The notes beneath the pieces are model-generated. The model had not been told where the DNA came from and did no database searches. It saw only the letters and a program-made list of their open reading frames with translations. Below are positions 1 through 64,000 of a stretch of DNA of 64,000 bases, piece after piece; positions within the stretch are counted from its first letter, which is position 1; every line of letters begins with the position of its first letter. A program made the translations under genes and the position numbers. The stretch is from a bacterium (GTDB lineage Bacteria; Bacteroidota; Ignavibacteria; Kapaibacteriales; UBA7675), in NCBI GenBank assembly GCA_030430495.1, contig JAUIKM010000005.1, forward strand, positions 1 to 64,000, read 5' to 3'.

Positions 1-461
1 GATTACTGCATGTTGTGACATATCGATTTCCGATCCGTTTCGTTAAGAAGGTATTTATTCTTCTCCTTAGCATCGGCCGGAAATCGATTTTTTTAAACAT
101 ACAGTCTACCGCGAGTCTCCACCACGTTCAAACGCACTCCTCCCACCCTGCAACCAGTGCAGATTTTTTTTGAGGCAAGCGTGCATCCAAAGCGCTCGCA
201 GTCCGGCCTTGCATGCCCGGTCGTTCCGCGAACAGAACAAGTCTACGGCAACCGAAAGAGAATTCCCGGCATAAAAAACTAAACGTCGTGTATTCCGTAG
301 GTGAACGGTCGATTATACCACTTTAACGCTCGCCGGCATGCTTTTTTTGGCTTCATTCGATGCGCAATCTTCGCGGTAGCACACATCTGCCCGCGGACTG
401 CTCGAATTCTCGGGCAGTCTACCTGCGTGACGAACAAAATGGATTTGTCGGAAAATCGGGA
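1..461. other. Non-coding stretch downstream of smpB
   Basis: No open frame here looks like a gene. The left part holds an 11-bp inverted repeat (arms 22-32 and 78-88) whose second arm runs into seven or more T residues, consistent with a terminator for a + strand gene lying left of the window. A second hairpin with 9-bp arms and one G-T pair (396-404 / 411-419) sits about 40 bases beyond the smpB stop codon but has no T run. I looked for a tmRNA gene next to smpB and saw neither its conserved ends nor a tag reading frame. Confidence 0.5.
22..95 (+). terminator. Possible terminator of a gene left of the window
   Basis: Perfect 11-bp inverted repeat, arms 22-32 and 78-88, followed directly by a T run. 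The 45-base loop is long but contains a smaller A/T-rich fold. This is a sequence-only call, and the gene it would serve is outside the window. Confidence 0.35.
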
Positions 462-947
462 TCAGTCGTAGCGGCCCTGGCGCAGCTTGCGGTCTTCGTC
501 GCGCTTTTTGAGCACCTCGCGTTTGTCGGCCTGTTTTTTGCCGCGCACAAGTCCGAGTTCGACCTTGGCGTAGGGACCGGAGAAATAAATGGACAGCGGC
601 GTCAGGGTGAGGCCTTTTTCTTCCACGCGGCGTTTGATTTTCGCCAGTTCGCGTTTGTTCAGCAGCAGTTTGCGGCGGCGCTTGGCTTCGTGATTCTCGT
701 GTGTGCCGTGTTCGTAGGGGGAGATGTGCAGGCCAAAAAGCCACAGCTCCTCTTCGTCGCGCGCGCCCTGGAACGCGGCGTAACTGTCCAGCATCTGAAC
801 CTTGCCGTCGCGCAGGGACTTGACCTCGGTGCCCTGCAGGACGATGCCGGCCTCAATCGATTCCACCACGTGGTAGTCGTGGCGCGCCTTGCGGTTGTTG
901 GCAATCGTTTTGTGTTTGCGCTCGCTGCGCTCCAGATTATCACTCAT
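462..947 (-). CDS. smpB: SsrA-binding protein SmpB
   Basis: SmpB binds tmRNA (SsrA) and delivers it to stalled ribosomes for trans-translation. The 161-residue product has the usual length and the expected features: an N-terminal start into an OB-fold with TIANNRKARHDY, the family segment GIVLQGTEVKSLR near residue 35, a central block HENHEAKRRRKLLLN, and a basic C-terminal tail rich in Lys and Arg (KREVLKKRDEDRKLRQGR) that enters the decoding centre. The open frame runs six codons further upstream. I chose the internal ATG because family members begin close to this point. It stands alone on the minus strand, divergent from secD. I did not find its partner tmRNA gene in the window. Confidence 0.95.
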   Translation of the reverse strand: MSDNLERSERKHKTIANNRKARHDYHVVESIEAGIVLQGTEVKSLRDGKVQMLDSYAAFQGARDEEELWLFGLHISPYEHGTHENHEAKRRRKLLLNKRELAKIKRRVEEKGLTLTPLSIYFSGPYAKVELGLVRGKKQADKREVLKKRDEDRKLRQGRYD

Positions 948-1268
948 GACGGCAAGATGGATCAAGATTTATGGCATTGCGACAACAAGGTGTGGCCTGA
1001 GACGTCCCCGCTGGACGAGCCGACACCCGACCAGTGTTACTGACCGCCGCCCCCCAGCCGCATCGGATGTTTTTCAGTCGGCCGACGTTCGAACTACCGG
1101 CCTTCCGCCCAGCGTAAAAACGGCCGCATAAAGACGGACGTTACCCAAACAGATTGCCTTCTCAATTCCTGCCTCATTGACTTTCAAGTGGGGTACTGTT
1201 ATATTTGCGGTTCTGTTCTCTTTACTATTATCAGAGCCTGTAGCTCATTTTTTTCAGGAGTGAATTCG
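948..1268. other. Divergent intergenic region smpB/secD
   Basis: About 320 bases between the divergent smpB and secD genes, so promoters for both must lie here. I see no confident promoter hexamers, repeat or RNA element. The frame of secD stays open back to 1188, but the extra residues do not resemble a SecD N-terminus. Confidence 0.4.
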
Positions 1269-3413
1269 TTGAAACAGGGTTCCTTATCCAAGTGGCTCGT
1301 ACTGGTAATCCCCGTCCTTCTGGCGCTGTGGCAATTGTATCCCACGTACATTTTCCGCACAATGAAAGCCGAGCGCGACGCGATTATCACCGAGCATGGC
1401 AGCGACAGCGAAGAACTTGCCCGTTGGGATGAAAACAACGGCGAGGATTTTGCGGGATACAAGTCCGGTGCGCTGAAATTCGGTTTGGACCTCGAAGGCG
1501 GCATGTACATTACGATGGAAGTGGACCTCGTAAAAATGATTGAGCAGAACGCTGCTCCCGACGCCGTCGATGAAGTCTTTGAACAAGTTATCGCAGCTAC
1601 CAAAGCGGAAGTCGAAGAAAGCAAACGCGACGCCGTTGAAGTATTTGTAGAAAAATTTCGTGAAATCGCAGTCCCGCAGCAGCGCGAACTCTTCGACTAC
1701 TTTGAGTTCGGCGATCTGGACCTGACCCAGGAATCCCAGATTGCCGACAAGTTGTCCGAAGCGTCCAGCGAAGCGATCGAGCAGGCCATCCAGATTCTGG
1801 GCCAGCGGATCAACCGCTACGCGGTCAGCGAAACCACCATTGCCCAGCAGGGTTCCGACCGGATCGTTATTGAGATTCCCGGCGTAACCAACGAGTCGGA
1901 AGTGCGCGATCTGGTCGACAGACCCGCCAACCTCTCGTTTAACCTGGTGCGCAATAACGCCGACGTCGTTTCGGCTTTCTACGACATCAACCAACTGCTG
2001 CTCAAGCAGAATGGCGCCGATGTCGAGCCGGAAAGCGAACCGATGGCGGATGCCGTCGAGCCGGAAGTGGCCGACTCGACCCAGGTGGAGCCGGATTCGA
2101 CGGCTGTGGAAAACAGCGCCGAAACCGTTGCCGAAGCGCAGCCGGACGACTCGAGCGCCGTACAGGGCGAAACGGTCGAGACCGAAGAAGCCGTGGCTGA
2201 AGGCGAGACGCCGGCCGAGGAGAATCCCTACGAGGGACTCACCGACGAGCAGGCGCGCGCGCAGTATTCCAAAGACTTTCCCTTTACGTCGCTCTTTACG
2301 ACCTATTTCATCGCCCCGGGCTCCGGCCAGTATCAGCCGGTTGGATTTTCCAATCGTCAGTTTCCGCAGGGCGAATACTACTTCCAGATTCCCGGCGACA
2401 GCCTCGCGCGTTTTCGTGAGTTGATGGATCGTGATGACATTCGCGCTCTGATTCCGCCCGAATACGACGTGCTTCTCAGCGCCAATCCCGACCAGCGCAT
2501 TTTGCGTCAGGATAACGAGGAAGTCTATGAAATCTGGTCCGTCAAAGGCGATCCGGAACTGAAGGGCGACGTCGTTGTCGACGCGCAGCAGGACTGGGAT
2601 CCGCTGACGAACCAGCCGGAAGTGGCGATGAGCATGGACGCCGAAGGCGCCGAGCGCTGGGCTAAAATCACCCAGGCGAACGTCGGCAAACGCGTCGCGA
2701 TCGTGCTGGATAGCGCCGTCTACTCCGCGCCGAACGTCAACGAGCCGATTTTCGGCGGTCGTTCGAGCATCTCCGGCAGCGCCGACCGCGCCGAAGCCAA
2801 GATTCTGGCCATCATTCTGAAGGCGGGCGCGCTCAAAGCGCCGATCGAAATCGTGCAGGAGCGCGTCGTCGGTCCGTCGCTCGGTGAAGACTCGATCTCC
2901 GCCGGTGTGAACGCCAGCCTGGCCGCTCTGGTCCTGGTGCTGATCTTTATGGTGCTGTACTATGCTATGGCCGGCGCCGTGGCGGACATCGCCGTATTTT
3001 TCAACTTGCTGTTGATTCTCACGCTGCTGGCCGGTTTCGGCGGCACGCTGACATTGCCCGGTATTGCCGGTCTGATCCTGACGATCGGTATGGCCGTGGA
3101 CGCCAACGTCCTGATATTCGAACGGATCCGCGAAGAACTCGCTTCGGGTCGCGCTCTCCGCTCCGCGGTGGACGTCGGCTACAGCAAATCCTACAGCGCC
3201 ATCCTCGACTCGAACATCACGACCTTTATCACCGGCGTCATCCTGTTCTACATGGGTAGCGGCCCGATTCAGGGTTTTGCCGTCACGCTGATGATCGGTA
3301 TCGCTATGACGCTGTTCACGGCGATCTTCGTCACGCGTGCAATAATCGAACTGTCCCTCCTTCGCGGAGCCAATTCCTTCAATTTTGGCCAACCTAAAAT
3401 CGCGGCAAGCTGA
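1269..3413 (+). CDS. secD: Protein translocase subunit SecD
   Basis: SecD with SecF forms the membrane complex that uses proton motive force to help preproteins through SecYEG. The 714-residue product has one N-terminal membrane helix (WLVLVIPVLLALWQLYP), a large periplasmic part including the conserved FGLDLEGGMYI segment and AIQILGQRINRYAVSE, and a C-terminal bundle of five helices with GMAVDANVLIFERIREE. I chose a TTG start because AGGAG lies 8 bases upstream; the open frame extends further to 1188. Unusual is an insertion at about residues 250-325, rich in Glu, Pro, Ala, Asp and Val, which makes the protein longer than typical SecD. secF follows 21 bases downstream, so the two are co-transcribed. 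Confidence 0.95.
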   Translation: MKQGSLSKWLVLVIPVLLALWQLYPTYIFRTMKAERDAIITEHGSDSEELARWDENNGEDFAGYKSGALKFGLDLEGGMYITMEVDLVKMIEQNAAPDAVDEVFEQVIAATKAEVEESKRDAVEVFVEKFREIAVPQQRELFDYFEFGDLDLTQESQIADKLSEASSEAIEQAIQILGQRINRYAVSETTIAQQGSDRIVIEIPGVTNESEVRDLVDRPANLSFNLVRNNADVVSAFYDINQLLLKQNGADVEPESEPMADAVEPEVADSTQVEPDSTAVENSAETVAEAQPDDSSAVQGETVETEEAVAEGETPAEENPYEGLTDEQARAQYSKDFPFTSLFTTYFIAPGSGQYQPVGFSNRQFPQGEYYFQIPGDSLARFRELMDRDDIRALIPPEYDVLLSANPDQRILRQDNEEVYEIWSVKGDPELKGDVVVDAQQDWDPLTNQPEVAMSMDAEGAERWAKITQANVGKRVAIVLDSAVYSAPNVNEPIFGGRSSISGSADRAEAKILAIILKAGALKAPIEIVQERVVGPSLGEDSISAGVNASLAALVLVLIFMVLYYAMAGAVADIAVFFNLLLILTLLAGFGGTLTLPGIAGLILTIGMAVDANVLIFERIREELASGRALRSAVDVGYSKSYSAILDSNITTFITGVILFYMGSGPIQGFAVTLMIGIAMTLFTAIFVTRAIIELSLLRGANSFNFGQPKIAAS

Positions 3414-3434
3414 TAAGCTGGAGCATCGAAACGA

Positions 3435-4433
3435 ATGCAGTTTTTCAAGAATACACATATCGACTTCCTGAGCCAGAGGAAGACCTTTTTCTTTGTTTCC
3501 TTTGTCATGGTCGTCGGCGGGCTGATAGCCAGCCTGCTCGTCGGTGTCGATCTCGGCATCGACTTTACCGGCGGTACCGAAGTTGTGGTGCGGTTTGAGA
3601 ATCCGGTCGAAGTCAACGAATTGCGCACAAACATCGCCAATTCCGGCGTGGAAGGTTTTGAGCTCAAGTCGTTTGAAGCCGACAACGAATTCCTGATTCG
3701 CCTGCAGCAGTCGCGCACCGAAGATGAAGGACAGAACAAACTGGTGTCGGAAGTGGTCGTGGAGGAGTTGCGCTCCGTCTACGGCGGTTCCAGCCCGGAA
3801 ACGGCGGTGGAAGTCCGCAGCGTTCAGACAATCGGCCCGACGGTCGGTGAAGAACTTAAAGTCGACGCCGCAATCGCCGTGTTTCTCTCGGTGCTGGCCA
3901 TTCTGGCCTATGTGGCTTTCCGCTTTGAGTTTGTCTTTGCACTCGGCGCCATCGTGGCTCTGGTGCACGACGTCTGTATCGCCTTTGCCCTTGCCGTGCT
4001 GATGAACAAAGTCAACATCATCAACCTGGAGATCAACCAGGGGCTGATTGCGGCTTTCCTGACGGTACTCGGTTTCTCGATCAACAACACGGTGATTATT
4101 TTTGACCGGATTCGCGAGAATCGCGAACTCCACAAAAATCAGTCATTTGTGCCGCTCGTAAACCTGAGCATCAACGACACGCTCAGCCGGACGGTGAACA
4201 CCTTCCTGACGACGGCCCTCGCGCTGCTCACGATCGTCCTCTTCGGCGGTCCCGTGCTGCAGGGTTTTGCCTTCACGATGCTCGTCGGTTTCGTTGCCGG
4301 TACCTACTCCTCGATTTACATTTCGAGCAGTTTTGTGGTCTGGTATCTCGAAAACGTCAAGAAGCAGGACGTGTACGGCAGCTCGGATAAAGTCAGAACC
4401 AAATCGAACAAGACGAAACTGGCGCGCGCCTGA
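3435..4433 (+). CDS. secF: Protein translocase subunit SecF
   Basis: Partner of SecD in the Sec accessory complex of the inner membrane. The 332-residue product has the first membrane helix near residues 15-35, the family signature GVDLGIDFTGGTEV just after it, a periplasmic domain, and five further helices including the conserved GFSINNTVIIFDRIREN and a Thr/Leu-rich helix pair near the C-terminus. The C-terminal tail is basic (VRTKSNKTKLARA), as expected for a cytoplasmic end. A GGAG lies upstream of the ATG, and the gene follows secD closely with no terminator between. Length and motifs are normal for the family. Confidence 0.95.
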   Translation: MQFFKNTHIDFLSQRKTFFFVSFVMVVGGLIASLLVGVDLGIDFTGGTEVVVRFENPVEVNELRTNIANSGVEGFELKSFEADNEFLIRLQQSRTEDEGQNKLVSEVVVEELRSVYGGSSPETAVEVRSVQTIGPTVGEELKVDAAIAVFLSVLAILAYVAFRFEFVFALGAIVALVHDVCIAFALAVLMNKVNIINLEINQGLIAAFLTVLGFSINNTVIIFDRIRENRELHKNQSFVPLVNLSINDTLSRTVNTFLTTALALLTIVLFGGPVLQGFAFTMLVGFVAGTYSSIYISSSFVVWYLENVKKQDVYGSSDKVRTKSNKTKLARA

Positions 4434-4472
4434 CGCGCGGCGGAACGCTGCTCATCTATCAAAGGTCAGATC

Positions 4473-4814
4473 GTGCAATTTCACATTGACGACGGCAACT
4501 CCGCAAATGCCATGGTTCGTTTGGACGCCCAGATTTTCGGCGGCGTCCAGGCGATTGATTTCGGCAGGCAGGTTTCCGAATTCTGCGAAAACGGCGGCCG
4601 TTGCCTGGTTGTCGACCTCGGTGAAGTTCGCCTGATGAACAGCTCCGGCCTCGGAATGCTCGTCAGTGCCATGACCGCCATGCGCAAGTACGGCGGTTCG
4701 ATGCGCCTTGCGCGTCTGCCGGAGAAAGTTTCCGAGCTGCTCGAAATGACGCGGCTGGATACTATCTTCGACGTCTACCAGTCGGTGGAAGAGGCACGCA
4801 AAGCCTGCGCATAG
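4473..4814 (+). CDS. STAS-domain protein (anti-sigma factor antagonist family)
   Basis: A 113-residue single-domain STAS protein of the SpoIIAA/RsbV type. In such proteins a Ser or Thr in the loop before helix 2 is phosphorylated by an anti-sigma kinase and controls partner binding. The diagnostic segment is LVVDLGEVRLMNSSGLGML at about residues 48-66; the NSS serines are the likely phosphosite. The predicted start is GTG with AAAGG about 8 bases upstream. It lies between secF and purA and could be read through from secDF. No kinase or sigma partner is present nearby, so its partner is unknown. Confidence 0.85.
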   Translation: MQFHIDDGNSANAMVRLDAQIFGGVQAIDFGRQVSEFCENGGRCLVVDLGEVRLMNSSGLGMLVSAMTAMRKYGGSMRLARLPEKVSELLEMTRLDTIFDVYQSVEEARKACA

Positions 4815-4921
4815 GTTCGGACAAATATTGAAGCAAACCACGAATGGCGTGAACACAGTGTGTTCGCGCCCTTCTTTTGTTTAGACTCTCCAGCGCCGCT
4901 GTCGCGGCCGGATCGGATCTT

Positions 4922-6205
4922 ATGGGCGTAACCATTCTTATCGGATCGCAGTGGGGCGATGAAGGCAAAGGCAAAGTTGTCGACCTGCTCAGTCAGAGCG
5001 TCGACATCGTGGCGCGCTACCAGGGCGGCGCCAACGCCGGACACACTATCGTCATCGACGGCAAACAGCACGTCCTCCACCTGATTCCCTCCGGCATTTT
5101 TACGCCGGGCGTCAAATGTGTCATCGGCAACGGCACGGTCGTTGACCCCGAGTCCCTGCTCGCGGAAATCGACATGCTGCAAAAGGTGGGCATCGACCTC
5201 GAAGGCCGCCTCTTTGTCAGCCACAGGGCTCATCTCATTATGCCCTATCACAAATTGCTGGATGCCGCCAGCGAAAAACGCCGCAATAATTCGGGCAAAT
5301 CCATCGGCACAACCGGCCGCGGTATCGGCCCGGCCTACATCGACAAATACAACCGTCGCGGCATTCGCATCGTCGACCTGCTCGACCGCGATGTGTTTGA
5401 AGAAAAGCTGCGCGCCAACCTGGCCGTGCACAACGACACGCTGCAGAAAATCTACGGCCTGGACGCTCTCCGCGCCGAAGACATCATGGAGCAGTACCTC
5501 AACTACGATGAACTCATCGATCCCTACGTGACCGAGACGTCCGCGCTCCTGAACGAAGCTCTCAGGGAAGGGAAACGCGTCCTGGCCGAAGGCGCGCAGG
5601 GCGTGCTGCTCGACGTCGACCACGGCACCTATCCCTACGTCACCAGCAGCAGTCCCACCAGCGGCGGCGCCTGCTCCGGTCTCGGCATTCCGCCCACGGC
5701 CGTCGACTCCATCTGGGGCGTCGTCAAAGCTTATGCCACGCGCGTTGGAAATGGTCCTTTTCCGACGGAACTCACGGACGCAACCGGCGAGCTGCTGCAG
5801 CGCGCGGGCAATGAATTTGGTACAACCACGGGGCGCTCGCGGCGCTGTGGCTGGCTGGATCTCGTCGCTCTGCGTTATTCCGTGCAACTCAACGGCATCG
5901 ATTCTCTTGCGCTGACCAAACTCGACGTGTTAAACTCGCTGCCGGAAATTCGCCTGTGCACCAGCTATGTGCGCGACGGCAAGCCGCTTAAACACTTTCC
6001 GGCGGAAGTAAGCTACTTAAACAACCCGCAGTGCGAATACGAAACCTTCGCCGGCTGGCAGCAGTCCCTGGCCGGTATTGAGCGTTTTGAGGATTTGCCG
6101 CCCGCAACCATCAAATACATTCAGCGCATCGAGGAATTCTGCGGCGTGCCGGTTAGACTCATCTCGGTAGGTCCCGACAGGCGCCAGACGCTTACGCGTT
6201 TCTAA
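4922..6205 (+). CDS. purA: Adenylosuccinate synthetase
   Basis: Catalyses GTP-dependent joining of IMP and aspartate to adenylosuccinate, the first committed step of AMP synthesis. The 427-residue product has the P-loop-like N-terminus GSQWGDEGKGK with the catalytic Asp, the IMP-binding NAGHTI, the segment GTTGRGIGPAY, the AEGAQGVLLDVDHGTYPYVTSS block, and the C-terminal substrate loop RTT-like GTTTGRSRRCGW. I chose the ATG giving MGVTILIGSQWGDEG, which matches the family N-terminus; the frame is open 15 codons upstream from a TTG. The gene ends ahead of a strong hairpin shared with the convergent acyl-CoA dehydrogenase gene. Confidence 0.97.
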   Translation: MGVTILIGSQWGDEGKGKVVDLLSQSVDIVARYQGGANAGHTIVIDGKQHVLHLIPSGIFTPGVKCVIGNGTVVDPESLLAEIDMLQKVGIDLEGRLFVSHRAHLIMPYHKLLDAASEKRRNNSGKSIGTTGRGIGPAYIDKYNRRGIRIVDLLDRDVFEEKLRANLAVHNDTLQKIYGLDALRAEDIMEQYLNYDELIDPYVTETSALLNEALREGKRVLAEGAQGVLLDVDHGTYPYVTSSSPTSGGACSGLGIPPTAVDSIWGVVKAYATRVGNGPFPTELTDATGELLQRAGNEFGTTTGRSRRCGWLDLVALRYSVQLNGIDSLALTKLDVLNSLPEIRLCTSYVRDGKPLKHFPAEVSYLNNPQCEYETFAGWQQSLAGIERFEDLPPATIKYIQRIEEFCGVPVRLISVGPDRRQTLTRF

Positions 6206-6276
6206 AATCCTTTAAAAGCCGCTTTTGTTTGTCAGCGGGATTGAAGCGCGTAGTCACCTGGACTCGCGAGAAATCA

Positions 6277-6327
6277 TTAAACACAGAGCGCCGTGTGAGT
6301 TAACATCACACGGCGCTCTGTGTTTAA
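6277..6327. terminator. Bidirectional terminator between purA and an acyl-CoA dehydrogenase gene
   Basis: Perfect 22-bp inverted repeat (arms 6277-6298 and 6306-6327) around a 7-base loop. A/T pairs lie at its base, giving T residues on the 3' side in both directions. It sits between two convergent genes, where a two-way terminator is expected. Confidence 0.85.
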
Positions 6328-6367
6328 AACCTGTCGTTACATTTCCGACCTGAGGTCCGCGGTTGCG

Positions 6368-7540
6368 TCAGTCGGCAATCACATTCCGGGCTATCACCAG
6401 TCGCTGGATTTCACTCGTGCCTTCGCCGATCGTCAGCAGCTTGGCGTCGCGGTACAGCTTCTCAACCGGGTAGTCCTTGGTGTAGCCGTAACCGCCGTGA
6501 ATCTGCACGGCTTCCTCGGCGCAGCGCACCGCCGTCTCGCTCGCGAACATCTTGGCCTGCGCGGCCGCTTTGTTGATGTCCAGGCCCTGGTCCTTGCGCC
6601 AGGCGGCGTGGAAAGTCAGGATGCGCGCTGCTTCAATGTCCATGCTCATCTTAGCCAGCTTGAACTGTATCGCCTGGATGGCTGCCAGCGGTTTGCCGAA
6701 TTGATGGCGTTCCCTGGCGTACTTGATGCTGTGCGCCAGTGCGGCTTCCGCCAGACCCAGGCTCAGCGCGGCGATCGAAATCCGGCCGCCGTCGAGAATT
6801 TGCAGCGCCTGGATAAAACCCTCGCCTTCCTTGCCGATCAGATTCGCGCCCGGCACGCGCACGTTGTCCAGCGTCAGACTTGACGTGTCGCTGGAGCGCA
6901 TGCCCAGTTTGTTCTCTTTCTTGGAAGCGCTGAAGCCTTCCATCGACTTGTCGACGGCAAAAGCGGAAATGCCGCGTTTGCCGGCTTCCGCATTCGTGAC
7001 GGCCATGATAACCGTCGTGTCGCCGACCGTTCCGTGCGTGATAAAGTTTTTCGAGCCGTTCAGGATCCAGTCGTCGCCGTCGCGTACGCCCGTGGTCAGC
7101 ATGCCGCCCGCATCGGACCCGGAGCCCGGTTCCGTCAGTCCCCACGCGGAGAGCACCTCGCCGGAGGCGCAGGCCGGTACGTACGTGCGTTTGAGTTCCT
7201 CGGAGCCGAAGCGATAGATGTGGTTCATCCCGAGGCCGTTGTGGGCCGCGACGCTCAGAGCGATCGACGGACAGCCTTTGGCGATTTCTTCAATGATCAG
7301 CGCGTATTCCGTGTAGCCCATTCCGGCGCCGCCGTACTCGGGGTCGGGCAGAATTCCCAGCAGTCCCAATTCGCCGAGTTTGCGGAAAATCTCACGTGGA
7401 AACTCCTGCGATTCGTCGAACTGGAGCGCTACCGGTTCGATCTCGTTTTGTGTGAAATTGCGCGCCAGATCGCGGATGGCCTCCTGATCTTCCGTCAGCG
7501 TCACATTAAAGGACGCACCCTCAGCCACATCTGCCTGCAT
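6368..7540 (-). CDS. Acyl-CoA dehydrogenase
   Basis: FAD-dependent dehydrogenase of the acyl-CoA family, which oxidises an acyl-CoA to the 2-enoyl-CoA in fatty-acid or branched-chain amino-acid breakdown and passes electrons to ETF. The 390-residue product shows the standard order of N-terminal helical domain, middle beta domain with [14 protein letters not shown] and the [10 protein letters not shown] segment, and C-terminal helical domain. The likely catalytic base is the first Glu of [15 protein letters not shown] near residue 375, the position used in short-chain and butyryl-CoA dehydrogenases. Chain-length specificity cannot be read from sequence. A second family member lies at 9124-10272. 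Confidence 0.93.
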
Positions 7541-7826
7541 GTCAACTCCAAAGTTTTAAGTCGTAAACCAGAACGTCGGGATTCCAGCCGTACCGATCTG
7601 AACCTGTCAACGCCGTTCTAACCCTCGCATTGGACCAATGTCATTATTATCGGCGCGTAAAATTATCAGCCCGGAATCTAGCAATTATCGCCAAAACTAC
7701 CAATCGAATCCGACGCCCGGGGGCAAAACGAAACAAGCACAGCCCTCATCCGTTAATGAGGGCTATTCGCGGCCTCAGCGAACCGCGAACAACTGAATGA
7801 CTGAACCGCGTACCACGGAGCGATAC

Positions 7827-7997
7827 ATGCAAGTCCTCAAAACCATACTCTCGGCGGTGATAGCCGTTGCAGTCGTCATCATAGCTCTTAAGCTTGTGTT
7901 CTGGCTGCTGAACTTTACGATCTCAATTCTGTTCTGGATTATCATCGGCCTGTTCGCCCTGCCGGTCTTTTTCTACGTTCGCAACAAATTGCTCTGA
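7827..7997 (+). CDS. Small two-helix membrane protein
   Basis: A 56-residue protein that is almost entirely hydrophobic: two predicted membrane helices (about residues 5-28 and 30-48) and a basic C-terminal end (YVRNKLL). I chose the ATG preceded by GGAG at 6 bases; the frame stays open for ten more codons upstream. It matches no family that I recognise. A hairpin with arms 7741-7749 and 7756-7764 lies in the leader about 60 bases before the start, and a terminator hairpin follows downstream. It stands as a single-gene unit. Confidence 0.6.
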   Translation: MQVLKTILSAVIAVAVVIIALKLVFWLLNFTISILFWIIIGLFALPVFFYVRNKLL

Positions 7998-8012
7998 CGC
8001 CCCGATTTCGAC

Positions 8013-8143
8013 TTATCCACAATTGTGGATAACGCCACTGGTGAAAACTCCTAAACAGAATCGCCGATTCCAGGCCGGAATCGGCGATTGTTGTTTTATC
8101 CGCCAGATTATCCACGATTTGTGCACACAGTGCTGTGGAAAAC
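8013..8143. promoter_or_regulatory. Cluster of DnaA-box sequences
   Basis: Two perfect consensus DnaA boxes (TTATCCACA at 8013-8021 and its inverse at 8024-8032) form a 20-base palindrome with a 2-base spacer. A one-mismatch box (TTATCCACG) lies at 8108-8116 and an inverse TTTTCCACA at 8135-8143, all inside a 172-base intergenic gap. What is seen is the boxes. Whether this is an origin, a DnaA-titration site, or a regulatory site for a flanking gene is not decided by the window. Confidence 0.55.
8059..8098 (+). terminator. Rho-independent terminator after the small membrane protein gene
   Basis: Perfect 13-bp stem (8059-8071 / 8077-8089) with a 5-base loop, followed by a T-rich tract. It terminates + strand transcription and lies within the DnaA-box cluster. 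Confidence 0.8.
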
Positions 8144-8169
8144 TCACCATGCTTTCCCCAAAGCGCTTC

Positions 8170-8937
8170 TCAGAGCGCTTCGATATACTCCAACGCCAGG
8201 CTGCGGCTGATGTGATCCGCGTTGTTGAAATTCGTCAACAGATCGCGCGCCTGAAACTCAAGTGTAAAACCCTTGCCGATGGAGCAGCGAACCGAGGCGT
8301 TGAGCAGGCCGCGATGGCGCATCGTTTGCCCCAGGTTTTCCATGAAGGTGGCATTGTATTCGATTGCCGCTGAAAAGATGCTGCCGATTGATTTTTCGAG
8401 GCCGAGATAGATGTTGGGGGAGCGGTCGCCCGATGCGCCTTCAAATGCGTAGTTGACGCCGCCGTGCAGATCCAGGCGGCCCAGGAACTCAAAACTCTTG
8501 CTGGCGACGGCAAACAGTCCGGGCGACTGTGTCTCAAACTTGTCGAGTTCGTCCAGATGTGCGCCGCGCCCCTGCGAGCTGAATCCCACCGCGATCGCCG
8601 GGAAGTCGAGCGTCTCTGACAGGATGCGGTACCTGGCGTGCAAGCCCGGCCAGGGTTGCCAATCGGGGATGCCCGCGCCGATCACGCCGCTGCCGCCGTA
8701 CGAAATGCCGACATTAAAATCATTAAAGGGGGCGATGCTCCATTCCATCATAACGCCGCCGTCGGGAAACGCATAAACACCGACGGAGTGGTGCAGTCGG
8801 CTCAGGACTCCGGCGGTCGGCATATCCACGATAAAACGCGGTTCGGCTGTGGCTTCCTCGCCGGCGGTTCCCTGCGCAAAAGTCGATTGCGCAATACAGC
8901 ACAAAAACACCGCCGCACTGAATGCGAGTGTCCTCAT
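8170..8937 (-). CDS. Predicted exported envelope protein, probable beta-barrel
   Basis: A 255-residue protein with a signal peptide (LAFSAAVFLCCIAQSTFAQ, cleavage near residue 21) followed by alternating hydrophobic and polar strands rich in Gly and aromatic residues, for example SVGVYAFPDGGVMMEWSIAPF and FNVGISYGGSGVIGAG. This pattern suggests an outer-membrane barrel, but I recognise no named family. The ATG was chosen because AGGAAGG lies 5 bases upstream. A TTG six codons further up is also open. It is a single gene, convergent with the small membrane protein gene to its left and divergent from the acyl-CoA dehydrogenase to its right. Confidence 0.65.
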   Translation of the reverse strand: MRTLAFSAAVFLCCIAQSTFAQGTAGEEATAEPRFIVDMPTAGVLSRLHHSVGVYAFPDGGVMMEWSIAPFNDFNVGISYGGSGVIGAGIPDWQPWPGLHARYRILSETLDFPAIAVGFSSQGRGAHLDELDKFETQSPGLFAVASKSFEFLGRLDLHGGVNYAFEGASGDRSPNIYLGLEKSIGSIFSAAIEYNATFMENLGQTMRHRGLLNASVRCSIGKGFTLEFQARDLLTNFNNADHISRSLALEYIEAL

Positions 8938-9123
8938 TTCTACCTTCCTCTTCAAAATGCTGCTGATCCTCCGCCCGCCAATATACGGCCTTTCGTTCGA
9001 AAATCTGGGTGAATTTTCGCATATTGCGGGTCTGTATTGACAGTTTTATTGCAGTGCTGCCTGGTGCCGCGACTGCCTGTAAACCTCAATGATCGGTCGG
9101 AAAACGAGCGGGAGAGCAAACTC

Positions 9124-10272
9124 ATGATGTCCTTTGAATTTACCGAAACCCAGGAAATGATTCGCCAAACCGCCCGCGATTTTGCGCGCGAACAGATAGC
9201 GCCCAGCGCTTCTGAACGCGACAAAAACGGCGTGTTTCCGGCGGAAATTGTCGCTCAACTCGGCGAACTCGGTTTCATGGGCATGATGGTCGACCCCGAA
9301 TGGGGCGGCTCCGGTCTTGATGCCGTATCCTATGTCATCGCCATGGAGGAAATCTCCAAGGTGGACGCCAGCGTCGGCGTCATCATGTCGGTCAACAACT
9401 CTCTCGTGTGCTGGGCCATTGAAAAATTCGGGACGGATGATCAGAAAGAGCGCATCCTCAGGCTGCTCGCTTCCGGTCAGAAACTCGGCGCTTACTGCCT
9501 GAGTGAGCCCGAAGTCGGCTCCGATGCTCGCAACCAGCACACGACCGCCACTAAACAGGACGACGGTTCCTTCCTGATCAACGGTACCAAAAACTGGATC
9601 ACCAACGGCACCAGCGCCGATATCTTCCTGGTGTTCGCGCAGACGGACCGTTCCCTCGGCCACAAAGGCATTACCTGTTTTATCGTCGATGGCGACGCCG
9701 AAGGGTTCGAGCGCGGTCAGAAAGAAGACAAGCTTGGTATCCGCTCCAGCGACACCTGCTCCCTCGGATTTACCAATGTGCGCGTAGCACCGGAAAACAT
9801 TCTCGGTGAAGTTGGCCGTGGTTTTAACATCGCCATGGAAACGCTCAACGGCGGTCGTATCGGAATTGCCTCCCAGGCCCTGGGAATTGCGCAGGGCGCT
9901 TTTGAAGCCGCCGTGCAATACTCCAAAGAGCGCAAGGTTCGCGAAAAGCCGATCAATGCCTTGCAGGCGATTCAGTTCAAACTTGCGGAGATGTCCGTCA
10001 AAGTGGATGCGGCGCGTCTCCTGACTCTGCGTGCCGCTGCGCTGAAAGATCGCGGTGAGCGTTTTGTCCTCGAAGCGTCGCAGGCAAAACTGTTCGCCTC
10101 AACCGCCGCTCGTGAAATTGCGAACGAGGCGATTCAGGTGCACGGTGGATATGGTTACGTGCGCGAATACAACGTGGAGCGTTTCTTCCGCGATGCGAAG
10201 ATTACCGAAATCTACGAGGGTACCTCGGAGATTCAGCACATCGTGATTGCCCGCGAAATTCTGCGGGACTGA
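9124..10272 (+). CDS. Acyl-CoA dehydrogenase (second copy)
   Basis: A 382-residue FAD-dependent acyl-CoA dehydrogenase that forms 2-enoyl-CoA and donates electrons to ETF. Visible features are FTETQEMIRQTARDF at the N-terminus, YCLSEPEVGSDARNQHT and NGTKNWITNGTSAD in the flavin/substrate region, and IYEGTSEIQHIVIAREIL near the C-terminus, whose first Glu is the expected catalytic base. The start was set at the ATG preceded by GGAG at 9 bases; an adjacent ATG is one codon on. The open frame extends further upstream but the extra residues are unlike the family. It resembles butyryl-CoA or short-chain dehydrogenases, but the substrate is not provable here. Confidence 0.93.
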   Translation: MMSFEFTETQEMIRQTARDFAREQIAPSASERDKNGVFPAEIVAQLGELGFMGMMVDPEWGGSGLDAVSYVIAMEEISKVDASVGVIMSVNNSLVCWAIEKFGTDDQKERILRLLASGQKLGAYCLSEPEVGSDARNQHTTATKQDDGSFLINGTKNWITNGTSADIFLVFAQTDRSLGHKGITCFIVDGDAEGFERGQKEDKLGIRSSDTCSLGFTNVRVAPENILGEVGRGFNIAMETLNGGRIGIASQALGIAQGAFEAAVQYSKERKVREKPINALQAIQFKLAEMSVKVDAARLLTLRAAALKDRGERFVLEASQAKLFASTAAREIANEAIQVHGGYGYVREYNVERFFRDAKITEIYEGTSEIQHIVIAREILRD

Positions 10273-10348
10273 TAGCGACCGAGTGGTCGTGACTCGTCAA
10301 CTCACCTTTCCGGTTCGGCGGCTACCAACGTGCGAACCCCAAACAGAA

Positions 10349-10390
10349 AACCCCTCGCTTGATAGCAGTATCGTCCGAGGGGTTGACGTT
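10349..10390. terminator. Probable terminator between convergent genes
   Basis: A 9-bp stem (10349-10357 / 10376-10384) with an 18-base loop lies between the convergent acyl-CoA dehydrogenase and zinc-ribbon genes. A short T run follows on the + strand and AAAA precedes it, so it may serve both directions. Confidence 0.6.
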
Positions 10391-10414
10391 TTAAAGCTGA
10401 GTGCTTTTTCTCAC

Positions 10415-10777
10415 TTATTCGCTCTTGGCCGTTCCACCCGAAGCTGCTGAGTCGCCGCCGCCCGATTTGGCCGTGCTGCCGCTCCCGGCGTCGGGTTTTC
10501 CGCCGCTTCCGCCGGACGTCGTTGTGTCGTTTTTAGCGGCCGCAGAATCGCCCTGTTTGCGCGAACGGACGTAATCCGTCTCGTAGAAACCCTCGCCGGT
10601 CAGGATGAAGCCGGCGCCCTTGCTGATCAGGCGCGTCACCTGGCCGCGCCCCCTCAGCGCCGGATCCGTCTGCTCACAGATGTCGGCGGGGCATTCGGTG
10701 AACGCATCGTCCTTGATCGACTGAAAATACTCAAAGCGTTTGCCGCAGGTCTTGCAGGCGTAATCGTAGGTAGGCAT
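10415..10777 (-). CDS. FmdB-family zinc-ribbon protein
   Basis: A 120-residue protein of the FmdB putative regulatory family. It begins MPTYDYACKTCGKRFEYFQS, with a CxxC zinc-ribbon half, and the second cysteine pair is CPADIC near residues 29-34. The hydrophobic segment LISKGAGFILTGEGFYETDY is the usual end of the FmdB domain. The last 45 residues are a low-complexity Gly, Ser, Lys, Ala and Thr tail, which is common in the family. The function is unknown; metal binding is inferred from the cysteines. radC lies just upstream on the same strand. Confidence 0.85.
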   Translation of the reverse strand: MPTYDYACKTCGKRFEYFQSIKDDAFTECPADICEQTDPALRGRGQVTRLISKGAGFILTGEGFYETDYVRSRKQGDSAAAKNDTTTSGGSGGKPDAGSGSTAKSGGGDSAASGGTAKSE

Positions 10778-10837
10778 AACACGCTCTGCGATTGTCCCGG
10801 AAAAAGGCCCTGACTTGGGCCGATATTAAAAAACCGG

Positions 10838-11566
10838 TCACCGCGACGAACTTTCCATCGTATTAGTGCGCAGCTTGTATTCCGCGCCGGGAACAGATCG
10901 CAGCAAACCGGCCTGAGCCAGACTGAAATACCTGTTGCCGGCTATGATGATGTGATCCACCAGCGGTATTCCCAAAATTGCCCCGCTGTCCTCCAGTTGA
11001 GTCGTCGCTTCCAGATCGTGGCGGGACGGTCTCCAGGATCCGGAAGGATGATTGTGCACCACTATGACCGCCGCGGCGGACTCGCTGATGGCGGAGCGGA
11101 ACACCTCCCGCGGGTGCACGAGGCTCTGATTGAGAATTCCCTCCGTCACCAATACTTCGCGCATCAACTGCCCGGCGGCGTTCAGGAGCACGGCGTATAG
11201 TCGCTCGTGGTTGAGCCGCCGCATCAATGGGATAAAACGCCGCGCAATGTCGTCCGGACTTCTGATGTGAGAGCCCGGACCGAATTCGTCCTGCTCCAGC
11301 CGCGCGGTCAGTTCAAATGCTGCCGCAATCCTCGAAGCTTTGGCCGCGCCAATGCCGTGAAAATCCTGCAAATCGCGCGGGCTGCGCCGCAGCACCTGCG
11401 CCAGCGAGCCAAAGCGCCGGATAATTGAGCGCGCCAGCTCCAGGGCCGTCAGTCCACGGGCCCCCGAGCCGAGCAGCACGGCCAGCAACTCCGCGTCGCC
11501 CAGTGCTTCCGTGCCTTTTTCCAGCAGGCGTTCGCGCGGTCGGTCCGCCGCGTGCCAGAAGCGCAT
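10838..11566 (-). CDS. radC: RadC-family JAMM-domain protein
   Basis: A 242-residue RadC-family protein. The N-terminal part has DRPRERLLEKGTEALGDAELLAVLLGSG and a helix-hairpin-helix (DFHGIGAAKASRIAAAFEL). The C-terminal part is the JAB/JAMM metalloprotease-like fold with HNHPSG followed by SRHD, the metal-ligand signature. Despite the historical name, a direct repair role is not established for the family. I set the start at the ATG where the family sequence begins, with AGGGG just upstream. The frame stays open without a stop to 12004, giving a 146-residue Arg-rich extension that I regard as unlikely to be translated. Confidence 0.9.
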   Translation of the reverse strand: MRFWHAADRPRERLLEKGTEALGDAELLAVLLGSGARGLTALELARSIIRRFGSLAQVLRRSPRDLQDFHGIGAAKASRIAAAFELTARLEQDEFGPGSHIRSPDDIARRFIPLMRRLNHERLYAVLLNAAGQLMREVLVTEGILNQSLVHPREVFRSAISESAAAVIVVHNHPSGSWRPSRHDLEATTQLEDSGAILGIPLVDHIIIAGNRYFSLAQAGLLRSVPGAEYKLRTNTMESSSR

Positions 11567-12063
11567 CGAACCCCTGCCGGAGCGCTCCTCTTTCCGCAGT
11601 TCTGTGGATTTACCGCGTTGCTCCTTGAGCTCGGCTGCGTTGTTGTGGTCCTCCGTCGGGAGCGCTGACTCTGACTCGCCCACAAACCACCCGCGACCTG
11701 CGCGGTCATGTTCCACGGGGTGCGGCTGCCGCACCGGAGCCAGCAGACGCCGTTCGGCGCGTTGCCCTCTCCGCGCCAGGCGCGGCTGTCCGATGTAGCG
11801 CCGCAGTAAGCGGCCAAAGGTCATCTGCCGCCAGTCTACGACCGCAGCTTCTTCCGCAATTCCGTTCCACACGCCCACCGTCCCCGTCAACACATTGCTG
11901 ATTCCCGACTTCGCAATTTTCACGATCTGTCTAATATGGCGCTCCCGCGCCGGACCAGGAAACAAACAAACCTGACAGGCCTGTTTTCCCCCCTGAACGG
12001 GCAATTCTTTGTATATTTTTGCACTCTTGAAGTATCAGCCTCCAAACGTCAAAACCGGCACGC
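11567..12063. other. Gap upstream of radC, open on the minus strand
   Basis: About 500 bases lie between the radC start and the next gene. The radC frame is open through most of this stretch, but the predicted residues are Arg-, Gly- and Pro-rich with no known motif, and the overlapping frames on the other strand are equally featureless. The best reading is GC-rich non-coding DNA carrying divergent promoters. A RadC N-terminal extension cannot be excluded. Confidence 0.4.
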
Positions 12064-12372
12064 ATGATCGAATTGATCATTTTTCATTTGCATCTGATGG
12101 CCGCCCTGTACGCCTTCTCGTATCGCTGGCGAACGACGTCCGTTCGCGAAGCGCTGCTCGGTCCGGTCGTTGTCGGTCTGGTGTTTGCCATCGGCTGGTC
12201 GCTGACGAGCGCATTGAGTTATCTTATCACGCCGGACGGCGGTTTTGCCTCCTGGCTGACGGCGGACACGGTGTCGCTTTTACTGTTGCTGATACCGGAA
12301 ATAGTAGTTTTTCGCATGTTGTTCTGGGGACGGGAGCGGCAGCCGGCCAGGCCGCTGCCCACCGCGGAATAA
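12064..12372 (+). CDS. Small membrane protein, unknown family
   Basis: A 102-residue protein with about three predicted membrane helices: MIELIIFHLHLMAALYAF, a central VVVGLVFAIGWSLTSAL and VSLLLLLIPEIVVFRMLF. It ends in a short polar tail with basic residues and prolines. I do not recognise a family. No clear ribosome binding site is visible before the ATG. The DUF4412 gene follows 21 bases later in the same direction, so the two probably share a transcript. Confidence 0.6.
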   Translation: MIELIIFHLHLMAALYAFSYRWRTTSVREALLGPVVVGLVFAIGWSLTSALSYLITPDGGFASWLTADTVSLLLLLIPEIVVFRMLFWGRERQPARPLPTAE

Positions 12373-12393
12373 CACAATGGAGATTCGTACAAC

Positions 12394-13143
12394 ATGAAAT
12401 TCAGAATTCTGATTCCGCAGCTTCTGGCGGCATTGTTCCTCTGTGCGCAGGCGCTGCCCGCCGCCGACCATTTTGAAGGCATGGTGGCTTACAGCATGGG
12501 TTCAGGTGATGACCTTGCACAGATGGTCTTTTACGTCAGCGGCAACAAGACCAAGTTCGTGATTGCCGATGACGAGCAAAACTCGGTGCAGTTTGTCATG
12601 GATTTCGACGCACGCAAACAAATGACCATCATGGCCGAGCAGAAAATGGCGATGATTCAGCCCATGTCCGAAGACACCTACAACGACTGGATGAAAGACG
12701 GCGAAGACGCCGAGACCGAATATGCCGAGTCACTCGACGATGCCAGGATCAACAAAACCGGCCGGACCAAAACGATCCTCGGTCACACCTGTCACGAGTA
12801 CGAGTTCAAGGATGAAAACGGCGTGCACGGCTCCCTCTGGAATGCCGAAGGCCTTGGCACTTTTGTCTTTGGCCACGGCCCGCGGCAGGAAGCCCGGCAG
12901 AGCAAGAACCTCGAAAAGTTTCGCCGTCACCTGGGAACGGATGAGTTCTTCCCCATGCTGCTCGAATTCGTCGGCGACAATGGTGAGTCGTTCAAAATGG
13001 AAGTAACGGCGCTCAAAAAAGGCCCTGTCGCCTCTTCCGAGTTCGAAGTGCCCGCCGGCTACAACAGTCTGGATATGGGTGGGGACAACATGATGCAGCA
13101 GATGCAGCAAATGCAGGAGCAGATGCAGAAGCAGAATCGATGA
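12394..13143 (+). CDS. DUF4412-domain exported protein
   Basis: A 249-residue exported protein with a signal peptide (LIPQLLAALFLCAQALPAAD). The mature part has the pattern of DUF4412 proteins: an opening HFEGMVAYSM strand, a central KTILGHTCHEYEFKDENG where a small molecule or lipid is thought to be handled in related folds, and a C-terminal PAGYNSLDMG. The last 20 residues are a Met- and Gln-rich tail (repeated QQMQ units). The family is found mostly in Bacteroidota and relatives. The function is unknown; a periplasmic location is inferred. Confidence 0.75.
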   Translation: MKFRILIPQLLAALFLCAQALPAADHFEGMVAYSMGSGDDLAQMVFYVSGNKTKFVIADDEQNSVQFVMDFDARKQMTIMAEQKMAMIQPMSEDTYNDWMKDGEDAETEYAESLDDARINKTGRTKTILGHTCHEYEFKDENGVHGSLWNAEGLGTFVFGHGPRQEARQSKNLEKFRRHLGTDEFFPMLLEFVGDNGESFKMEVTALKKGPVASSEFEVPAGYNSLDMGGDNMMQQMQQMQEQMQKQNR

Positions 13144-13156
13144 TCCGCCGCCGGCT

Positions 13157-14224
13157 TCAGGCCTGGCCGCCGCCCGCGAGAGTCAGAATATTGGAGGCGT
13201 CCGATGCAGCTGCATCGGCGCCTCCGTGCTTTTCGGGCCCGCCGGCGGCATCTACATCAATCCCGACCAGCATCAGGCGCAGGGCCCGGCGATTTTCCGG
13301 CGCAAAATAGTACGCCTGCAGTGTGTTCCATTCGCCCCAGACCCGCAGCCGTTCCTGCCTGATGTACTGCTCCAGGGTAGGCAGATCGCGCTCCCATGCC
13401 TCGCCGTAGTGTGAACCGAGGAAACTGCGCAGAACATCTATGTCCTGAAACCAGCCGAGAATGTCCTGTGCCCGCTTGAGGTCGAGTATCCACGAGCGGA
13501 AGCGCGGGCCGTACATCGAGCTGAACATTTCAGCCTGATAACGCACTTTTTTGATCACTTTCCGCAGCTCGTGCATCGGTTTGGCGTTGTGCTCCAGCAG
13601 ATGGCGAATGGAGCGATGACCAATCTGCGAGCGAATCACAACGGTATCCCCGTCGAATCGCGCCCCGAAAAACCAGCCTGGATGCAGTAGAAATTCGCCG
13701 AGCAGCGGCAGGAGAATATCCGGTGCAACTTCCTCGCCGGGAAGGTGGCTCATGTCCCGGTAGACCGGCGTCTGCAGCCAGGACTCGTATGTTTCGCAGA
13801 ATTTGCGGAAGAGCGGGCTGTCGAGCATGGCGTGCATTGCGGCGATGGTCTCCTTGCGGCCGCTGTCGAGTCGGCTGAGAATTTTCCCCAGTTTACGGCG
13901 TTCGTCGGAACCGAGCATCGGCGCAATCGTTTCGCGCAGCTCCATGCCCATGACGTCGTGGTCGCGCACGTCGCCCAGGACGCGCATGATTTTTCCGATT
14001 CTGTTTGCATCTCCTTGTTTGTCGATCCGGATTGCAGGCTCAAAAACGGCAATTGCAGTTCGCAGCCTGCGCAGGCCGACGCGAAACTGGTGCAGCGCTT
14101 CCACATCGCGATCTGCGCGCGTGTCGTCCAGGTGTTGCAGTGCATGACTGTAGTGCCGTTCTATCGCCGCATATGCCGCGGATCCAAAGCTTGCAGATCC
14201 GTCGTTCCCACTGGAAGCGCTCAT
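13157..14224 (-). CDS. CHAD-domain protein
   Basis: A 355-residue helical protein of the CHAD family, which binds polyphosphate through conserved basic and His residues. The diagnostic segment HQFRVGLRRLRTAI occurs near residue 44, and the rest is helix-rich with KVRYQAEMF and RAQDILGWFQDIDVL, which match the second half of the CHAD repeat. The start was set at the internal ATG (MSASSG); the frame is open 37 codons further upstream. It is divergent from the Rrf2 regulator gene. No CYTH-domain partner is nearby. The C-terminal 25 residues are Ala- and Gly-rich and probably unstructured. Confidence 0.85.
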   Translation of the reverse strand: MSASSGNDGSASFGSAAYAAIERHYSHALQHLDDTRADRDVEALHQFRVGLRRLRTAIAVFEPAIRIDKQGDANRIGKIMRVLGDVRDHDVMGMELRETIAPMLGSDERRKLGKILSRLDSGRKETIAAMHAMLDSPLFRKFCETYESWLQTPVYRDMSHLPGEEVAPDILLPLLGEFLLHPGWFFGARFDGDTVVIRSQIGHRSIRHLLEHNAKPMHELRKVIKKVRYQAEMFSSMYGPRFRSWILDLKRAQDILGWFQDIDVLRSFLGSHYGEAWERDLPTLEQYIRQERLRVWGEWNTLQAYYFAPENRRALRLMLVGIDVDAAGGPEKHGGADAAASDASNILTLAGGGQA

Positions 14225-14410
14225 AGAGTGATCGTTCCGATTGTTGACCGTACGCCCCGGCGCTTGCCGACAGGTGTTCGACTTTGGACGCGGCGATAAA
14301 CAAAATATTAGCAAAGAGTCATCGGAAGTGTGCAAACATCAGGCAGCGGCGAAAGAGCAGCGTGATGACCCGCCGCGGAATACACCAGGCTTTTCAAATG
14401 CGACAAAAAT

Positions 14411-14467
14411 AGTCGTACATTTGTATCGTCATTTGGCGGGATTTGTCATAGCGTTCAAAATACGACT
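14411..14467. promoter_or_regulatory. Possible operator upstream of the Rrf2 regulator
   Basis: A 7-base inverted repeat (AGTCGTA at 14411-14417 and TACGACT at 14461-14467) brackets A/T-rich sequence just before the regulator start. It is placed where an Rrf2/IscR-type protein would autoregulate its operon. It is suggested by position and symmetry only. Confidence 0.3.
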
Positions 14468-14487
14468 AAAAAGGTCGGGTATCTATC

Positions 14488-14925
14488 GTGTTACGCCTCT
14501 CCAAAAAAGTCGAGTATGGTTTGCTGGCCCTGCAGCACATGTCCGCGCGTCCGGAAACGACCGTGTCGGCCAAGGAGGTGGCTGAACACTTCGACATTTC
14601 CTACGAGTTTCTGGCGAAAACAATGCAGGGGCTTGCACGTCAGGGGTTCATCAGGTCGATACAGGGAGTGCGCGGCGGTTATGTGCTGGCGCGCAGACCG
14701 GCCAGCTTCTCCGTGGGCGACATCATCGAGGCCTTGCAGGGGCGTCCGCAGATAGTCGAATGCATCGATTCCGGCACTGAATGTGAATGCGGCGTAAGCG
14801 ACAAGTGCACGCTTAAATCTCCAATGTCCATTATTCAGCAAAAAATCGACGACATTCTGGCTTCGACGAGCATCGCGGATCTCGTCGCTCCTGTACATAC
14901 AATTTCTTTGCCGGTCGCGCAGTGA
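14488..14925 (+). CDS. Rrf2-family Fe-S-sensing transcriptional regulator
   Basis: A 145-residue winged-helix regulator of the Rrf2/IscR family. The DNA-binding part includes LSKKVEYGLLALQHM and the recognition region FLAKTMQGLARQGFI, followed by the wing GVRGGYVLARRP. Cysteines at 92, 99, 101 and 107 lie in the family's cluster-binding loop, so it likely carries a [2Fe-2S] cluster. It starts with GTG; AAAGG lies upstream. It is the first gene of a run that continues with an A-type carrier and sufBCDSU, so it very likely controls that operon according to cellular Fe-S supply. Confidence 0.9.
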   Translation: MLRLSKKVEYGLLALQHMSARPETTVSAKEVAEHFDISYEFLAKTMQGLARQGFIRSIQGVRGGYVLARRPASFSVGDIIEALQGRPQIVECIDSGTECECGVSDKCTLKSPMSIIQQKIDDILASTSIADLVAPVHTISLPVAQ

Positions 14926-14988
14926 ACGGCCGACAAACACCAGATTCAGTCGACAACAATTCAACCATACGCGTTCGAGGTTCTAACA

Positions 14989-15360
14989 ATGGAAGTCATT
15001 GAAACCGGCATCGTCGGCGCAGAAGCAACCGACAACATTCAGATCACCCAGCGTGCAATCGATGAAGTCAGGAAAATCAAGGCGGAAAACGAGGTCGGCG
15101 AGGGCTTCGGCCTGCGCGTCGGCGTCAAGGGCGGCGGCTGTTCCGGCCTCATGTACAACCTCGGCTTCGACTCCGAACCGCGCGACAACGATCGCATCGT
15201 GGAAGTGCAGGGCGTCCGGATCTTTATCGATCCCAAAAGCCTGTTTTACCTGATGGGCGTTGAGCTTGACTTTACCGACGGACTCAACGGGCGAGGTTTT
15301 ACGTTCAACAACCCGAATGCCACGCGCACCTGCGGCTGCGGCAGTTCCTTCGGCGTTTAA
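14989..15360 (+). CDS. A-type iron-sulfur carrier (SufA/IscA/ErpA family)
   Basis: A 123-residue HesB/IscA-family protein that carries Fe-S clusters or iron to target proteins. The three conserved cysteines are present in GGGCSGL near residue 50 and in the C-terminal CGCGSSFGV. The core is of normal length, with a short N-terminal lead. A GAGG lies 8 bases before the ATG. Position between the Rrf2 regulator and sufB fits SufA, but SufA, IscA and ErpA cannot be told apart from sequence alone. Confidence 0.93.
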   Translation: MEVIETGIVGAEATDNIQITQRAIDEVRKIKAENEVGEGFGLRVGVKGGGCSGLMYNLGFDSEPRDNDRIVEVQGVRIFIDPKSLFYLMGVELDFTDGLNGRGFTFNNPNATRTCGCGSSFGV

Positions 15361-15429
15361 CGCAATCCCGCTACTGCGATGCAATTCGTCAGCAATGTGA
15401 AAAATCTTGAGTAGAAAGGCAGGCTGGAT

Positions 15430-16875
15430 ATGAGCCAGGAAACAGATATCCTCGAAGAAGTCACCTCAGGTGAATACAAGTACGGTTGGGTCTCGGACAT
15501 CGAGCAGGAAATCATACCGATAGGCCTGAATGAGGACGTTGTGCGCCTGATTTCGGCCAAGAAAAACGAGCCGGAATTCATGCTTGAGTGGCGCCTCAAG
15601 GCTTTCCGGCAATGGGAAAAAATGAAGGAGCCGACCTGGGCCAATGTTCACTATCCGCCGGTCGACTTCCAGTCGATTTCCTACTACGCCGCGCCCAAGA
15701 AAAAGAAAGAACTGCAGAGCCTCGACGAAGTTGATCCCGAGTTGCTGCGCACCTTTGACCGCCTCGGAATTTCCCTGGACGAGCAAAAGCGCCTGTCGGG
15801 CGTCGCCGTCGACGCGGTCATCGACTCCGTCTCCGTCGCCACGACCTTTCGCCATAAACTCGCCGAACTCGGCGTGATTTTCTGCTCCATGAGTGAAGCC
15901 CTGCAGGAACATCCTGAACTCGTGCGTAAGTACCTCGGTTCCGTCGTTCCCGCGGCCGACAACTACTACGCGGCGCTCAACTCGGCCGTCTTCAGTGACG
16001 GGTCCTTCTGTTACATCCCGAAGGGCGTGCGCTGCCCGATGGAGCTCTCGACCTATTTCCGCATCAACGCGGCGAATACGGGGCAGTTTGAGCGCACGCT
16101 GATCGTAGCGGAAGAGGGCAGCTACGTCTCCTATCTGGAAGGATGTACGGCGCCGATGCGCGACGAAAATCAGTTGCACGCCGCCGTGGTAGAGATCCTG
16201 GCGCTGGACAATGCCGAAGTCAAATATTCAACGGTTCAGAACTGGTATCCGGGCGACAAAAACGGCAAGGGCGGCATCTACAACTTCGTTACGAAGCGCG
16301 GTCTCTGCGCCGGCCGCAAGTCCAAAATCTCCTGGACGCAGGTTGAAACCGGCTCGGCCATAACCTGGAAGTACCCCAGCGTGGTGCTCAAAGGCGATAA
16401 TTCGGTCGGCGAGTTTTACTCCGTGGCCGTGACCAACAACTTTCAGCAGGCCGACACGGGCACGAAAATGATGCACATCGGCAAAAACACGCGCAGCCTG
16501 ATCGTGTCGAAAGGGATCTCCGCCGGCAAGAGCCAGAACTCCTATCGCGGCCTGGTGCGCATTAACAAAACGGCCAAAAACGCGCGCAACTTCTCGCAGT
16601 GCGACTCGCTTCTGCTCGGCGACAAGTGCGGTGCACACACTTTCCCCTACCTGGAGATCAGCCAGAAAGACAGCGTGGTGGAACACGAAGCCACGACGTC
16701 CAAAATCGGTGAAGACATCCTGTTTTACTGCAATCAGCGCGGCCTCGACACGGAAGAAGCCGTCAGCCTGATTGTCAACGGTTTCTCGCGCGAAGTCCTC
16801 AATCAGTTGCCGATGGAATTCGCGGTTGAAGCGCAGAAGTTGCTGGCCATAAGCCTTGAAGGCAGCGTTGGTTAA
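15430..16875 (+). CDS. sufB: Fe-S cluster assembly scaffold subunit SufB
   Basis: The 481-residue SufB is the main scaffold subunit of the SufBC2D complex, where clusters are assembled. Features include the N-terminal segment [17 protein letters not shown], the middle beta-helix core with [25 protein letters not shown], and the C-terminal [20 protein letters not shown] with conserved cysteines, then the helical end that contacts SufC ([17 protein letters not shown]). Length and motifs are normal. It lies at the start of the sufBCDSU run and is encoded in the same direction with short gaps. Confidence 0.97.
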
Positions 16876-16943
16876 AACCGGCTGTTGTTCCGGTAGAGCG
16901 GTGGAAAAGATTTTTGTTAACAAGTGATGGAAAGGCAGTACCA

Positions 16944-17708
16944 ATGCTGCAGATCAAAAATTTGCACGCGTCCGTAGACGGCAATGAGATTCTGAAAGGC
17001 GTCGACCTCGAGATCAAAGCCGGCGAAGTGCACGCCATTATGGGGCCGAACGGCTCCGGCAAAAGCACGCTGGCCTCGGTGCTGGCCGGCCGCGAAGACT
17101 ACGACGTGACCGAGGGCTCGATTACCTTCGAAGGGCAGGACCTGCTGGAGCTCGCCGCCGAAGAGCGCGCGCGCGAAGGCATCTTCCTGGCGTTTCAATA
17201 TCCCGTCGAGATTCCGGGCGTCAGCACGGTTAACTTTTTGAAAACCGCGTTGAACGAAATCCGCAAACACCGCGGTCAGGATTCGATCGACGCAATCGAC
17301 TTTCTCCAGATGATGCGCCAGAAAATGTCGCTGGTGGAGATCGATGAAAAGCTGATTAAACGCTCGCTGAACGAGGGTTTTTCCGGCGGCGAGAAAAAGC
17401 GCAATGAAATTTTCCAGATGGCGATGCTCGAACCGAAATTTGCCGTGCTGGACGAAACGGATTCGGGACTGGACATCGACGCGCTGCGCATTGTTGCGGG
17501 CGGCGTCAACAAACTGCGCAGCCTGAACAATTCTTTTCTCGTCATTACACACTACCAGCGCCTGCTGGAGTACATCGTACCGGACTACGTTCACGTGCTG
17601 TCCGGCGGGAAAATTGTTAAGTCGGGCGGCAAGGACCTGGCGCTTGAGCTTGAGGAAAAAGGTTACGATTGGGTCAGAACGGAATTGACGGCCGACGCCG
17701 AGGCCTGA
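16944..17708 (+). CDS. sufC: Fe-S assembly ATPase SufC
   Basis: The 254-residue ABC-type ATPase subunit of SufBC2D, whose ATP hydrolysis drives rearrangement of the scaffold. Seen in order: Walker A GPNGSGKS, the Q-loop region FLAFQYPVEIPGV, the signature FSGGEKKRNE, Walker B with AVLDETDSGLD and the switch His in VITHYQR. I chose the ATG giving MLQIKNLHASV, preceded by GGAAAGG at 8 bases; the open frame has ten more upstream codons. It lies between sufB and sufD in the expected order. Confidence 0.97.
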   Translation: MLQIKNLHASVDGNEILKGVDLEIKAGEVHAIMGPNGSGKSTLASVLAGREDYDVTEGSITFEGQDLLELAAEERAREGIFLAFQYPVEIPGVSTVNFLKTALNEIRKHRGQDSIDAIDFLQMMRQKMSLVEIDEKLIKRSLNEGFSGGEKKRNEIFQMAMLEPKFAVLDETDSGLDIDALRIVAGGVNKLRSLNNSFLVITHYQRLLEYIVPDYVHVLSGGKIVKSGGKDLALELEEKGYDWVRTELTADAEA

Positions 17709-17734
17709 ACACGCAGAGTGAAAGGATTAACAGC

Positions 17735-19054
17735 ATGAGTGCAAGCGCACCCGAGACGGACCTGACTGCCAAAGTTGTCGCGGCGTTTAAACAATACGAG
17801 CAGACGCTGAACGGCGCGGCGGAAACCCCGCTGCACGCCATTCGTCGTTCCGCTCTGGACCAGTTTGTGCAGCTCGGTTTCCCGACGCCGCGCAACGAGG
17901 AGTGGAAGTATACAAACGTCGCGCCGATAACCCGTCGCGACTACCGCCTGGCCGCGCAGCCGCAGGCGACCGACATCAACGCCGAGTTTGTCAGGTCCCT
18001 CGTTCCGGCCGGACTGGACGCCGACCTCCTGGTGTTTGTCGACGGCTGGTACAAGGCCGACTTGTCGTCGCTGTCCGCTCAGGCGGGGCTGGAAATACAC
18101 AATCTGGGCGCGTCCGCGCCCCACGGCGCGCAGCCGGCGCAACAACTCGCCGCGGACACTGATGGATTTGTCGCTTTAAACACGGCGCTCGCGCTCGACG
18201 GCGCGATCATTACCGTAAGAGCCGGCGTTGAACTGGCGCGTCCGATTCTGCTCTTGTACATCAGCGATGTTCAAGCCGGCGATGCGATGAGCGCACTGCG
18301 TTGTGTCGTTCATCTTGAAGCCAACGCCAAAGCGCAGTTTATCGAGTTGAACGCGGCGCGCGGCGACGGCCACAGTTTGCAGTCGCGTGTAGCCGAAATG
18401 CGCGTGGCGCAGGGTGCACGCCTGGATCACATCATGCTGCAGAATCAGGCGGCGCAGAACTACCAGCACAACTACACGCGGGTGGATCAGGAACGCGACA
18501 GTCTGTACCGCAATGTGGTGGCGGCTCTCGGCGGCGGTTTTGTGCGCAACGATCTTTCGATTGCCCTCAACGGCGAAGGCGCACACGCCGACATGTTCGG
18601 TCTGAGCATGCTGAATGATCGCGAGTTTGTGGACAACCACACGCTTGTTGATCATCGCGTTCCCAATTGCACCAGCAACGAACTGTACAAGGGCATCTAC
18701 GACGATCGGTCGGTCGGGGTGTTCAACGGAAAAATTATCGTGCGGCCGGACGCACAGAAAACAAATGCCTTCCAGTCGAACCGCAATGTCCTGCTGTCGG
18801 ACGGCGCAACGATTAACACAAAACCGCAGCTTGAAATCTTTGCGGACGATGTTAAGTGCAGTCACGGCGCCACGTCGGGTCAGTTTGACGCCGACGCTCT
18901 GTTTTATCTGCGTTCGCGCGGATTGAGCACGGAAGCCGCCCGCACAATCCTGATGCACGCCTTTGCGGTTGAAGTCCTCGACCAGGTTCCGGTGGAGGCC
19001 CTGCGCCTTCATCTGGAGCATCAACTGTCCAGCTCAACGTCTTTTGATGTTTAA
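17735..19054 (+). CDS. sufD: Fe-S assembly subunit SufD
   Basis: The 439-residue SufD is the SufB-related subunit that completes the SufBC2D complex and is needed for iron uptake into the nascent cluster. It has the short N-terminal helical part ([13 protein letters not shown]), a beta-helix core ending in [18 protein letters not shown] with the conserved Cys and His, and a helical end ([25 protein letters not shown]) that binds SufC. The ATG start has GAAAGGA at 8 bases. The open frame extends upstream into sufC and was not used. Confidence 0.95.
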
Positions 19055-19077
19055 GTATTCCGGATCCCAGAGTGCAT

Positions 19078-20367
19078 ATGAGTGATTCAACAATGACTTC
19101 CAGCGCCGCGGCCGACAACGGTGCAACCGGCGGCACGCAAATTTCCAGTGGATTTGATATCGACGCCGTGCGCGCCGATTTTCCGATTCTCTCGCGCACT
19201 GTCCACGGCAAACCGCTTGTGTACCTGGACAACGCCGCCACGGCCCAGAAACCGCGGGCGGTCATCGACGCAATCAACGAATACTACCGCGAGTACAACA
19301 GCAATATTCACCGCGGTGTGCACCATCTGAGTGAAAAAGCGACGAGCCTGTACGAAGGCGCTCGCAAACGCGCCGCCCGTTTTATCAATGCGGCCGACAG
19401 CTGTGAAATTGTCTTCCTGCGCGGCACGACCGAAGCGGTCAACCTCGTGTGCAGCTCCGTGGGACAGTCGATCAAGGCCGGCGATGAGATTATTATCTCG
19501 CACATGGAGCACCACTCCAACATCGTGCCCTGGCAGATGCTGTGCAATCGCACCGGCGCCGTGCTGCGCGTCATTCCCATCAATGACGACGCCGAAATGG
19601 ATGTAGCCGATTTTGAGGCTCTGCTCGGCCCCAAAACGCGTTTTGTCTCGCTGGTGCACGTTTCCAACTCGCTCGGTACAATCAATCCGGTTAAACAGGT
19701 GATTGATCTGGCGCATGCCCAGGGCGTGCCCGTCCTGATTGACGGCGCGCAGGCCCTGCCGCACATGCAGGTGGACGTTCAGGCGCTCGACTGCGACTTC
19801 TATACCTGCTCCGGCCACAAGACCTTCGGCCCCATGGGCATTGGTTTTCTCTACGGCAAAAAACAATGGCTGGAAGAACTGCCGCCCTATCACGGCGGTG
19901 GGGACATGATTAAATACGTGTCCTTCGACAAAACCGAATACAACGACCCGCCCTTCAAATTTGAAGCCGGCACGCCCAATGTCTCGGGTGTTATCGGTCT
20001 GGCGGCCGCGATGGACTACATGGAAAAAATCGGGCACGACAACATCCAGGCGCACGAACACGACCTGCTCGTCTACGCCACGGAACAGTTGAGCGCCATC
20101 AAAGGTCTGCGCATTATCGGGACCGCGCGCAACAAAGCCTCGGTCGTCTCATTTGTGCTGGACGATGTGCACTCGCACGACATCGGCACTTTTGTCGATC
20201 ACGAAGGCGTGGCCATCCGCGTGGGGCACCACTGCACGCAGCCGGTGATGCAGCGCTTCGGCGTGCCCGCCACGTCGCGTGCTTCCTTTGCTTTTTACAA
20301 CACAAAACAGGAAGTCGATACACTTGCGCAGGCCTTGCACAAGGTTATCGACATCTTTGGCGCCTGA
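19078..20367 (+). CDS. sufS: Cysteine desulfurase SufS
   Basis: The 429-residue PLP enzyme that takes sulfur from cysteine as a persulfide for cluster building. It is a group II desulfurase: the PLP-binding Lys is in [17 protein letters not shown], His in the [11 protein letters not shown] segment stacks on PLP, and the persulfide Cys is in [12 protein letters not shown] near the C-terminus. The first 15-20 residues are variable. Starts at GTG 19072 or ATG 19093 are also possible. Its stop codon overlaps the sufU start (TGATG), a sign of translational coupling. Confidence 0.95.
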
Positions 20368-20813
20368 TGACGGAACTACAGGAACTATACCAACAGGTCA
20401 TCCTCGACCACAACAAAAGTCCGCGCAACTTCGGCGAACTGCCGGATGCGCCCGCCGTGGAAGGGCACAACCCGCTCTGCGGCGACAATGTGACGGTTTT
20501 TGTCAAGGTCGTTGACGGCGTGATCGAAGACGTGAAGTTTAAAGGCGCCGGCTGCGCCATCTCCAAAGCTTCCGCGTCGATCATGACGACGCTCGTTAAA
20601 GGCAAAACGGTGGTGGAAGCGCGCGAGTTGTTTGTGCGTTTCCACGAACTCGTGACGGAAGATGGCGACGTCGATCCGCTGGTGCTGGGCAAGATGGCCG
20701 TTTTTGCCGGTGTGCGCGATTATCCGTCGCGCGTTAAATGCGCCAGCCTGGCCTGGCATACGCTGAAGAATGCCCTCGAAGACAAAACCGACGCGGTTGT
20801 AACGACAGAGTAA
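20367..20813 (+). CDS. sufU: SufU-type sulfur-transfer / scaffold-like protein
   Basis: A 148-residue SufU. It accepts persulfide sulfur from SufS through a zinc-bound cysteine. The expected ligands are visible: Cys38 and Asp40 in NPLCGDN, Cys63 in GAGCAIS and Cys125 in RVKCASLAW. The Lys- and Glu-rich insertion between helices, characteristic of SufU compared with IscU, is present. It starts inside the TGATG overlap with sufS. Gene order sufS-sufU is typical of bacteria that lack SufE. Confidence 0.93.
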   Translation: MTELQELYQQVILDHNKSPRNFGELPDAPAVEGHNPLCGDNVTVFVKVVDGVIEDVKFKGAGCAISKASASIMTTLVKGKTVVEARELFVRFHELVTEDGDVDPLVLGKMAVFAGVRDYPSRVKCASLAWHTLKNALEDKTDAVVTTE

Positions 20814-20852
20814 ACAGACAGGTCGCAGAATTAACCTTTGATTCGGTTGAAA

Positions 20853-21173
20853 ATGAGTACAATGACTGACGTTACACTTCGCGACAAAATCGTTTCCGTC
20901 ATCAAGACCGTGTACGACCCCGAAATTCCGGTGGATGTGTACGAACTCGGGTTGATCTACGATATCAAGATCGACGACGACAACCAGGTCGAGATACTGA
21001 TGACGCTGACCGCTCCCAACTGCCCGGCCGCCGGCACGCTGCCCGTCGAGGTGGAGGAGCGCGTGGCTTCCATCCCGGAGGTTAACAAAGCGCAGGTGGA
21101 AATTACGTTTGATCCGCCCTGGGACAAGGACCGCATGTCCGAGGCTGCGCGCCTGGAACTCGGTTTTTTCTGA
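20853..21173 (+). CDS. sufT: SufT/MIP18-family Fe-S maturation protein
   Basis: A 106-residue DUF59 (MIP18) protein. The family member SufT helps mature Fe-S proteins, and others act in carbon or phenylacetate pathways. The diagnostic segment is DPEIPVDVYELGLIYDI near residue 20, followed by MTLTAPNCPAAGTLP with the conserved Cys, and the C-terminal FDPPWDKDRMSEAARLELG. I chose the ATG at residue MSTMTD; a TTG further upstream and an ATG three codons later are alternatives. It lies 39 bases after sufU and closes the suf run. Confidence 0.9.
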   Translation: MSTMTDVTLRDKIVSVIKTVYDPEIPVDVYELGLIYDIKIDDDNQVEILMTLTAPNCPAAGTLPVEVEERVASIPEVNKAQVEITFDPPWDKDRMSEAARLELGFF

Positions 21174-21281
21174 ATTTCCCCAAAGCAATTTTGTTTGTCC
21201 CCGCGCTTAAATGCCCGGGTGCTGTGAAGCCGTTTAACAATCGGCGTTCTGTGTAAGAGGATTTAGAGGTGTCGAGTCCAC

Positions 21282-22394
21282 ATGGCAATTGAATTTCACG
21301 CTTTGCGCGTCTCAGCAATTTCACGCGAAACCAGGGATGCCGTTGCGGTGGCATTTGACCTGCCGCCCAATCTGCGCGATTCGTTTAAATACAAACCCGG
21401 TCAATACCTGACGCTGCGTCTGTTCATCGACGGAAAAGACGTGCGGCGTTCCTATTCGCTCTGCTCCGCTCCCACGCGCGACGGAGACCCGACGATAGCT
21501 GTTAAACAGGTCGACGGAGGCCTGGCGTCCACCTACATCAACACAAAGTTGAAGGTCGGCGACACAATCGACGTGATGCCGCCGCTGGGCAACTTCGCGG
21601 TGGACCTGAAACCCTACCACGCCAAACACTATGTGTTGATCGGCGCGGGCAGCGGTATTACGCCGCTTATGTCGATCCTGTTGGGAGTGCTGGACTCCGA
21701 ACCGGATAGTCGCGTGACGCTGCTGTACGGCAACCGCGACAAAGACAGCATCATTTTTAACAGTCGGCTGCAGGAGCTGGCGCAGCGGCAGCCGCAGCGA
21801 TTTAAACTCGTGTCCATTCTGAGCAGTCCCGGCGACGACTGGCAGGGGTTGCGCGGCCGCATCGAAAAAGACAACTGCGGCGACATGGTCCGCAGTTGCA
21901 TATCCGCACCGGATATCGCGAACTGCTGGTATTACCTCTGCGGTCCTTCGGGCATGATGGTTGCCGCACAGGCCGCCCTGCGCGACCTCGGCGTACCGGA
22001 CGACCGCGTGTTCCGCGAGTACTTCACGACGCCGCTCGGCGGCGCCGGATCCGCCGACGTATCGGCTGCCGTCGACGAAGAGGATGTCGACCCGGCGACA
22101 AACAAAAGCGGATTTGAAAAAAGTTTTGTGACGGTGCGTTTGTACGGCATCGAACACGAACTACAGGTTGCGCCCGGAGAGACAATCCTGGACGTGGCCG
22201 TGCGCGAAGAAGTCGACCCGCCCTTTGCCTGCCAGATAGGCGCTTGCTGTACCTGCCGCGCCAAACTGCTCGAAGGCAAGGTGGAAATGGACGAACGCGA
22301 AGCCCTGACGGACGAAGAGATTGAGGAAGGGTTTATCCTGACCTGCCAGTCGCACCCCCGCTCCGCGCGCCTCGTGGTCGACTACGACCAGTAA
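21282..22394 (+). CDS. Ferredoxin-NAD(P)H reductase of the PaaE/Hmp type
   Basis: A 370-residue oxidoreductase with three domains in order: FAD-binding (RRSYSLCSAP near residue 55), NAD(P)-binding (GAGSGITPLMSIL near residue 120 and CGPSGMM near 225), and a C-terminal plant-type [2Fe-2S] ferredoxin domain with CQIGACCTC and a fourth Cys in ILTCQSHP. PaaE is the reductase of phenylacetyl-CoA epoxidase. The other paa genes are absent here, so a general role in supplying electrons to an oxygenase or Fe-S protein is equally possible. It follows sufT and precedes sod. Confidence 0.88.
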   Translation: MAIEFHALRVSAISRETRDAVAVAFDLPPNLRDSFKYKPGQYLTLRLFIDGKDVRRSYSLCSAPTRDGDPTIAVKQVDGGLASTYINTKLKVGDTIDVMPPLGNFAVDLKPYHAKHYVLIGAGSGITPLMSILLGVLDSEPDSRVTLLYGNRDKDSIIFNSRLQELAQRQPQRFKLVSILSSPGDDWQGLRGRIEKDNCGDMVRSCISAPDIANCWYYLCGPSGMMVAAQAALRDLGVPDDRVFREYFTTPLGGAGSADVSAAVDEEDVDPATNKSGFEKSFVTVRLYGIEHELQVAPGETILDVAVREEVDPPFACQIGACCTCRAKLLEGKVEMDEREALTDEEIEEGFILTCQSHPRSARLVVDYDQ

Positions 22395-22471
22395 AATATC
22401 CAGGCTGACAGTGCACGACTCAGATAAAATCTACACTGCAATATTCTATCAACTCTAACCGGAGAGCTAAC

Positions 22472-23098
22472 ATGGCCTACGAGTGGAAATTTAACCCGCG
22501 CCCGTACTCCGACGCCGAAGCGGCGGACCTGTTGAAAGACGTGGTCTCCCCGCAAACGGCCGACTGGCATTACAACAAACATCACAAAGGTTACGTGGCT
22601 GCGCTCAACACGATTGAAGGCGAGCTGCAGGAAGCCGATCGTTCCAAAGCCAACGGCAATTATTCGCACGTGGGCGAGCTCAAGCGTCGCACGACGTGGA
22701 ATCACGCCGGCGCGCTGCTGCACGACGTGTACTGGGCCAACATGGGCGGCAATGGCGATATTTCCGCCGCGCCGGATCTCAGCGCCGCGCTGACGGCCGA
22801 GTACGGCAGCATCGAAAACTGGAAAGAGGACTTTAAAGCCGCCGCCTTTGCCGCAAAACTGTCGGGCTGGGGCGTCCTCTGCCTGGATCAGCTCTACAGC
22901 GGCCGCCTGCTGAACGTGCTGGTGGACGAGCATCACTACGGCGCCATCTGGGGCGGCATCCCCCTGATTGCCTGCGACGTGTTTGAGCACGCCTACTATC
23001 ACAAGGACGGCCCGGGCCGCGCCTCCTACATCGATAACTTCCTCAACAACCTGCACTGGGGACGGATCGAAGCGCGCTACAAGCAGTTCGCCAAATAA
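22472..23098 (+). CDS. Iron/manganese superoxide dismutase
   Basis: A 208-residue superoxide dismutase that converts superoxide to peroxide and oxygen. Metal ligands are visible as His33 (DWHYNKHH), His84 (LLHDVYW), Asp169 and His173 (CDVFEHAYY). The usual second-sphere Gln that separates Fe from Mn enzymes is not evident; His154 in DEHHYG occupies its approximate place, as in archaeal-type enzymes. Metal use is therefore not decided. A strong ribosome binding site (GGAGAG) precedes the ATG and a terminator follows. The domain lengths are normal. Confidence 0.93.
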   Translation: MAYEWKFNPRPYSDAEAADLLKDVVSPQTADWHYNKHHKGYVAALNTIEGELQEADRSKANGNYSHVGELKRRTTWNHAGALLHDVYWANMGGNGDISAAPDLSAALTAEYGSIENWKEDFKAAAFAAKLSGWGVLCLDQLYSGRLLNVLVDEHHYGAIWGGIPLIACDVFEHAYYHKDGPGRASYIDNFLNNLHWGRIEARYKQFAK

Positions 23099-23124
23099 TA
23101 AGCCGACGGATCAACCGTAGTTGT

Positions 23125-23166
23125 GAAAGGAGGAAAGCCGTGGTGTTTTCCTCCTTTCCTGTTTTT
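23125..23166 (+). terminator. Terminator after superoxide dismutase
   Basis: A 12-bp perfect stem (23125-23136 / 23147-23158) with a 10-base loop is followed by a T run. It lies between sod and the Lon-domain gene and explains why the longer open frame of that downstream gene is not its true start. Confidence 0.85.
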
Positions 23167-23191
23167 ACTCCGAAATGTTGGACGGCGCGGC

Positions 23192-23827
23192 GTGAGCACA
23201 GTGACAAAAATCGGCCTGTTTCCCCTCAACCTCATCCTGTTTCCGGGGTCACAGCTGCCGCTGCACATTTTTGAGTCCCGCTACAAACGCCTGATCGCCG
23301 ACGTGATGACCGACGACACGGTGTTCGGCATGAACAACATCGACTCGCTGCACATCAACCCGGTCGGCTGCACGGCGCGTGTGGAGCGCGTTTTGCGGCG
23401 TTACGCGGACGGGCGGCTGGATATTGTGGTGCGCGGTGAGCAGCGCTACCGGATCAACGCCACGTTTGAGGACCGCAAATCCTACCTGACCGCCGAGGTT
23501 GAGTTTTTTGACGACGTCGACGAAGATATCGACCTGGAGCTGCGCAACGCCACGATTGAGATGTTTAACACGATGGTAAAGATCGTCTACGCCAGCGGGG
23601 TGGGGCCGATCGACCCGGCCGCGCCGGAGGACGCCATCGTCTCGTTTCACATCGGCGAAAAAGCGGGTCTGGCCCGGGAAAAAAAGCAGGAGTTGCTGGA
23701 GATGCGCTCCGAGAACGAACGCCTTACGTTTCTGCACGGTTTTATTTCTTCCTACCTGCCCGAGTTAAAACACAAGAAGCGCATCACCGAGATTGTGCGC
23801 AACGACGGCTACCTTCCCCGCAGCTGA
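23192..23827 (+). CDS. Lon N-terminal (substrate-binding) domain protein
   Basis: A 211-residue protein made of the N-terminal domain of Lon protease alone, with no ATPase or protease part. It begins KIGLFPLNLILFPGSQLPLHIFE, a typical Lon-N motif (PLHIFE), continues with RYADGRLDIVVRGEQRYRI, and ends in a helical section. Stand-alone members occur widely but their role is not established. I chose the GTG start after the sod terminator; a second GTG three codons on is also possible. The upstream open frame covers the terminator and was not used. Confidence 0.8.
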   Translation: MSTVTKIGLFPLNLILFPGSQLPLHIFESRYKRLIADVMTDDTVFGMNNIDSLHINPVGCTARVERVLRRYADGRLDIVVRGEQRYRINATFEDRKSYLTAEVEFFDDVDEDIDLELRNATIEMFNTMVKIVYASGVGPIDPAAPEDAIVSFHIGEKAGLAREKKQELLEMRSENERLTFLHGFISSYLPELKHKKRITEIVRNDGYLPRS

Positions 23828-24531
23828 AGCGGACCCGAAACCGTGCGTTCGACGATACGCCTGATGTGTTTTTGGGTGCGTTTAACCACGTTTTCCGCTA
23901 CGTTCAGTGCCGTGGAATGACCGTTGGCGTATTTCCGCTTGCATGGATGGTTGTTTGTGTCCACCTTGCCTTTGCCGAACCATCCGGAAGGTTTGGCCGC
24001 GCCGCGCCGGGGTTCCCGTTGGGAGGGAGTTGAGCCCGCGTAAAAAAAGACCGCGAAATTCGGGGCGGGAGAGCTGTGCCCGGATGTCGGAAAAAATGGG
24101 GAAAATCTGGACTGGCGGCGGCGGGGGTTGGGGCCCCATTCTTATTTATAAGAGTCTCTTTTAAACTCAAGTACTTCAGTCTGCCGGCGGACGACCTGCC
24201 GGCGATCCCGCCGGGCGATCCTTGATCGCTTTGAGCCCTCGCATGCGCTTCGGTCTCAGGCTCGCTTGCACTATTGTTGACCACCGGGTTTGAAGCCGCG
24301 GCGCCGGAAACCGGTGTTAAACAAATGAACTGCGCCGCCGGCAGTCTCGAGCCGGGTCGCCCGGTGATAAACAAAAAAGAAACGAGCAAGCCGCAAGCAA
24401 ATGCGCCCGTGGCGAAGCGCTCAAGCCTCTGGTCGGAAATTGGTCGGAACATACTGTAGACCAAGGGCGTTTGCCCGCGCGCAGTTGTCGCAGTTACACG
24501 AATAATTGGAGTGCGCTGTAGTCCTGTCGGT
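23828..24531. other. 700-base stretch without a recognised gene
   Basis: No coding region is supported. A 246-codon open frame on the minus strand has mixed, Pro- and Ser-rich composition and no motif. The right half contains one copy of a short dispersed element (24369-24422) and a partial inverse of it near 24240-24270. The composition and imperfect repeats suggest decayed or non-coding DNA. Confidence 0.45.
24369..24422 (+). repeat. Short dispersed element, copy 1
   Basis: An A-rich start followed by AGCAAGCCGC and, about 20 bases on, GGCGAAGCGCTCA. The same ordered blocks occur at 37666-37710, 54360-54402 and, inverted, 60828-60879, always outside genes. Function unknown. Confidence 0.6.
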
Positions 24532-25476
24532 TTAAACGTCGGCTTCCGCCTGCGTCCGGCGCTTAAACGCTTCGTAGGCGTGTTCGATGCCTTCGCGAAG
24601 TGAATATCTGTGGCGCCAGCCCAGAGCGTGCAGGCGGTCCACACTCATCAGCTTGCGCGGTGTGCCGTCCGGCTTGCTGCTGTCCCACAAAATCTCACCC
24701 TCAAAGCCGGTGATCAGTTTCATCAGCTCGGCCAGGTCGCGGATGCTGATGTCCTCGCCCGTGCCGATGTTAACAAAGTCGCGGCCCTCGTAGTGTTCCA
24801 TCAGAAAGATCATGGCCGCCGCGGCGTCGTCGACGTGCAGGAATTCGCGCCTGGGCGTGCCGCTGCCCCAGAGTGTGATTTGTGCGTCGCCGCGTTCGCG
24901 CGCTTCGTGGAAACGGCGGATTAAAGCCGGTAAAACATGTGAAGTTTCCAGGTCGTAGTTGTCGTTCGGACCGTAGAGATTTGTCGGCATGCAGGAAATA
25001 AAGTTGACGCCGTATTGGTCGCGCAGGGCTTCGCAGAGTTTGATGCCGGCGATCTTGGCGACGGCGTAGGGTTCGTTGGTCGGCTCCAGCGGGCCGGTTA
25101 ACAGGTAGTCCTCCCTGAGCGGCTGCGGAGCGAGTTTGGGGTAAATGCAGGACGAGCCGAGGAAGAGAAGTTTGTTAACATTGTTGCGGAAGGCCGCGTC
25201 AATGACGTTGTTCTGCAGTTGCAGGTTTTCGTAGATGAAGTCGTAGCGGTAGGTGTTGTTTGCGCCGATACCGCCGACCCTGGCAGCGGCCAGGAAAACG
25301 TAATCGGGCTGCTCCGCGGTAAAAAAATCGTCGACGTCGCGGCGGTTTAACAGGTCCAATTCGTCGCGCGTGCGCGTGATCACATTGTTAAACCCGCGTG
25401 CGAGCAGCGCGCGCACGATAGCGGAACCGACGAGCCCGCGGTGTCCCGCCACGTAAATCCGACTGTGCAGTTCCAT
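24532..25476 (-). CDS. fcl: GDP-L-fucose synthase
   Basis: A 314-residue NADP-dependent epimerase/reductase of the SDR family that converts GDP-4-keto-6-deoxymannose to GDP-L-fucose for surface polysaccharide. The N-terminus [15 protein letters not shown] holds the GxxGxxG-type nucleotide site. The catalytic Ser-Tyr-Lys set is seen as SSCIYP and YAVAKIAG. The segment [10 protein letters not shown] is typical of Fcl. The start was set at the ATG before [10 protein letters not shown]; an ATG seven codons upstream would overlap the hprK stop. GDP-mannose dehydratase, its usual partner, is not in the window. It follows hprK on the minus strand. Confidence 0.92.
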
Positions 25477-25489
25477 GCCGTTGCCTGAC

Positions 25490-26515
25490 TTATTCATAAT
25501 CGTTGTCAAAATAGGGATTGGCGCGTTCGATTTCGCCGGCGTCGCCGTTTGATTTGCGTGCAATTTCCGCCTGAAGGCGATTCGAAAATTCCTGTGCCGC
25601 ATCGTAGCCGTAAGCGCGCAGTAAATAGTTGAGCGCAATCGACTCGGCAATAACCGTCACGTTTTTACCCGGGAAGATCGGGAGTTTAACCGCCGAGACG
25701 TCGACGCCGAGGACTTTGTGTTTGCCCAGATCGAGACCGGTGCGTGTGTATTCGGCGGCCGGATCCCATTCTTCGAGTTCCACGATGATTTCAAGGCGCT
25801 TCTGGAAGCGGATGGCGCGCATGCCGAACATCTGGCGCACATCGATTATTCCCAGACCGCGAATTTCCATGAAGTGTTTGGCGGGGCCGCCCGCCGTGCC
25901 GATCAGGATGTCCTCGCGCTTGCGCGTCAGCATGACGGCGTCGTCGGAAACGAGCCGGTGACCGCGTTCAATCAGGTCGAGCACGATCTCGCTCTTGCCG
26001 ATGCCGCTGCGCCCGGTGAAGAGCAGGCCCGCGCCGTAGACGTCCACAAAGGAGCCGTGTACGGTTGTGCGCGGCGCAAACTGGCCGTCGAGGAATTCGG
26101 ACAGCAGGCGCGACGTGTCGGTCGTGTCCAATGGCGAGGAGAGTACGGCAATATTGCGTTCGCCGGCGGACTGCAGTAGTTCCCGCGGCAGGTCCAGATT
26201 GTTCGTGACAATGATGCAAGGCACGTCGTGGCGTGTGATGCGTTCAAACGCCGTCAGCTGCGCGGCCGGTTTGAGCGAGCGCAGGTAGTAGATTTCCGTG
26301 TTGCCGCAGACCTGGATTTTCTGGCTGCTGAAGAACTCGCTGTGGCCGGCGAGCGCCAGGCCGGGGCGGTAGAGGCCGGTTTCGCTGATTTTGCGTTCCG
26401 TGCCCGCAGGTGCGTTGATGTGCTCCAGGCGGAATTCGGCCCAGTGCGCGTCAAGCAAAGCCTTGACGGAGATGTCCTTGCGAACGTGGATGGGAGGATT
26501 GTTAAAAATGGCCAT
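25490..26515 (-). CDS. hprK: HPr kinase/phosphorylase
   Basis: The 341-residue bifunctional enzyme that phosphorylates HPr (or a similar protein) on Ser and removes the phosphate. It has an N-terminal regulatory domain and a C-terminal kinase domain with the P-loop GRSGIGKSE near residue 160, the catalytic [10 protein letters not shown], and the family C-terminal [15 protein letters not shown]. Outside Firmicutes the enzyme often regulates other targets. No PTS gene is near. It lies between hpf and fcl on the same strand, a frequent hpf-hprK pairing. Confidence 0.93.
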
Positions 26516-26618
26516 AGCGGAGCAAACGAAATCGGGATGCGTGGGCTGGCGGCGGCGGTTGCGGGAGAAAAATCGCGATGCTCACACAAGGGCGAGCATC
26601 GCGGAAATGTAGGGCGGA

Positions 26619-26912
26619 TCAGACGCCGTGTTTGGTCTTGATCTTGCGGATCTGGCGAACAATTTTGTCCGAGGACTCGTGAATGAGCTTGTAAAAGTCC
26701 TCACCCTGCTCTTTGGCGACGAGGGTGTGTTCGTCGATGCGAACGATGTACTCGACGGTTTTGGGATTCGAAGCCGTGCCTTCATCCATGAAGATGACTT
26801 CGGTGCCGATGATGTTGTCGTAGAAACGCGAAAATTTTTCCGCAGCTTTGGTCGCTTCTTCGCGAATCTCGTCGGCCAGCTTGAAGTGGCGCGCAGTCAG
26901 CTTGATATCCAT
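26619..26912 (-). CDS. hpf: Short ribosome hibernation-promoting factor (HPF/RaiA)
   Basis: A 97-residue HPF of the short type. Such factors bind the 30S subunit in the mRNA/tRNA channel and cause dimer formation or inactivity when growth stops. Evidence: the opening MDIKLTARHFKLADEIREEATKAAEKF, the central segment TVEYIVRIDEHTLVAKEQGEDFY and a basic C-terminus. The long C-terminal dimerisation domain is absent. It lies upstream of hprK and probably shares its transcript. Confidence 0.9.
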   Translation of the reverse strand: MDIKLTARHFKLADEIREEATKAAEKFSRFYDNIIGTEVIFMDEGTASNPKTVEYIVRIDEHTLVAKEQGEDFYKLIHESSDKIVRQIRKIKTKHGV

Positions 26913-27016
26913 GATGGTTCCTTCTTCCAGATTAGCCCAGTTTTACCAATTCGATTGCCGGTCGTTCCACGCAAAAATAGCGATTTCGGGTTTTAATTAC
27001 TATCGGTCCGCGTGCC

Positions 27017-27883
27017 TCAGCGGCTTGTGCCGGCTTCTTGCCGGAACTCGATGGTAATGCCTGCCACGATGGAAAAACCACCTGCATTCAGACGATAATC
27101 GTCGTCCAGAGCTTGTATCGGCGGATCAAATTGATCGGAAATTGCTGAAAAGAAGGGAAAAGATGCACCGATGAAACTGTAGCGCGCCTCTACGAACATG
27201 CTGTGCAGGCTGGAACCGTGCGCGTGTTCATCGAAGCCCAGCTGGGTGCCGGCGTAGATTCGCGCTGCAGGCGCCACGTAGTTTTCATCCAGATGCAGGC
27301 CGCCGGAGCGCGTGTCGTCACTCCAGGTGGATGCGACGGCTTCCGACCAGAAAACCCAGCCAAAGGCCGCGCCGACGCCCAAGCCCGCATAAGTCTGGAA
27401 CTGCGATTTGACCGGCATCACTTCCAGCGACAAAAAAGCGGGAATCACGCGCACCTGCATGTCCTCGCTTATCGTGCGCGAGCCGACGGGTCGCTTCGGC
27501 TTGTCGGGCGTGCCGCGCCCGTCCGGGAAAATTTCCTGTGAATAACTCTCCGAAAAGCGAAGGCTGTAGCTCTCAAGCGAAAGTGAGATGCGAAAATAAT
27601 CCCCTGCGGGAATTCGCGTGGTGGCGCCGATCAGCGAAGATGCATCAAATTCCCGTCCGGGGCCGCCAAGGACCGAATTATAGGTGTCAAACAGATCGAT
27701 TGCCGTCGGGCCGAAGAGCGGTCCCATAAACAATCCCAGGGCCACCGGATCGCGTTGTTTGGGGGCCGCGGCGGTCAGTGTTTCGTCGTTTGCGCCGTCC
27801 TCATTGCCGGCGGCCATAGCGGCCGGCACGCTGCTGAAAAGGATGCTCAGGATCGCCGGAAGGACAAACGCGTTGTTGATCAC
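27017..27883 (-). CDS. Predicted exported outer-membrane protein
   Basis: A 288-residue protein with a signal peptide (FVLPAILSILFSSVPAAMAA) and a mature part of alternating strands such as YFRISLSLESYSLRFSESY, FQTYAGLGVGAAFGWVFWS and FSIVAGITIEFRQE at the C-terminus, which resembles an outer-membrane barrel. I recognise no family. The start is uncertain: the GTG given here leaves a plausible signal peptide, but the frame is open to 28177 and the ribosome binding site is weak. It is divergent from porX. Confidence 0.55.
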   Translation of the reverse strand: MINNAFVLPAILSILFSSVPAAMAAGNEDGANDETLTAAAPKQRDPVALGLFMGPLFGPTAIDLFDTYNSVLGGPGREFDASSLIGATTRIPAGDYFRISLSLESYSLRFSESYSQEIFPDGRGTPDKPKRPVGSRTISEDMQVRVIPAFLSLEVMPVKSQFQTYAGLGVGAAFGWVFWSEAVASTWSDDTRSGGLHLDENYVAPAARIYAGTQLGFDEHAHGSSLHSMFVEARYSFIGASFPFFSAISDQFDPPIQALDDDYRLNAGGFSIVAGITIEFRQEAGTSR

Positions 27884-28196
27884 GAAGCGGAATCCACTGC
27901 CGGGCCGAGTTGCCGGGAGTTTCTCCGTCTGCTCTGTGCAGCCTGTCGGCGAGCGGTCCGGAGTGCCCGAACGCGTTTGCGGAGCCGGCGGCAGGGGGCG
28001 GATGCCGGAGGATTGCAAAATATGCACTTGCCCAATCCGTTTTTTATGGTCGTCAAAAAATTCACGGTCAACATTCTTCATCTGCATCATTAGAACCGGC
28101 ATCGCCCGGAGGGTTACTGGAACCATCGATACCTCGTTTGATTGATTACTCAGTGAAGCCGGAAATTCTACGCACACAATCTATTCAGGTGGTTCC
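27884..28196. other. Gap between the envelope protein gene and porX
   Basis: The frame of the neighbouring minus-strand gene remains open here, but the residues look unlike a leader. The porX ribosome binding site (AGGTGG) lies at the right end. No repeat or RNA element is seen. Confidence 0.35.
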
Positions 28197-29771
28197 ATGA
28201 GCTCCAACAACAAAGGTCATATTCTGTGGGTCGACGATGAGATCGACCTGCTGCGCCCGCACATCATCCTGCTCGAACAGCGCGGTTACGAAGTCAGCAC
28301 GGCCACAAACGGCGAAGACGCCATAGAAATGTTCGGCAACAACAACTACAATCTGGTGTTTTTGGACGAAACGATGGTCGGCCTGAGCGGGCTCGACACA
28401 CTTTCGCGCATGAAAGATCACGACAATTCCGTGCCGGTTGTGATGGTGACGAAAAACGAAGCCGAAACGGTGATGGAAGAAGCGATCGGGCGCAAAATAG
28501 ACGATTATCTGACCAAACCCGTCAATCCCGCGCAAATTCTGGCTGCGTGCAAGAAATTCCTCGAATCGGAAAAAATTGCCGGCCAGAGGTTCACGCAGGA
28601 CTACCTGCAGGGCTTCAACGAGGTGTCCCGCCGTCTGTTTGAGCCGCTGACCTGGAAAGACTGGGTGGAAATCTACGACAAGCTGGTCAGCTGGAGCATG
28701 GAGCTTGATCGGCATCCGGGCATCGGCCTGGAGGAAACACTGGCCAACCAGTGGCGCGAGTGCAACGCGGAGTTCTCCAAATTTGTCGAGGACAACTACG
28801 CAAGCTGGATGAAGCCGGAGCGCGACGAGGACGCGCCGATGCTCTCGCCGCATATCGTTGACAAATACGTGGTTCCGAGCGTGCGTGAGGTTGAGTCGAC
28901 CTTTTTCTTTGTGATCGACTGCATGCGCCTCGATCAGTGGCGGATCATTGAAGAAGCCCTGCGTCCGCTTTACAATATCAAGGTAGACTACTACAGTTCG
29001 ATACTGCCGACGTCGACGCCCTATGCGCGCAATTCCATTTTTGCAGGATTGTATCCGAAGGACATCCAGAAGCACTATCCGCAGTACTGGATAGACGGCA
29101 GCGGCGACGACCACAGCCAGAACAAGTACGAAAAGGAATTGCTGCAGAAGTTGATGGAACGCCGCCGTTTGAAACTGCGGAACGACATCAAATACGTCAA
29201 GATCATCGATACCGATTTCGGCAAAAAAATCGAGCACGAAGTGCTGAACTACACCCGCAATCAGTTGTCGGCCATTGTCGTCAACGTGGTGGACATGATC
29301 GCCCATTCGCGCTCGGATCATCCGATTTTGCGTGAAATCGCGCCTGACGAGCCGGCTTACCGCTCGCTGACGAACTCCTGGTTCAAACACTCGAGCCTGC
29401 ATGGCATGTTGACGGCGCTTTCCACGCAGAAAAATATTCGTATTATCGTAACGACCGATCACGGAGCGGTGCGTTGTATGCGCGGCGCCAAGGCGTATGG
29501 AGATCGCGACACATCGACGTGCCTGCGGTTCAAGTTCGGTCGTAACGTCAAGGCGGACAACCGCAATGCCATGTTCATTCGCAAGCCGGAAGACTACAAC
29601 CTTCCGCAGCACAACGTCACGACGAATTACATAATCGCAAAAGAAGACTATTATTTCGTGTACCCGACAGACTACAATCATTATCTCAGCCAATATCGTG
29701 ACAGTTTTCAGCATGGCGGGATTTCTTTGGAGGAGATGATTCTTCCTGTCGCTATCCTCGACCCAAAGTGA
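28197..29771 (+). CDS. porX: PorX-like response regulator with PglZ domain
   Basis: A 524-residue two-domain protein. The N-terminal receiver domain has the acidic pair in WVDDE, the phospho-acceptor Asp in VFLDETM, the Thr in VMVTKNE and Lys in DYLTKPVNP. The long C-terminal part is an alkaline-phosphatase-like PglZ domain with the metal-binding patterns VIDCMRLDQW and TTDHGAVR. In Porphyromonas gingivalis PorX regulates and helps run type IX secretion with PorY. A T9SS cargo (the giant protein) is present 11 kb downstream, which supports the same role here. tsaE follows. Confidence 0.92.
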   Translation: MSSNNKGHILWVDDEIDLLRPHIILLEQRGYEVSTATNGEDAIEMFGNNNYNLVFLDETMVGLSGLDTLSRMKDHDNSVPVVMVTKNEAETVMEEAIGRKIDDYLTKPVNPAQILAACKKFLESEKIAGQRFTQDYLQGFNEVSRRLFEPLTWKDWVEIYDKLVSWSMELDRHPGIGLEETLANQWRECNAEFSKFVEDNYASWMKPERDEDAPMLSPHIVDKYVVPSVREVESTFFFVIDCMRLDQWRIIEEALRPLYNIKVDYYSSILPTSTPYARNSIFAGLYPKDIQKHYPQYWIDGSGDDHSQNKYEKELLQKLMERRRLKLRNDIKYVKIIDTDFGKKIEHEVLNYTRNQLSAIVVNVVDMIAHSRSDHPILREIAPDEPAYRSLTNSWFKHSSLHGMLTALSTQKNIRIIVTTDHGAVRCMRGAKAYGDRDTSTCLRFKFGRNVKADNRNAMFIRKPEDYNLPQHNVTTNYIIAKEDYYFVYPTDYNHYLSQYRDSFQHGGISLEEMILPVAILDPK

Positions 29772-29870
29772 GCGATTTTTGATGTGTTTCACCGCATTCA
29801 GGCGCGATCCGCGGTGGTTTCTGGAACCTTCGCTCACTGAACTACTCTCAGTTTGTATTCCCCATAGGTG

Positions 29871-30395
29871 ATGAAAGTGGTGGACTGTGAAATTATGGAA
29901 GCCGAGACATTCGAGACTACAAGCGAAGATGAAACGGCGGCGTTAGGCAAAGCATTTGCCCAGCGCTTGCACAAGGGCGACACAGTCGCCCTGCTCGGCG
30001 ACCTCGGTTCCGGCAAAACCGAATTTGTCAAAGGCATTTGCCGTCATTTTAACGTGGAAGACATTGTAACGAGTCCGACCTTTACGGTCATCAATCAGTA
30101 TCAGGGCGAGACGATCCACGACACGGCAATCAAGATCTATCACGTCGACCTTTACCGCATCGATTCGGTGGAGGACCTCAGTGAGATCGGTTTTGACGAA
30201 TGCGCACATTCGAGCGACGCAATCAAGTTGATCGAGTGGGCGGAAAAAGCCAGCGGCGCGCTGCCCGCGGACACGTACTCCGTGAAATTTTCGATGCCCG
30301 ACGAAGATGAAAATCTGCGGCTCATCGAGATTCGCCACGGCGACGCGGATCGGCAGGACAGCGCTTCAACGCTGTTTATCAGCGGCCGCGACTGA
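29871..30395 (+). CDS. tsaE: tRNA threonylcarbamoyladenosine biosynthesis protein TsaE
   Basis: A 174-residue ATPase required with TsaB and TsaD for the t6A modification of ANN-decoding tRNAs. The P-loop LLGDLGSGKTEFVKG and the strand-end SPTFTVINQY with HVDLYRID are typical. A late Trp-containing IEWAEKASG is conserved in the family. The start is uncertain: the frame opens at GTG 29868, an ATG follows directly, and a third start lies at 29895; the ribosome binding site is weak for each. It lies between porX and an aminotransferase gene. Confidence 0.9.
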   Translation: MKVVDCEIMEAETFETTSEDETAALGKAFAQRLHKGDTVALLGDLGSGKTEFVKGICRHFNVEDIVTSPTFTVINQYQGETIHDTAIKIYHVDLYRIDSVEDLSEIGFDECAHSSDAIKLIEWAEKASGALPADTYSVKFSMPDEDENLRLIEIRHGDADRQDSASTLFISGRD

Positions 30396-30539
30396 CGACG
30401 GACAAACAGACAGAACGACACAAAATACACGGCGATCCAGACGGGTCGCCGTTTTTGTTTGCGCGCAGCCGTATATTTGTAGTTGCCGGGAGAGGTACAC
30501 GAAAAAGTTCAATATCGATTCGACGAGGAATTCCTGACT

Positions 30540-31715
30540 ATGCATCTCGCCAAACGCATGCAGCGGCTCGGTACGGAGACCGCATTCGAAGTGTTGGTTA
30601 AAGCCAAAGCGCTCGAAGCGCAGGGGCGCGACATCATCCACCTGGAGATCGGCGAACCCGATTTCGAAACGCCCGCCAATATTATCTCCGCCGCAAAACA
30701 GGCGCTGGACGATGGTTTTACCCACTACGGTCCTTCCGCCGGTCTGCCGGAAGCGCGCGAGGCGATTGCCGCGTACTTCAACAAAACGCGCAATAATCAG
30801 CTCTACTCGGCCGACGAAGTCGTCTTTACGCCGGGCGCCAAGCCGATAATGTTTTTTGTGATGCTCGCCTGTGTGGACGAGGGCGATGAAGTAATCTATC
30901 CCAATCCCGGATTCCCGATCTACGAATCGATGATCAACTTTGTCGGCGCGAAGGCCGTGCCCCTGCCGCTGCGCGAGGACAAGGAATTCCGCTTTGATCT
31001 GGCCGACATCGAGGCGCGCATCACGGACAAAACGCGTCTGCTGATCATCAACACGCCGCAGAACCCCACCGGCGGCATTCTGACGCGCGAGGACCTCAAA
31101 GGCATCGCCGAGCTGGCCGTTAAACACGATATCATGGTGCTCTCCGACGAGATCTACTCGCAGATTACCTACGACGGTTTCCAGCACGAGAGCATCACGC
31201 AGTTTGAAGGCATGAAAGAGCGCACCATTGTGCTCGACGGATTTTCCAAAACCTTTGCCATGACCGGCTGGCGTCTCGGTTACGGCCTGATGCCCGCCGA
31301 ACTGGCCAAACAGATCGCCAAGCTGCAAACGAACAGCACGAGCTGCACCGCGGCGTTTTCGCAGGTGGCCGGCATTGAAGCGCTGTCCGACCGCACGCTG
31401 CCCGATGTGGAAAAATTCGTGGCGGACTTCAAACGCCGTCGCGACGTGATCGTCAACGGACTGAACAACATTCCCGGCGTGCGCTGCCATTCGCCGAAGG
31501 GCGCTTTCTACGTCTTTCCGAACATTTCCGGCACGGGCCTTGCTTCCGCAGAATGCGCCGACCGCATCTTGCGCGAAGCCGGGGTGGCCTGCCTCAGCGG
31601 CACGGCTTTTGGCACCAGTGGCGAGGGATTTGTGCGTTTTTCCTACGCCAACTCCGTGGCGAACATCGAAAAAGCGCTGGATCGCATCGACGGATTTGTT
31701 CGCGGTCTGAACTGA
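30540..31715 (+). CDS. Class I/II PLP aminotransferase
   Basis: A 391-residue aspartate-aminotransferase-family enzyme that moves an amino group between an amino acid and a 2-oxoacid. The PLP-binding Lys is in GFSKTFAMTGWRLGY, other ligands lie in INTPQNPTGGI and the C-terminal Arg is in GFVRFSYA. The start was chosen at the ATG preceded by GAGG; the frame is open 19 codons upstream. Exact substrate cannot be read from sequence. It follows tsaE and is closed by a terminator. Confidence 0.9.
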   Translation: MHLAKRMQRLGTETAFEVLVKAKALEAQGRDIIHLEIGEPDFETPANIISAAKQALDDGFTHYGPSAGLPEAREAIAAYFNKTRNNQLYSADEVVFTPGAKPIMFFVMLACVDEGDEVIYPNPGFPIYESMINFVGAKAVPLPLREDKEFRFDLADIEARITDKTRLLIINTPQNPTGGILTREDLKGIAELAVKHDIMVLSDEIYSQITYDGFQHESITQFEGMKERTIVLDGFSKTFAMTGWRLGYGLMPAELAKQIAKLQTNSTSCTAAFSQVAGIEALSDRTLPDVEKFVADFKRRRDVIVNGLNNIPGVRCHSPKGAFYVFPNISGTGLASAECADRILREAGVACLSGTAFGTSGEGFVRFSYANSVANIEKALDRIDGFVRGLN

Positions 31716-32035
31716 CAACCCGATGACAAACAAGAAAATCATGAGAGGGCGACGGTAATTTTACCGCCGCCCTTTTTTCTTTACTGCCGGAAAGTCTGAC
31801 AAAAAACCTATTTTTGCAGTTTACCTGAATCATGTACACACAATCGAGCGTCCGGCTTTCGCCGCGGCGTCCGGGTTGATTGGGTAATTGATTGGTAAAC
31901 ACCGGGGCCGGCATTGTTCAGCCGGATGAACCCGCGTATCTTTGCAGCATCGACCGGCGGCCGCGCTCCGCGATCAATCTTCCGCCGTCCTGCTCACAAT
32001 GCATTTCACATCGTAAACAGGCTGAGAGCACAAGC
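31716..32035. other. Gap upstream of the O-antigen-ligase-like gene
   Basis: About 320 bases with one clear terminator at its left end. The downstream gene's frame stays open leftward to 31892, but the residues differ from a membrane-protein N-terminus. No other structure is seen. Confidence 0.4.
31746..31782 (+). terminator. Terminator after the aminotransferase gene
   Basis: A 13-bp stem with one mismatch (arms 31746-31758 and 31761-31773, the innermost pairs probably open) is followed directly by a T run. Confidence 0.85.
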
Positions 32036-34603
32036 ATGGGCAAACGAGCTCGCTCCGTTACTCGCAGAACCGGCGCAGTACAAAAGTCGGTGGCAAATCA
32101 CCCCTGGGCATGGATATTCCTGGCGCTGAACCCGCTGTTTATCATCAACCAGATCCACACGATTGATTTCTACATCAAAGCGGTCTACATCGCCGCGGTG
32201 CTGGTTCTGACCTTCCTGTTTACGCGCAACTCCGAATACAAAGCGGACGCTCCCCTGAAATTCAACTGGATAGAGTTGTTTTTCATGGGCTACGTGGGCA
32301 TCGGAACCCTGGCTCTGTTGTGGTCCGAGCAGCCCATCCTGGGATTTGAACGGCTCGTCTACCTCATGTATGCCGTCGGCGGTTACGTCGTCGGCAAACA
32401 AACCCGATTCTGGGAGTCGACCCTTTTCTGGAATGTCTTTATCGGCGTGGCGGCGCTCGTCGGCATCGTCGGTATCGGCATGTACTATTTCTTCGGTTCC
32501 GGCCACATCTTTGGTTTTGACTGGATCATGTCTGCCGGCCGTCCTTCTTCGACGCTGTCGTATCGCGCCTATGCCGGCACCTATCTGGTGATGACCCTGC
32601 CGTTTATGGTGTGGTTCATGTTCTCCAGGCATATCAGGTCCAACGGCCACTTTGTCTACGCGGCATTGTGCTTCAGCCTTACCATGCTTTTCATGCTTTG
32701 TTCGCGTGCGCGTTCAGCCTGGATTGGCCTTGGCGTAGCCGGTTTTGTCATGTTCATGATATATGCCTATCGCGCCGTTCGCACAGCGCCTGAGGAAGAT
32801 TACGCATGGCGGCACAAATTTTTCTTTGTGTATTCGCCGGTCGGCGCGCTTGTCGGCGCGGCAATCATGGGCTACTTCGGTTTTGCCAATGAAAGCATCT
32901 GGTTCCCGGGCCTGGAAACCGGCTGGTTCCTCGGAACTCTGTTCTCGGTTATCGGCTTCGGCCTCGGCCTGATGGCCATGTGGGCGCTCATGCTGGTGAT
33001 TATTTCCACGCAAAACCGCGAGACGAGCCGCGGGCTCAACATGGGCCTTGCGCGCGCGCTGCCATTTATCCTCTTGCTTGGCGGTATCTATGGACTTTCG
33101 AGAATTGAGCCCTCGGAAGGTCTGATCGCCGGCGATAAAAACCCGCAGAAATTGAAAGGCACGGGTAAAGAGACGGTCGAAGGTACGGTCTCCAAAACTC
33201 TGACACTCCTGCTGGAAGGCCGCAGCGACCGCCTGCAGTTCTGGAATATTTCGCGTCGAATGCTGATCGACAAATCCAACCGCGGCAAGTACGAAGATCC
33301 CGCCGGAACCGGCTTCTGGCTGATGGGAACCGGTATTGGCCAGTGGCCCGTCTACGTGCCCATCTATTCGTCCATCCTTCACAGCCTGGGGGCTGAGGTG
33401 CACAACGACTGGGTGCAGGCTTTGGTCGAAACGGGGATATTCGGTTTTATATGTTGGTGCGGCGTCTTCGTGACCATGTTGTACTATTCCGCGCGGAGGT
33501 ACAAAAACATGTTGATGATAGCCGTGGTCGGCGGTTTGTTCGCTTGGCTGTTTTCAACGCAGACCGACTTCCTCACCGCCAGGATATACGGCCTCCTCTG
33601 GCTGGGCGGTATGGCGGCCATGATCGACGGCATCGCCAACCCGCGCAAAATTCTGTCGCTGCAGTGGATGTCGCAGCTCAACTGGTCGCGCATAGGTACG
33701 GTCGCCTTTGTGCTGGGCGGCATCTATGTCTACGCTATGTACGGCTTCGGCAGCAACGTCGGCATTATGCTGACGGTGGCGTATCTGGCATGCGGCGCCT
33801 TCTGCCTGGCGCCGATGGGCAATTTCGAACCGTCGCGTCGCCTGGCGGCCTGCTTTTTCCTGTACCTGGCTATCGGATATTCCGTCACGGCCTGGTGCGA
33901 CCGCCAGATCTACCGCGCTCTCGTGGACAGCACGCCGCCGGTTGATCAATTGGTGGACATCATCTTCGACGATGATCACTATCCCTCATATCGCTACGGC
34001 ATCGGCAAATACCTGATTTTCAGCCCGATTACCGACCTTTCGCGCGCGGTGTCCAAGAACCTCGCCGATCAAAAAGTTCCGCCCCTGCAACGTCAAACCT
34101 TTGACAACGTGCAGGAGCGTCTGGCGACCGAAGTGCTCTGGATGCACCCCTACAATCACAATGCCGTTGCGCTGCTGGCCGATATTACAACCCGGCGCAA
34201 GGAATACGACAAGGCGCTGGCGCTGAACGACCGCTATCTGGATATCCGGCCCGAGGATGCGCAGATGTATCTGTTCAAATCGCAGACTCTGCTGGAGCGC
34301 GGCGATAGCCTCGAAGCCGGCAAGGCGATTCACAAGGCCCGCACCGTTGCTCCCAATCATCAGCTGGCGATGCAGTTCTGGCAGGCGCGTCTCAATGAAT
34401 CGACCCGCCGCAAAGTCCTTGATGAACTCGGCGAGTTTGAGTTCAATCTGGCGCGTGACGACGAGGACGAGGTGCTCACGCCCGACGAAGGCGATGAGGG
34501 CGACAGCGTTGAGCAGACTGCTCCGGCCGGTGCTTCGGACAATGGATCGCAGCAGAACAATGCCGCGCCTGCCGACACGCTGGACGATCGCAATCCCATT
34601 TGA
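32036..34603 (+). CDS. O-antigen-ligase/polymerase-like membrane protein with TPR repeats
   Basis: An 855-residue integral membrane protein. The first two thirds hold many hydrophobic helices and a large loop with the O-antigen ligase (Wzy_C/WaaL-like) region: RLQFWNISRRMLID, GTGIGQWPVYVP and VHNDWVQALVETGIFGF. A segment near residues 700-800 shows tetratricopeptide repeats (YDKALALNDRYLDIRPEDA, SLEAGKAIHKARTVAP). The last 60 residues are acidic and disordered. It could join sugar chains to a lipid or protein carrier or polymerise them. The start was set at the ATG with GAGAG upstream; the open frame extends further. Confidence 0.8.
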   Translation: MGKRARSVTRRTGAVQKSVANHPWAWIFLALNPLFIINQIHTIDFYIKAVYIAAVLVLTFLFTRNSEYKADAPLKFNWIELFFMGYVGIGTLALLWSEQPILGFERLVYLMYAVGGYVVGKQTRFWESTLFWNVFIGVAALVGIVGIGMYYFFGSGHIFGFDWIMSAGRPSSTLSYRAYAGTYLVMTLPFMVWFMFSRHIRSNGHFVYAALCFSLTMLFMLCSRARSAWIGLGVAGFVMFMIYAYRAVRTAPEEDYAWRHKFFFVYSPVGALVGAAIMGYFGFANESIWFPGLETGWFLGTLFSVIGFGLGLMAMWALMLVIISTQNRETSRGLNMGLARALPFILLLGGIYGLSRIEPSEGLIAGDKNPQKLKGTGKETVEGTVSKTLTLLLEGRSDRLQFWNISRRMLIDKSNRGKYEDPAGTGFWLMGTGIGQWPVYVPIYSSILHSLGAEVHNDWVQALVETGIFGFICWCGVFVTMLYYSARRYKNMLMIAVVGGLFAWLFSTQTDFLTARIYGLLWLGGMAAMIDGIANPRKILSLQWMSQLNWSRIGTVAFVLGGIYVYAMYGFGSNVGIMLTVAYLACGAFCLAPMGNFEPSRRLAACFFLYLAIGYSVTAWCDRQIYRALVDSTPPVDQLVDIIFDDDHYPSYRYGIGKYLIFSPITDLSRAVSKNLADQKVPPLQRQTFDNVQERLATEVLWMHPYNHNAVALLADITTRRKEYDKALALNDRYLDIRPEDAQMYLFKSQTLLERGDSLEAGKAIHKARTVAPNHQLAMQFWQARLNESTRRKVLDELGEFEFNLARDDEDEVLTPDEGDEGDSVEQTAPAGASDNGSQQNNAAPADTLDDRNPI

Positions 34604-34745
34604 GGTGCTGTGCCCGGGCTGTCGTTTTCCCCTGAGCGTCCCGTATGATCCTTGAGGCGCTCAGTTCGCGCCATTTGCCTGCCTTCAGTCAAGGGCATTG
34701 GTCCCGCGATGTTTGGGCGCTTCACTGGCTTTTCTGATTTTTTTG

Positions 34746-34776
34746 TTCGTCCCCGTGCCGCAAGTGCGGGGACGAA
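34746..34776 (+). other. Hairpin upstream of the TRAP receptor genes
   Basis: A 10-bp perfect stem (34746-34755 / 34767-34776), extendable by three pairs, sits about 75 bases before the first receptor start. No T run follows it. It could be a leader structure or operator. Confidence 0.4.
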
Positions 34777-34852
34777 GTGTATTTAAACCGTTTTGTCGCC
34801 CGTTCTTGCACCTGCAAAAGCGGAGCCGGTGAGAAATCCCCGCGAGAATAGT

Positions 34853-35962
34853 ATGAACAGACGTGAATTTATTCGCAACGGAGCGCTGGCGGGTGCGGCC
34901 GCGGCCGTGGTTTCCTGCGGCTCCGACGCCGGTTCCGATACCGCCGCCAAAGATGCCGTTTCCAGTGAACTGCCGCGCGTCACCTGGCGTCTGGCCACAT
35001 CCTGGCCAAAAACCATCGACCTGCTGCAGAACGCGCCGCTGCGCCTGGCGGACAACATGCGTGTCATGAGCGGCGGTCGATTCACGATTGAAGTCGACTC
35101 CGCCACCAAGACCAAAGCGCCGCTGGATGTCTTTGACTTTGTGCGTGGCAATCAGTTTCAGATGGGACACTCGGCGTCCTATTACTGGAAGGGCAAAGAT
35201 CCCGCCACGCTGCCTTTTACGACGATGCCCTTTGGTCTGACGGCACAGGAGCAGGGCGCCTGGTTCTGGTACGGCGGCGGCGTCGACATGATGAACAAGG
35301 TCTATGCCAAACACGGCATGTACTCATTTCCCGGCGGCAACACCGGCCTGCAGATGGGCGGCTGGTTCCGCAAACCGATCAACAGCCTGGCCGACCTGCA
35401 GGGACTCAAGATGCGCATTCCCGGTCTGGCGGGCGAGATCCTGGCGCGCGTCGGCGTCAGCCCGACCAATATTCCTCCCGGCGAATTATACACAGCGCTC
35501 GAGCGCGGCGTGGTCGACGCCGTCGAGTGGATCAATCCCTACCTCGACCTGGCGATGGGCCTGCAGAAAATCGCGAAGTTCTACTACACCGGCTGGCACG
35601 AGCCCGGCGCCGAGACTCAGTTCCTGGTCAACCGCGCCGCCTTTGACGAACTGCCGGAGGTCTACAGGTCCATGCTGCACGTGGCGATGAAAGAGTCCGG
35701 TTTTAACATGCTTTGTGAGTCGATGATGCGCAACATCGAAACCTGGAATGACTTTCCGCAGACCTGCCCGGACGTGCACGTGGGCCCGTTGCCGGATGAC
35801 GTCCTGCTGGAGCTGAAGCGTCAGTCCGGCATCGTCAATGCCGAGATCGCGAAAGAAAGCCCCGAATTTGCCGAAGTGCTCGAACATCAGAATCAGTTTC
35901 TGAAAACGGTCGCTCCCTGGACCGCCATATCCGAACAGAATTATCTGGAGGTGCGCGCATGA
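34853..35962 (+). CDS. TRAP transporter solute-binding protein, lipoprotein, copy 1
   Basis: A 369-residue periplasmic receptor of the DctP/TakP class that binds small organic acids and hands them to a DctQM permease. The N-terminus MNRREFIRNG has a twin-Arg motif and the helix ends in the lipobox VVSC, so it is probably exported folded by Tat and lipid-anchored. The TakP-type core is clear: TGLQMGGWFRKPI, LKMRIPGLAGEILAR, GVVDAVEWINPY and YYTGWHEPGAE. The start was set at the ATG at the twin-Arg motif. It overlaps the next gene by four bases (ATGA). No DctQ or DctM gene is near. Confidence 0.9.
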   Translation: MNRREFIRNGALAGAAAAVVSCGSDAGSDTAAKDAVSSELPRVTWRLATSWPKTIDLLQNAPLRLADNMRVMSGGRFTIEVDSATKTKAPLDVFDFVRGNQFQMGHSASYYWKGKDPATLPFTTMPFGLTAQEQGAWFWYGGGVDMMNKVYAKHGMYSFPGGNTGLQMGGWFRKPINSLADLQGLKMRIPGLAGEILARVGVSPTNIPPGELYTALERGVVDAVEWINPYLDLAMGLQKIAKFYYTGWHEPGAETQFLVNRAAFDELPEVYRSMLHVAMKESGFNMLCESMMRNIETWNDFPQTCPDVHVGPLPDDVLLELKRQSGIVNAEIAKESPEFAEVLEHQNQFLKTVAPWTAISEQNYLEVRA

Positions 35963-37116
35963 AAACGCCGAACAAAACCAACACCGCGCAGCCGCCTCAC
36001 AACAGTCGACGCAACTTTGCGCGCGGCGCTCTGGCCGCCGCCGCACTCACGGGCGTCGGCATGTTTGCGCCGCGCCGCGCCCAGGCGCAGCCGAAGGGCG
36101 CACCGGAAGTGAAGTGGCGCATGGCCACGTCCTGGCCGACGAACTTCCCGATTTTTGAGCACGGCGCGCTGCGTTTTGCCGAGAACGTCGCTGCCATGTC
36201 CGGCGGCCGCATGCAGATCGAAGTCGACTCGGCCTCCAAACACAAAGCCGCCTTTGATGTTTTTGACTACGTGCGCGAGGGCCAGTTTGAGATGGGCCAC
36301 TCCTGTTCGTATTACTGGAAGGGCAAGGACGCTTCGCTCACGACGCTCTCGGCCATGCCGTTCGGCATGAACGCGCAGGAGTTCAACGCCTGGTTCTGGT
36401 ACGACGGCGGCATCGAGTTGATGAACGCCGCGTATGCGCGCCACGGCATGTATTCGTATAACGCCGGCAACACCGGCGTGCAGATGGGCGGTTGGTTCAG
36501 GAAGGAGATCAGAACGCTTGCGGACTTTCATGGACTGAAGATGCGCATCCCGGGGCTGGCGGGCGAAGTGCTGGCGCGCATCGGCGCAAACCCGGTCGTC
36601 ATTCCAGGCGGCGAACTCTACACCTCACTGGAGCGCGGCGTCATCGACGCGCTGGAGTGGGTCGGTCCGCACATGGACATCAGCATGGGTTTTCAGCAGA
36701 TTGCCAAATACTACTACACCGGTTGGCACGAGCCCGGCACGGAGCTGCAGTACCTGATCAACCGCGAAAAGTACGACGCTTTGCCGGAAGACCTGCGCCG
36801 CATTCTGCAGGTCGCCATGCGCGAAAGTTCGTTCGACATGTTGTGCGAGTCCGAGTACCGCAACGCAGAGACCTGGGCGCAGTTGCATCGCGACTACCCC
36901 GACGTGCAGATCCGCAGCTTCCCACGCGAAGTTCTGGACGCGCTGGACCGCGAAACCAACGCGGTCCTGGACGAGATGGTCGCCGCTTCACCGGACAGCG
37001 CAGCTATCATCGACAGCCAGCGCGCCTTCCTCAAGAAAGCGGCGGCCTGGACGGCTGTGAGTCGAGGGGATTTTTATCGGGTGCGGGAGTTGACGGGTGC
37101 TGATTTGATGGCTTGA
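35959..37116 (+). CDS. TRAP transporter solute-binding protein, copy 2
   Basis: A 385-residue paralogue of the preceding protein, sharing the same order of motifs (TGVQMGGWFRKEI, LKMRIPGLAGEVLAR, GVIDALEWVGPH, YYTGWHEPGTE). A twin-Arg signal lies at NSRRNFARGALAAAALTGVG. It lacks the lipobox Cys and has an AQAQ cleavage site instead, so it is probably soluble in the periplasm while copy 1 is anchored. The start codon overlaps the stop of copy 1 (ATGA), indicating coupling. The tandem pair suggests gene duplication; no permease genes are next to it. Confidence 0.9.
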   Translation: MKTPNKTNTAQPPHNSRRNFARGALAAAALTGVGMFAPRRAQAQPKGAPEVKWRMATSWPTNFPIFEHGALRFAENVAAMSGGRMQIEVDSASKHKAAFDVFDYVREGQFEMGHSCSYYWKGKDASLTTLSAMPFGMNAQEFNAWFWYDGGIELMNAAYARHGMYSYNAGNTGVQMGGWFRKEIRTLADFHGLKMRIPGLAGEVLARIGANPVVIPGGELYTSLERGVIDALEWVGPHMDISMGFQQIAKYYYTGWHEPGTELQYLINREKYDALPEDLRRILQVAMRESSFDMLCESEYRNAETWAQLHRDYPDVQIRSFPREVLDALDRETNAVLDEMVAASPDSAAIIDSQRAFLKKAAAWTAVSRGDFYRVRELTGADLMA

Positions 37117-37137
37117 AAAAGAGAGTCGCGGCATTTA

Positions 37138-37475
37138 ACATCCCGTTCAACACGAATTCCGGCCCGCTTGACCACGCTCTGTGGCACATGAATCGATTAG
37201 CGCTTGAAAACCGGCGATTGCTTTGTAGACTTGTGTTGTTGACTCGCGCACCGCGGATGTGCGGGTCGCATTGACCTTGACACAGGCGCAAAGCCGACTG
37301 GAATCTGCTGATTCCGGTCGGGAGGTAGGCCTGTGTGGTGGAGGATAACCAGACGTCGGAGGTGGTGGCTGGGGGCGGGCCCAACTTGATTTCACACAGG
37401 AGTCCGTCTTTCCCGCATGAACTTGAAACTCAACAACCAGCCAATATCCTCATCAGTTTTCACGCCGGCGACATC
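37138..37475 (+). repeat. 338-bp direct repeat, left copy
   Basis: Matches 53679-54016 at a constant offset of 16541 bases with no gaps and about nine differences; positions 37249-37413 are identical. Weaker similarity continues to about 37640. Open frames inside it (for example up to 117 codons on the minus strand) look like by-products: no known domain, and the same in both copies because the DNA is the same. Folding of the core is described in the findings. It begins about 20 bases after the second TRAP receptor gene and marks the left edge of the accessory block. Confidence 0.9.
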
Positions 37476-38111
37476 ACCCGCCCCTTGGTATCGCGAGCGC
37501 GCAAATATTTGCATAGTTCGAAGTATATCCAACATCTGCCAACCACATTCTGAGTTGAGCGACTGTAGCCCCATACAATACTAACGACTGCCTGCCAACC
37601 GGACTTGACGTTTCGGTTTTTGGGGGAAAGGCTACACCGCTGTCCAACTCCTCACCGGGGGACGACCAAAAAAGTCATAAAGCAAGCCGCGAACGCAGGT
37701 GAGAGGCGCTGCAATCAGCGGCATCCGATGCGCCACAGTGTTTCAAACCGACATTCTGCGCTTTCAAATCATGAGGAATAAAATGGTGCCTTGGTTTATG
37801 TTTACATACTCGCCATACTGTAAAAGAATAACTCAATTAACTTTGTATGGAGTTGTACAGATTCTTGAACTTGTGGTCACTGCTTGAAGGCTGATACGGC
37901 GTTCCACAAGCGCCATACTTGAGCACTACACCGGCATGCCGCTTTCCTGGCGATCCGATCTCGGGAAGAACACACTGCCCATCGCCTGCCTGACGCCGGT
38001 CCCACTATCCTGTTGGCATGTATTGAGAATCAACTATCGAAGCAGATACGGTTGACTCAAAATGACGCCGTTTCTGAACCCCACAAACAACAAGCATTTG
38101 GAGAAATTTCC
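37476..38111. other. Non-coding region between repeat and first lipoprotein
   Basis: No gene is supported. It holds the diverged tail of the repeat (to about 37640), one copy of the short dispersed element, and then A/T-richer sequence that leads to the lipoprotein start. Confidence 0.5.
37666..37710 (+). repeat. Short dispersed element, copy 2 (diverged)
   Basis: Carries the A-rich lead and AAGCAAGCCGC block but its second block is altered (GAGGCGCTGCA). It lies just after the left 338-bp repeat, as copy 3 lies after the right one. Confidence 0.45.
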
Positions 38112-39404
38112 ATGAATATCTATCTGTTGCAAGGGCTCTCGGAACCAAGGCGATCAAGAGACACGAAACGCCCTTTCGTGATCTGCGGATTGAGCTTGCT
38201 GTCACTGTTGGTGCTTGGAGCGTGTAGCGACAATTCGGCCGAAACCGACCTTGCGCCGCCTCCCTTGGTCGGGCCGCTCGGTCAGCTTGTGCAAACATTC
38301 GACGAGTTCAGGATTGCCTTTGAGCAAACGGCTCAAAGCATGGCGGCCGATCGCAGCTGGCTGACCGCGACGCTGCTTGAAGACATGCTTGAATCCGGCG
38401 TGGCAATGTCGCAGATTTCATCCAACTACATTGATGAAATCGAATTTGACAACACGACATTTGAAGCCAATCTGCAAATCTTCAATGCAAACAAAACGCA
38501 GAATCTGATTGACAACATTGCCACGGAAACATTCGGTATCATGATCGATCCCGATTTTTTCTACGTGCGCAGCGACGATGCGGAAACGGAGTATGACGTC
38601 CCCGTGTATTACAGCGATGGCCGGATAGGCAGCATTGAAGTGCCGGACGAAAGCGACAATATCGACTACAAGTCAATTCGGGACGGGCAACCGGTTCCCA
38701 TCCTGGTGCTCACGGGCGTCGAGCAGATGACGGCCGGGCAATGGAGTGCGGCGTACGACGAGCAATACAATCTCAATAAGGATGGTCTGCCGGGGGGCGG
38801 CGTGATTCTGTCGGGAGAGCTTGTGCCTTACGTAACCGCGATTCGAATTCGACTGAGCCACGAACACGACATCAGCGATGAAGAATTTGAGCTCTTTATG
38901 GGATCATTGGACGATCCGCTGCGGCGGACAACTATTCATATCTGGGATGGTGAAACCCGCAATGATGCCCGGCCCAACGGCCCCGCGGTGCGCTATAACG
39001 ATGTCAATCGCAGGCATATCTACAACATGGATGAAGAGGTTTATCTGGCCCGCATAGGCGGAATCGAAGGCGGAACGCGCCGCATCCTCTGCTTTGAAAA
39101 TGATGCTGAGCCGTCCGTCAACCGCTATAAAGACGGCGGCGACCACCATACGGTTCGCAATCGCGCCTACCGAATCCCGACCAACACGGTAACGGATCAG
39201 CAGTGGTGGCATATGGACACAAAAGAAGGAAAATGGTGGGGTGACGATGATGACCGCTATATGGAGTCGGGCGTGCAGGAAATCAATGAGGGAAACATGT
39301 TGCTCGCTCTTGATGTAAATCCCTTTGTAGACACCGAAAATGCGACGAATCATATTCTTGAAGACGTAAATTTCCGCCTCGGGATGAAGTATTGGCAAGA
39401 GTAG
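38112..39404 (+). CDS. Predicted lipoprotein, unknown family
   Basis: A 430-residue protein with a type II signal peptide: basic start, hydrophobic ICGLSLLSLLVLG and lipobox LGAC. The start ATG has GGAGA at about 8 bases; the frame is open 33 codons further up. The mature part is acidic with clusters of Asp, Asn and Trp (for example WWGDDDDRYME near the end) and no motif that I recognise. Base and codon use look more A/T-rich than the housekeeping genes. It is followed 66 bases later by a second lipoprotein and converges on the giant T9SS protein, which suggests a joint surface role. Confidence 0.7.
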   Translation: MNIYLLQGLSEPRRSRDTKRPFVICGLSLLSLLVLGACSDNSAETDLAPPPLVGPLGQLVQTFDEFRIAFEQTAQSMAADRSWLTATLLEDMLESGVAMSQISSNYIDEIEFDNTTFEANLQIFNANKTQNLIDNIATETFGIMIDPDFFYVRSDDAETEYDVPVYYSDGRIGSIEVPDESDNIDYKSIRDGQPVPILVLTGVEQMTAGQWSAAYDEQYNLNKDGLPGGGVILSGELVPYVTAIRIRLSHEHDISDEEFELFMGSLDDPLRRTTIHIWDGETRNDARPNGPAVRYNDVNRRHIYNMDEEVYLARIGGIEGGTRRILCFENDAEPSVNRYKDGGDHHTVRNRAYRIPTNTVTDQQWWHMDTKEGKWWGDDDDRYMESGVQEINEGNMLLALDVNPFVDTENATNHILEDVNFRLGMKYWQE

Positions 39405-39470
39405 AAAATCAGTGGATCTATTTGGACCGGAGGCGGGGCGAGTGGCGCTCCGCCTCTAAGGAGAATTGGC

Positions 39471-40394
39471 ATGAAGTTTCTAATATTGGTATTGACCATA
39501 ATGGCTGCAAGTGTAACAGGTTGTAGTGACGACCTTGCGGATTGCAGCGAATCCTTCCTTGGGCGGAACTATCATCATTTCATCGTCGGAATACTGACTC
39601 CGGATGATTTTCGAGACTACCCGCACGAAGTTTTTGTCGGCAGCATTCACTGCAGTAACACACATGCGCCGCCAACTCCACTGAGTGATGATGAACTCGT
39701 CAACCGCGTGCTGCTGACCATGCGCGCTAACTATCTTGCCGAGATTCGATCGCGCTCCGATGCCCAGGTATCGATCAGCGATGAGTTTGGAAATACTGTC
39801 GAACTCGTATACGTGGGCAATGGGTTTTACCGGGATGTCGAAAACAAACTGAAGGTTAAAGCGCTGAATAGCTACGAATTGAAGGTCGAATATGAGGGTG
39901 ATACATTTTGCAGTTCAACGACTGTGCCCGGTCCATTTGAAATTACAAATACATTCGAAAGTGATTCAGTCCGGTCATTTCTGTATCAGGTAGAGGGGTA
40001 TCCCGAGCCACATCCGTTTTGGCGGCTGGAACACACTGACAGTGAATCAGCTGCATTCTATCGATATGAAATATATAAAAGCTTACTTGGCTCCACGATC
40101 ATTACCAATAAATTTATAAACGAAGGGCTGTTGCTTGCCTATTTGTTTAACAATGATGTTAAGACGGTGGCTTCATCGGTACGTGTCGAAGCAGTGGACT
40201 CCAACTTTGCAAACATGTATCATTCCGGCGGCACATACACGGCTTCAATTGAATGGTTTGATTGGCATGATGAACAGACCAGAAAACCACTGCATGAGCG
40301 CAGCAATATTGAGGGGCCGGGCACTCCTGTCGGCGTCTTTGGATCGAGTCAGCAGGCGCCCAAGGTTAACTTTGTGGTATTGCCGCCGGAGTGA
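39471..40394 (+). CDS. Predicted lipoprotein, tentatively DUF4249-like
   Basis: A 307-residue lipoprotein: signal peptide LILVLTIMAASVTG with Cys18 at the lipobox. The middle (DAQVSISDEFGNTVEL, then GFYRD, LNSYELKVEYEG and TVPGPFEI) follows the strand order of Bacteroidota DUF4249 outer-membrane lipoproteins, a tentative match by eye. Its DNA is clearly more A/T-rich than flanking genes, consistent with separate ancestry. AAGGAG lies 8 bases before the ATG. It may be co-transcribed with the preceding lipoprotein. Function unknown. Confidence 0.65.
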   Translation: MKFLILVLTIMAASVTGCSDDLADCSESFLGRNYHHFIVGILTPDDFRDYPHEVFVGSIHCSNTHAPPTPLSDDELVNRVLLTMRANYLAEIRSRSDAQVSISDEFGNTVELVYVGNGFYRDVENKLKVKALNSYELKVEYEGDTFCSSTTVPGPFEITNTFESDSVRSFLYQVEGYPEPHPFWRLEHTDSESAAFYRYEIYKSLLGSTIITNKFINEGLLLAYLFNNDVKTVASSVRVEAVDSNFANMYHSGGTYTASIEWFDWHDEQTRKPLHERSNIEGPGTPVGVFGSSQQAPKVNFVVLPPE

Positions 40395-40461
40395 GTCACG
40401 GGGATTCCGACTCTGAAAGGGTATCGCAAGTGTCCGCGAAAAGAAACAACTCGCCTCAAAA

Positions 40462-40566
40462 CTACCGCCACACAAACCACATGAACGGTGCCGCCACCGA
40501 CTGCGTGAAAATTGCCATGCCCAAGTCTGCCGCGTTCTTTTTGGAATTGACCCGAAAGATACCCAG
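40462..40566 (-). pseudogene. Truncated copy of the 3' end of the gene at 54460-55392
   Basis: The minus strand encodes about 35 residues, ending AADLGMAIFTQSVAAPFMWFVW, that align with the C-terminus AADFGIAVFTQPAAAPFMSFVW of the intact gene beyond the right repeat. DNA similarity is also clear (about 40455-40530 against 54455-54540). Upstream of this piece the reading is unrelated, so it is a gene remnant. It lies between the second lipoprotein and the giant gene. Confidence 0.75.
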
Positions 40567-40649
40567 TCGGGCGCCTCGCTCCGAATGCCCGCTCAGAGTT
40601 TGCTCCTGGCGTTTTGTGCCAGACCGGTCAAAAACGTGCCTCAACATCC

Positions 40650-43600
40650 TCAGCGCACAATCACCAGCTTGCCGACCGCATGCCCACCGTCCTCAACTTC
40701 CAGCTCCACCACGTATACACCCGCCGCCAACCTGCGCCCGCTTTTGTCATGCAGGTCTACTTTAACTTTGTGCTTGCCGCCCGACAGCTCGCCGAGATCC
40801 AGCGATAGAATTTCAGCGCCGCGCATGTCTCTCAGGCGCAGCGTCGCCGGACCGGACTCCGAAATCTCAAAAGATACTTCGGTTTCAAAGCGCGCCGGAG
40901 TGGGTTGGAATTCCAGGTCGGAAGTGCTGTCGACAGTTGTTAACTCAATGCCTTGTTTGCCGTTTGTAACGTTTAACATAACAGTGGCCGTCGAGCTGCC
41001 GCCGTGACCGTCCGAGATCGAGTAGGTGAAGGAGTCAGCGCCCGTCGCAGCGCCTGCGGCATAGTCGAGCGTTGTTCCGCCGCCGGTGATAACTACCGTG
41101 CCCAGCGTGCCATTTGTTTTACTTGTAATTGTCAACGTATGGCCGTCGGCGTCGATGTCATTGAGCAGCGGTTTAATGACGAGTGTCGAATGTTTAAGCG
41201 CCGTGCCGGGCATGTCGTCATTAGCTTCGGGTGTTCGGTTGCGGAGAATAACAGTGAGAGCGTCGTCGCTATTCCCTGTGGCATAGGCAAAATCGCTGTG
41301 CGGGCTGAGAGCGCTCATCGTGACACCATTAAGCCCCTCAAAGCCGTCGACGCCGTCCTCGACCTGTTTAACAAAGTGTAATTCGCCGGCCGACTGATTG
41401 CGTTCGAACAGAACCACCGAATTGTCAAGTTGGCCGGCGGCCCAAACCTGCGAGCCATTTGGGCTGACAGCGACGCCATTCGCACCATTGAGTCCGTCTA
41501 TGCTGCCGGAGCCGTCGAGATACACATCCACAAAACTTAAACTTCCACTTGTGGCGGAACGGCTGAAGGCCGCGATGGCATTATCGCCATAAGCGGCGGC
41601 GTACACGTGTTTGCCGTCCGGACTGACGGCGACATCTGTGACAGCATTCAAGCCATTGGTACCGGCATTATTGTCTTTGACTTGTCCGACAAATGTTAAG
41701 TGACCTGTTTCCAGATCGTGTTTGAAAATTGCGATAGCGTCGTTGCCCGAGCCGGCGACATAAAGATGTTTGCCGTCCAGGCTGAAGGTTAGCCCGAGTG
41801 CCTGCTTCAAGCCAAGCACGTCACCAATGCCGTTTTTGTGAAACTCGTGAAAGATCAGCCCTCCGGTCGCCAGGTTGTATCGGAACACCGCAATGGAATG
41901 GTCGCCGTATCCCGTCGCCACGACCGTCCGACCATCCGGACTGACAGCGCAGCCACGTGGTCGTTTCATGCCGTTAATTGTCTGTGCGCCGTCGGTATCT
42001 CCTTTGCGTTTGCGTTCGACAAATGTCAATTCGCCGGTGTGTGTATTTCTTACGAAGACAACAAGGGCATTTTGTGCGTATCCGGCGGCATAGAGGTGCG
42101 TGCCATCCGGACTGATGGCCACGTCGCTGACGTATTTAAGCCCGGTGACGCCATTGTGCCCGTGCCGCACGCGGCTCTGGTATGTTAAGGTGCCATTTGT
42201 TGTATTGCGTTCGAAGATGGCTATTGAATGGTCGTTGCGGCCCGCCACGTAGATAAACTTCCCGTCCGGGCTGATTGCCGCGCTGATCGCCGCCTGCAAT
42301 CCGCGAACGCCATTGGCGCGATCTTGCTGTACTTCAACAAATTCCAGATTGACGTTTGCGTTGACGTCTCCGGGAGAAATGGCGACGATTGAACCTGTCA
42401 CGGCACAGCCTTCGGGCGTTTGGGCGGTATAGGAGAAGTACTCGACGCCTGCAAATCCGGGGTCGGGCGTGTACGTGACTGTCGAAGCGCTCGTCACGAC
42501 CGAGCCGCTGGCGGGGTCTTCAACAGCGGTAATAAACAAATTGTCACCCAGGTCATTGGCGATCACGTTGCTTGTGCCGTTACTGCCTTCCACGTAGATA
42601 TAATCCATCAGTGCAAGCGCCTCGGCCGGCGTTGCAACGAATTGCGTCGCACGCGTGCATCCCGAGGGCGCCGTGCGCAGCAGGTCGATTGTAGCAGTGC
42701 TCGGGGCGTTTTCCCAAATAACTTGTATGCTGCCGGTACCTTGTCCGCCGGCGATCACACCGCCTTCGACTTCCCAAAAATGTGCCGCGTCCGGATCAAC
42801 GGGCAGGGCCGTGTATGGAGTCGCGAATCCAGGGCAGGCGCGTGAAGCACCTGTTATTGACAATGGGTCAATTGCCTGCACTGTTAAACAAACTTCGGTT
42901 GCGCGTTCAAACTCGCCGTCCGACACGACGAGTGTGACGATGGCTGGGCCGGTTACGCCGCATTCGGGCGTCATGGTCACTTCGATAGTCGCGGCGGTTG
43001 TTCCAAACTCAATATTATTGTTAACCAACAGCGCCGGATTGCCCGAAGTGGCGCGCAGGATCAGGCTGCTGAACGGCGTGTCGCGGTCAAAGAGCGCAAT
43101 GTTTATCGTTGTTGCCACATCCTCGTGGGTGTATGCTTTTAGGCTGTTGGCCGTGATTGCCGGTGGGTCGTTGACCGCTGATACGTTCAACGTGAGCCTG
43201 GTCGAACGCACATACTCTCCGTCATCGGCGTAGACTGTGATTTCCGTCAGGCCATTGGCGTTGGTCGCCGGGTCGTAAAACAGACTTGTCGTTGCTCCGG
43301 TTGCGCCAATGACTATGCGGTTGTTCGGCAAGACTGATTTAACACTTGATGTTGCGCTCAGGATTACATGGCTCAACGGCGTGTCAAGGTCCAGCAGTTG
43401 GAACGTTGTCGACCCGGGCGTGTCTTCGTTGGTCGTGATGGCCGTGTTTGACGTCGACACCACGGGCGGATCATTAACGGGATTGACGGTCAGGTTGATC
43501 GATGTCGAGCGCGTGAATTCTCCATCGTCCACCGTCACGGTAATAAACACATTGCCGTTGGCATTCGCCACAGGGTTAATAAACAAACCTGTTGTTGCGC

Positions 43601-46600
43601 CCGTGGCGCCAAAGCTGATTCCGGCGTTGCTTACGATTGCTACATCGCTGGAAGTTGCCGTGAGGATCAGATTGTTGAACCCGGTGTCAACGTCGGCAAG
43701 ACTGACAATCGTTGAAGCTGCATTGTCTTCATTTGTTGTAATCGTGCTTTGATCGGCTTGTACTGTCGGCGGGTCGTTAACGGGATTGACGGTCAGGTTA
43801 AACGATGTCGAGCGCGTAAACTCGCCGTCGTCTGCCGTTACGGCAATTTGCACATTGCCGTTGGCATTTGAGACCGGATCGACAAACAAGGTGGTCGATG
43901 CTCCCGTAGCGCCAAAAGTGATTCCGGCGTTGCTTACGATTGCCACATCGCTGGAAGTTGCCGTGAGGATCAGATTGTTAAACCCGGTGTCGATGTCGGC
44001 AAGATTGACAGTTGTTGAAGTTGCATTGTCTTCATCTGTTGTAATCGTGCTTTGATCGGCTTGTACTGTCGGCGGGTCATTGACCGGACTGACGATCAGG
44101 TTAAACGATGTCGAGCGCGTGAACTCGCCGTCGTCTACGGTGACGGTAATAAGCGCATTGCCGTTGGTGTTTGAGGCCGGATCGACAAACAAGGTGGTCG
44201 ATGCGCCCGTAGCGCCAAAGCTGATTCCGGCGTTGCTTACGATTGCCACATCGCTGGAAGTTGCCGTGAGGATCAGATTGTTGAACCCGGTGTCAATGTC
44301 GGCAAGACTGATGGTCGTTGAAGTTGCATTGTCTTCATCTGTTGTAATCGTGCTTTGATCGGCTTGTACTGTCGGCGGGTCATTGACCGGAATGACGATC
44401 AGATTAAACGATGTCGAGCGCGTGAACTCGCCGTCGTCCACGGTGACGGTAATTTGCACGTTTCCGTTGGTATTTGAGACCGGATCGACAAACAAGGAGG
44501 TCGTTGCCCCGGTAGCGCCAAAAGTGAGGCCGCCATTGGTTGCGATGGATTGGTCGCTGGAAGTTGCCGTGAGGATCAGATTGTTAAACCCGGTGTCGAT
44601 GTCGGCAAGACTGATGGTCGTTGAAGTTGTATTGTCTTCGTTTGTTGTAATCGCATTCTGATCGGCCTGCACAGTCGAAGGATCGTTGACCGGATTAATT
44701 GTAAGTGTGAAACTTGTTGAACTGTTTAACTCACCGTCGCTGACGGTGAATTCAAGCGGAACGGAGCCATTGGCGTTGCTGACGGGCGTTACGAGGAATT
44801 TGGTTGTAGCATCTGTTGCGCCAATCTGTGTGATTGACGCAATGGTTGCCAGATCAGCCGTTGGCGGTGTAACAACGAGACCTGCGATTCCCGGCCAGAC
44901 GTCCGCCAAAGCGACAGTGAGGTTTATCGCTTGATCTTCGTTGAAGTTAATGAGCGTTTGGCTGGTGGAAATTTGCGGTGTGTCGTTTAATACAGTGATG
45001 CTTGTACTCGTCGACCCGGAGGGGTTGGTGACTGTCAGTGTTAATGTGCCCGCCGTTGAAACGGCGCCGGCCGGCAGGATCGCGCTGAAACCGAAGAAGT
45101 CCGATGCAAAGAGCGAGAGACTGCGATTGCCATTTGTTGTACCGTTGGCATCAAGTGTTGTAACCTGCGCACTGGTATTCACAAAGTGTTCGCCTGTTAC
45201 CGTGAGCCGCATTGCGCTCAGACTTGCCGTCGTGCTGGTCGGTACTATGGATGAAATGGTCGGTGTCTGTGGTATGTTAAACCAGATTTCCTGCGCCTCG
45301 CCACCGAAGTTGCCAACAATGGCGTCAAGATCTCCGTCACCGTCGAGGTCTCCCATTGCCACGGCGCGGCTGCCGCCCGCGCCAAAGGTGGAAGGGGAGA
45401 ACGTACCATCGCCATTGTTTATCCAAATGTCTTGTGCCTCATCACTGTTATTGGCAACGATCACATCAAGGTCGTTATCGCCGTCGATATCGCCCAGGGC
45501 CAGGCCATAGCTTGTACCGCTGCCCAATGTCGCCGTCGCAAAAGTGGCATCGCCGTTATTAAACAAAATATCCTGTGCACTGAGCCGATTGGCGAAGACC
45601 GCATCGAGGTCGCCGTCACCGTCGAGGTCGCCCAATTCTACACCGAGAGCGGAACCACCGCTGGAGCTGGAGGTGGCGAAGCTGCCGTCGCCATTGTTAA
45701 GCCAGAGGTATCTGCGTACGTAGTAATCATCCTCGATCAGGGCGTCGAGATCGCCGTCACCATCGAGATCGCCAATGGCCACGGTACTGCCTTCATGCGC
45801 TATGTTCGTGCTGTTGAAACTGCCGTCGCCATTGTTAAACCAGATTTCCATGTGGCCGCTGCCGCTGTTGGCCATGATGACATCGAGGTCGCCGTCGCCG
45901 TCGAGGTCGCCGGTTGCCAGGTCGTGGCCGCTGCCCGCGCCAAAACTGGAGCTTGTGAAAACGGCATTGCCGTTGTTTAACCAGATTTCCTGGGCGCTGC
46001 CATTGCTGTTGCCAACAATGGCATCGAGATCACCATCGCCGTCCAAATCGCCGAGGACCACGCTGAAAGAATTTCCTGACCCGAAGGTCGTTGAGGTAAA
46101 GCTGCCATCGCCATTATTGATCCAAATGTCCTGCGGTTCATTTGAGGTATTTGCCATAATGGCGTCAAGATCACCGTCGCCGTCGAGGTCGCCTACGGCA
46201 ATGCCGCGGCTGTTTCCGGCGCCAAAACTATTGGAACTGAACACGCCGCTGCCGCCGTAGACCTCTGCGCGGAACTGGTGCACGCGCGGTCCGGCGATGA
46301 CATCCCCGAGCGTTGAAGCCGCGTTGGTAATGCTGAGCGAAATGAGCTCGCCCGGTTGAAAATGCGTCAGGGGATCGATTGTCACGGTCGCATCGCCATT
46401 GCTGTAGCTGATACTCGCCTTTGTGGTAATGTGGCCTGTCTGATTGCCATAGACAATCAGATTGGCATGTGTCGGTACGTCATCAGCCACAAGTGTCGCA
46501 GTGCTCATGGGCTGGTTAAACGCGATCTCGATGTTGGAATCGCGTGCGGCGGCGGTGGCGTTGGTCGTCGGATTTATCGCTGTGATGCGCGGCTGTAATT

Positions 46601-49600
46601 GGTTGAACCAGATATGCTGCGGGCCGGAGTCGTTGGCGATTATGGCGTCGAGGTCCCCGTCGCCGTCGAGGTCGCCCAATGCAATGCCGTTACTTTCACC
46701 ATTGCCAAATTCGCTGCTCGTAAACGTGCCGTCGCCATTGTTAATCCAGATTTCCTGGGCCTGGTCGTTGTCATTGGCGATAATCGCATCGAGATCACCA
46801 TCGCCGTCGAGATCGCCCAGTGCCAGATCTCTGGAAAATCCGCTTCCAAATGTCGCGGTAGAGAATGTGGCATCGCCATTGTTGAGCCAAATTTCCTGCG
46901 CACCGATGCGCCTGGCTACAATGGCGTCGAGGTCTCCGTCGCCGTCGAGGTCGCCCAGGGCAACGCTTTCAGTCGTTCCGCCGCTTGAGCTCGAGCTCAC
47001 AAAGCTGCCGTCGCCGTTGTTGAGCCACAAATAGATTTTGCCGTAGTACTCATCGCCAAGCAGGGCGTCGAGGTCTCCGTCGCCGTCGAGGTCGCCCAGA
47101 GCAATGGCGTTTGTGTCATCGCCGAACCCGACGCTGTTAAATGTTGCATCGCCATTGTTAAACCAGATCTCCGGTGTGATGGCTCCGCTGCTTACGACGA
47201 TGACATCCAGGTCTCCGTCGCCGTCAATATCGCCCATGGCGAGGTCATTGCCATTTCCGGCGCCAAGTGTCGACGTTGTGAATGTTGCATCGCCGTTGTT
47301 AATCCAGATATCTTGTGCCTGACTGCCACCGTTGGAGATAACCGCGTCGAGATCGCCGTCACCGTCGAGGTCGCCCATTTTAACGTTATGTGAACTTCCC
47401 GCACCAAAAGTGGACGTCGCAAAGCTGCCGTCGCCATTGTTAAGCCAGATTTCCTGGGCGCTGTTAAGTGAGGAGGCAATGATTGCGTCGAGATCGCCGT
47501 CGCCGTCGAGGTCGCCAATCGCTACTTCGGCGTCACGACCATCGCCGAGTTTGTTAACACTGAAGTCGGCGAAACCGCCATCAACCGCCGCACGGAAGCC
47601 ATAAACTTTGTATGGCGTGTAAAACAAACCCGACCTGGTCGTTGCGCCCGTGATCGTGACCCACACTTCCTCGCCGGCCTGGAAATCCTGTGCCGGGTCA
47701 ATGATGACCGTTTTGTTGTTGGACGTGTAGCTGATGGCCGCAGCCGCCGAGACATGTCCCGTCTGCATGGCGTGGACAATCAAATTTGCGTGTGTCGGTA
47801 CGGTTGCCGTGGTGAGTGTGCCGGTGTCCATGATCTGGTTAAAGGAGATCCGAATACCTGCGTCGCGCACCGCCGTATTGGCGTTTGTGCCGGGAACAAG
47901 GTTCGCGATTTTTGGATCTACCTCGTTAAGCGCCACGCGCTCCTTGCCATTGCGGGAGATGATGACGTCCAGGTTGCCGTTGTCATCGAGATCTCCGAGC
48001 GCGAGGTCATAGTTGACGCCGCCGCCTAAAGTGTTGCTGGTGAGAAAGGTGGCGTCGCCGTTGTTGAGCCAGACCTGGTTGTCGCCGAAACTCACAAAGA
48101 CGGCGTCGAGGTCGCCGTCGCCGTCCATGTCGCCGAGAGCCACGCCTTTGCAGTCGCCGCCGCCGCTGGAAGATGTTGTGAACGTGCCGCTGCCGTCGTT
48201 GATGCCGATGATGTTCCCGTCCGATCGCGCCAGAGTGAGGTCGAGGTCGCCATCGCCGTCCAGATCGCCGAGAGCCACGCCGCTGCTCGTCCCGACGCCG
48301 AAGCCGGTGCTGGAGAAGCCGCCGCGACCATTGTTGAACCAGATGTGATCCGCCGCATTGCGGTTGGCGAAAACGGCGTCGAGATCGCCGTCGCCGTCCA
48401 GATCGCCGATGGCGACAGCCAGGCTTTCGCCTGCGCCAAAGGTGTCGCCGGCGAAGGTCATGTCGCCGTTGTTGAGCCAGATCTCATTCGGATATGAATC
48501 GTCATTTGCTATCAGCAGATCCAGATCGCCATCGCCGTCGAGGTCGCCCACAGCAAGGTCTTCGCTTGCAATGCTGTTGGCGCCATAGGCGCTGCTGGCA
48601 AAAGTTGCGTCGCCATTGTTGAGCCAGATTGCCGGCGGCTCGCCGTCGCGCACAAAAACGGCGTCGAGGTCGCCGTCGTTGTCGAGATCGCCAAGGGCGA
48701 CGCCGTGCATGTTGCCGCTGCCGAAAGTTTGAATAGCGAATGTACCGTCGCCGTTGTTGAGCCAGATGTGGCTGTCGTTGTCGGTGTTGGCGACAATCGC
48801 GTCAATATCGCCGTCGCCGTCGAGGTCGCCCATGGCTACGTCGTTGCTGGTAGCGCCGCCGCTTGTATATGCGTTAAAATCGACTTTGCCTTGCAGTGTT
48901 TTAGTCACGAAGGAATAGACAAAGGGATCGTCGATTGGCCGGCCGACAGGCGACTCTGCTCCGAAGATCGATACGGATACTTTTTCTCCGAACTTGAATG
49001 CCTTGCCCGGCGTGAAAATGCGCGTCGGATTGCCGCTGAATACACCAAACTGCGAAAGGTAGCCGGTTTGTGAGCCATGGATGGAAATGTTGGCGGCGGT
49101 CAGCGTCGACGCGTTCATCGCTATGTTGAATTCGATGTCAATTGTCGATGAGGCCGGCGCTGCATTGGCGTTTGTCGCCGGCGACAGGGACACAATCGTC
49201 GGCAAAGGGCCGGGGTAGTTCAGCGCCACGCGCTCCTTGCCGTTGCGGGAAATGATGACATCCAGGTTGCCGTTTCCGTCCAGATCGCCAAGCGCGAGGC
49301 CATAGTTGACGCCACCGCCCAATTTGTTGCTGGTGAGAAAGGTTGCGTTGCCGTTGTTAAGCCAGACCTGGTTGTCGCCGAAACTCACGAAGACGGCGTC
49401 GAGGTCGCCGTCGCCGTCCATGTCGCCGATTGCCACGCCCTTGCAGTCGCCGCCGCCGATTGAGGATGTCGCGAAGCCGCCGCTGCCGTCGTTGACGGCG
49501 ATGATGTTCCCGTCCGATCGCGCCAGAAGCAGATCGAGGCTGCCGTCGCCGTCGAGATCGCCAAGAGCCGCGCCGCTGCTCGTCCCGCCTCCGAAACCGG

Positions 49601-50747
49601 TGCTGGTGAAGGTGCCGTCGCCATTGTTGAACCAGATGTGATCCGAAGCGCTGCGGTTGGCGAAAACGGCATCGAGGTCGCCGTCGCCATCCAGATCGCC
49701 GATGGCGACAGCCAGGCTTCTCTGTGTGCCAAATGTCGCGCTTGCAAAGGTGGCGTCGCCGTTGTTAAACCAAATCTCGTTCGGGTTTGTATCATCGTTT
49801 GCTACCAGCGCATCCAGGTCGCCATCGCCGTCAAGGTCGCCAATGGCAATGTCGGAACTTGCATTGGTGGCTGAACCATGGGCGCTGCTGACAAAACTCG
49901 CATCGCCGTTGTTAAGCCAGATAGCCAAAGGTTCACTGTCGCGCGCAAAAATGGCATCGAGGTCGCCGTCGTTGTCGAGATCGCCAAGCACGACTCCCTG
50001 CATATTGCCGCTGCCGAAGGTCTGAACGTCGAACGTGCCGTCGCCATTGTTAAGCCAGATGTGGCTGTCGTTGTCGGTGTTGGCTACGATCGCATCTATA
50101 TCGCCATCGCCGTCGAGGTCGCCCGTCGCGACGTCGTTACTGGTTGCTCCGCCCGTCGTATATGCGTCAAAGTCGGCTTCACCTTCCAGCGCTTCCGCCA
50201 CGAAGGAATACACGGTGGGATTATTTATCGGCGTACCGCCTGAGGACTCGGCCTCGAATATTGATACGGAGATTGTCTCGCCGACTTTAAACGCGCTGTT
50301 CGGTGTGAAAATTCGCGTTGGATTGCCGCTGAATACTCCGTTCCGGGAGAGAAATCCCGTTTGTGAGCCATAGATGGAGATGTTGGCGGCGGTCAGCGTC
50401 GATGTGTCCATCGGAACACTGATTTCGATTGAGATATTCGATCCGCTTGCGATGTTAAACGCGTTGGTGGTAGGCGACAAGGACGTGATAGTTGGTGTCT
50501 GTGCATTCAAATTCGAAAGGGATGTGAATGACATTGTGGCGACGCCGGCGAGCAAGGCTGCAAGTCGTGGATTGTTACACGGATTGAGAATCCCAATCAG
50601 TTTGTTAATTCGCTTTTGCAGCCAGCCAATTTTGCGGCGCGTATCGGACTGGCCGTCGACTTGCGTGCAGCAGCGCAACAATCGACGCTGGTATTTGTGC
50701 AGTTGCTGAAGTGGAGAGCTTGTTCGTTTAAATGTAGTACGTCGCAT
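40650..50747 (-). CDS. Giant T9SS-secreted multi-propeller surface protein
   Basis: A 3365-residue secreted protein. Order from the N-terminus: a basic stretch of about 60 residues then a hydrophobic signal (LAALLAGVATMSF, cleavage near NAQ at 83); an Ig-like (SbsA-type) domain; seven FG-GAP/VCBS repeats (GDLDGDGDLDAI type, EF-hand-like Ca2+ loops); this Ig-plus-seven unit occurs four times (to about residue 1820); an IPT/TIG-like domain; eight repeats of about 101 residues linked by VNDPP (about 1920-2625); PKD-like and cadherin-like domains; a lactonase-type propeller with seven SPDG repeats (about 2796-3173); a further cadherin-like domain; and a C-terminal T9SS sorting domain (AAGVYVVELEVEDGG, KLVIVR). 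It probably acts as a Ca2+-stabilised adhesin or carbohydrate binder. ATG 50747 has GAAGG 7 bases upstream; a start at 50792 is possible. Confidence 0.9.
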   Translation of the reverse strand: MRRTTFKRTSSPLQQLHKYQRRLLRCCTQVDGQSDTRRKIGWLQKRINKLIGILNPCNNPRLAALLAGVATMSFTSLSNLNAQTPTITSLSPTTNAFNIASGSNISIEISVPMDTSTLTAANISIYGSQTGFLSRNGVFSGNPTRIFTPNSAFKVGETISVSIFEAESSGGTPINNPTVYSFVAEALEGEADFDAYTTGGATSNDVATGDLDGDGDIDAIVANTDNDSHIWLNNGDGTFDVQTFGSGNMQGVVLGDLDNDGDLDAIFARDSEPLAIWLNNGDASFVSSAHGSATNASSDIAIGDLDGDGDLDALVANDDTNPNEIWFNNGDATFASATFGTQRSLAVAIGDLDGDGDLDAVFANRSASDHIWFNNGDGTFTSTGFGGGTSSGAALGDLDGDGSLDLLLARSDGNIIAVNDGSGGFATSSIGGGDCKGVAIGDMDGDGDLDAVFVSFGDNQVWLNNGNATFLTSNKLGGGVNYGLALGDLDGNGNLDVIISRNGKERVALNYPGPLPTIVSLSPATNANAAPASSTIDIEFNIAMNASTLTAANISIHGSQTGYLSQFGVFSGNPTRIFTPGKAFKFGEKVSVSIFGAESPVGRPIDDPFVYSFVTKTLQGKVDFNAYTSGGATSNDVAMGDLDGDGDIDAIVANTDNDSHIWLNNGDGTFAIQTFGSGNMHGVALGDLDNDGDLDAVFVRDGEPPAIWLNNGDATFASSAYGANSIASEDLAVGDLDGDGDLDLLIANDDSYPNEIWLNNGDMTFAGDTFGAGESLAVAIGDLDGDGDLDAVFANRNAADHIWFNNGRGGFSSTGFGVGTSSGVALGDLDGDGDLDLTLARSDGNIIGINDGSGTFTTSSSGGGDCKGVALGDMDGDGDLDAVFVSFGDNQVWLNNGDATFLTSNTLGGGVNYDLALGDLDDNGNLDVIISRNGKERVALNEVDPKIANLVPGTNANTAVRDAGIRISFNQIMDTGTLTTATVPTHANLIVHAMQTGHVSAAAAISYTSNNKTVIIDPAQDFQAGEEVWVTITGATTRSGLFYTPYKVYGFRAAVDGGFADFSVNKLGDGRDAEVAIGDLDGDGDLDAIIASSLNSAQEIWLNNGDGSFATSTFGAGSSHNVKMGDLDGDGDLDAVISNGGSQAQDIWINNGDATFTTSTLGAGNGNDLAMGDIDGDGDLDVIVVSSGAITPEIWFNNGDATFNSVGFGDDTNAIALGDLDGDGDLDALLGDEYYGKIYLWLNNGDGSFVSSSSSGGTTESVALGDLDGDGDLDAIVARRIGAQEIWLNNGDATFSTATFGSGFSRDLALGDLDGDGDLDAIIANDNDQAQEIWINNGDGTFTSSEFGNGESNGIALGDLDGDGDLDAIIANDSGPQHIWFNQLQPRITAINPTTNATAAARDSNIEIAFNQPMSTATLVADDVPTHANLIVYGNQTGHITTKASISYSNGDATVTIDPLTHFQPGELISLSITNAASTLGDVIAGPRVHQFRAEVYGGSGVFSSNSFGAGNSRGIAVGDLDGDGDLDAIMANTSNEPQDIWINNGDGSFTSTTFGSGNSFSVVLGDLDGDGDLDAIVGNSNGSAQEIWLNNGNAVFTSSSFGAGSGHDLATGDLDGDGDLDVIMANSGSGHMEIWFNNGDGSFNSTNIAHEGSTVAIGDLDGDGDLDALIEDDYYVRRYLWLNNGDGSFATSSSSGGSALGVELGDLDGDGDLDAVFANRLSAQDILFNNGDATFATATLGSGTSYGLALGDIDGDNDLDVIVANNSDEAQDIWINNGDGTFSPSTFGAGGSRAVAMGDLDGDGDLDAIVGNFGGEAQEIWFNIPQTPTISSIVPTSTTASLSAMRLTVTGEHFVNTSAQVTTLDANGTTNGNRSLSLFASDFFGFSAILPAGAVSTAGTLTLTVTNPSGSTSTSITVLNDTPQISTSQTLINFNEDQAINLTVALADVWPGIAGLVVTPPTADLATIASITQIGATDATTKFLVTPVSNANGSVPLEFTVSDGELNSSTSFTLTINPVNDPSTVQADQNAITTNEDNTTSTTISLADIDTGFNNLILTATSSDQSIATNGGLTFGATGATTSLFVDPVSNTNGNVQITVTVDDGEFTRSTSFNLIVIPVNDPPTVQADQSTITTDEDNATSTTISLADIDTGFNNLILTATSSDVAIVSNAGISFGATGASTTLFVDPASNTNGNALITVTVDDGEFTRSTSFNLIVSPVNDPPTVQADQSTITTDEDNATSTTVNLADIDTGFNNLILTATSSDVAIVSNAGITFGATGASTTLFVDPVSNANGNVQIAVTADDGEFTRSTSFNLTVNPVNDPPTVQADQSTITTNEDNAASTIVSLADVDTGFNNLILTATSSDVAIVSNAGISFGATGATTGLFINPVANANGNVFITVTVDDGEFTRSTSINLTVNPVNDPPVVSTSNTAITTNEDTPGSTTFQLLDLDTPLSHVILSATSSVKSVLPNNRIVIGATGATTSLFYDPATNANGLTEITVYADDGEYVRSTRLTLNVSAVNDPPAITANSLKAYTHEDVATTINIALFDRDTPFSSLILRATSGNPALLVNNNIEFGTTAATIEVTMTPECGVTGPAIVTLVVSDGEFERATEVCLTVQAIDPLSITGASRACPGFATPYTALPVDPDAAHFWEVEGGVIAGGQGTGSIQVIWENAPSTATIDLLRTAPSGCTRATQFVATPAEALALMDYIYVEGSNGTSNVIANDLGDNLFITAVEDPASGSVVTSASTVTYTPDPGFAGVEYFSYTAQTPEGCAVTGSIVAISPGDVNANVNLEFVEVQQDRANGVRGLQAAISAAISPDGKFIYVAGRNDHSIAIFERNTTNGTLTYQSRVRHGHNGVTGLKYVSDVAISPDGTHLYAAGYAQNALVVFVRNTHTGELTFVERKRKGDTDGAQTINGMKRPRGCAVSPDGRTVVATGYGDHSIAVFRYNLATGGLIFHEFHKNGIGDVLGLKQALGLTFSLDGKHLYVAGSGNDAIAIFKHDLETGHLTFVGQVKDNNAGTNGLNAVTDVAVSPDGKHVYAAAYGDNAIAAFSRSATSGSLSFVDVYLDGSGSIDGLNGANGVAVSPNGSQVWAAGQLDNSVVLFERNQSAGELHFVKQVEDGVDGFEGLNGVTMSALSPHSDFAYATGNSDDALTVILRNRTPEANDDMPGTALKHSTLVIKPLLNDIDADGHTLTITSKTNGTLGTVVITGGGTTLDYAAGAATGADSFTYSISDGHGGSSTATVMLNVTNGKQGIELTTVDSTSDLEFQPTPARFETEVSFEISESGPATLRLRDMRGAEILSLDLGELSGGKHKVKVDLHDKSGRRLAAGVYVVELEVEDGGHAVGKLVIVR
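43150..44990 (-). repeat. Tandem VNDPP-linked repeats inside the giant gene
   Basis: Unit of about 303 bases (101 residues). Seven VNDP linkers separate eight units. Units at about 43770-44680 are nearly identical in DNA, including synonymous sites, so they arose by recent duplication or are kept alike by recombination. They encode cadherin/Ig-like strands with the segments VDDGEFTRSTSFNL and TNEDN. Confidence 0.85.
45285..50165 (-). repeat. FG-GAP/VCBS repeat array inside the giant gene
   Basis: Twenty-eight copies of a motif of about 44 residues, in four groups of seven separated by Ig-like domains at about 48890-49215, 47560-47925 and 46260-46600. Groups 1 and 2 are offset by about 1294 bases and are more alike, including their preceding Ig domains. 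Groups 3 and 4 form the second similar pair. The DNA carries many copies of a GTCGCCGTCGAGGTC-like string. Confidence 0.85.
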
Positions 50748-51377
50748 TGTTCGACCTTCGCAAATACATACGTCGTTCCTGGAAAAGGACATCCCTTTTG
50801 GTTGTCATGTAGTTAACAACGGACTGTAAAACAGCAGGTGCAAAATCAACTGTCTCTCGATTGCCGGTTTAAAAGTCGACCAGCCCGATGAATGGCTGCG
50901 ACTATGAATCAGAGGTGAGTCGAGAAATCAAGCATAGGGTTGGCGCGAAACGAACGTTAATTAATGCGACAGACCGCTGAGGTCAGAACGTTTGCCGGAA
51001 GTTCAGACTCATTTGCGAGTCTGTCGCATTGATTCAAAGTGCTTGCAGGCGCCAACCTGGTCCGGTGTTTCAATTCACACCGCAGCAGTTGAACTCGACA
51101 CGATTGATTGCAAATACAAGAGCAGTTGGTTCGGCCAGCGGTACGAGGCATGGCACCGAAGCCGCAGCTCAACTGCCCTCCGTATACGGCAGGCAAGATA
51201 GGTGGCGTCAAGTGCAACATTCACACAGCAAAACCACGCAATGCGTGTTGCTGTCGCTCCAGCGTGGTGTCGCTGTCGCTCGCCGTAGCGGCATAATGCA
51301 TCCGGGCCGTATGATTTGTTCGCTGGTTGGAAACGAGCAACGAGTTGATGAGGAGATGTGAGTCCGGAGCGCTGGTG
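50748..51377. other. Long leader between the TPR-LuxR gene and the giant gene
   Basis: About 630 bases without a supported gene, on the upstream side of the giant gene. It contains a perfect 12-bp inverted repeat (50963-50974 / 51019-51030) and, overlapping its right arm, a 6-bp hairpin (51005-51010 / 51017-51022). Small open frames here have no motif. The giant gene's promoter is expected in this stretch. Confidence 0.5.
50963..51030. promoter_or_regulatory. Inverted repeat upstream of the giant gene
   Basis: Arms of 12 perfectly paired bases around a 44-base spacer, about 215 bases upstream of the giant gene's start. A smaller hairpin shares four bases of the right arm, so the two folds exclude each other. 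It could be an operator for the neighbouring regulator or a leader switch. Confidence 0.4.
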
Positions 51378-53447
51378 TTACTGGCTGTGGGCGAGTCTGG
51401 CGATGACGGCGTTGAGGTCTGCGCCCGCTTCGAGATCAAATTTTTTGCGGATGCGGTAGCGGTACGATTCAATCGAACGAGGCGTGACGTTCAGAAGGCG
51501 GGCGATGTCCTTGTTCGCTACATTGGAGCCAATGAGCGCGCAGACTTTGCGTTCCGTAGCGGTCAATTGAGGGTACTCGTCTGCGAGCCGGGCCAGTATT
51601 CCGTGGTCGAGTGGGATGAGCACCGTATCGGGGCCGTCGCTCTCGAAATCATTCAGTCGCTCGGCCACAAGCTGCCCGGCTTTCTTTTGCCGTTCCAGGA
51701 GCGCAGCGTGATCTGTTGTTTTCTCACGAAGCAGTTGGTGCAACTCGCGAAAAATGTGCTCATCGCGTTCGAGTTGTGCGCCGGTGACCTGCAGAGTATC
51801 GCTTGCAGACTGCTTTTCCTTTGTCAGCTGTTCGAGTTGGATCTGCAGTGCTGCATTGTCCTGTCGCAGAATGTGCGTGTCGTGTTCAGAAATAAGCTGC
51901 TCCAGTCGTAGCATCTGTCGCTTTTTTTCGGCATCCCTTTCATACTGCAGCATAGATCGCAGGTGTTCCAGTGCTTTGGCGTGGTTGCCGGCGGATTCGT
52001 GGGAATCGGCAAGCAGTCCGTGCATTGAGCGGAGCAGTTTTACTTGCAGGCCGTCCTGCAGTTTTTCGATGCCTTCATTGAGCAGGTCGATTGCCGTTGC
52101 GAAATCTCCCCGACGACAGTGGAATGTTCCCAGATTGAGGAAACACTCCGCTTGCGTTTTGCGACTGCCGTGTTCGGACGCAAGGGCGAGCGCTTGTCGG
52201 ACAGAGGTCACTGCGGCGTCAAAATCACCCCGGGCAAAGTAAAGGTCGCCAAGTGCATTGTAGAGCAGGATACGTGAATTCAGGCTGTATTGAAAGGCTC
52301 CGACGCGCAAGATTTTGTCGATATACTCACGGAGTGCGTCGAGATCGCAGCATTCCGGACAATGGCGTACCAGATTCGAAATCGCAAATACCACCTTTAC
52401 GCTTGTGCCGCATTGCGGCAGCAATAGAGCGCAGCGCTGGAAGTAGTCCCGCTGCGCAACGCGATCGCCAGATTCCTTGGCAATGAACCCGAGGCTGGCC
52501 AGGCAGATCGCCATGCCGTCTTTATCGCCTGCCGTCTCGAAGAGTTTGAAGGACATATTGAATTGCTCTAGAGCCAGATCGTAGCGGTCGTAGCCTTTGT
52601 GAAATTCTCCTGCAGAATAGCGGAGGTCGGCTTCCTGCCAGGTATTGTCAAGTTGTTTGGCGACTGCGATGGCTTCGTTATTCAGACTGAAAGCTTCGGA
52701 TACTTTACCCGCCAGATAGTAATTCAAACTTGCCAGTCTGAGGGTATGCACGAGTTCTGAATGGTGTCCAATATGACGAAGGATCGAAAGGGCTTCGCGC
52801 AGATTTTGATCTGCCATCTGCGTATCGCCGGTGCTGTAGTAATAATATCCCAGGCTCGCCAGAGCGGTGGCCCGACGTGAGTCCGGTTCGGGGGTGAGTT
52901 TGACGGCACGCTGAAAGCATGTTTTTGCCCCGTCCCAGTCTTTTACTATCAGCAGAGTATCGCCTTTGGACTTGTACAGCAAGGGCAGAGCTTCGCGTAG
53001 ATTGCTGTTCTCGCCGCAGTTAATGCCGAGATTGAGGTATTTGATCGCCTTGTCGTGTTTGTTCTGCTGATTATAGGTCGCCGAAATAAGTTGGACACAT
53101 TCCAGAAATTCCGGCCATTTGGCGAGCTCTTCGTAGAGGGTGAGCGCTTCCTGCAGAACACTTTCCGCCTGAGGAAGTTGATGGTTCTGTTTCAGACTGG
53201 CGCCTTGTGCGTGGAGGCAGCGAGCCAGCCCTTCGCGATACGCGCGGTCGACGGAGCCTCTTTCCTGCGCTTTGGCAAGGAGGCGACGCGCCTGGGCAAC
53301 GGCATCAGCTGCCAGTTCCGTGCCTTCTTTGACGGATTTCAGATAGGTGAGGGCTTCAACCAATTCGGCTTTGGCTGCCAGATTTCGAAGGCCATGGGTA
53401 TAGTGCACCTTCTTGCGCAGCCTGGCAATATGGTCGGTAGAATGCAT
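51378..53447 (-). CDS. TPR-containing LuxR/GerE-type regulator
   Basis: A 689-residue cytosolic regulator. Residues about 100-480 are a tandem of tetratricopeptide repeats (for example LASLGYYYYSTGDTQMADQNLREAL, NLGTFHCRRGDFATAIDLLNEG). A coiled coil rich in Gln, Glu and Leu follows (about 490-600). The C-terminus is a LuxR-type helix-turn-helix with LTATERKVCALIGSNVANKDIARLLNVTPRSIESYRYRIRKKF. There is no signal peptide, membrane helix or receiver domain. Bacteroidota have related TPR-LuxR proteins, usually membrane-bound. It lies upstream of the giant gene in the same direction and is its likely regulator. Confidence 0.85.
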   Translation of the reverse strand: MHSTDHIARLRKKVHYTHGLRNLAAKAELVEALTYLKSVKEGTELAADAVAQARRLLAKAQERGSVDRAYREGLARCLHAQGASLKQNHQLPQAESVLQEALTLYEELAKWPEFLECVQLISATYNQQNKHDKAIKYLNLGINCGENSNLREALPLLYKSKGDTLLIVKDWDGAKTCFQRAVKLTPEPDSRRATALASLGYYYYSTGDTQMADQNLREALSILRHIGHHSELVHTLRLASLNYYLAGKVSEAFSLNNEAIAVAKQLDNTWQEADLRYSAGEFHKGYDRYDLALEQFNMSFKLFETAGDKDGMAICLASLGFIAKESGDRVAQRDYFQRCALLLPQCGTSVKVVFAISNLVRHCPECCDLDALREYIDKILRVGAFQYSLNSRILLYNALGDLYFARGDFDAAVTSVRQALALASEHGSRKTQAECFLNLGTFHCRRGDFATAIDLLNEGIEKLQDGLQVKLLRSMHGLLADSHESAGNHAKALEHLRSMLQYERDAEKKRQMLRLEQLISEHDTHILRQDNAALQIQLEQLTKEKQSASDTLQVTGAQLERDEHIFRELHQLLREKTTDHAALLERQKKAGQLVAERLNDFESDGPDTVLIPLDHGILARLADEYPQLTATERKVCALIGSNVANKDIARLLNVTPRSIESYRYRIRKKFDLEAGADLNAVIARLAHSQ

Positions 53448-53678
53448 AGCCGCGAGTCTCTCAGCTTATGTCGGAAATATGGAAGATAAGGACGGGAATC
53501 ACCGCGATCAGCTTGTAGACAATTGCGGTAGTGGTTCGCGTCGCACGCTGAAGCGGCATGATGCATCATGCTTGTACGCTGCGCTCATGGTTCGGGGGCG
53601 CTACCTACCGAACCGAGGAATCGGAAAGTGCCTGCGCGACTCACTCTCCGGACAACATCAATCCAACTTTCCCACCTG

Positions 53679-54016
53679 ACATCCCGTTCAACACGAATTC
53701 CGGCCCGCTTGACCACGCCCTGTGGCACATGAATCGATTAGCGCTTGAAAACCGGAGATTGCTTTGTAGACTTGTGTTGTTGACTCGCACACCGCGGATG
53801 TGCGGGTCGCATTGACCTTGACACAGGCGCAAAGCCGACTGGAATCTGCTGATTCCGGTCGGGAGGTAGGCCTGTGTGGTGGAGGATAACCAGACGTCGG
53901 AGGTGGTGGCTGGGGGCGGGCCCAACTTGATTTCACACAGGAGTCCGTCTTTCCGACATGAACTTGAAACTCAACAACCAGCGAATATCCTCATCAACTT
54001 TCACCCCGGCGACATC
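53679..54016 (+). repeat. 338-bp direct repeat, right copy
   Basis: Gap-free match to 37138-37475 with about nine differences. One difference changes a G-T pair in a predicted 10-bp hairpin to A-T, so the stem is kept; another falls in a small hairpin loop. The edges show no transposase, integrase or tRNA, and no terminal inverted repeat is evident. It marks the right edge of the accessory block. Confidence 0.9.
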
Positions 54017-54359
54017 TACCCGACCCGCAGTATCGCATGCGCGCATAATTTTGTGTACATCGAATTGCAATCAACGTCCGCCAACTGCATTCAGCACTGA
54101 ATTATTGCAGCCCCATTTAATGCCAACGACTGCTTGCATCCTGAACTTGACGTCCTGATTCTGGGAAAAGCCCCACACCGCGTGCAGTTGAAGTCTCAGG
54201 TTCTTGCCGAATGAGTGTTTTGTTTAACTTGTGAAGTAGAAAACGGATGCCGGGCACAAATACGTGGCGAAGAAGTACGGAGCAATGTGCCGCGTTCTCA
54301 GGAATGAGAATTGCGCCCAAAGACGCATTCTTTGATTGAGCTCTTCAAACCCGATGATG

Positions 54360-54402
54360 AACAAAAAGAAAAAGCAAGCCGCCGCAGGAGGCGAAGCGCT
54401 CA
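54360..54402 (+). repeat. Short dispersed element, copy 3
   Basis: A-rich lead, AAGCAAGCCGCC and then GGCGAAGCGCTCA with the shortest spacer of the four copies. A tiny open frame (MNKKKKQAAAGGEALRSQK, from 54357) runs through it, but the frame is not kept in other copies. Confidence 0.6.
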
Positions 54403-54459
54403 GGAGTCAGAAATAAACGGGTGAGTTAACAATCCCAAAAAGGTCACGCTCAAGTCGTG

Positions 54460-55392
54460 TTAAAACGGCGTCCACACAAACGACATAAACGGCGCCGCAG
54501 CCGGCTGTGTGAAAACCGCGATGCCGAAGTCAGCCGCGACGGAGCTGTTGCTTAAACGCAGGCCAAGGACAAGCGTGGTGTTCGTCGGGCGGCCGACGTC
54601 GCTGTTCCAAAGCTCGCCGATAAAATGCAGGCCGTCGTACTGCGTGAAACGCGTGTCCAGACCGATGCCGACGCCCACCGCGCCGTCCTGATAACTGATC
54701 CTGAACGGATCGAGACGATCGCCGGCGCTGACTGTGTACTGATCGCGTGAGCCGACTTTGGCAAAACCCATCAGTGAAATCGTCGAGCGCGGGCGTTCAA
54801 AGGTCGCCACACCATAGACATGCAGAAAACGATTGTTGCTGTTTAACCAGGCCGAGTTAACGCCCAGCGCCAGGGACATGTTGTCGACGCTTCCCTCCAG
54901 CTCCTGCTCGTAGAGCGTGATCTTGGCGTTTAACAGGCTGACCTGCTCGCGCGCGTCCAGCGTGGGAATAAATGAACGTGCAAAGGTGATCGACGCGATA
55001 TCCGCGATGCCGAATCCGCCGTAGAGCGCCGCCAGCTCGGCTGCGCCGATAAAGTGATTGTCGCCGATGGGTTTTGCCGTCGGCATCAGAAAAATGCGAT
55101 GTGTGTGCCGGTAATTGTCGCTGCGCAGCCGGATTTCCGCAATCTGACTCGTAAACACCGTCGCCTCGCCCAGTGCCGTCTCCATCACGATGCCCGGGCC
55201 GAATTCCTCATCGTCGACCGTACTCAGGATCTCGCCTGTTAACAGGTCGCCGTTGTTTAAGCGGATAATGACAATCCGGCCTTTTAACTCCGTCGCCTGC
55301 TCGATGGTGTCGTCGGCCAACATCGTGACCGCAGCGCAGGGGCCCAGAGATGCGAGAACTAACAGTAAAAGCACACAAAGGCGATGAGCCAT
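54460..55392 (-). CDS. Predicted exported envelope protein, unknown family
   Basis: A 310-residue protein with a signal peptide (LCVLLLLVLASLGPCAAV). The early mature part, GRIVIIRLNNGDLLTGEILSTVDD followed by QIAEIRL, resembles an SH3-like or Sm-like barrel seen in some exported proteins. The rest is strand-rich and ends in FGIAVFTQPAAAPFMSFVWTPF with a terminal aromatic, as in outer-membrane proteins. A truncated copy of its end occurs at 40462-40566. No family is recognised. It lies downstream of rlmN on the same strand. Confidence 0.65.
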   Translation of the reverse strand: MAHRLCVLLLLVLASLGPCAAVTMLADDTIEQATELKGRIVIIRLNNGDLLTGEILSTVDDEEFGPGIVMETALGEATVFTSQIAEIRLRSDNYRHTHRIFLMPTAKPIGDNHFIGAAELAALYGGFGIADIASITFARSFIPTLDAREQVSLLNAKITLYEQELEGSVDNMSLALGVNSAWLNSNNRFLHVYGVATFERPRSTISLMGFAKVGSRDQYTVSAGDRLDPFRISYQDGAVGVGIGLDTRFTQYDGLHFIGELWNSDVGRPTNTTLVLGLRLSNSSVAADFGIAVFTQPAAAPFMSFVWTPF

Positions 55393-55436
55393 GTTGTTTA
55401 ATCCGGCGTGAAGTGGTTGGGAGAATTCTTCGCTGT

Positions 55437-56531
55437 CTAGACGACAATCTCCGGCGTGTTGGACAGCGCCAGTTGACCGCAGGCCGCTTCGATATCCTTG
55501 CCGCTCGACGAACGAATCATGACCGTCACGTCCAGCGCGCGCAGCTGCGCAATAAAAGCGTTGAATTTTTCCGGTGTTGTGGCTTTCAGTTCCGCGGCAA
55601 AACCCGTCGGATTTGTGAAGTCGATCGGATGGAAAGGGATCACATTCACTTTGGACGGAACGCGTCGCGCCAGTTTGGCCAGGCGTTTAACATCGTCCAT
55701 GCTGTCGTTCAGTCCGTCGAACAGAATGTACTCATATGTGACGGGAATATTCGTTTTGTTGTAGTAGTATTCGATTGCCCGTCCCAGGTCGCGCAGATTC
55801 CAGCGTTTGTTGATCGGCATCAACTCCGTGCGCAGTTTGTCGCGCAGGGCGTGCAGTGAAATCGCCAGTTTGATCGGGCGTTGTTCGTCGGCCATGCGCA
55901 CGATATTTTTGACGATGCCCGAAGTCGAGAGTGTGATGCGTTTGGGGCCGATGACCTGGTTGTCGGGATTTGTCAGTGTTTCGACGGCGCGCATGACGTT
56001 GTCGTAGTTTAACATCGGCTCACCCATGCCCATGAAAACCATGTTGGTGATGCGGCGGTGGGTCTCGCGCTGCGCCAACATGAACTGACCGACAATTTCA
56101 CCGGCCGAAAGATTGCGTTGTAGTTTAAGTGTTGCCGTGGCGCAGAACTTGCAGTCCAGCGGGCAGCCCACCTGCGTCGAGACGCAGAGCGTCAGGCGTT
56201 TGCTCTCGCCCTCGGCGTTTAAAGTCTCGCTCGGAATTAACACCGTCTCGATGTCGCACTCGTCACCAAGGCGGAACAGGAACTTGACCGTGCCGTCTTT
56301 TGACACGCGCTTCTTTTCCAGTCGCAGCGGGTCGAAGGTGAAGCGCGCCGCGAGTTTTTCGCGCATGCCGCGCGGCAGGTTGCTCATCTCCTCGAATGAA
56401 CGACTGCGTTTGTCGTAGAGCCACTCGGAAAGTTGCTGTGCGCGGTATGCCGGCTGGCCCATCTCCGCGACGGCTTGTTTAAGTTCGCGCGGAGCAAGGT
56501 CGAAGATGCTGTCCGGAGGAGTGTAAGCCAT
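55437..56531 (-). CDS. rlmN: Dual-specificity 23S rRNA/tRNA adenine-C2 methyltransferase RlmN
   Basis: A 364-residue radical SAM enzyme that methylates C2 of A2503 in 23S rRNA and of A37 in some tRNAs. The cluster motif is CPLDCKFC, with the conserved Cys before it in TLCVSTQVG. The segment VFMGMGEPMLNYDNV binds SAM, and the C-terminal Cys that forms the methylthiol intermediate is in IEAACGQLAL. The start was set at MAYTPPDS; the frame is open 13 codons upstream. It lies downstream of clpC on the same strand, with a hairpin between. Confidence 0.95.
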   Translation of the reverse strand: MAYTPPDSIFDLAPRELKQAVAEMGQPAYRAQQLSEWLYDKRSRSFEEMSNLPRGMREKLAARFTFDPLRLEKKRVSKDGTVKFLFRLGDECDIETVLIPSETLNAEGESKRLTLCVSTQVGCPLDCKFCATATLKLQRNLSAGEIVGQFMLAQRETHRRITNMVFMGMGEPMLNYDNVMRAVETLTNPDNQVIGPKRITLSTSGIVKNIVRMADEQRPIKLAISLHALRDKLRTELMPINKRWNLRDLGRAIEYYYNKTNIPVTYEYILFDGLNDSMDDVKRLAKLARRVPSKVNVIPFHPIDFTNPTGFAAELKATTPEKFNAFIAQLRALDVTVMIRSSSGKDIEAACGQLALSNTPEIVV

Positions 56532-56569
56532 AATGCAGATTCCCGCGGCCCTGCCGGGCCTGAATAGCA

Positions 56570-56603
56570 CAAGGCTCCACGCTCGTTTGAGCGCAGAGCC
56601 TTG
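56570..56603 (-). terminator. Hairpin terminator between clpC and rlmN
   Basis: Outer arms 56570-56577 and 56596-56603 pair over 8 bases, with an inner 4-bp stem. It lies just after the clpC stop on the minus strand, before rlmN, and overlaps the longer rlmN frame, which also argues for the shorter rlmN start. Confidence 0.65.
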
Positions 56604-56624
56604 TTGTTCAATTTACACCGTGAT

Positions 56625-59177
56625 TCAGCTTTCCGACGATTTATCCGAAGAGGAAGGACTTTCCTCTGTCGGCGTTTCTTCGGTTGAATCTTCGTCGGTT
56701 TTGGCCGGAGCGGATGTTTTATTAAACACCAGCTGTTTTTTGTCTTCGCTGATCGATACGTCAATCGTGTCGCCGTTGACCAGGCGTCCGTTCAGCAGCT
56801 CTTCCGCCAGCGGATCTTCGACGAACTTTTGCAGCGCGCGGCGCAGCGGACGGGCGCCGTAGCGTTCGTCGTAGCCTTTCTCCACCAGGAAGTCCTTGGC
56901 GTCCTGGTCGAAGTCGATCTTGATGCCAAGGTCGTTGACGCGTGCAAACAGGCGTTTTGCCTGGATGTCGATGATCTTGTAGATGTGCTCTTTCTCCAGA
57001 TTGCGGAAAAAGATGATGTCGTCGATCCGGTTGATGAACTCCGGGTTAAACAGGCGTTTCATCGACTCTTCAATCGTCGACTTCATGTGCTCGTAGCGGT
57101 CCTGCACGTTGTCGTCGCTGAAACCGATCTTGCCGCCCGCCTTAACATCACGCGTGCCGACGTTGGACGTCATGATGATAATCGTGTTGCGGAAGTCGAC
57201 GCGGCGACCCAGGCTGTCGGTAATGAAACCGTCGTCGAAGACCTGGAGCAGGATGTTAAACACATCCGGGTGCGCTTTTTCGATCTCGTCAAGCAGAACG
57301 ATCGAGTAAGGCTTGCGTCGTACTTTTTCCGTCAGCTGACCGCCTTCTTCGTAACCAACGTATCCCGGAGGCGCACCGACCAGGCGCGACACGGCGAATT
57401 TTTCCATGTATTCGCTCATGTCGACGCGGATGAGTGCATCCTCGGAGTAGAAGAGATAACGCGACATCGCCTTGGCCAGCTCGGTTTTACCGACGCCGGT
57501 CGGTCCCAGGAACATGAAAGTTCCAATCGGACGGTTCGGGTCTTTCAGGCCCGCGCGCGAGCGGCGGATGGCTTTGGCGAGCTGTGTAATCGCCTCGTCC
57601 TGACCGACAACCTCTTCCTTGACTTCTTCCGCCATCTTGAGCAGTTTGGCGGTTTCGCTCTCGGCAATTTTGTTGACGGGAATTCCGGTTACCATCGCGA
57701 CGACGTCGGAGACGTCTTCATCGCTGACCGTAAACACCATTTTGCTGGCGCTCTCTTCCCATTCCTGTTTGGCTTCTTCCAGTTCGGCCTGGAGCTTTTT
57801 CTCAAGGTCGCGCAGGCGCGCGGCTTCTTCGAAGTTCTGCGACTTGACGACGGAGTTTTTCTGCTCCTTCACCATTTCGATCTGTTCTTCCAGGTCCAGG
57901 ATTTCCTTGGGCACCACGATGTTGGAGAGGTGCACGCGCGCGCCGGCTTCGTCCATCACGTCGATGGCTTTGTCGGGCAGGAAACGCTCCGTGATGTAGC
58001 GATCCGAGAGTCGTACGCAGGCGCGCACCGCTTCGTCCGTGTATTTGACGCTGTGGTGTTCCTCGTACTTCTCCTTGATGTTAAACAGAATGCTCTCGGC
58101 TTCTTCCGTCGAAGGCGGTTCGACGATGATTTTCTGGAAGCGTCTGTCGAGCGCGCCGTCTTTTTCGATGTACTGGCGGTATTCGTCCAGCGTCGTCGCG
58201 CCGATACATTGAATGTCGCCGCGCGCCAGCGCCGGTTTGAAGATGTTCGAAGCGTCAAGCGAGCCGGAAGCGCCGCCCGCGCCGACGATTGTGTGCAACT
58301 CGTCGATGAACAGGATGACGTCTTTGGCTTTCTCCAGTTCGTTCATGACCGCTTTCATGCGCTCTTCAAACTGGCCGCGGTACTTGGTGCCGGCTACGAG
58401 CGCCGCCAGGTCAAGCGTCACGATGCGTTGGTCGTGCAGCACGCGCGACACTTTTTTCTGGACGATCTGCAGCGCCAGGCCCTCGGCAATCGCGGTTTTA
58501 CCCACGCCGGGTTCGCCGATCAGCACCGGGTTGTTTTTCTTGCGGCGCGAGAGTACCTGCGCCACGCGTTCGATTTCCTTCTCGCGTCCGATCACCGGAT
58601 CGAGCTGGTCTTCCGTCGCCATCTTCGTCAGGTCGCGGCCAAAATTGTCCAGCACAGGCGTTTTAACGCGCTCGGGCGAGGCCTTTTTACTGCTCTGACG
58701 TTTTTCGGGTTTGCCGCCGCCGCCTGCGCCCGCCGTCGGTTTGCCGCTGATAATGTTGTCCAGCTCGGCGCGCACGGCGTCGTAGGTTACGGAGAACTGC
58801 GCCAGAATCTGCGCGGCGATGTTGTCGTCGTCGCGCAGCAGTGAGAGCAGCAAGTGTTCGGTTCCGATGACATCGGATTTATACAGTTTGGCTTCGAGAT
58901 AGGTGATTTTCAGCACCTTCTCGGCCTGTTTGGTTAAGGGAATATTGCCTATGGTCAGCGTGCCGCCGCTGGAGCGCACGGTGTCTTCGATTGCTTTCTT
59001 GATTTTAAACAGATCTACGCCAAGGTTTCGGAGTATTTTAACTGCGATTCCTTCACCTTCCCTGATGATTCCCAGCAGCAGGTGTTCGGTGCCGATATAA
59101 TCGTGCCCCAAACGCAACGCCTCTTCGCGGCTCAGGCGAATGACGTCCTGCACTCGGTTTGAGAAATTGCCTTCCAT
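56625..59177 (-). CDS. clpC: ATP-dependent Clp protease ATP-binding subunit ClpC
   Basis: An 850-residue Hsp100 chaperone that unfolds proteins and feeds them to ClpP. Domains in order: two Clp-N repeats (EEALRLGHDYIGTEHLLLG and the matching second copy), a first AAA+ domain with GEPGVGKTAIAEG and LFIDELHTIVGAG, a UVR motif (SVVKSQNFEEAARLRDLEK) in the middle domain, and a second AAA+ domain with GPTGVGKTELAKA and VLLDEIEKAHPDV. An acidic, Ser- and Glu-rich tail of 40 residues closes it. A GAGG lies 9 bases before the ATG. No mcsAB or ctsR gene adjoins it. Confidence 0.97.
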   Translation of the reverse strand: MEGNFSNRVQDVIRLSREEALRLGHDYIGTEHLLLGIIREGEGIAVKILRNLGVDLFKIKKAIEDTVRSSGGTLTIGNIPLTKQAEKVLKITYLEAKLYKSDVIGTEHLLLSLLRDDDNIAAQILAQFSVTYDAVRAELDNIISGKPTAGAGGGGKPEKRQSSKKASPERVKTPVLDNFGRDLTKMATEDQLDPVIGREKEIERVAQVLSRRKKNNPVLIGEPGVGKTAIAEGLALQIVQKKVSRVLHDQRIVTLDLAALVAGTKYRGQFEERMKAVMNELEKAKDVILFIDELHTIVGAGGASGSLDASNIFKPALARGDIQCIGATTLDEYRQYIEKDGALDRRFQKIIVEPPSTEEAESILFNIKEKYEEHHSVKYTDEAVRACVRLSDRYITERFLPDKAIDVMDEAGARVHLSNIVVPKEILDLEEQIEMVKEQKNSVVKSQNFEEAARLRDLEKKLQAELEEAKQEWEESASKMVFTVSDEDVSDVVAMVTGIPVNKIAESETAKLLKMAEEVKEEVVGQDEAITQLAKAIRRSRAGLKDPNRPIGTFMFLGPTGVGKTELAKAMSRYLFYSEDALIRVDMSEYMEKFAVSRLVGAPPGYVGYEEGGQLTEKVRRKPYSIVLLDEIEKAHPDVFNILLQVFDDGFITDSLGRRVDFRNTIIIMTSNVGTRDVKAGGKIGFSDDNVQDRYEHMKSTIEESMKRLFNPEFINRIDDIIFFRNLEKEHIYKIIDIQAKRLFARVNDLGIKIDFDQDAKDFLVEKGYDERYGARPLRRALQKFVEDPLAEELLNGRLVNGDTIDVSISEDKKQLVFNKTSAPAKTDEDSTEETPTEESPSSSDKSSES

Positions 59178-59637
59178 AAGAATCGCCTCTAGGATATTGT
59201 TCTGCTCACAGCGATTGAACGTCCTTCGTCCACAGTAGCATCATGCTTCATTCGCCGCACCACACCGATCTTTTCTTGTGTTTCAGACCACGGGAATATA
59301 AACAAAATTGCCTGTTTATCGTTACGCTCGGCAACCCGTTTTGCCCCGGATTTGCCAGCCGGAATCATGCCCCAAATACCGGGAAAAAAGCGAGAAGTTG
59401 CGTGCGATGCAGATTGTTTTCAATGATGTAGTCAGGTTGTCTCAACCCGTCTTTTCGGCTCCGGGCGTAGACGATTCAAGCACATAATTGTTTCCCGTCC
59501 CCCTCCACTGTCGCACGCCGCGATTTTTGTGTATTTTTGCGCACTTCTCGCCCTGCGGCGGCCGCTTGCGGCCGGAAACCGATCAGGCCCGTGCAGAGAT
59601 ACTGCGCTTTTGTTGACGTTTTGTGATGGAGGATACC
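59178..59637. other. Divergent promoter region clpC/prfB
   Basis: About 460 bases without a gene. I looked for CIRCE or CtsR-like heat-shock operators near clpC and saw none. Promoters for both divergent genes must be here. Confidence 0.45.
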
Positions 59638-60736
59638 GTGGACATCCAGAAAACCGGATTTAAAGAAATGCCCGAGCGCCTGGGTAAACTGCGGAGGTAT
59701 CTTTGACATCGATCGCAAGGAAGATGAAATAAAAGAACTGGAAGCCCAGACCCAGGCCCCCGATTTCTGGAACGACAATGAAGCCGCCCAGAAAATCATG
59801 CGCGAAATCACGACGCGCAAAGAGTGGGTCCAGGAGTTCGGCAAAGCCAGTACCGCCGTTGAAGACGTTGAGACGCTTGTCGAAATGGCCGCCGAAGCCG
59901 GCGACGACTCGATGGACGATGAAATCGAAGCCGAGATCGAACGCGCGTCGCGCCTCATCTCCGAACTCGAACTCAAAAATGTGCTCTCCGACGCCGACGA
60001 CGTGCGCGATGCGATCCTGACAATCAACGCCGGCGCCGGCGGCACCGAAGCCCAGGACTGGGCCCAGATGCTGCTGCGCATGTACACGCGCTGGGCCGAA
60101 CGCCGCAACTACAAACTCACGCTCGTCGACGAGCAGGAGGGCGAGGTCGCCGGGCTCAAGTCCGTCACGATCAGCGTCAAGGGGCCCTTTGCCTACGGTT
60201 ATCTCAAGGCTGAAAACGGCGTGCATCGCCTCGTCCGCATTTCGCCTTTTGACTCCAACGCGCGCAGGCACACCTCATTTGCCTCCGTGTTTGTCTATCC
60301 GGAGGTGGAGGACGACGTCGAAATCGAGATCAATCCCGCCGATATCGAGATGGATACCTTCCGCTCGGGCGGCAAAGGCGGTCAGAACGTCAACAAGGTG
60401 GAGACGGCCGTGCGCCTGCGCCACCTTCCGTCGGGGATTGTCGTTGCCTGCCAGCAGGAGCGTTCGCAACTGCAGAACCGCGAGCGCGCCATGGCCATGC
60501 TCAAGGCGCAGTTGTACCAGCGCCGCCGCGAGGAAGAGGAAGCCGCCAAGGCGGAAATCGAAGGCCAGAAGATGAAAATCGAGTGGGGCAGCCAGATCCG
60601 TTCTTACGTGTTCCAGCCCTACACCATGGTCAACGATCACCGCACCGAACTCAAAAAGCCCGATATCCAGTCCGTCATGGACGGCGAGCTCGACGAGTTC
60701 ATCAAGGAATTCCTGCTCAAATACGGCGGCCGTTGA
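59638..60736 (+). CDS. prfB: Peptide chain release factor 2, with programmed +1 frameshift
   Basis: Release factor 2 ends translation at UAA and UGA. Reading starts at GTG with GGAGG 5 bases upstream, runs 22 codons to CTT, and meets an in-frame TGA at 59704; a +1 shift continues at GAC 59705 for 343 more residues (365 in total). The second frame alone, from 59798, lacks the N-terminus. The peptidyl-transfer motif GGQ is in [19 protein letters not shown], and the region for stop recognition follows the family. It is divergent from clpC and ends at a terminator. Confidence 0.96.
59692..59707 (+). promoter_or_regulatory. Programmed frameshift site of prfB
   Basis: A Shine-Dalgarno-like GGAGG at 59693-59697 lies just upstream of the slippery CTT TGA C (59701-59707), the classic arrangement that lowers RF2 synthesis when RF2 is abundant. 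It is direct autoregulation through the UGA codon. Confidence 0.96.
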
Positions 60737-60762
60737 GGCTTGACGATTGGATGACTTTTCAC

Positions 60763-60797
60763 AAAAACCCGAGGGACCTGGTTCTTCGGGTTTTTCT
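60763..60797 (+). terminator. Terminator after prfB
   Basis: An 11-bp stem (60763-60773 / 60785-60795, one G-T pair) with an 11-base loop, ending in a T run, lies about 25 bases after the prfB stop. Confidence 0.9.
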
Positions 60798-61165
60798 GTT
60801 TTTACTTCTCACCCGGCGCTGTGGGCTTGAGCGCTTCGCCTCCGGCGTTTCACTTGGCGGCTTGCTTTTTCCTCTTGTTAGTCGGCGTGGGGAAAATCGA
60901 CCGTCGGCGGGTTGGGAGTCCGAACAGCCGCAGACCTGTACCGCCTGCCGCCGCGCCGTCCTGCGCTTTTGCCGCCGGGATGCGGTCCTGCGGTGCCGGC
61001 GTCATTTGGAGATATCCGCCTCAACCGGCAGATTGGCGGCGTACCACGCTTGTTGCAGGCCGAACATTAATACTGAAAGCGCACGCGGAGTCTGTCAAAT
61101 TTCACTTCGGGGCGTCCGCCGGCCCGAAGTACCGATTTCTGTCGCTTGAAGGTGCGGAGCAAACA
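60798..61165. other. Gap between prfB and the kinase-like gene
   Basis: The kinase-like gene's frame is open through this stretch, but its residues are low in motif content and include an inverted copy of the short dispersed element, so I read it as non-coding. No other structure is evident. Confidence 0.45.
60828..60879 (-). repeat. Short dispersed element, copy 4 (inverted)
   Basis: Read on the minus strand it has the A-rich lead, AAGCAAGCCGCC, a spacer of about 20 bases and GGCGAAGCGCTCA. It lies just after the prfB terminator. Confidence 0.6.
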
Positions 61166-61768
61166 ATGGTCAATAACAACTGGGACGTCCTCGCAATCGC
61201 CGGTCCTTCCGGTGTCGGCAAATCCTGCCTCAGCTATCCGCTGGCGCGCACATTCGACGTGCCGCTCGTCGAGGCCGACGACCTGTTTCACGCCGTTGAG
61301 GCGCTGACGAGGCCGGTGCAACAACCCTGGATTCACTACTGGCGGACGCACCCCGAATCGGCGCAGCTCCCCGCCGCCGAAGTGCTGGATTTACACCTCA
61401 AAGTCTGCCGCGCTCTCACTCCCGCGCTCAGAGCCGTGATCGACAATCACATCGAGACCGGCATGCCCATCGTCCTGGACGGCGATTACATTCTGCCGGA
61501 ACTCGCCGCGGAGTACAAAGAACGGCTCAAAGCGGTATTTCTGTACGAAGAAGATGTGGATCAACTCGTTCACAATTTCCGCACCCGCGAGCCGCAGAGC
61601 GGCGAGCAGCGTGCAAGAGCCGAAGTGAGTGCGCTCTTCAGTCAATGGCAAAAATCCGAGTGCGAACGCCTCGGGCTCATCGCCCTGCCGGCGCGTCCGT
61701 GGGCAACCGTGCTGGAGCGCGCCGTCGCTGCCACAGGTTCGCTGAAGGTGGATCACAGGTCAATTTGA
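61166..61768 (+). CDS. P-loop kinase-like protein
   Basis: A 200-residue protein with an N-terminal Walker A (IAGPSGVGKSCLSYPLA) followed by EADDLFHAVEALTRP. A central GMPIVLDGDYILPEL fits a Walker B or kinase substrate region, and FRTREPQSGEQRARAEV resembles a lid. It is most like small-molecule kinases of the 2-phosphoglycerate-kinase or AAA_33 type, but I cannot name a substrate. The start was set at the ATG with GGAG 6 bases upstream; the open frame continues upstream through non-coding-looking sequence. It stands alone between prfB and the convergent groEL. Confidence 0.7.
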   Translation: MVNNNWDVLAIAGPSGVGKSCLSYPLARTFDVPLVEADDLFHAVEALTRPVQQPWIHYWRTHPESAQLPAAEVLDLHLKVCRALTPALRAVIDNHIETGMPIVLDGDYILPELAAEYKERLKAVFLYEEDVDQLVHNFRTREPQSGEQRARAEVSALFSQWQKSECERLGLIALPARPWATVLERAVAATGSLKVDHRSI

Positions 61769-62022
61769 ATCTTTAAGAATTAAATTTTAATGTTCCGGAT
61801 TTCAAGCTGAACGGTCAGTTTTTAGCTGAAAATTGAGGGCTAAAGTCTCACAGCTGTTTTGATTCGAGTAACATTCCTGTTTCAAACCTCAAGTTTCAAG
61901 CCGTTCAGCCGGAAGCCTCAGTCTCCAGATCACAGGTGCTACGTCCAGAAAACAACAATCCCGCGCCGAAGTACTTCGACGCGGGATTGCCATTGTCAGA
62001 ACCCTGGGCCGGAGGCCGGTTC
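61769..62022. other. Gap before the groEL terminus
   Basis: A/T-rich, no gene supported. Its right part holds the groEL terminator. Confidence 0.5.
61948..61989 (-). terminator. Terminator after groEL
   Basis: A long stem (61956-61965 / 61980-61989, with an inner CGAAG/CTTCG palindrome) reads into TTGTTGTTTT on the minus strand, just downstream of the groEL stop. Confidence 0.85.
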
Positions 62023-63699
<1,677 letters not shown>

Positions 63700-63807
63700 T
63701 CAATAATTAACAAAAGAAGGATAAGGGAGCCAGACCGGCGCAGCGGGCTGAGCTCAATCCGCGTGTGAACGACGGGAATGATTGTTCAGCGGCCGCAACG
63801 CGGACGA

Positions 63808-64000
63808 TCAGCTGTTGACGATAGCCAGAATGTCGCTTTCACGCATGATCAGATATTCGGTGCCGTCGATGTTGACTTCCGTGCCGGAGTATTTGCCGTA
63901 CAGAACTTTGTCGCCGGCTTTCACCTGCGGCGTAATCGTTTTGCCGTCTTCGGTTTTGCCGGGACCAACTGCAATGATTTCACCCTGCTGCGGTTTTTCT
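63808..64000 (-). CDS. groS: 10-kDa chaperonin GroES, C-terminal part (cut by window end)
   Basis: The last 63 residues of GroES, the lid of the GroEL cage; the N-terminus lies beyond the window. The visible sequence starts [19 protein letters not shown], continues [17 protein letters not shown] and ends [16 protein letters not shown], all typical of the family. It was too short to appear as a separate long open frame. It precedes groEL in the same direction. Confidence 0.96.

Follow-up and report, generated by a model that had tools for sequence, protein, structure and literature searches.

A probable lineage-specific insertion at a conserved gene junction of a Kapaibacteriales genome, bracketed by duplicated pieces of the site

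Introduction

Integrase-less spots of accessory genes, with recombination at the flanking core genes, have been described before (2017, PMC5635113). The locus described here resembles these spots in that accessory genes are lodged between conserved neighbours, no mobility gene is recognised, and the flanks are kept in relatives. It is contained in a stretch of 64,000 nucleotides (hereafter the window, that is, the whole stretch of DNA that was analysed), which is part of contig C71 in a draft genome of 5.6 Mb and 80 contigs. The locus provides a readable case, from an uncultured lineage, of a block of cell-surface genes entering a conserved junction without a recognisable mobile-element enzyme, and the duplicated fragments of the site record the likely steps of the insertion.

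Results and Discussion

The DctP2-X junction and its empty counterpart in relatives

The block is flanked by the following genes:

34793-37116, plus strand: DctP1 and DctP2, tandem TRAP-type solute-binding proteins of family 7 (PF03480, E-values 3.7e-51 and 2.5e-58), the left flank
54460-55392, minus strand: gene X, the right flank, which adjoins RlmN and ClpC (the order in relatives is X-RlmN-ClpC-PrfB)

Gene X (310 aa) occurs in 59 of the 61 genomes of the order and is frequently located close to RlmN, the named carriers being metagenome assemblies of Candidatus Kapaibacterium and Ignavibacteria. With no match in either Pfam or NCBIfam, it is a conserved protein without an assigned function. 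In the genome analysed here, 17.3 kb (37117-54459) separate DctP2 from X. By contrast, the two genes are convergent neighbours in both family-level relatives, with 7 bp between the stops in G002 (JANQRB010000125.1, a Candidatus Kapaibacterium MAG) and about 60 bp in G001 (JAUHYX010000029.1). In both, the gene order is AspAT-wzy-DctP1-DctP2, followed on the opposite strand by X-RlmN-ClpC-PrfB, with DctP1 and DctP2 placed next to X in the same order as here; among the other named relatives listed from the order, no match shows DctP adjoining X. The DctP-type paralogues (34793-37116) are 72% identical at the DNA level over 650 bp and form a tandem in both family relatives as well.

The initial annotation described an accessory block between unrelated neighbours, and the empty site in G001 and G002 bears this out. 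The uninterrupted DctP2-X site in two related genera argues most strongly for an insertion, and the comparison of gene orders supports the view that an accessory block specific to this lineage was inserted at a conserved junction. An ancestral block that was lost from G001 and G002 appears improbable: genes of the block do exist elsewhere in G002, but the same tight junction in two genera would require two clean losses, and the duplicated fragment of X described below marks the present arrangement as derived. Given that the empty-site comparison covers two family relatives from other genera, both of them metagenome assemblies, with one genome per species, loss in these relatives instead of gain here is, strictly speaking, still conceivable.

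Gene content of the block

The block encodes four proteins of note:

38013-39404, plus strand: LipA, a 463-aa lipoprotein-like protein, family not assigned, with a relative in G002 (contig C74)
39471-40394, plus strand: LipB, a 307-aa lipoprotein-like protein, family not assigned, which adjoins LipA in G002 as well
40650-50792, minus strand: giant 3380-aa protein with FG-GAP, Big_9 and lactonase-propeller domains (domain search) and a C-terminal T9SS-like tail
51378-53447, minus strand: TPR-LuxR regulator with a GerE domain, directly upstream of the giant gene; same gene order in G002 (contig C102)

The two lipoprotein-like genes, the 3380-aa repeat protein and the TPR-LuxR protein are thus all present as initially annotated. 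LipA and LipB have no match in Pfam or NCBIfam. The giant gene, which had been described as a T9SS cargo, does encode a giant repeat protein, but its T9SS sorting domain falls below the threshold (TIGR04183, 17.8 bits against a cut-off of 23). The lipoprotein genes are richer in A/T, as had been proposed, with a GC3 of 0.49-0.61 (LipB/LipA) compared to 0.72-0.80 in adjoining genes, and the GC content of the block is 54.7% versus 57.1% in the rest of the window. Likewise in agreement with the initial annotation, the window contains no tRNA, and domain screens of the block proteins detect no integrase, transposase or other mobility family; a mobile element degraded beyond recognition may be present at the block.

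In G002, the genes of the block are found as two separate pairs, LipA-LipB (C74) and TPR-LuxR-giant (C102). Because these pairs sit apart, the block is best described as a composite of two modules. The TPR-LuxR regulators are a strongly expanded family in this bacterial family; at E <= 1e-20, there are 31 matches of this type in G002 and 8 in the genome analysed here.

The flanking repeats and their uneven divergence

Each end of the block carries a direct repeat that consists of a near-identical part and a diverged tail:

37138-37475, plus strand: R1, near-identical part of the left repeat (329 of 338 positions shared with R2), found whole or in part in 6 places of the genome
37476-37646, plus strand: diverged tail of the left repeat, about 70% identical to 54017-54186
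53679-54016, plus strand: R2, near-identical part of the right repeat (329 of 338 positions shared with R1)
54017-54186, plus strand: diverged tail of the right repeat, delineated by gapped alignment and a change-point test

The ungapped comparison of R1 and R2 recovers exactly the figures given initially, with 329 of 338 matching positions and a longest identical run of 165. In a gapped alignment, the similarity extends to 37138-37646 and 53679-54186, with a sharp left edge and a fading right edge, and the match of the tails scores 120 compared to 43 at most in 200 shuffles. As had been claimed, the outer flank is therefore unrelated to the left of R1, but not so directly behind R2, where a similarity persists for about 170 bp. 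Inside this single collinear repeat, the identity falls abruptly from 98% to about 70%, with 6 differences in 318 columns before the best change-point and 58 in 192 columns after it (log-likelihood ratio of 45, against a maximum of 9.9 in 1000 permutations). Judging from the alignment, the abrupt change suggests a later homogenisation of R1 and R2.

Several other interpretations of the repeat were considered and rejected. A diversity-generating pair of template and variable repeats was dropped because the differences between R1 and R2 are not restricted to A positions; no conserved open frame of note points to a coding region; and a fixed RNA gene is disfavoured by the folding of the complete 338-bp sequence, which scores no better than shuffled sequences (z = -0.77), although the core alone does. 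An Rfam scan of R1 and its surroundings yields just sub-threshold chance matches, and the repeat is absent from the plasmid and phage collections searched. The conserved left part of the repeat could alternatively be under selection as an RNA or another functional element.

The window also contains short repeats of other kinds, one of which lies next to the left tail:

37655-37718, plus strand: short dispersed repeat, unrelated to R, with 16 other matches in the genome

This repeat reads AACAAAAAAGTCATAAAGCAAGCCGC...GGCGCTGCAATC and is possibly terminator- or REP-like. A further short repeat, AAGCAAGCCGC...GGCGAAGCGCTCA, occurs at 24375-24427, 54360-54402 and 60824-60879 and is possibly related to the one at 37655.

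A second duplicated piece of the site

The block also contains a copy of the end of gene X:

40382-40534, minus strand: X', a truncated, decayed copy of the 3' end of X with about 84 bp of downstream DNA, identified by protein and DNA matches to the local X
54378-54538, minus strand: intact 3' end of X with downstream DNA, the counterpart of the X' duplicate (DNA alignment)

A search started with gene X identifies a short match inside the block (40459-40557) with 55% identity to the last 33 residues of the protein (X 278-310). The DNA alignment of 40382-40534 with 54378-54538, which corresponds to the 3' end of X plus 84 bp, scores 98 compared to 38 at most in shuffles; the fragment contains an in-frame stop. 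X' is 71% identical to the local X over 114 nt (score 82), whereas its scores against the X genes of relatives are 7-10. Being far closer to the local gene, X' points to a duplication that arose inside the lineage or came from a close relative. The left side reads R1-tail-LipA-LipB-X' and the right side R2-tail-X, such that the giant-TPR pair is bracketed by two collinear copies of one site region. Two collinear copies of the target region (R-tail and the 3' end of X) on either side of an insert are a feature of Campbell-type integration or tandem duplication. The initial annotation, in which the mode of entry was left unclear, missed this larger, two-part duplication, which supplies a plausible mode.

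The duplicated X fragment bears on two further explanations. An assembly artefact, in which the block was misjoined at the repeats, is highly improbable: an exact repeat of 165 bp in an 80-contig draft can mislead short-read assemblers, but R1 and R2 differ at 9 sites and in the diverged tail, and X' ties the block to the locus independently of R. It is also improbable that the block descends from an integrase-based genomic island or plasmid and has since lost its mobility genes, with R1 and R2 as old duplications of the attachment site. A 17-kb insert of lower GC content with direct repeats at its ends would fit such an origin; however, R1 and R2 are much longer than attachment cores, the duplication takes in part of a protein gene, an interior X' is not expected, and neither a tRNA in the window nor a mobility domain among the screened block proteins accompanies it.

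The dispersed core of the repeat

Beyond its two flanking positions, the 338-bp repeat is found only in part:

37278-37407, plus strand: core of R1 (repeat positions 141-270), an intergenic repeat that is dispersed in the genome and forms a strong hairpin; the copies on contigs C61, C43 and C9 match it at 87-89% identity

A genome search identifies other copies of this core of about 130 bp at C61:51191, C43:66205 and C9:23337 and a fragment at C61:41876, which, with R1 and R2 counted, makes five copies and one fragment; the initial annotation had missed that the repeat is not unique in this respect. The core is thus dispersed within its own genome but was not found in any of the 60 relatives searched, and an exact core 23-mer has no match in public genome and viral contigs, a collection from which the window's own record was possibly excluded. 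In the copies on C61, C43 and C9, the similarity to R is confined to the core with short flanks and takes in neither the left 140 bp nor the tail. The folded core copies have a strong hairpin in common (z from -1.8 to -3.5), and in an alignment judged by eye, neither terminal inverted repeats nor target duplications stand out clearly at the core copies. On sequence grounds, the core looks like a dispersed intergenic repeat and not like a dedicated recombination site.

The locus on C61 (L038, 5877-15320) contains two same-strand core pieces 9.3 kb apart, with a MoxR-ATPase/multi-gene operon between them; the partial core directly adjoins a truncated TPR-regulator N-terminus, and beyond the full core there is a giant secreted-protein homologue. 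In G002, the MoxR operon and a DinB-like gene are on separate contigs, such that a second inserted block on C61 is only suggested.

These copies raise the possibility, which we consider unlikely, that the core belongs to the small mobile or structured repeats of MITE or REP type and inserted here twice, the block having grown or been captured between the copies through recombination of dispersed repeats. The dispersal of the core (two places on C61, C43 and C9), the shared hairpin, the position of the C9 copy at a contig end, and the arrangement on C61, with a fragment next to a truncated TPR regulator and a second core in the same orientation around the MoxR/propeller operon, are compatible with this scenario. 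However, the homology of R1 and R2 far exceeds the core and takes in X', indicating that DNA of the whole site was duplicated rather than the element alone, and the hallmarks of transposition sought at the core copies are not clearly seen. Even less probable is a transposase-free cassette system, in which the core would be a recombination-prone element of the lineage that repeatedly joins or brackets cell-surface modules (TPR regulators and giant secreted proteins); if such a system exists, the C61 locus would be its second case.

A proposed course of events

The most probable interpretation, and one in which we place reasonable confidence, is that two modules (LipA-LipB, and TPR-LuxR to giant) were inserted, specifically in this lineage, between the convergent DctP2 and X genes by ordinary recombination. 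The structure DctP2, R1-LipAB-X', giant-TPR, R2-X fits single-crossover homologous recombination or tandem duplication, and the presence of LipAB in the left copy only calls for one or more extra events. The site copies around the giant-TPR pair, the empty site in relatives and the uneven divergence are all observed; the following steps are inferred. The giant-TPR module would have entered by single-crossover (Campbell-type) integration of donor DNA with homology to R, the tail and the 3' end of X, mediated by host recombination, or by an equivalent tandem duplication. LipAB, located inside the left copy of the site, was perhaps added there by a separate or linked event. Gene conversion or crossing-over would later have rendered R1 and R2 near identical over roughly their leading 320 bp, leaving a divergence of about 30% in the tails and in X'. 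A deletion of 16,541 bp could still arise by RecA-type recombination of R1 with R2, and the near identity of the repeats predicts a 16.5-kb deletion variant.

Comparison with known systems

The locus differs from the hotspots described previously (PMC5635113) in that it is a single occupied site in one genome, where the duplicated piece of the site records the event. The bracketing of the insert by two collinear site copies is shared with Campbell-type integration or tandem duplication, but the left copy contains the additional LipA-LipB pair, the divergence of the copies is uneven, and no circular donor is known. The core, about 130 bp long with several intergenic copies and a strong hairpin, resembles REP and MITE-like repeats; unlike them, it is present in very few copies (five and one fragment), was not found in 60 relatives, and has no cognate transposase identified. 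An integrase-based genomic island is distinguished by the features that the window and the screened block proteins lack, namely a tRNA and an integrase domain, respectively. The insertion is ordinary in kind; it is also real and lineage-specific, and its anatomy is informative.
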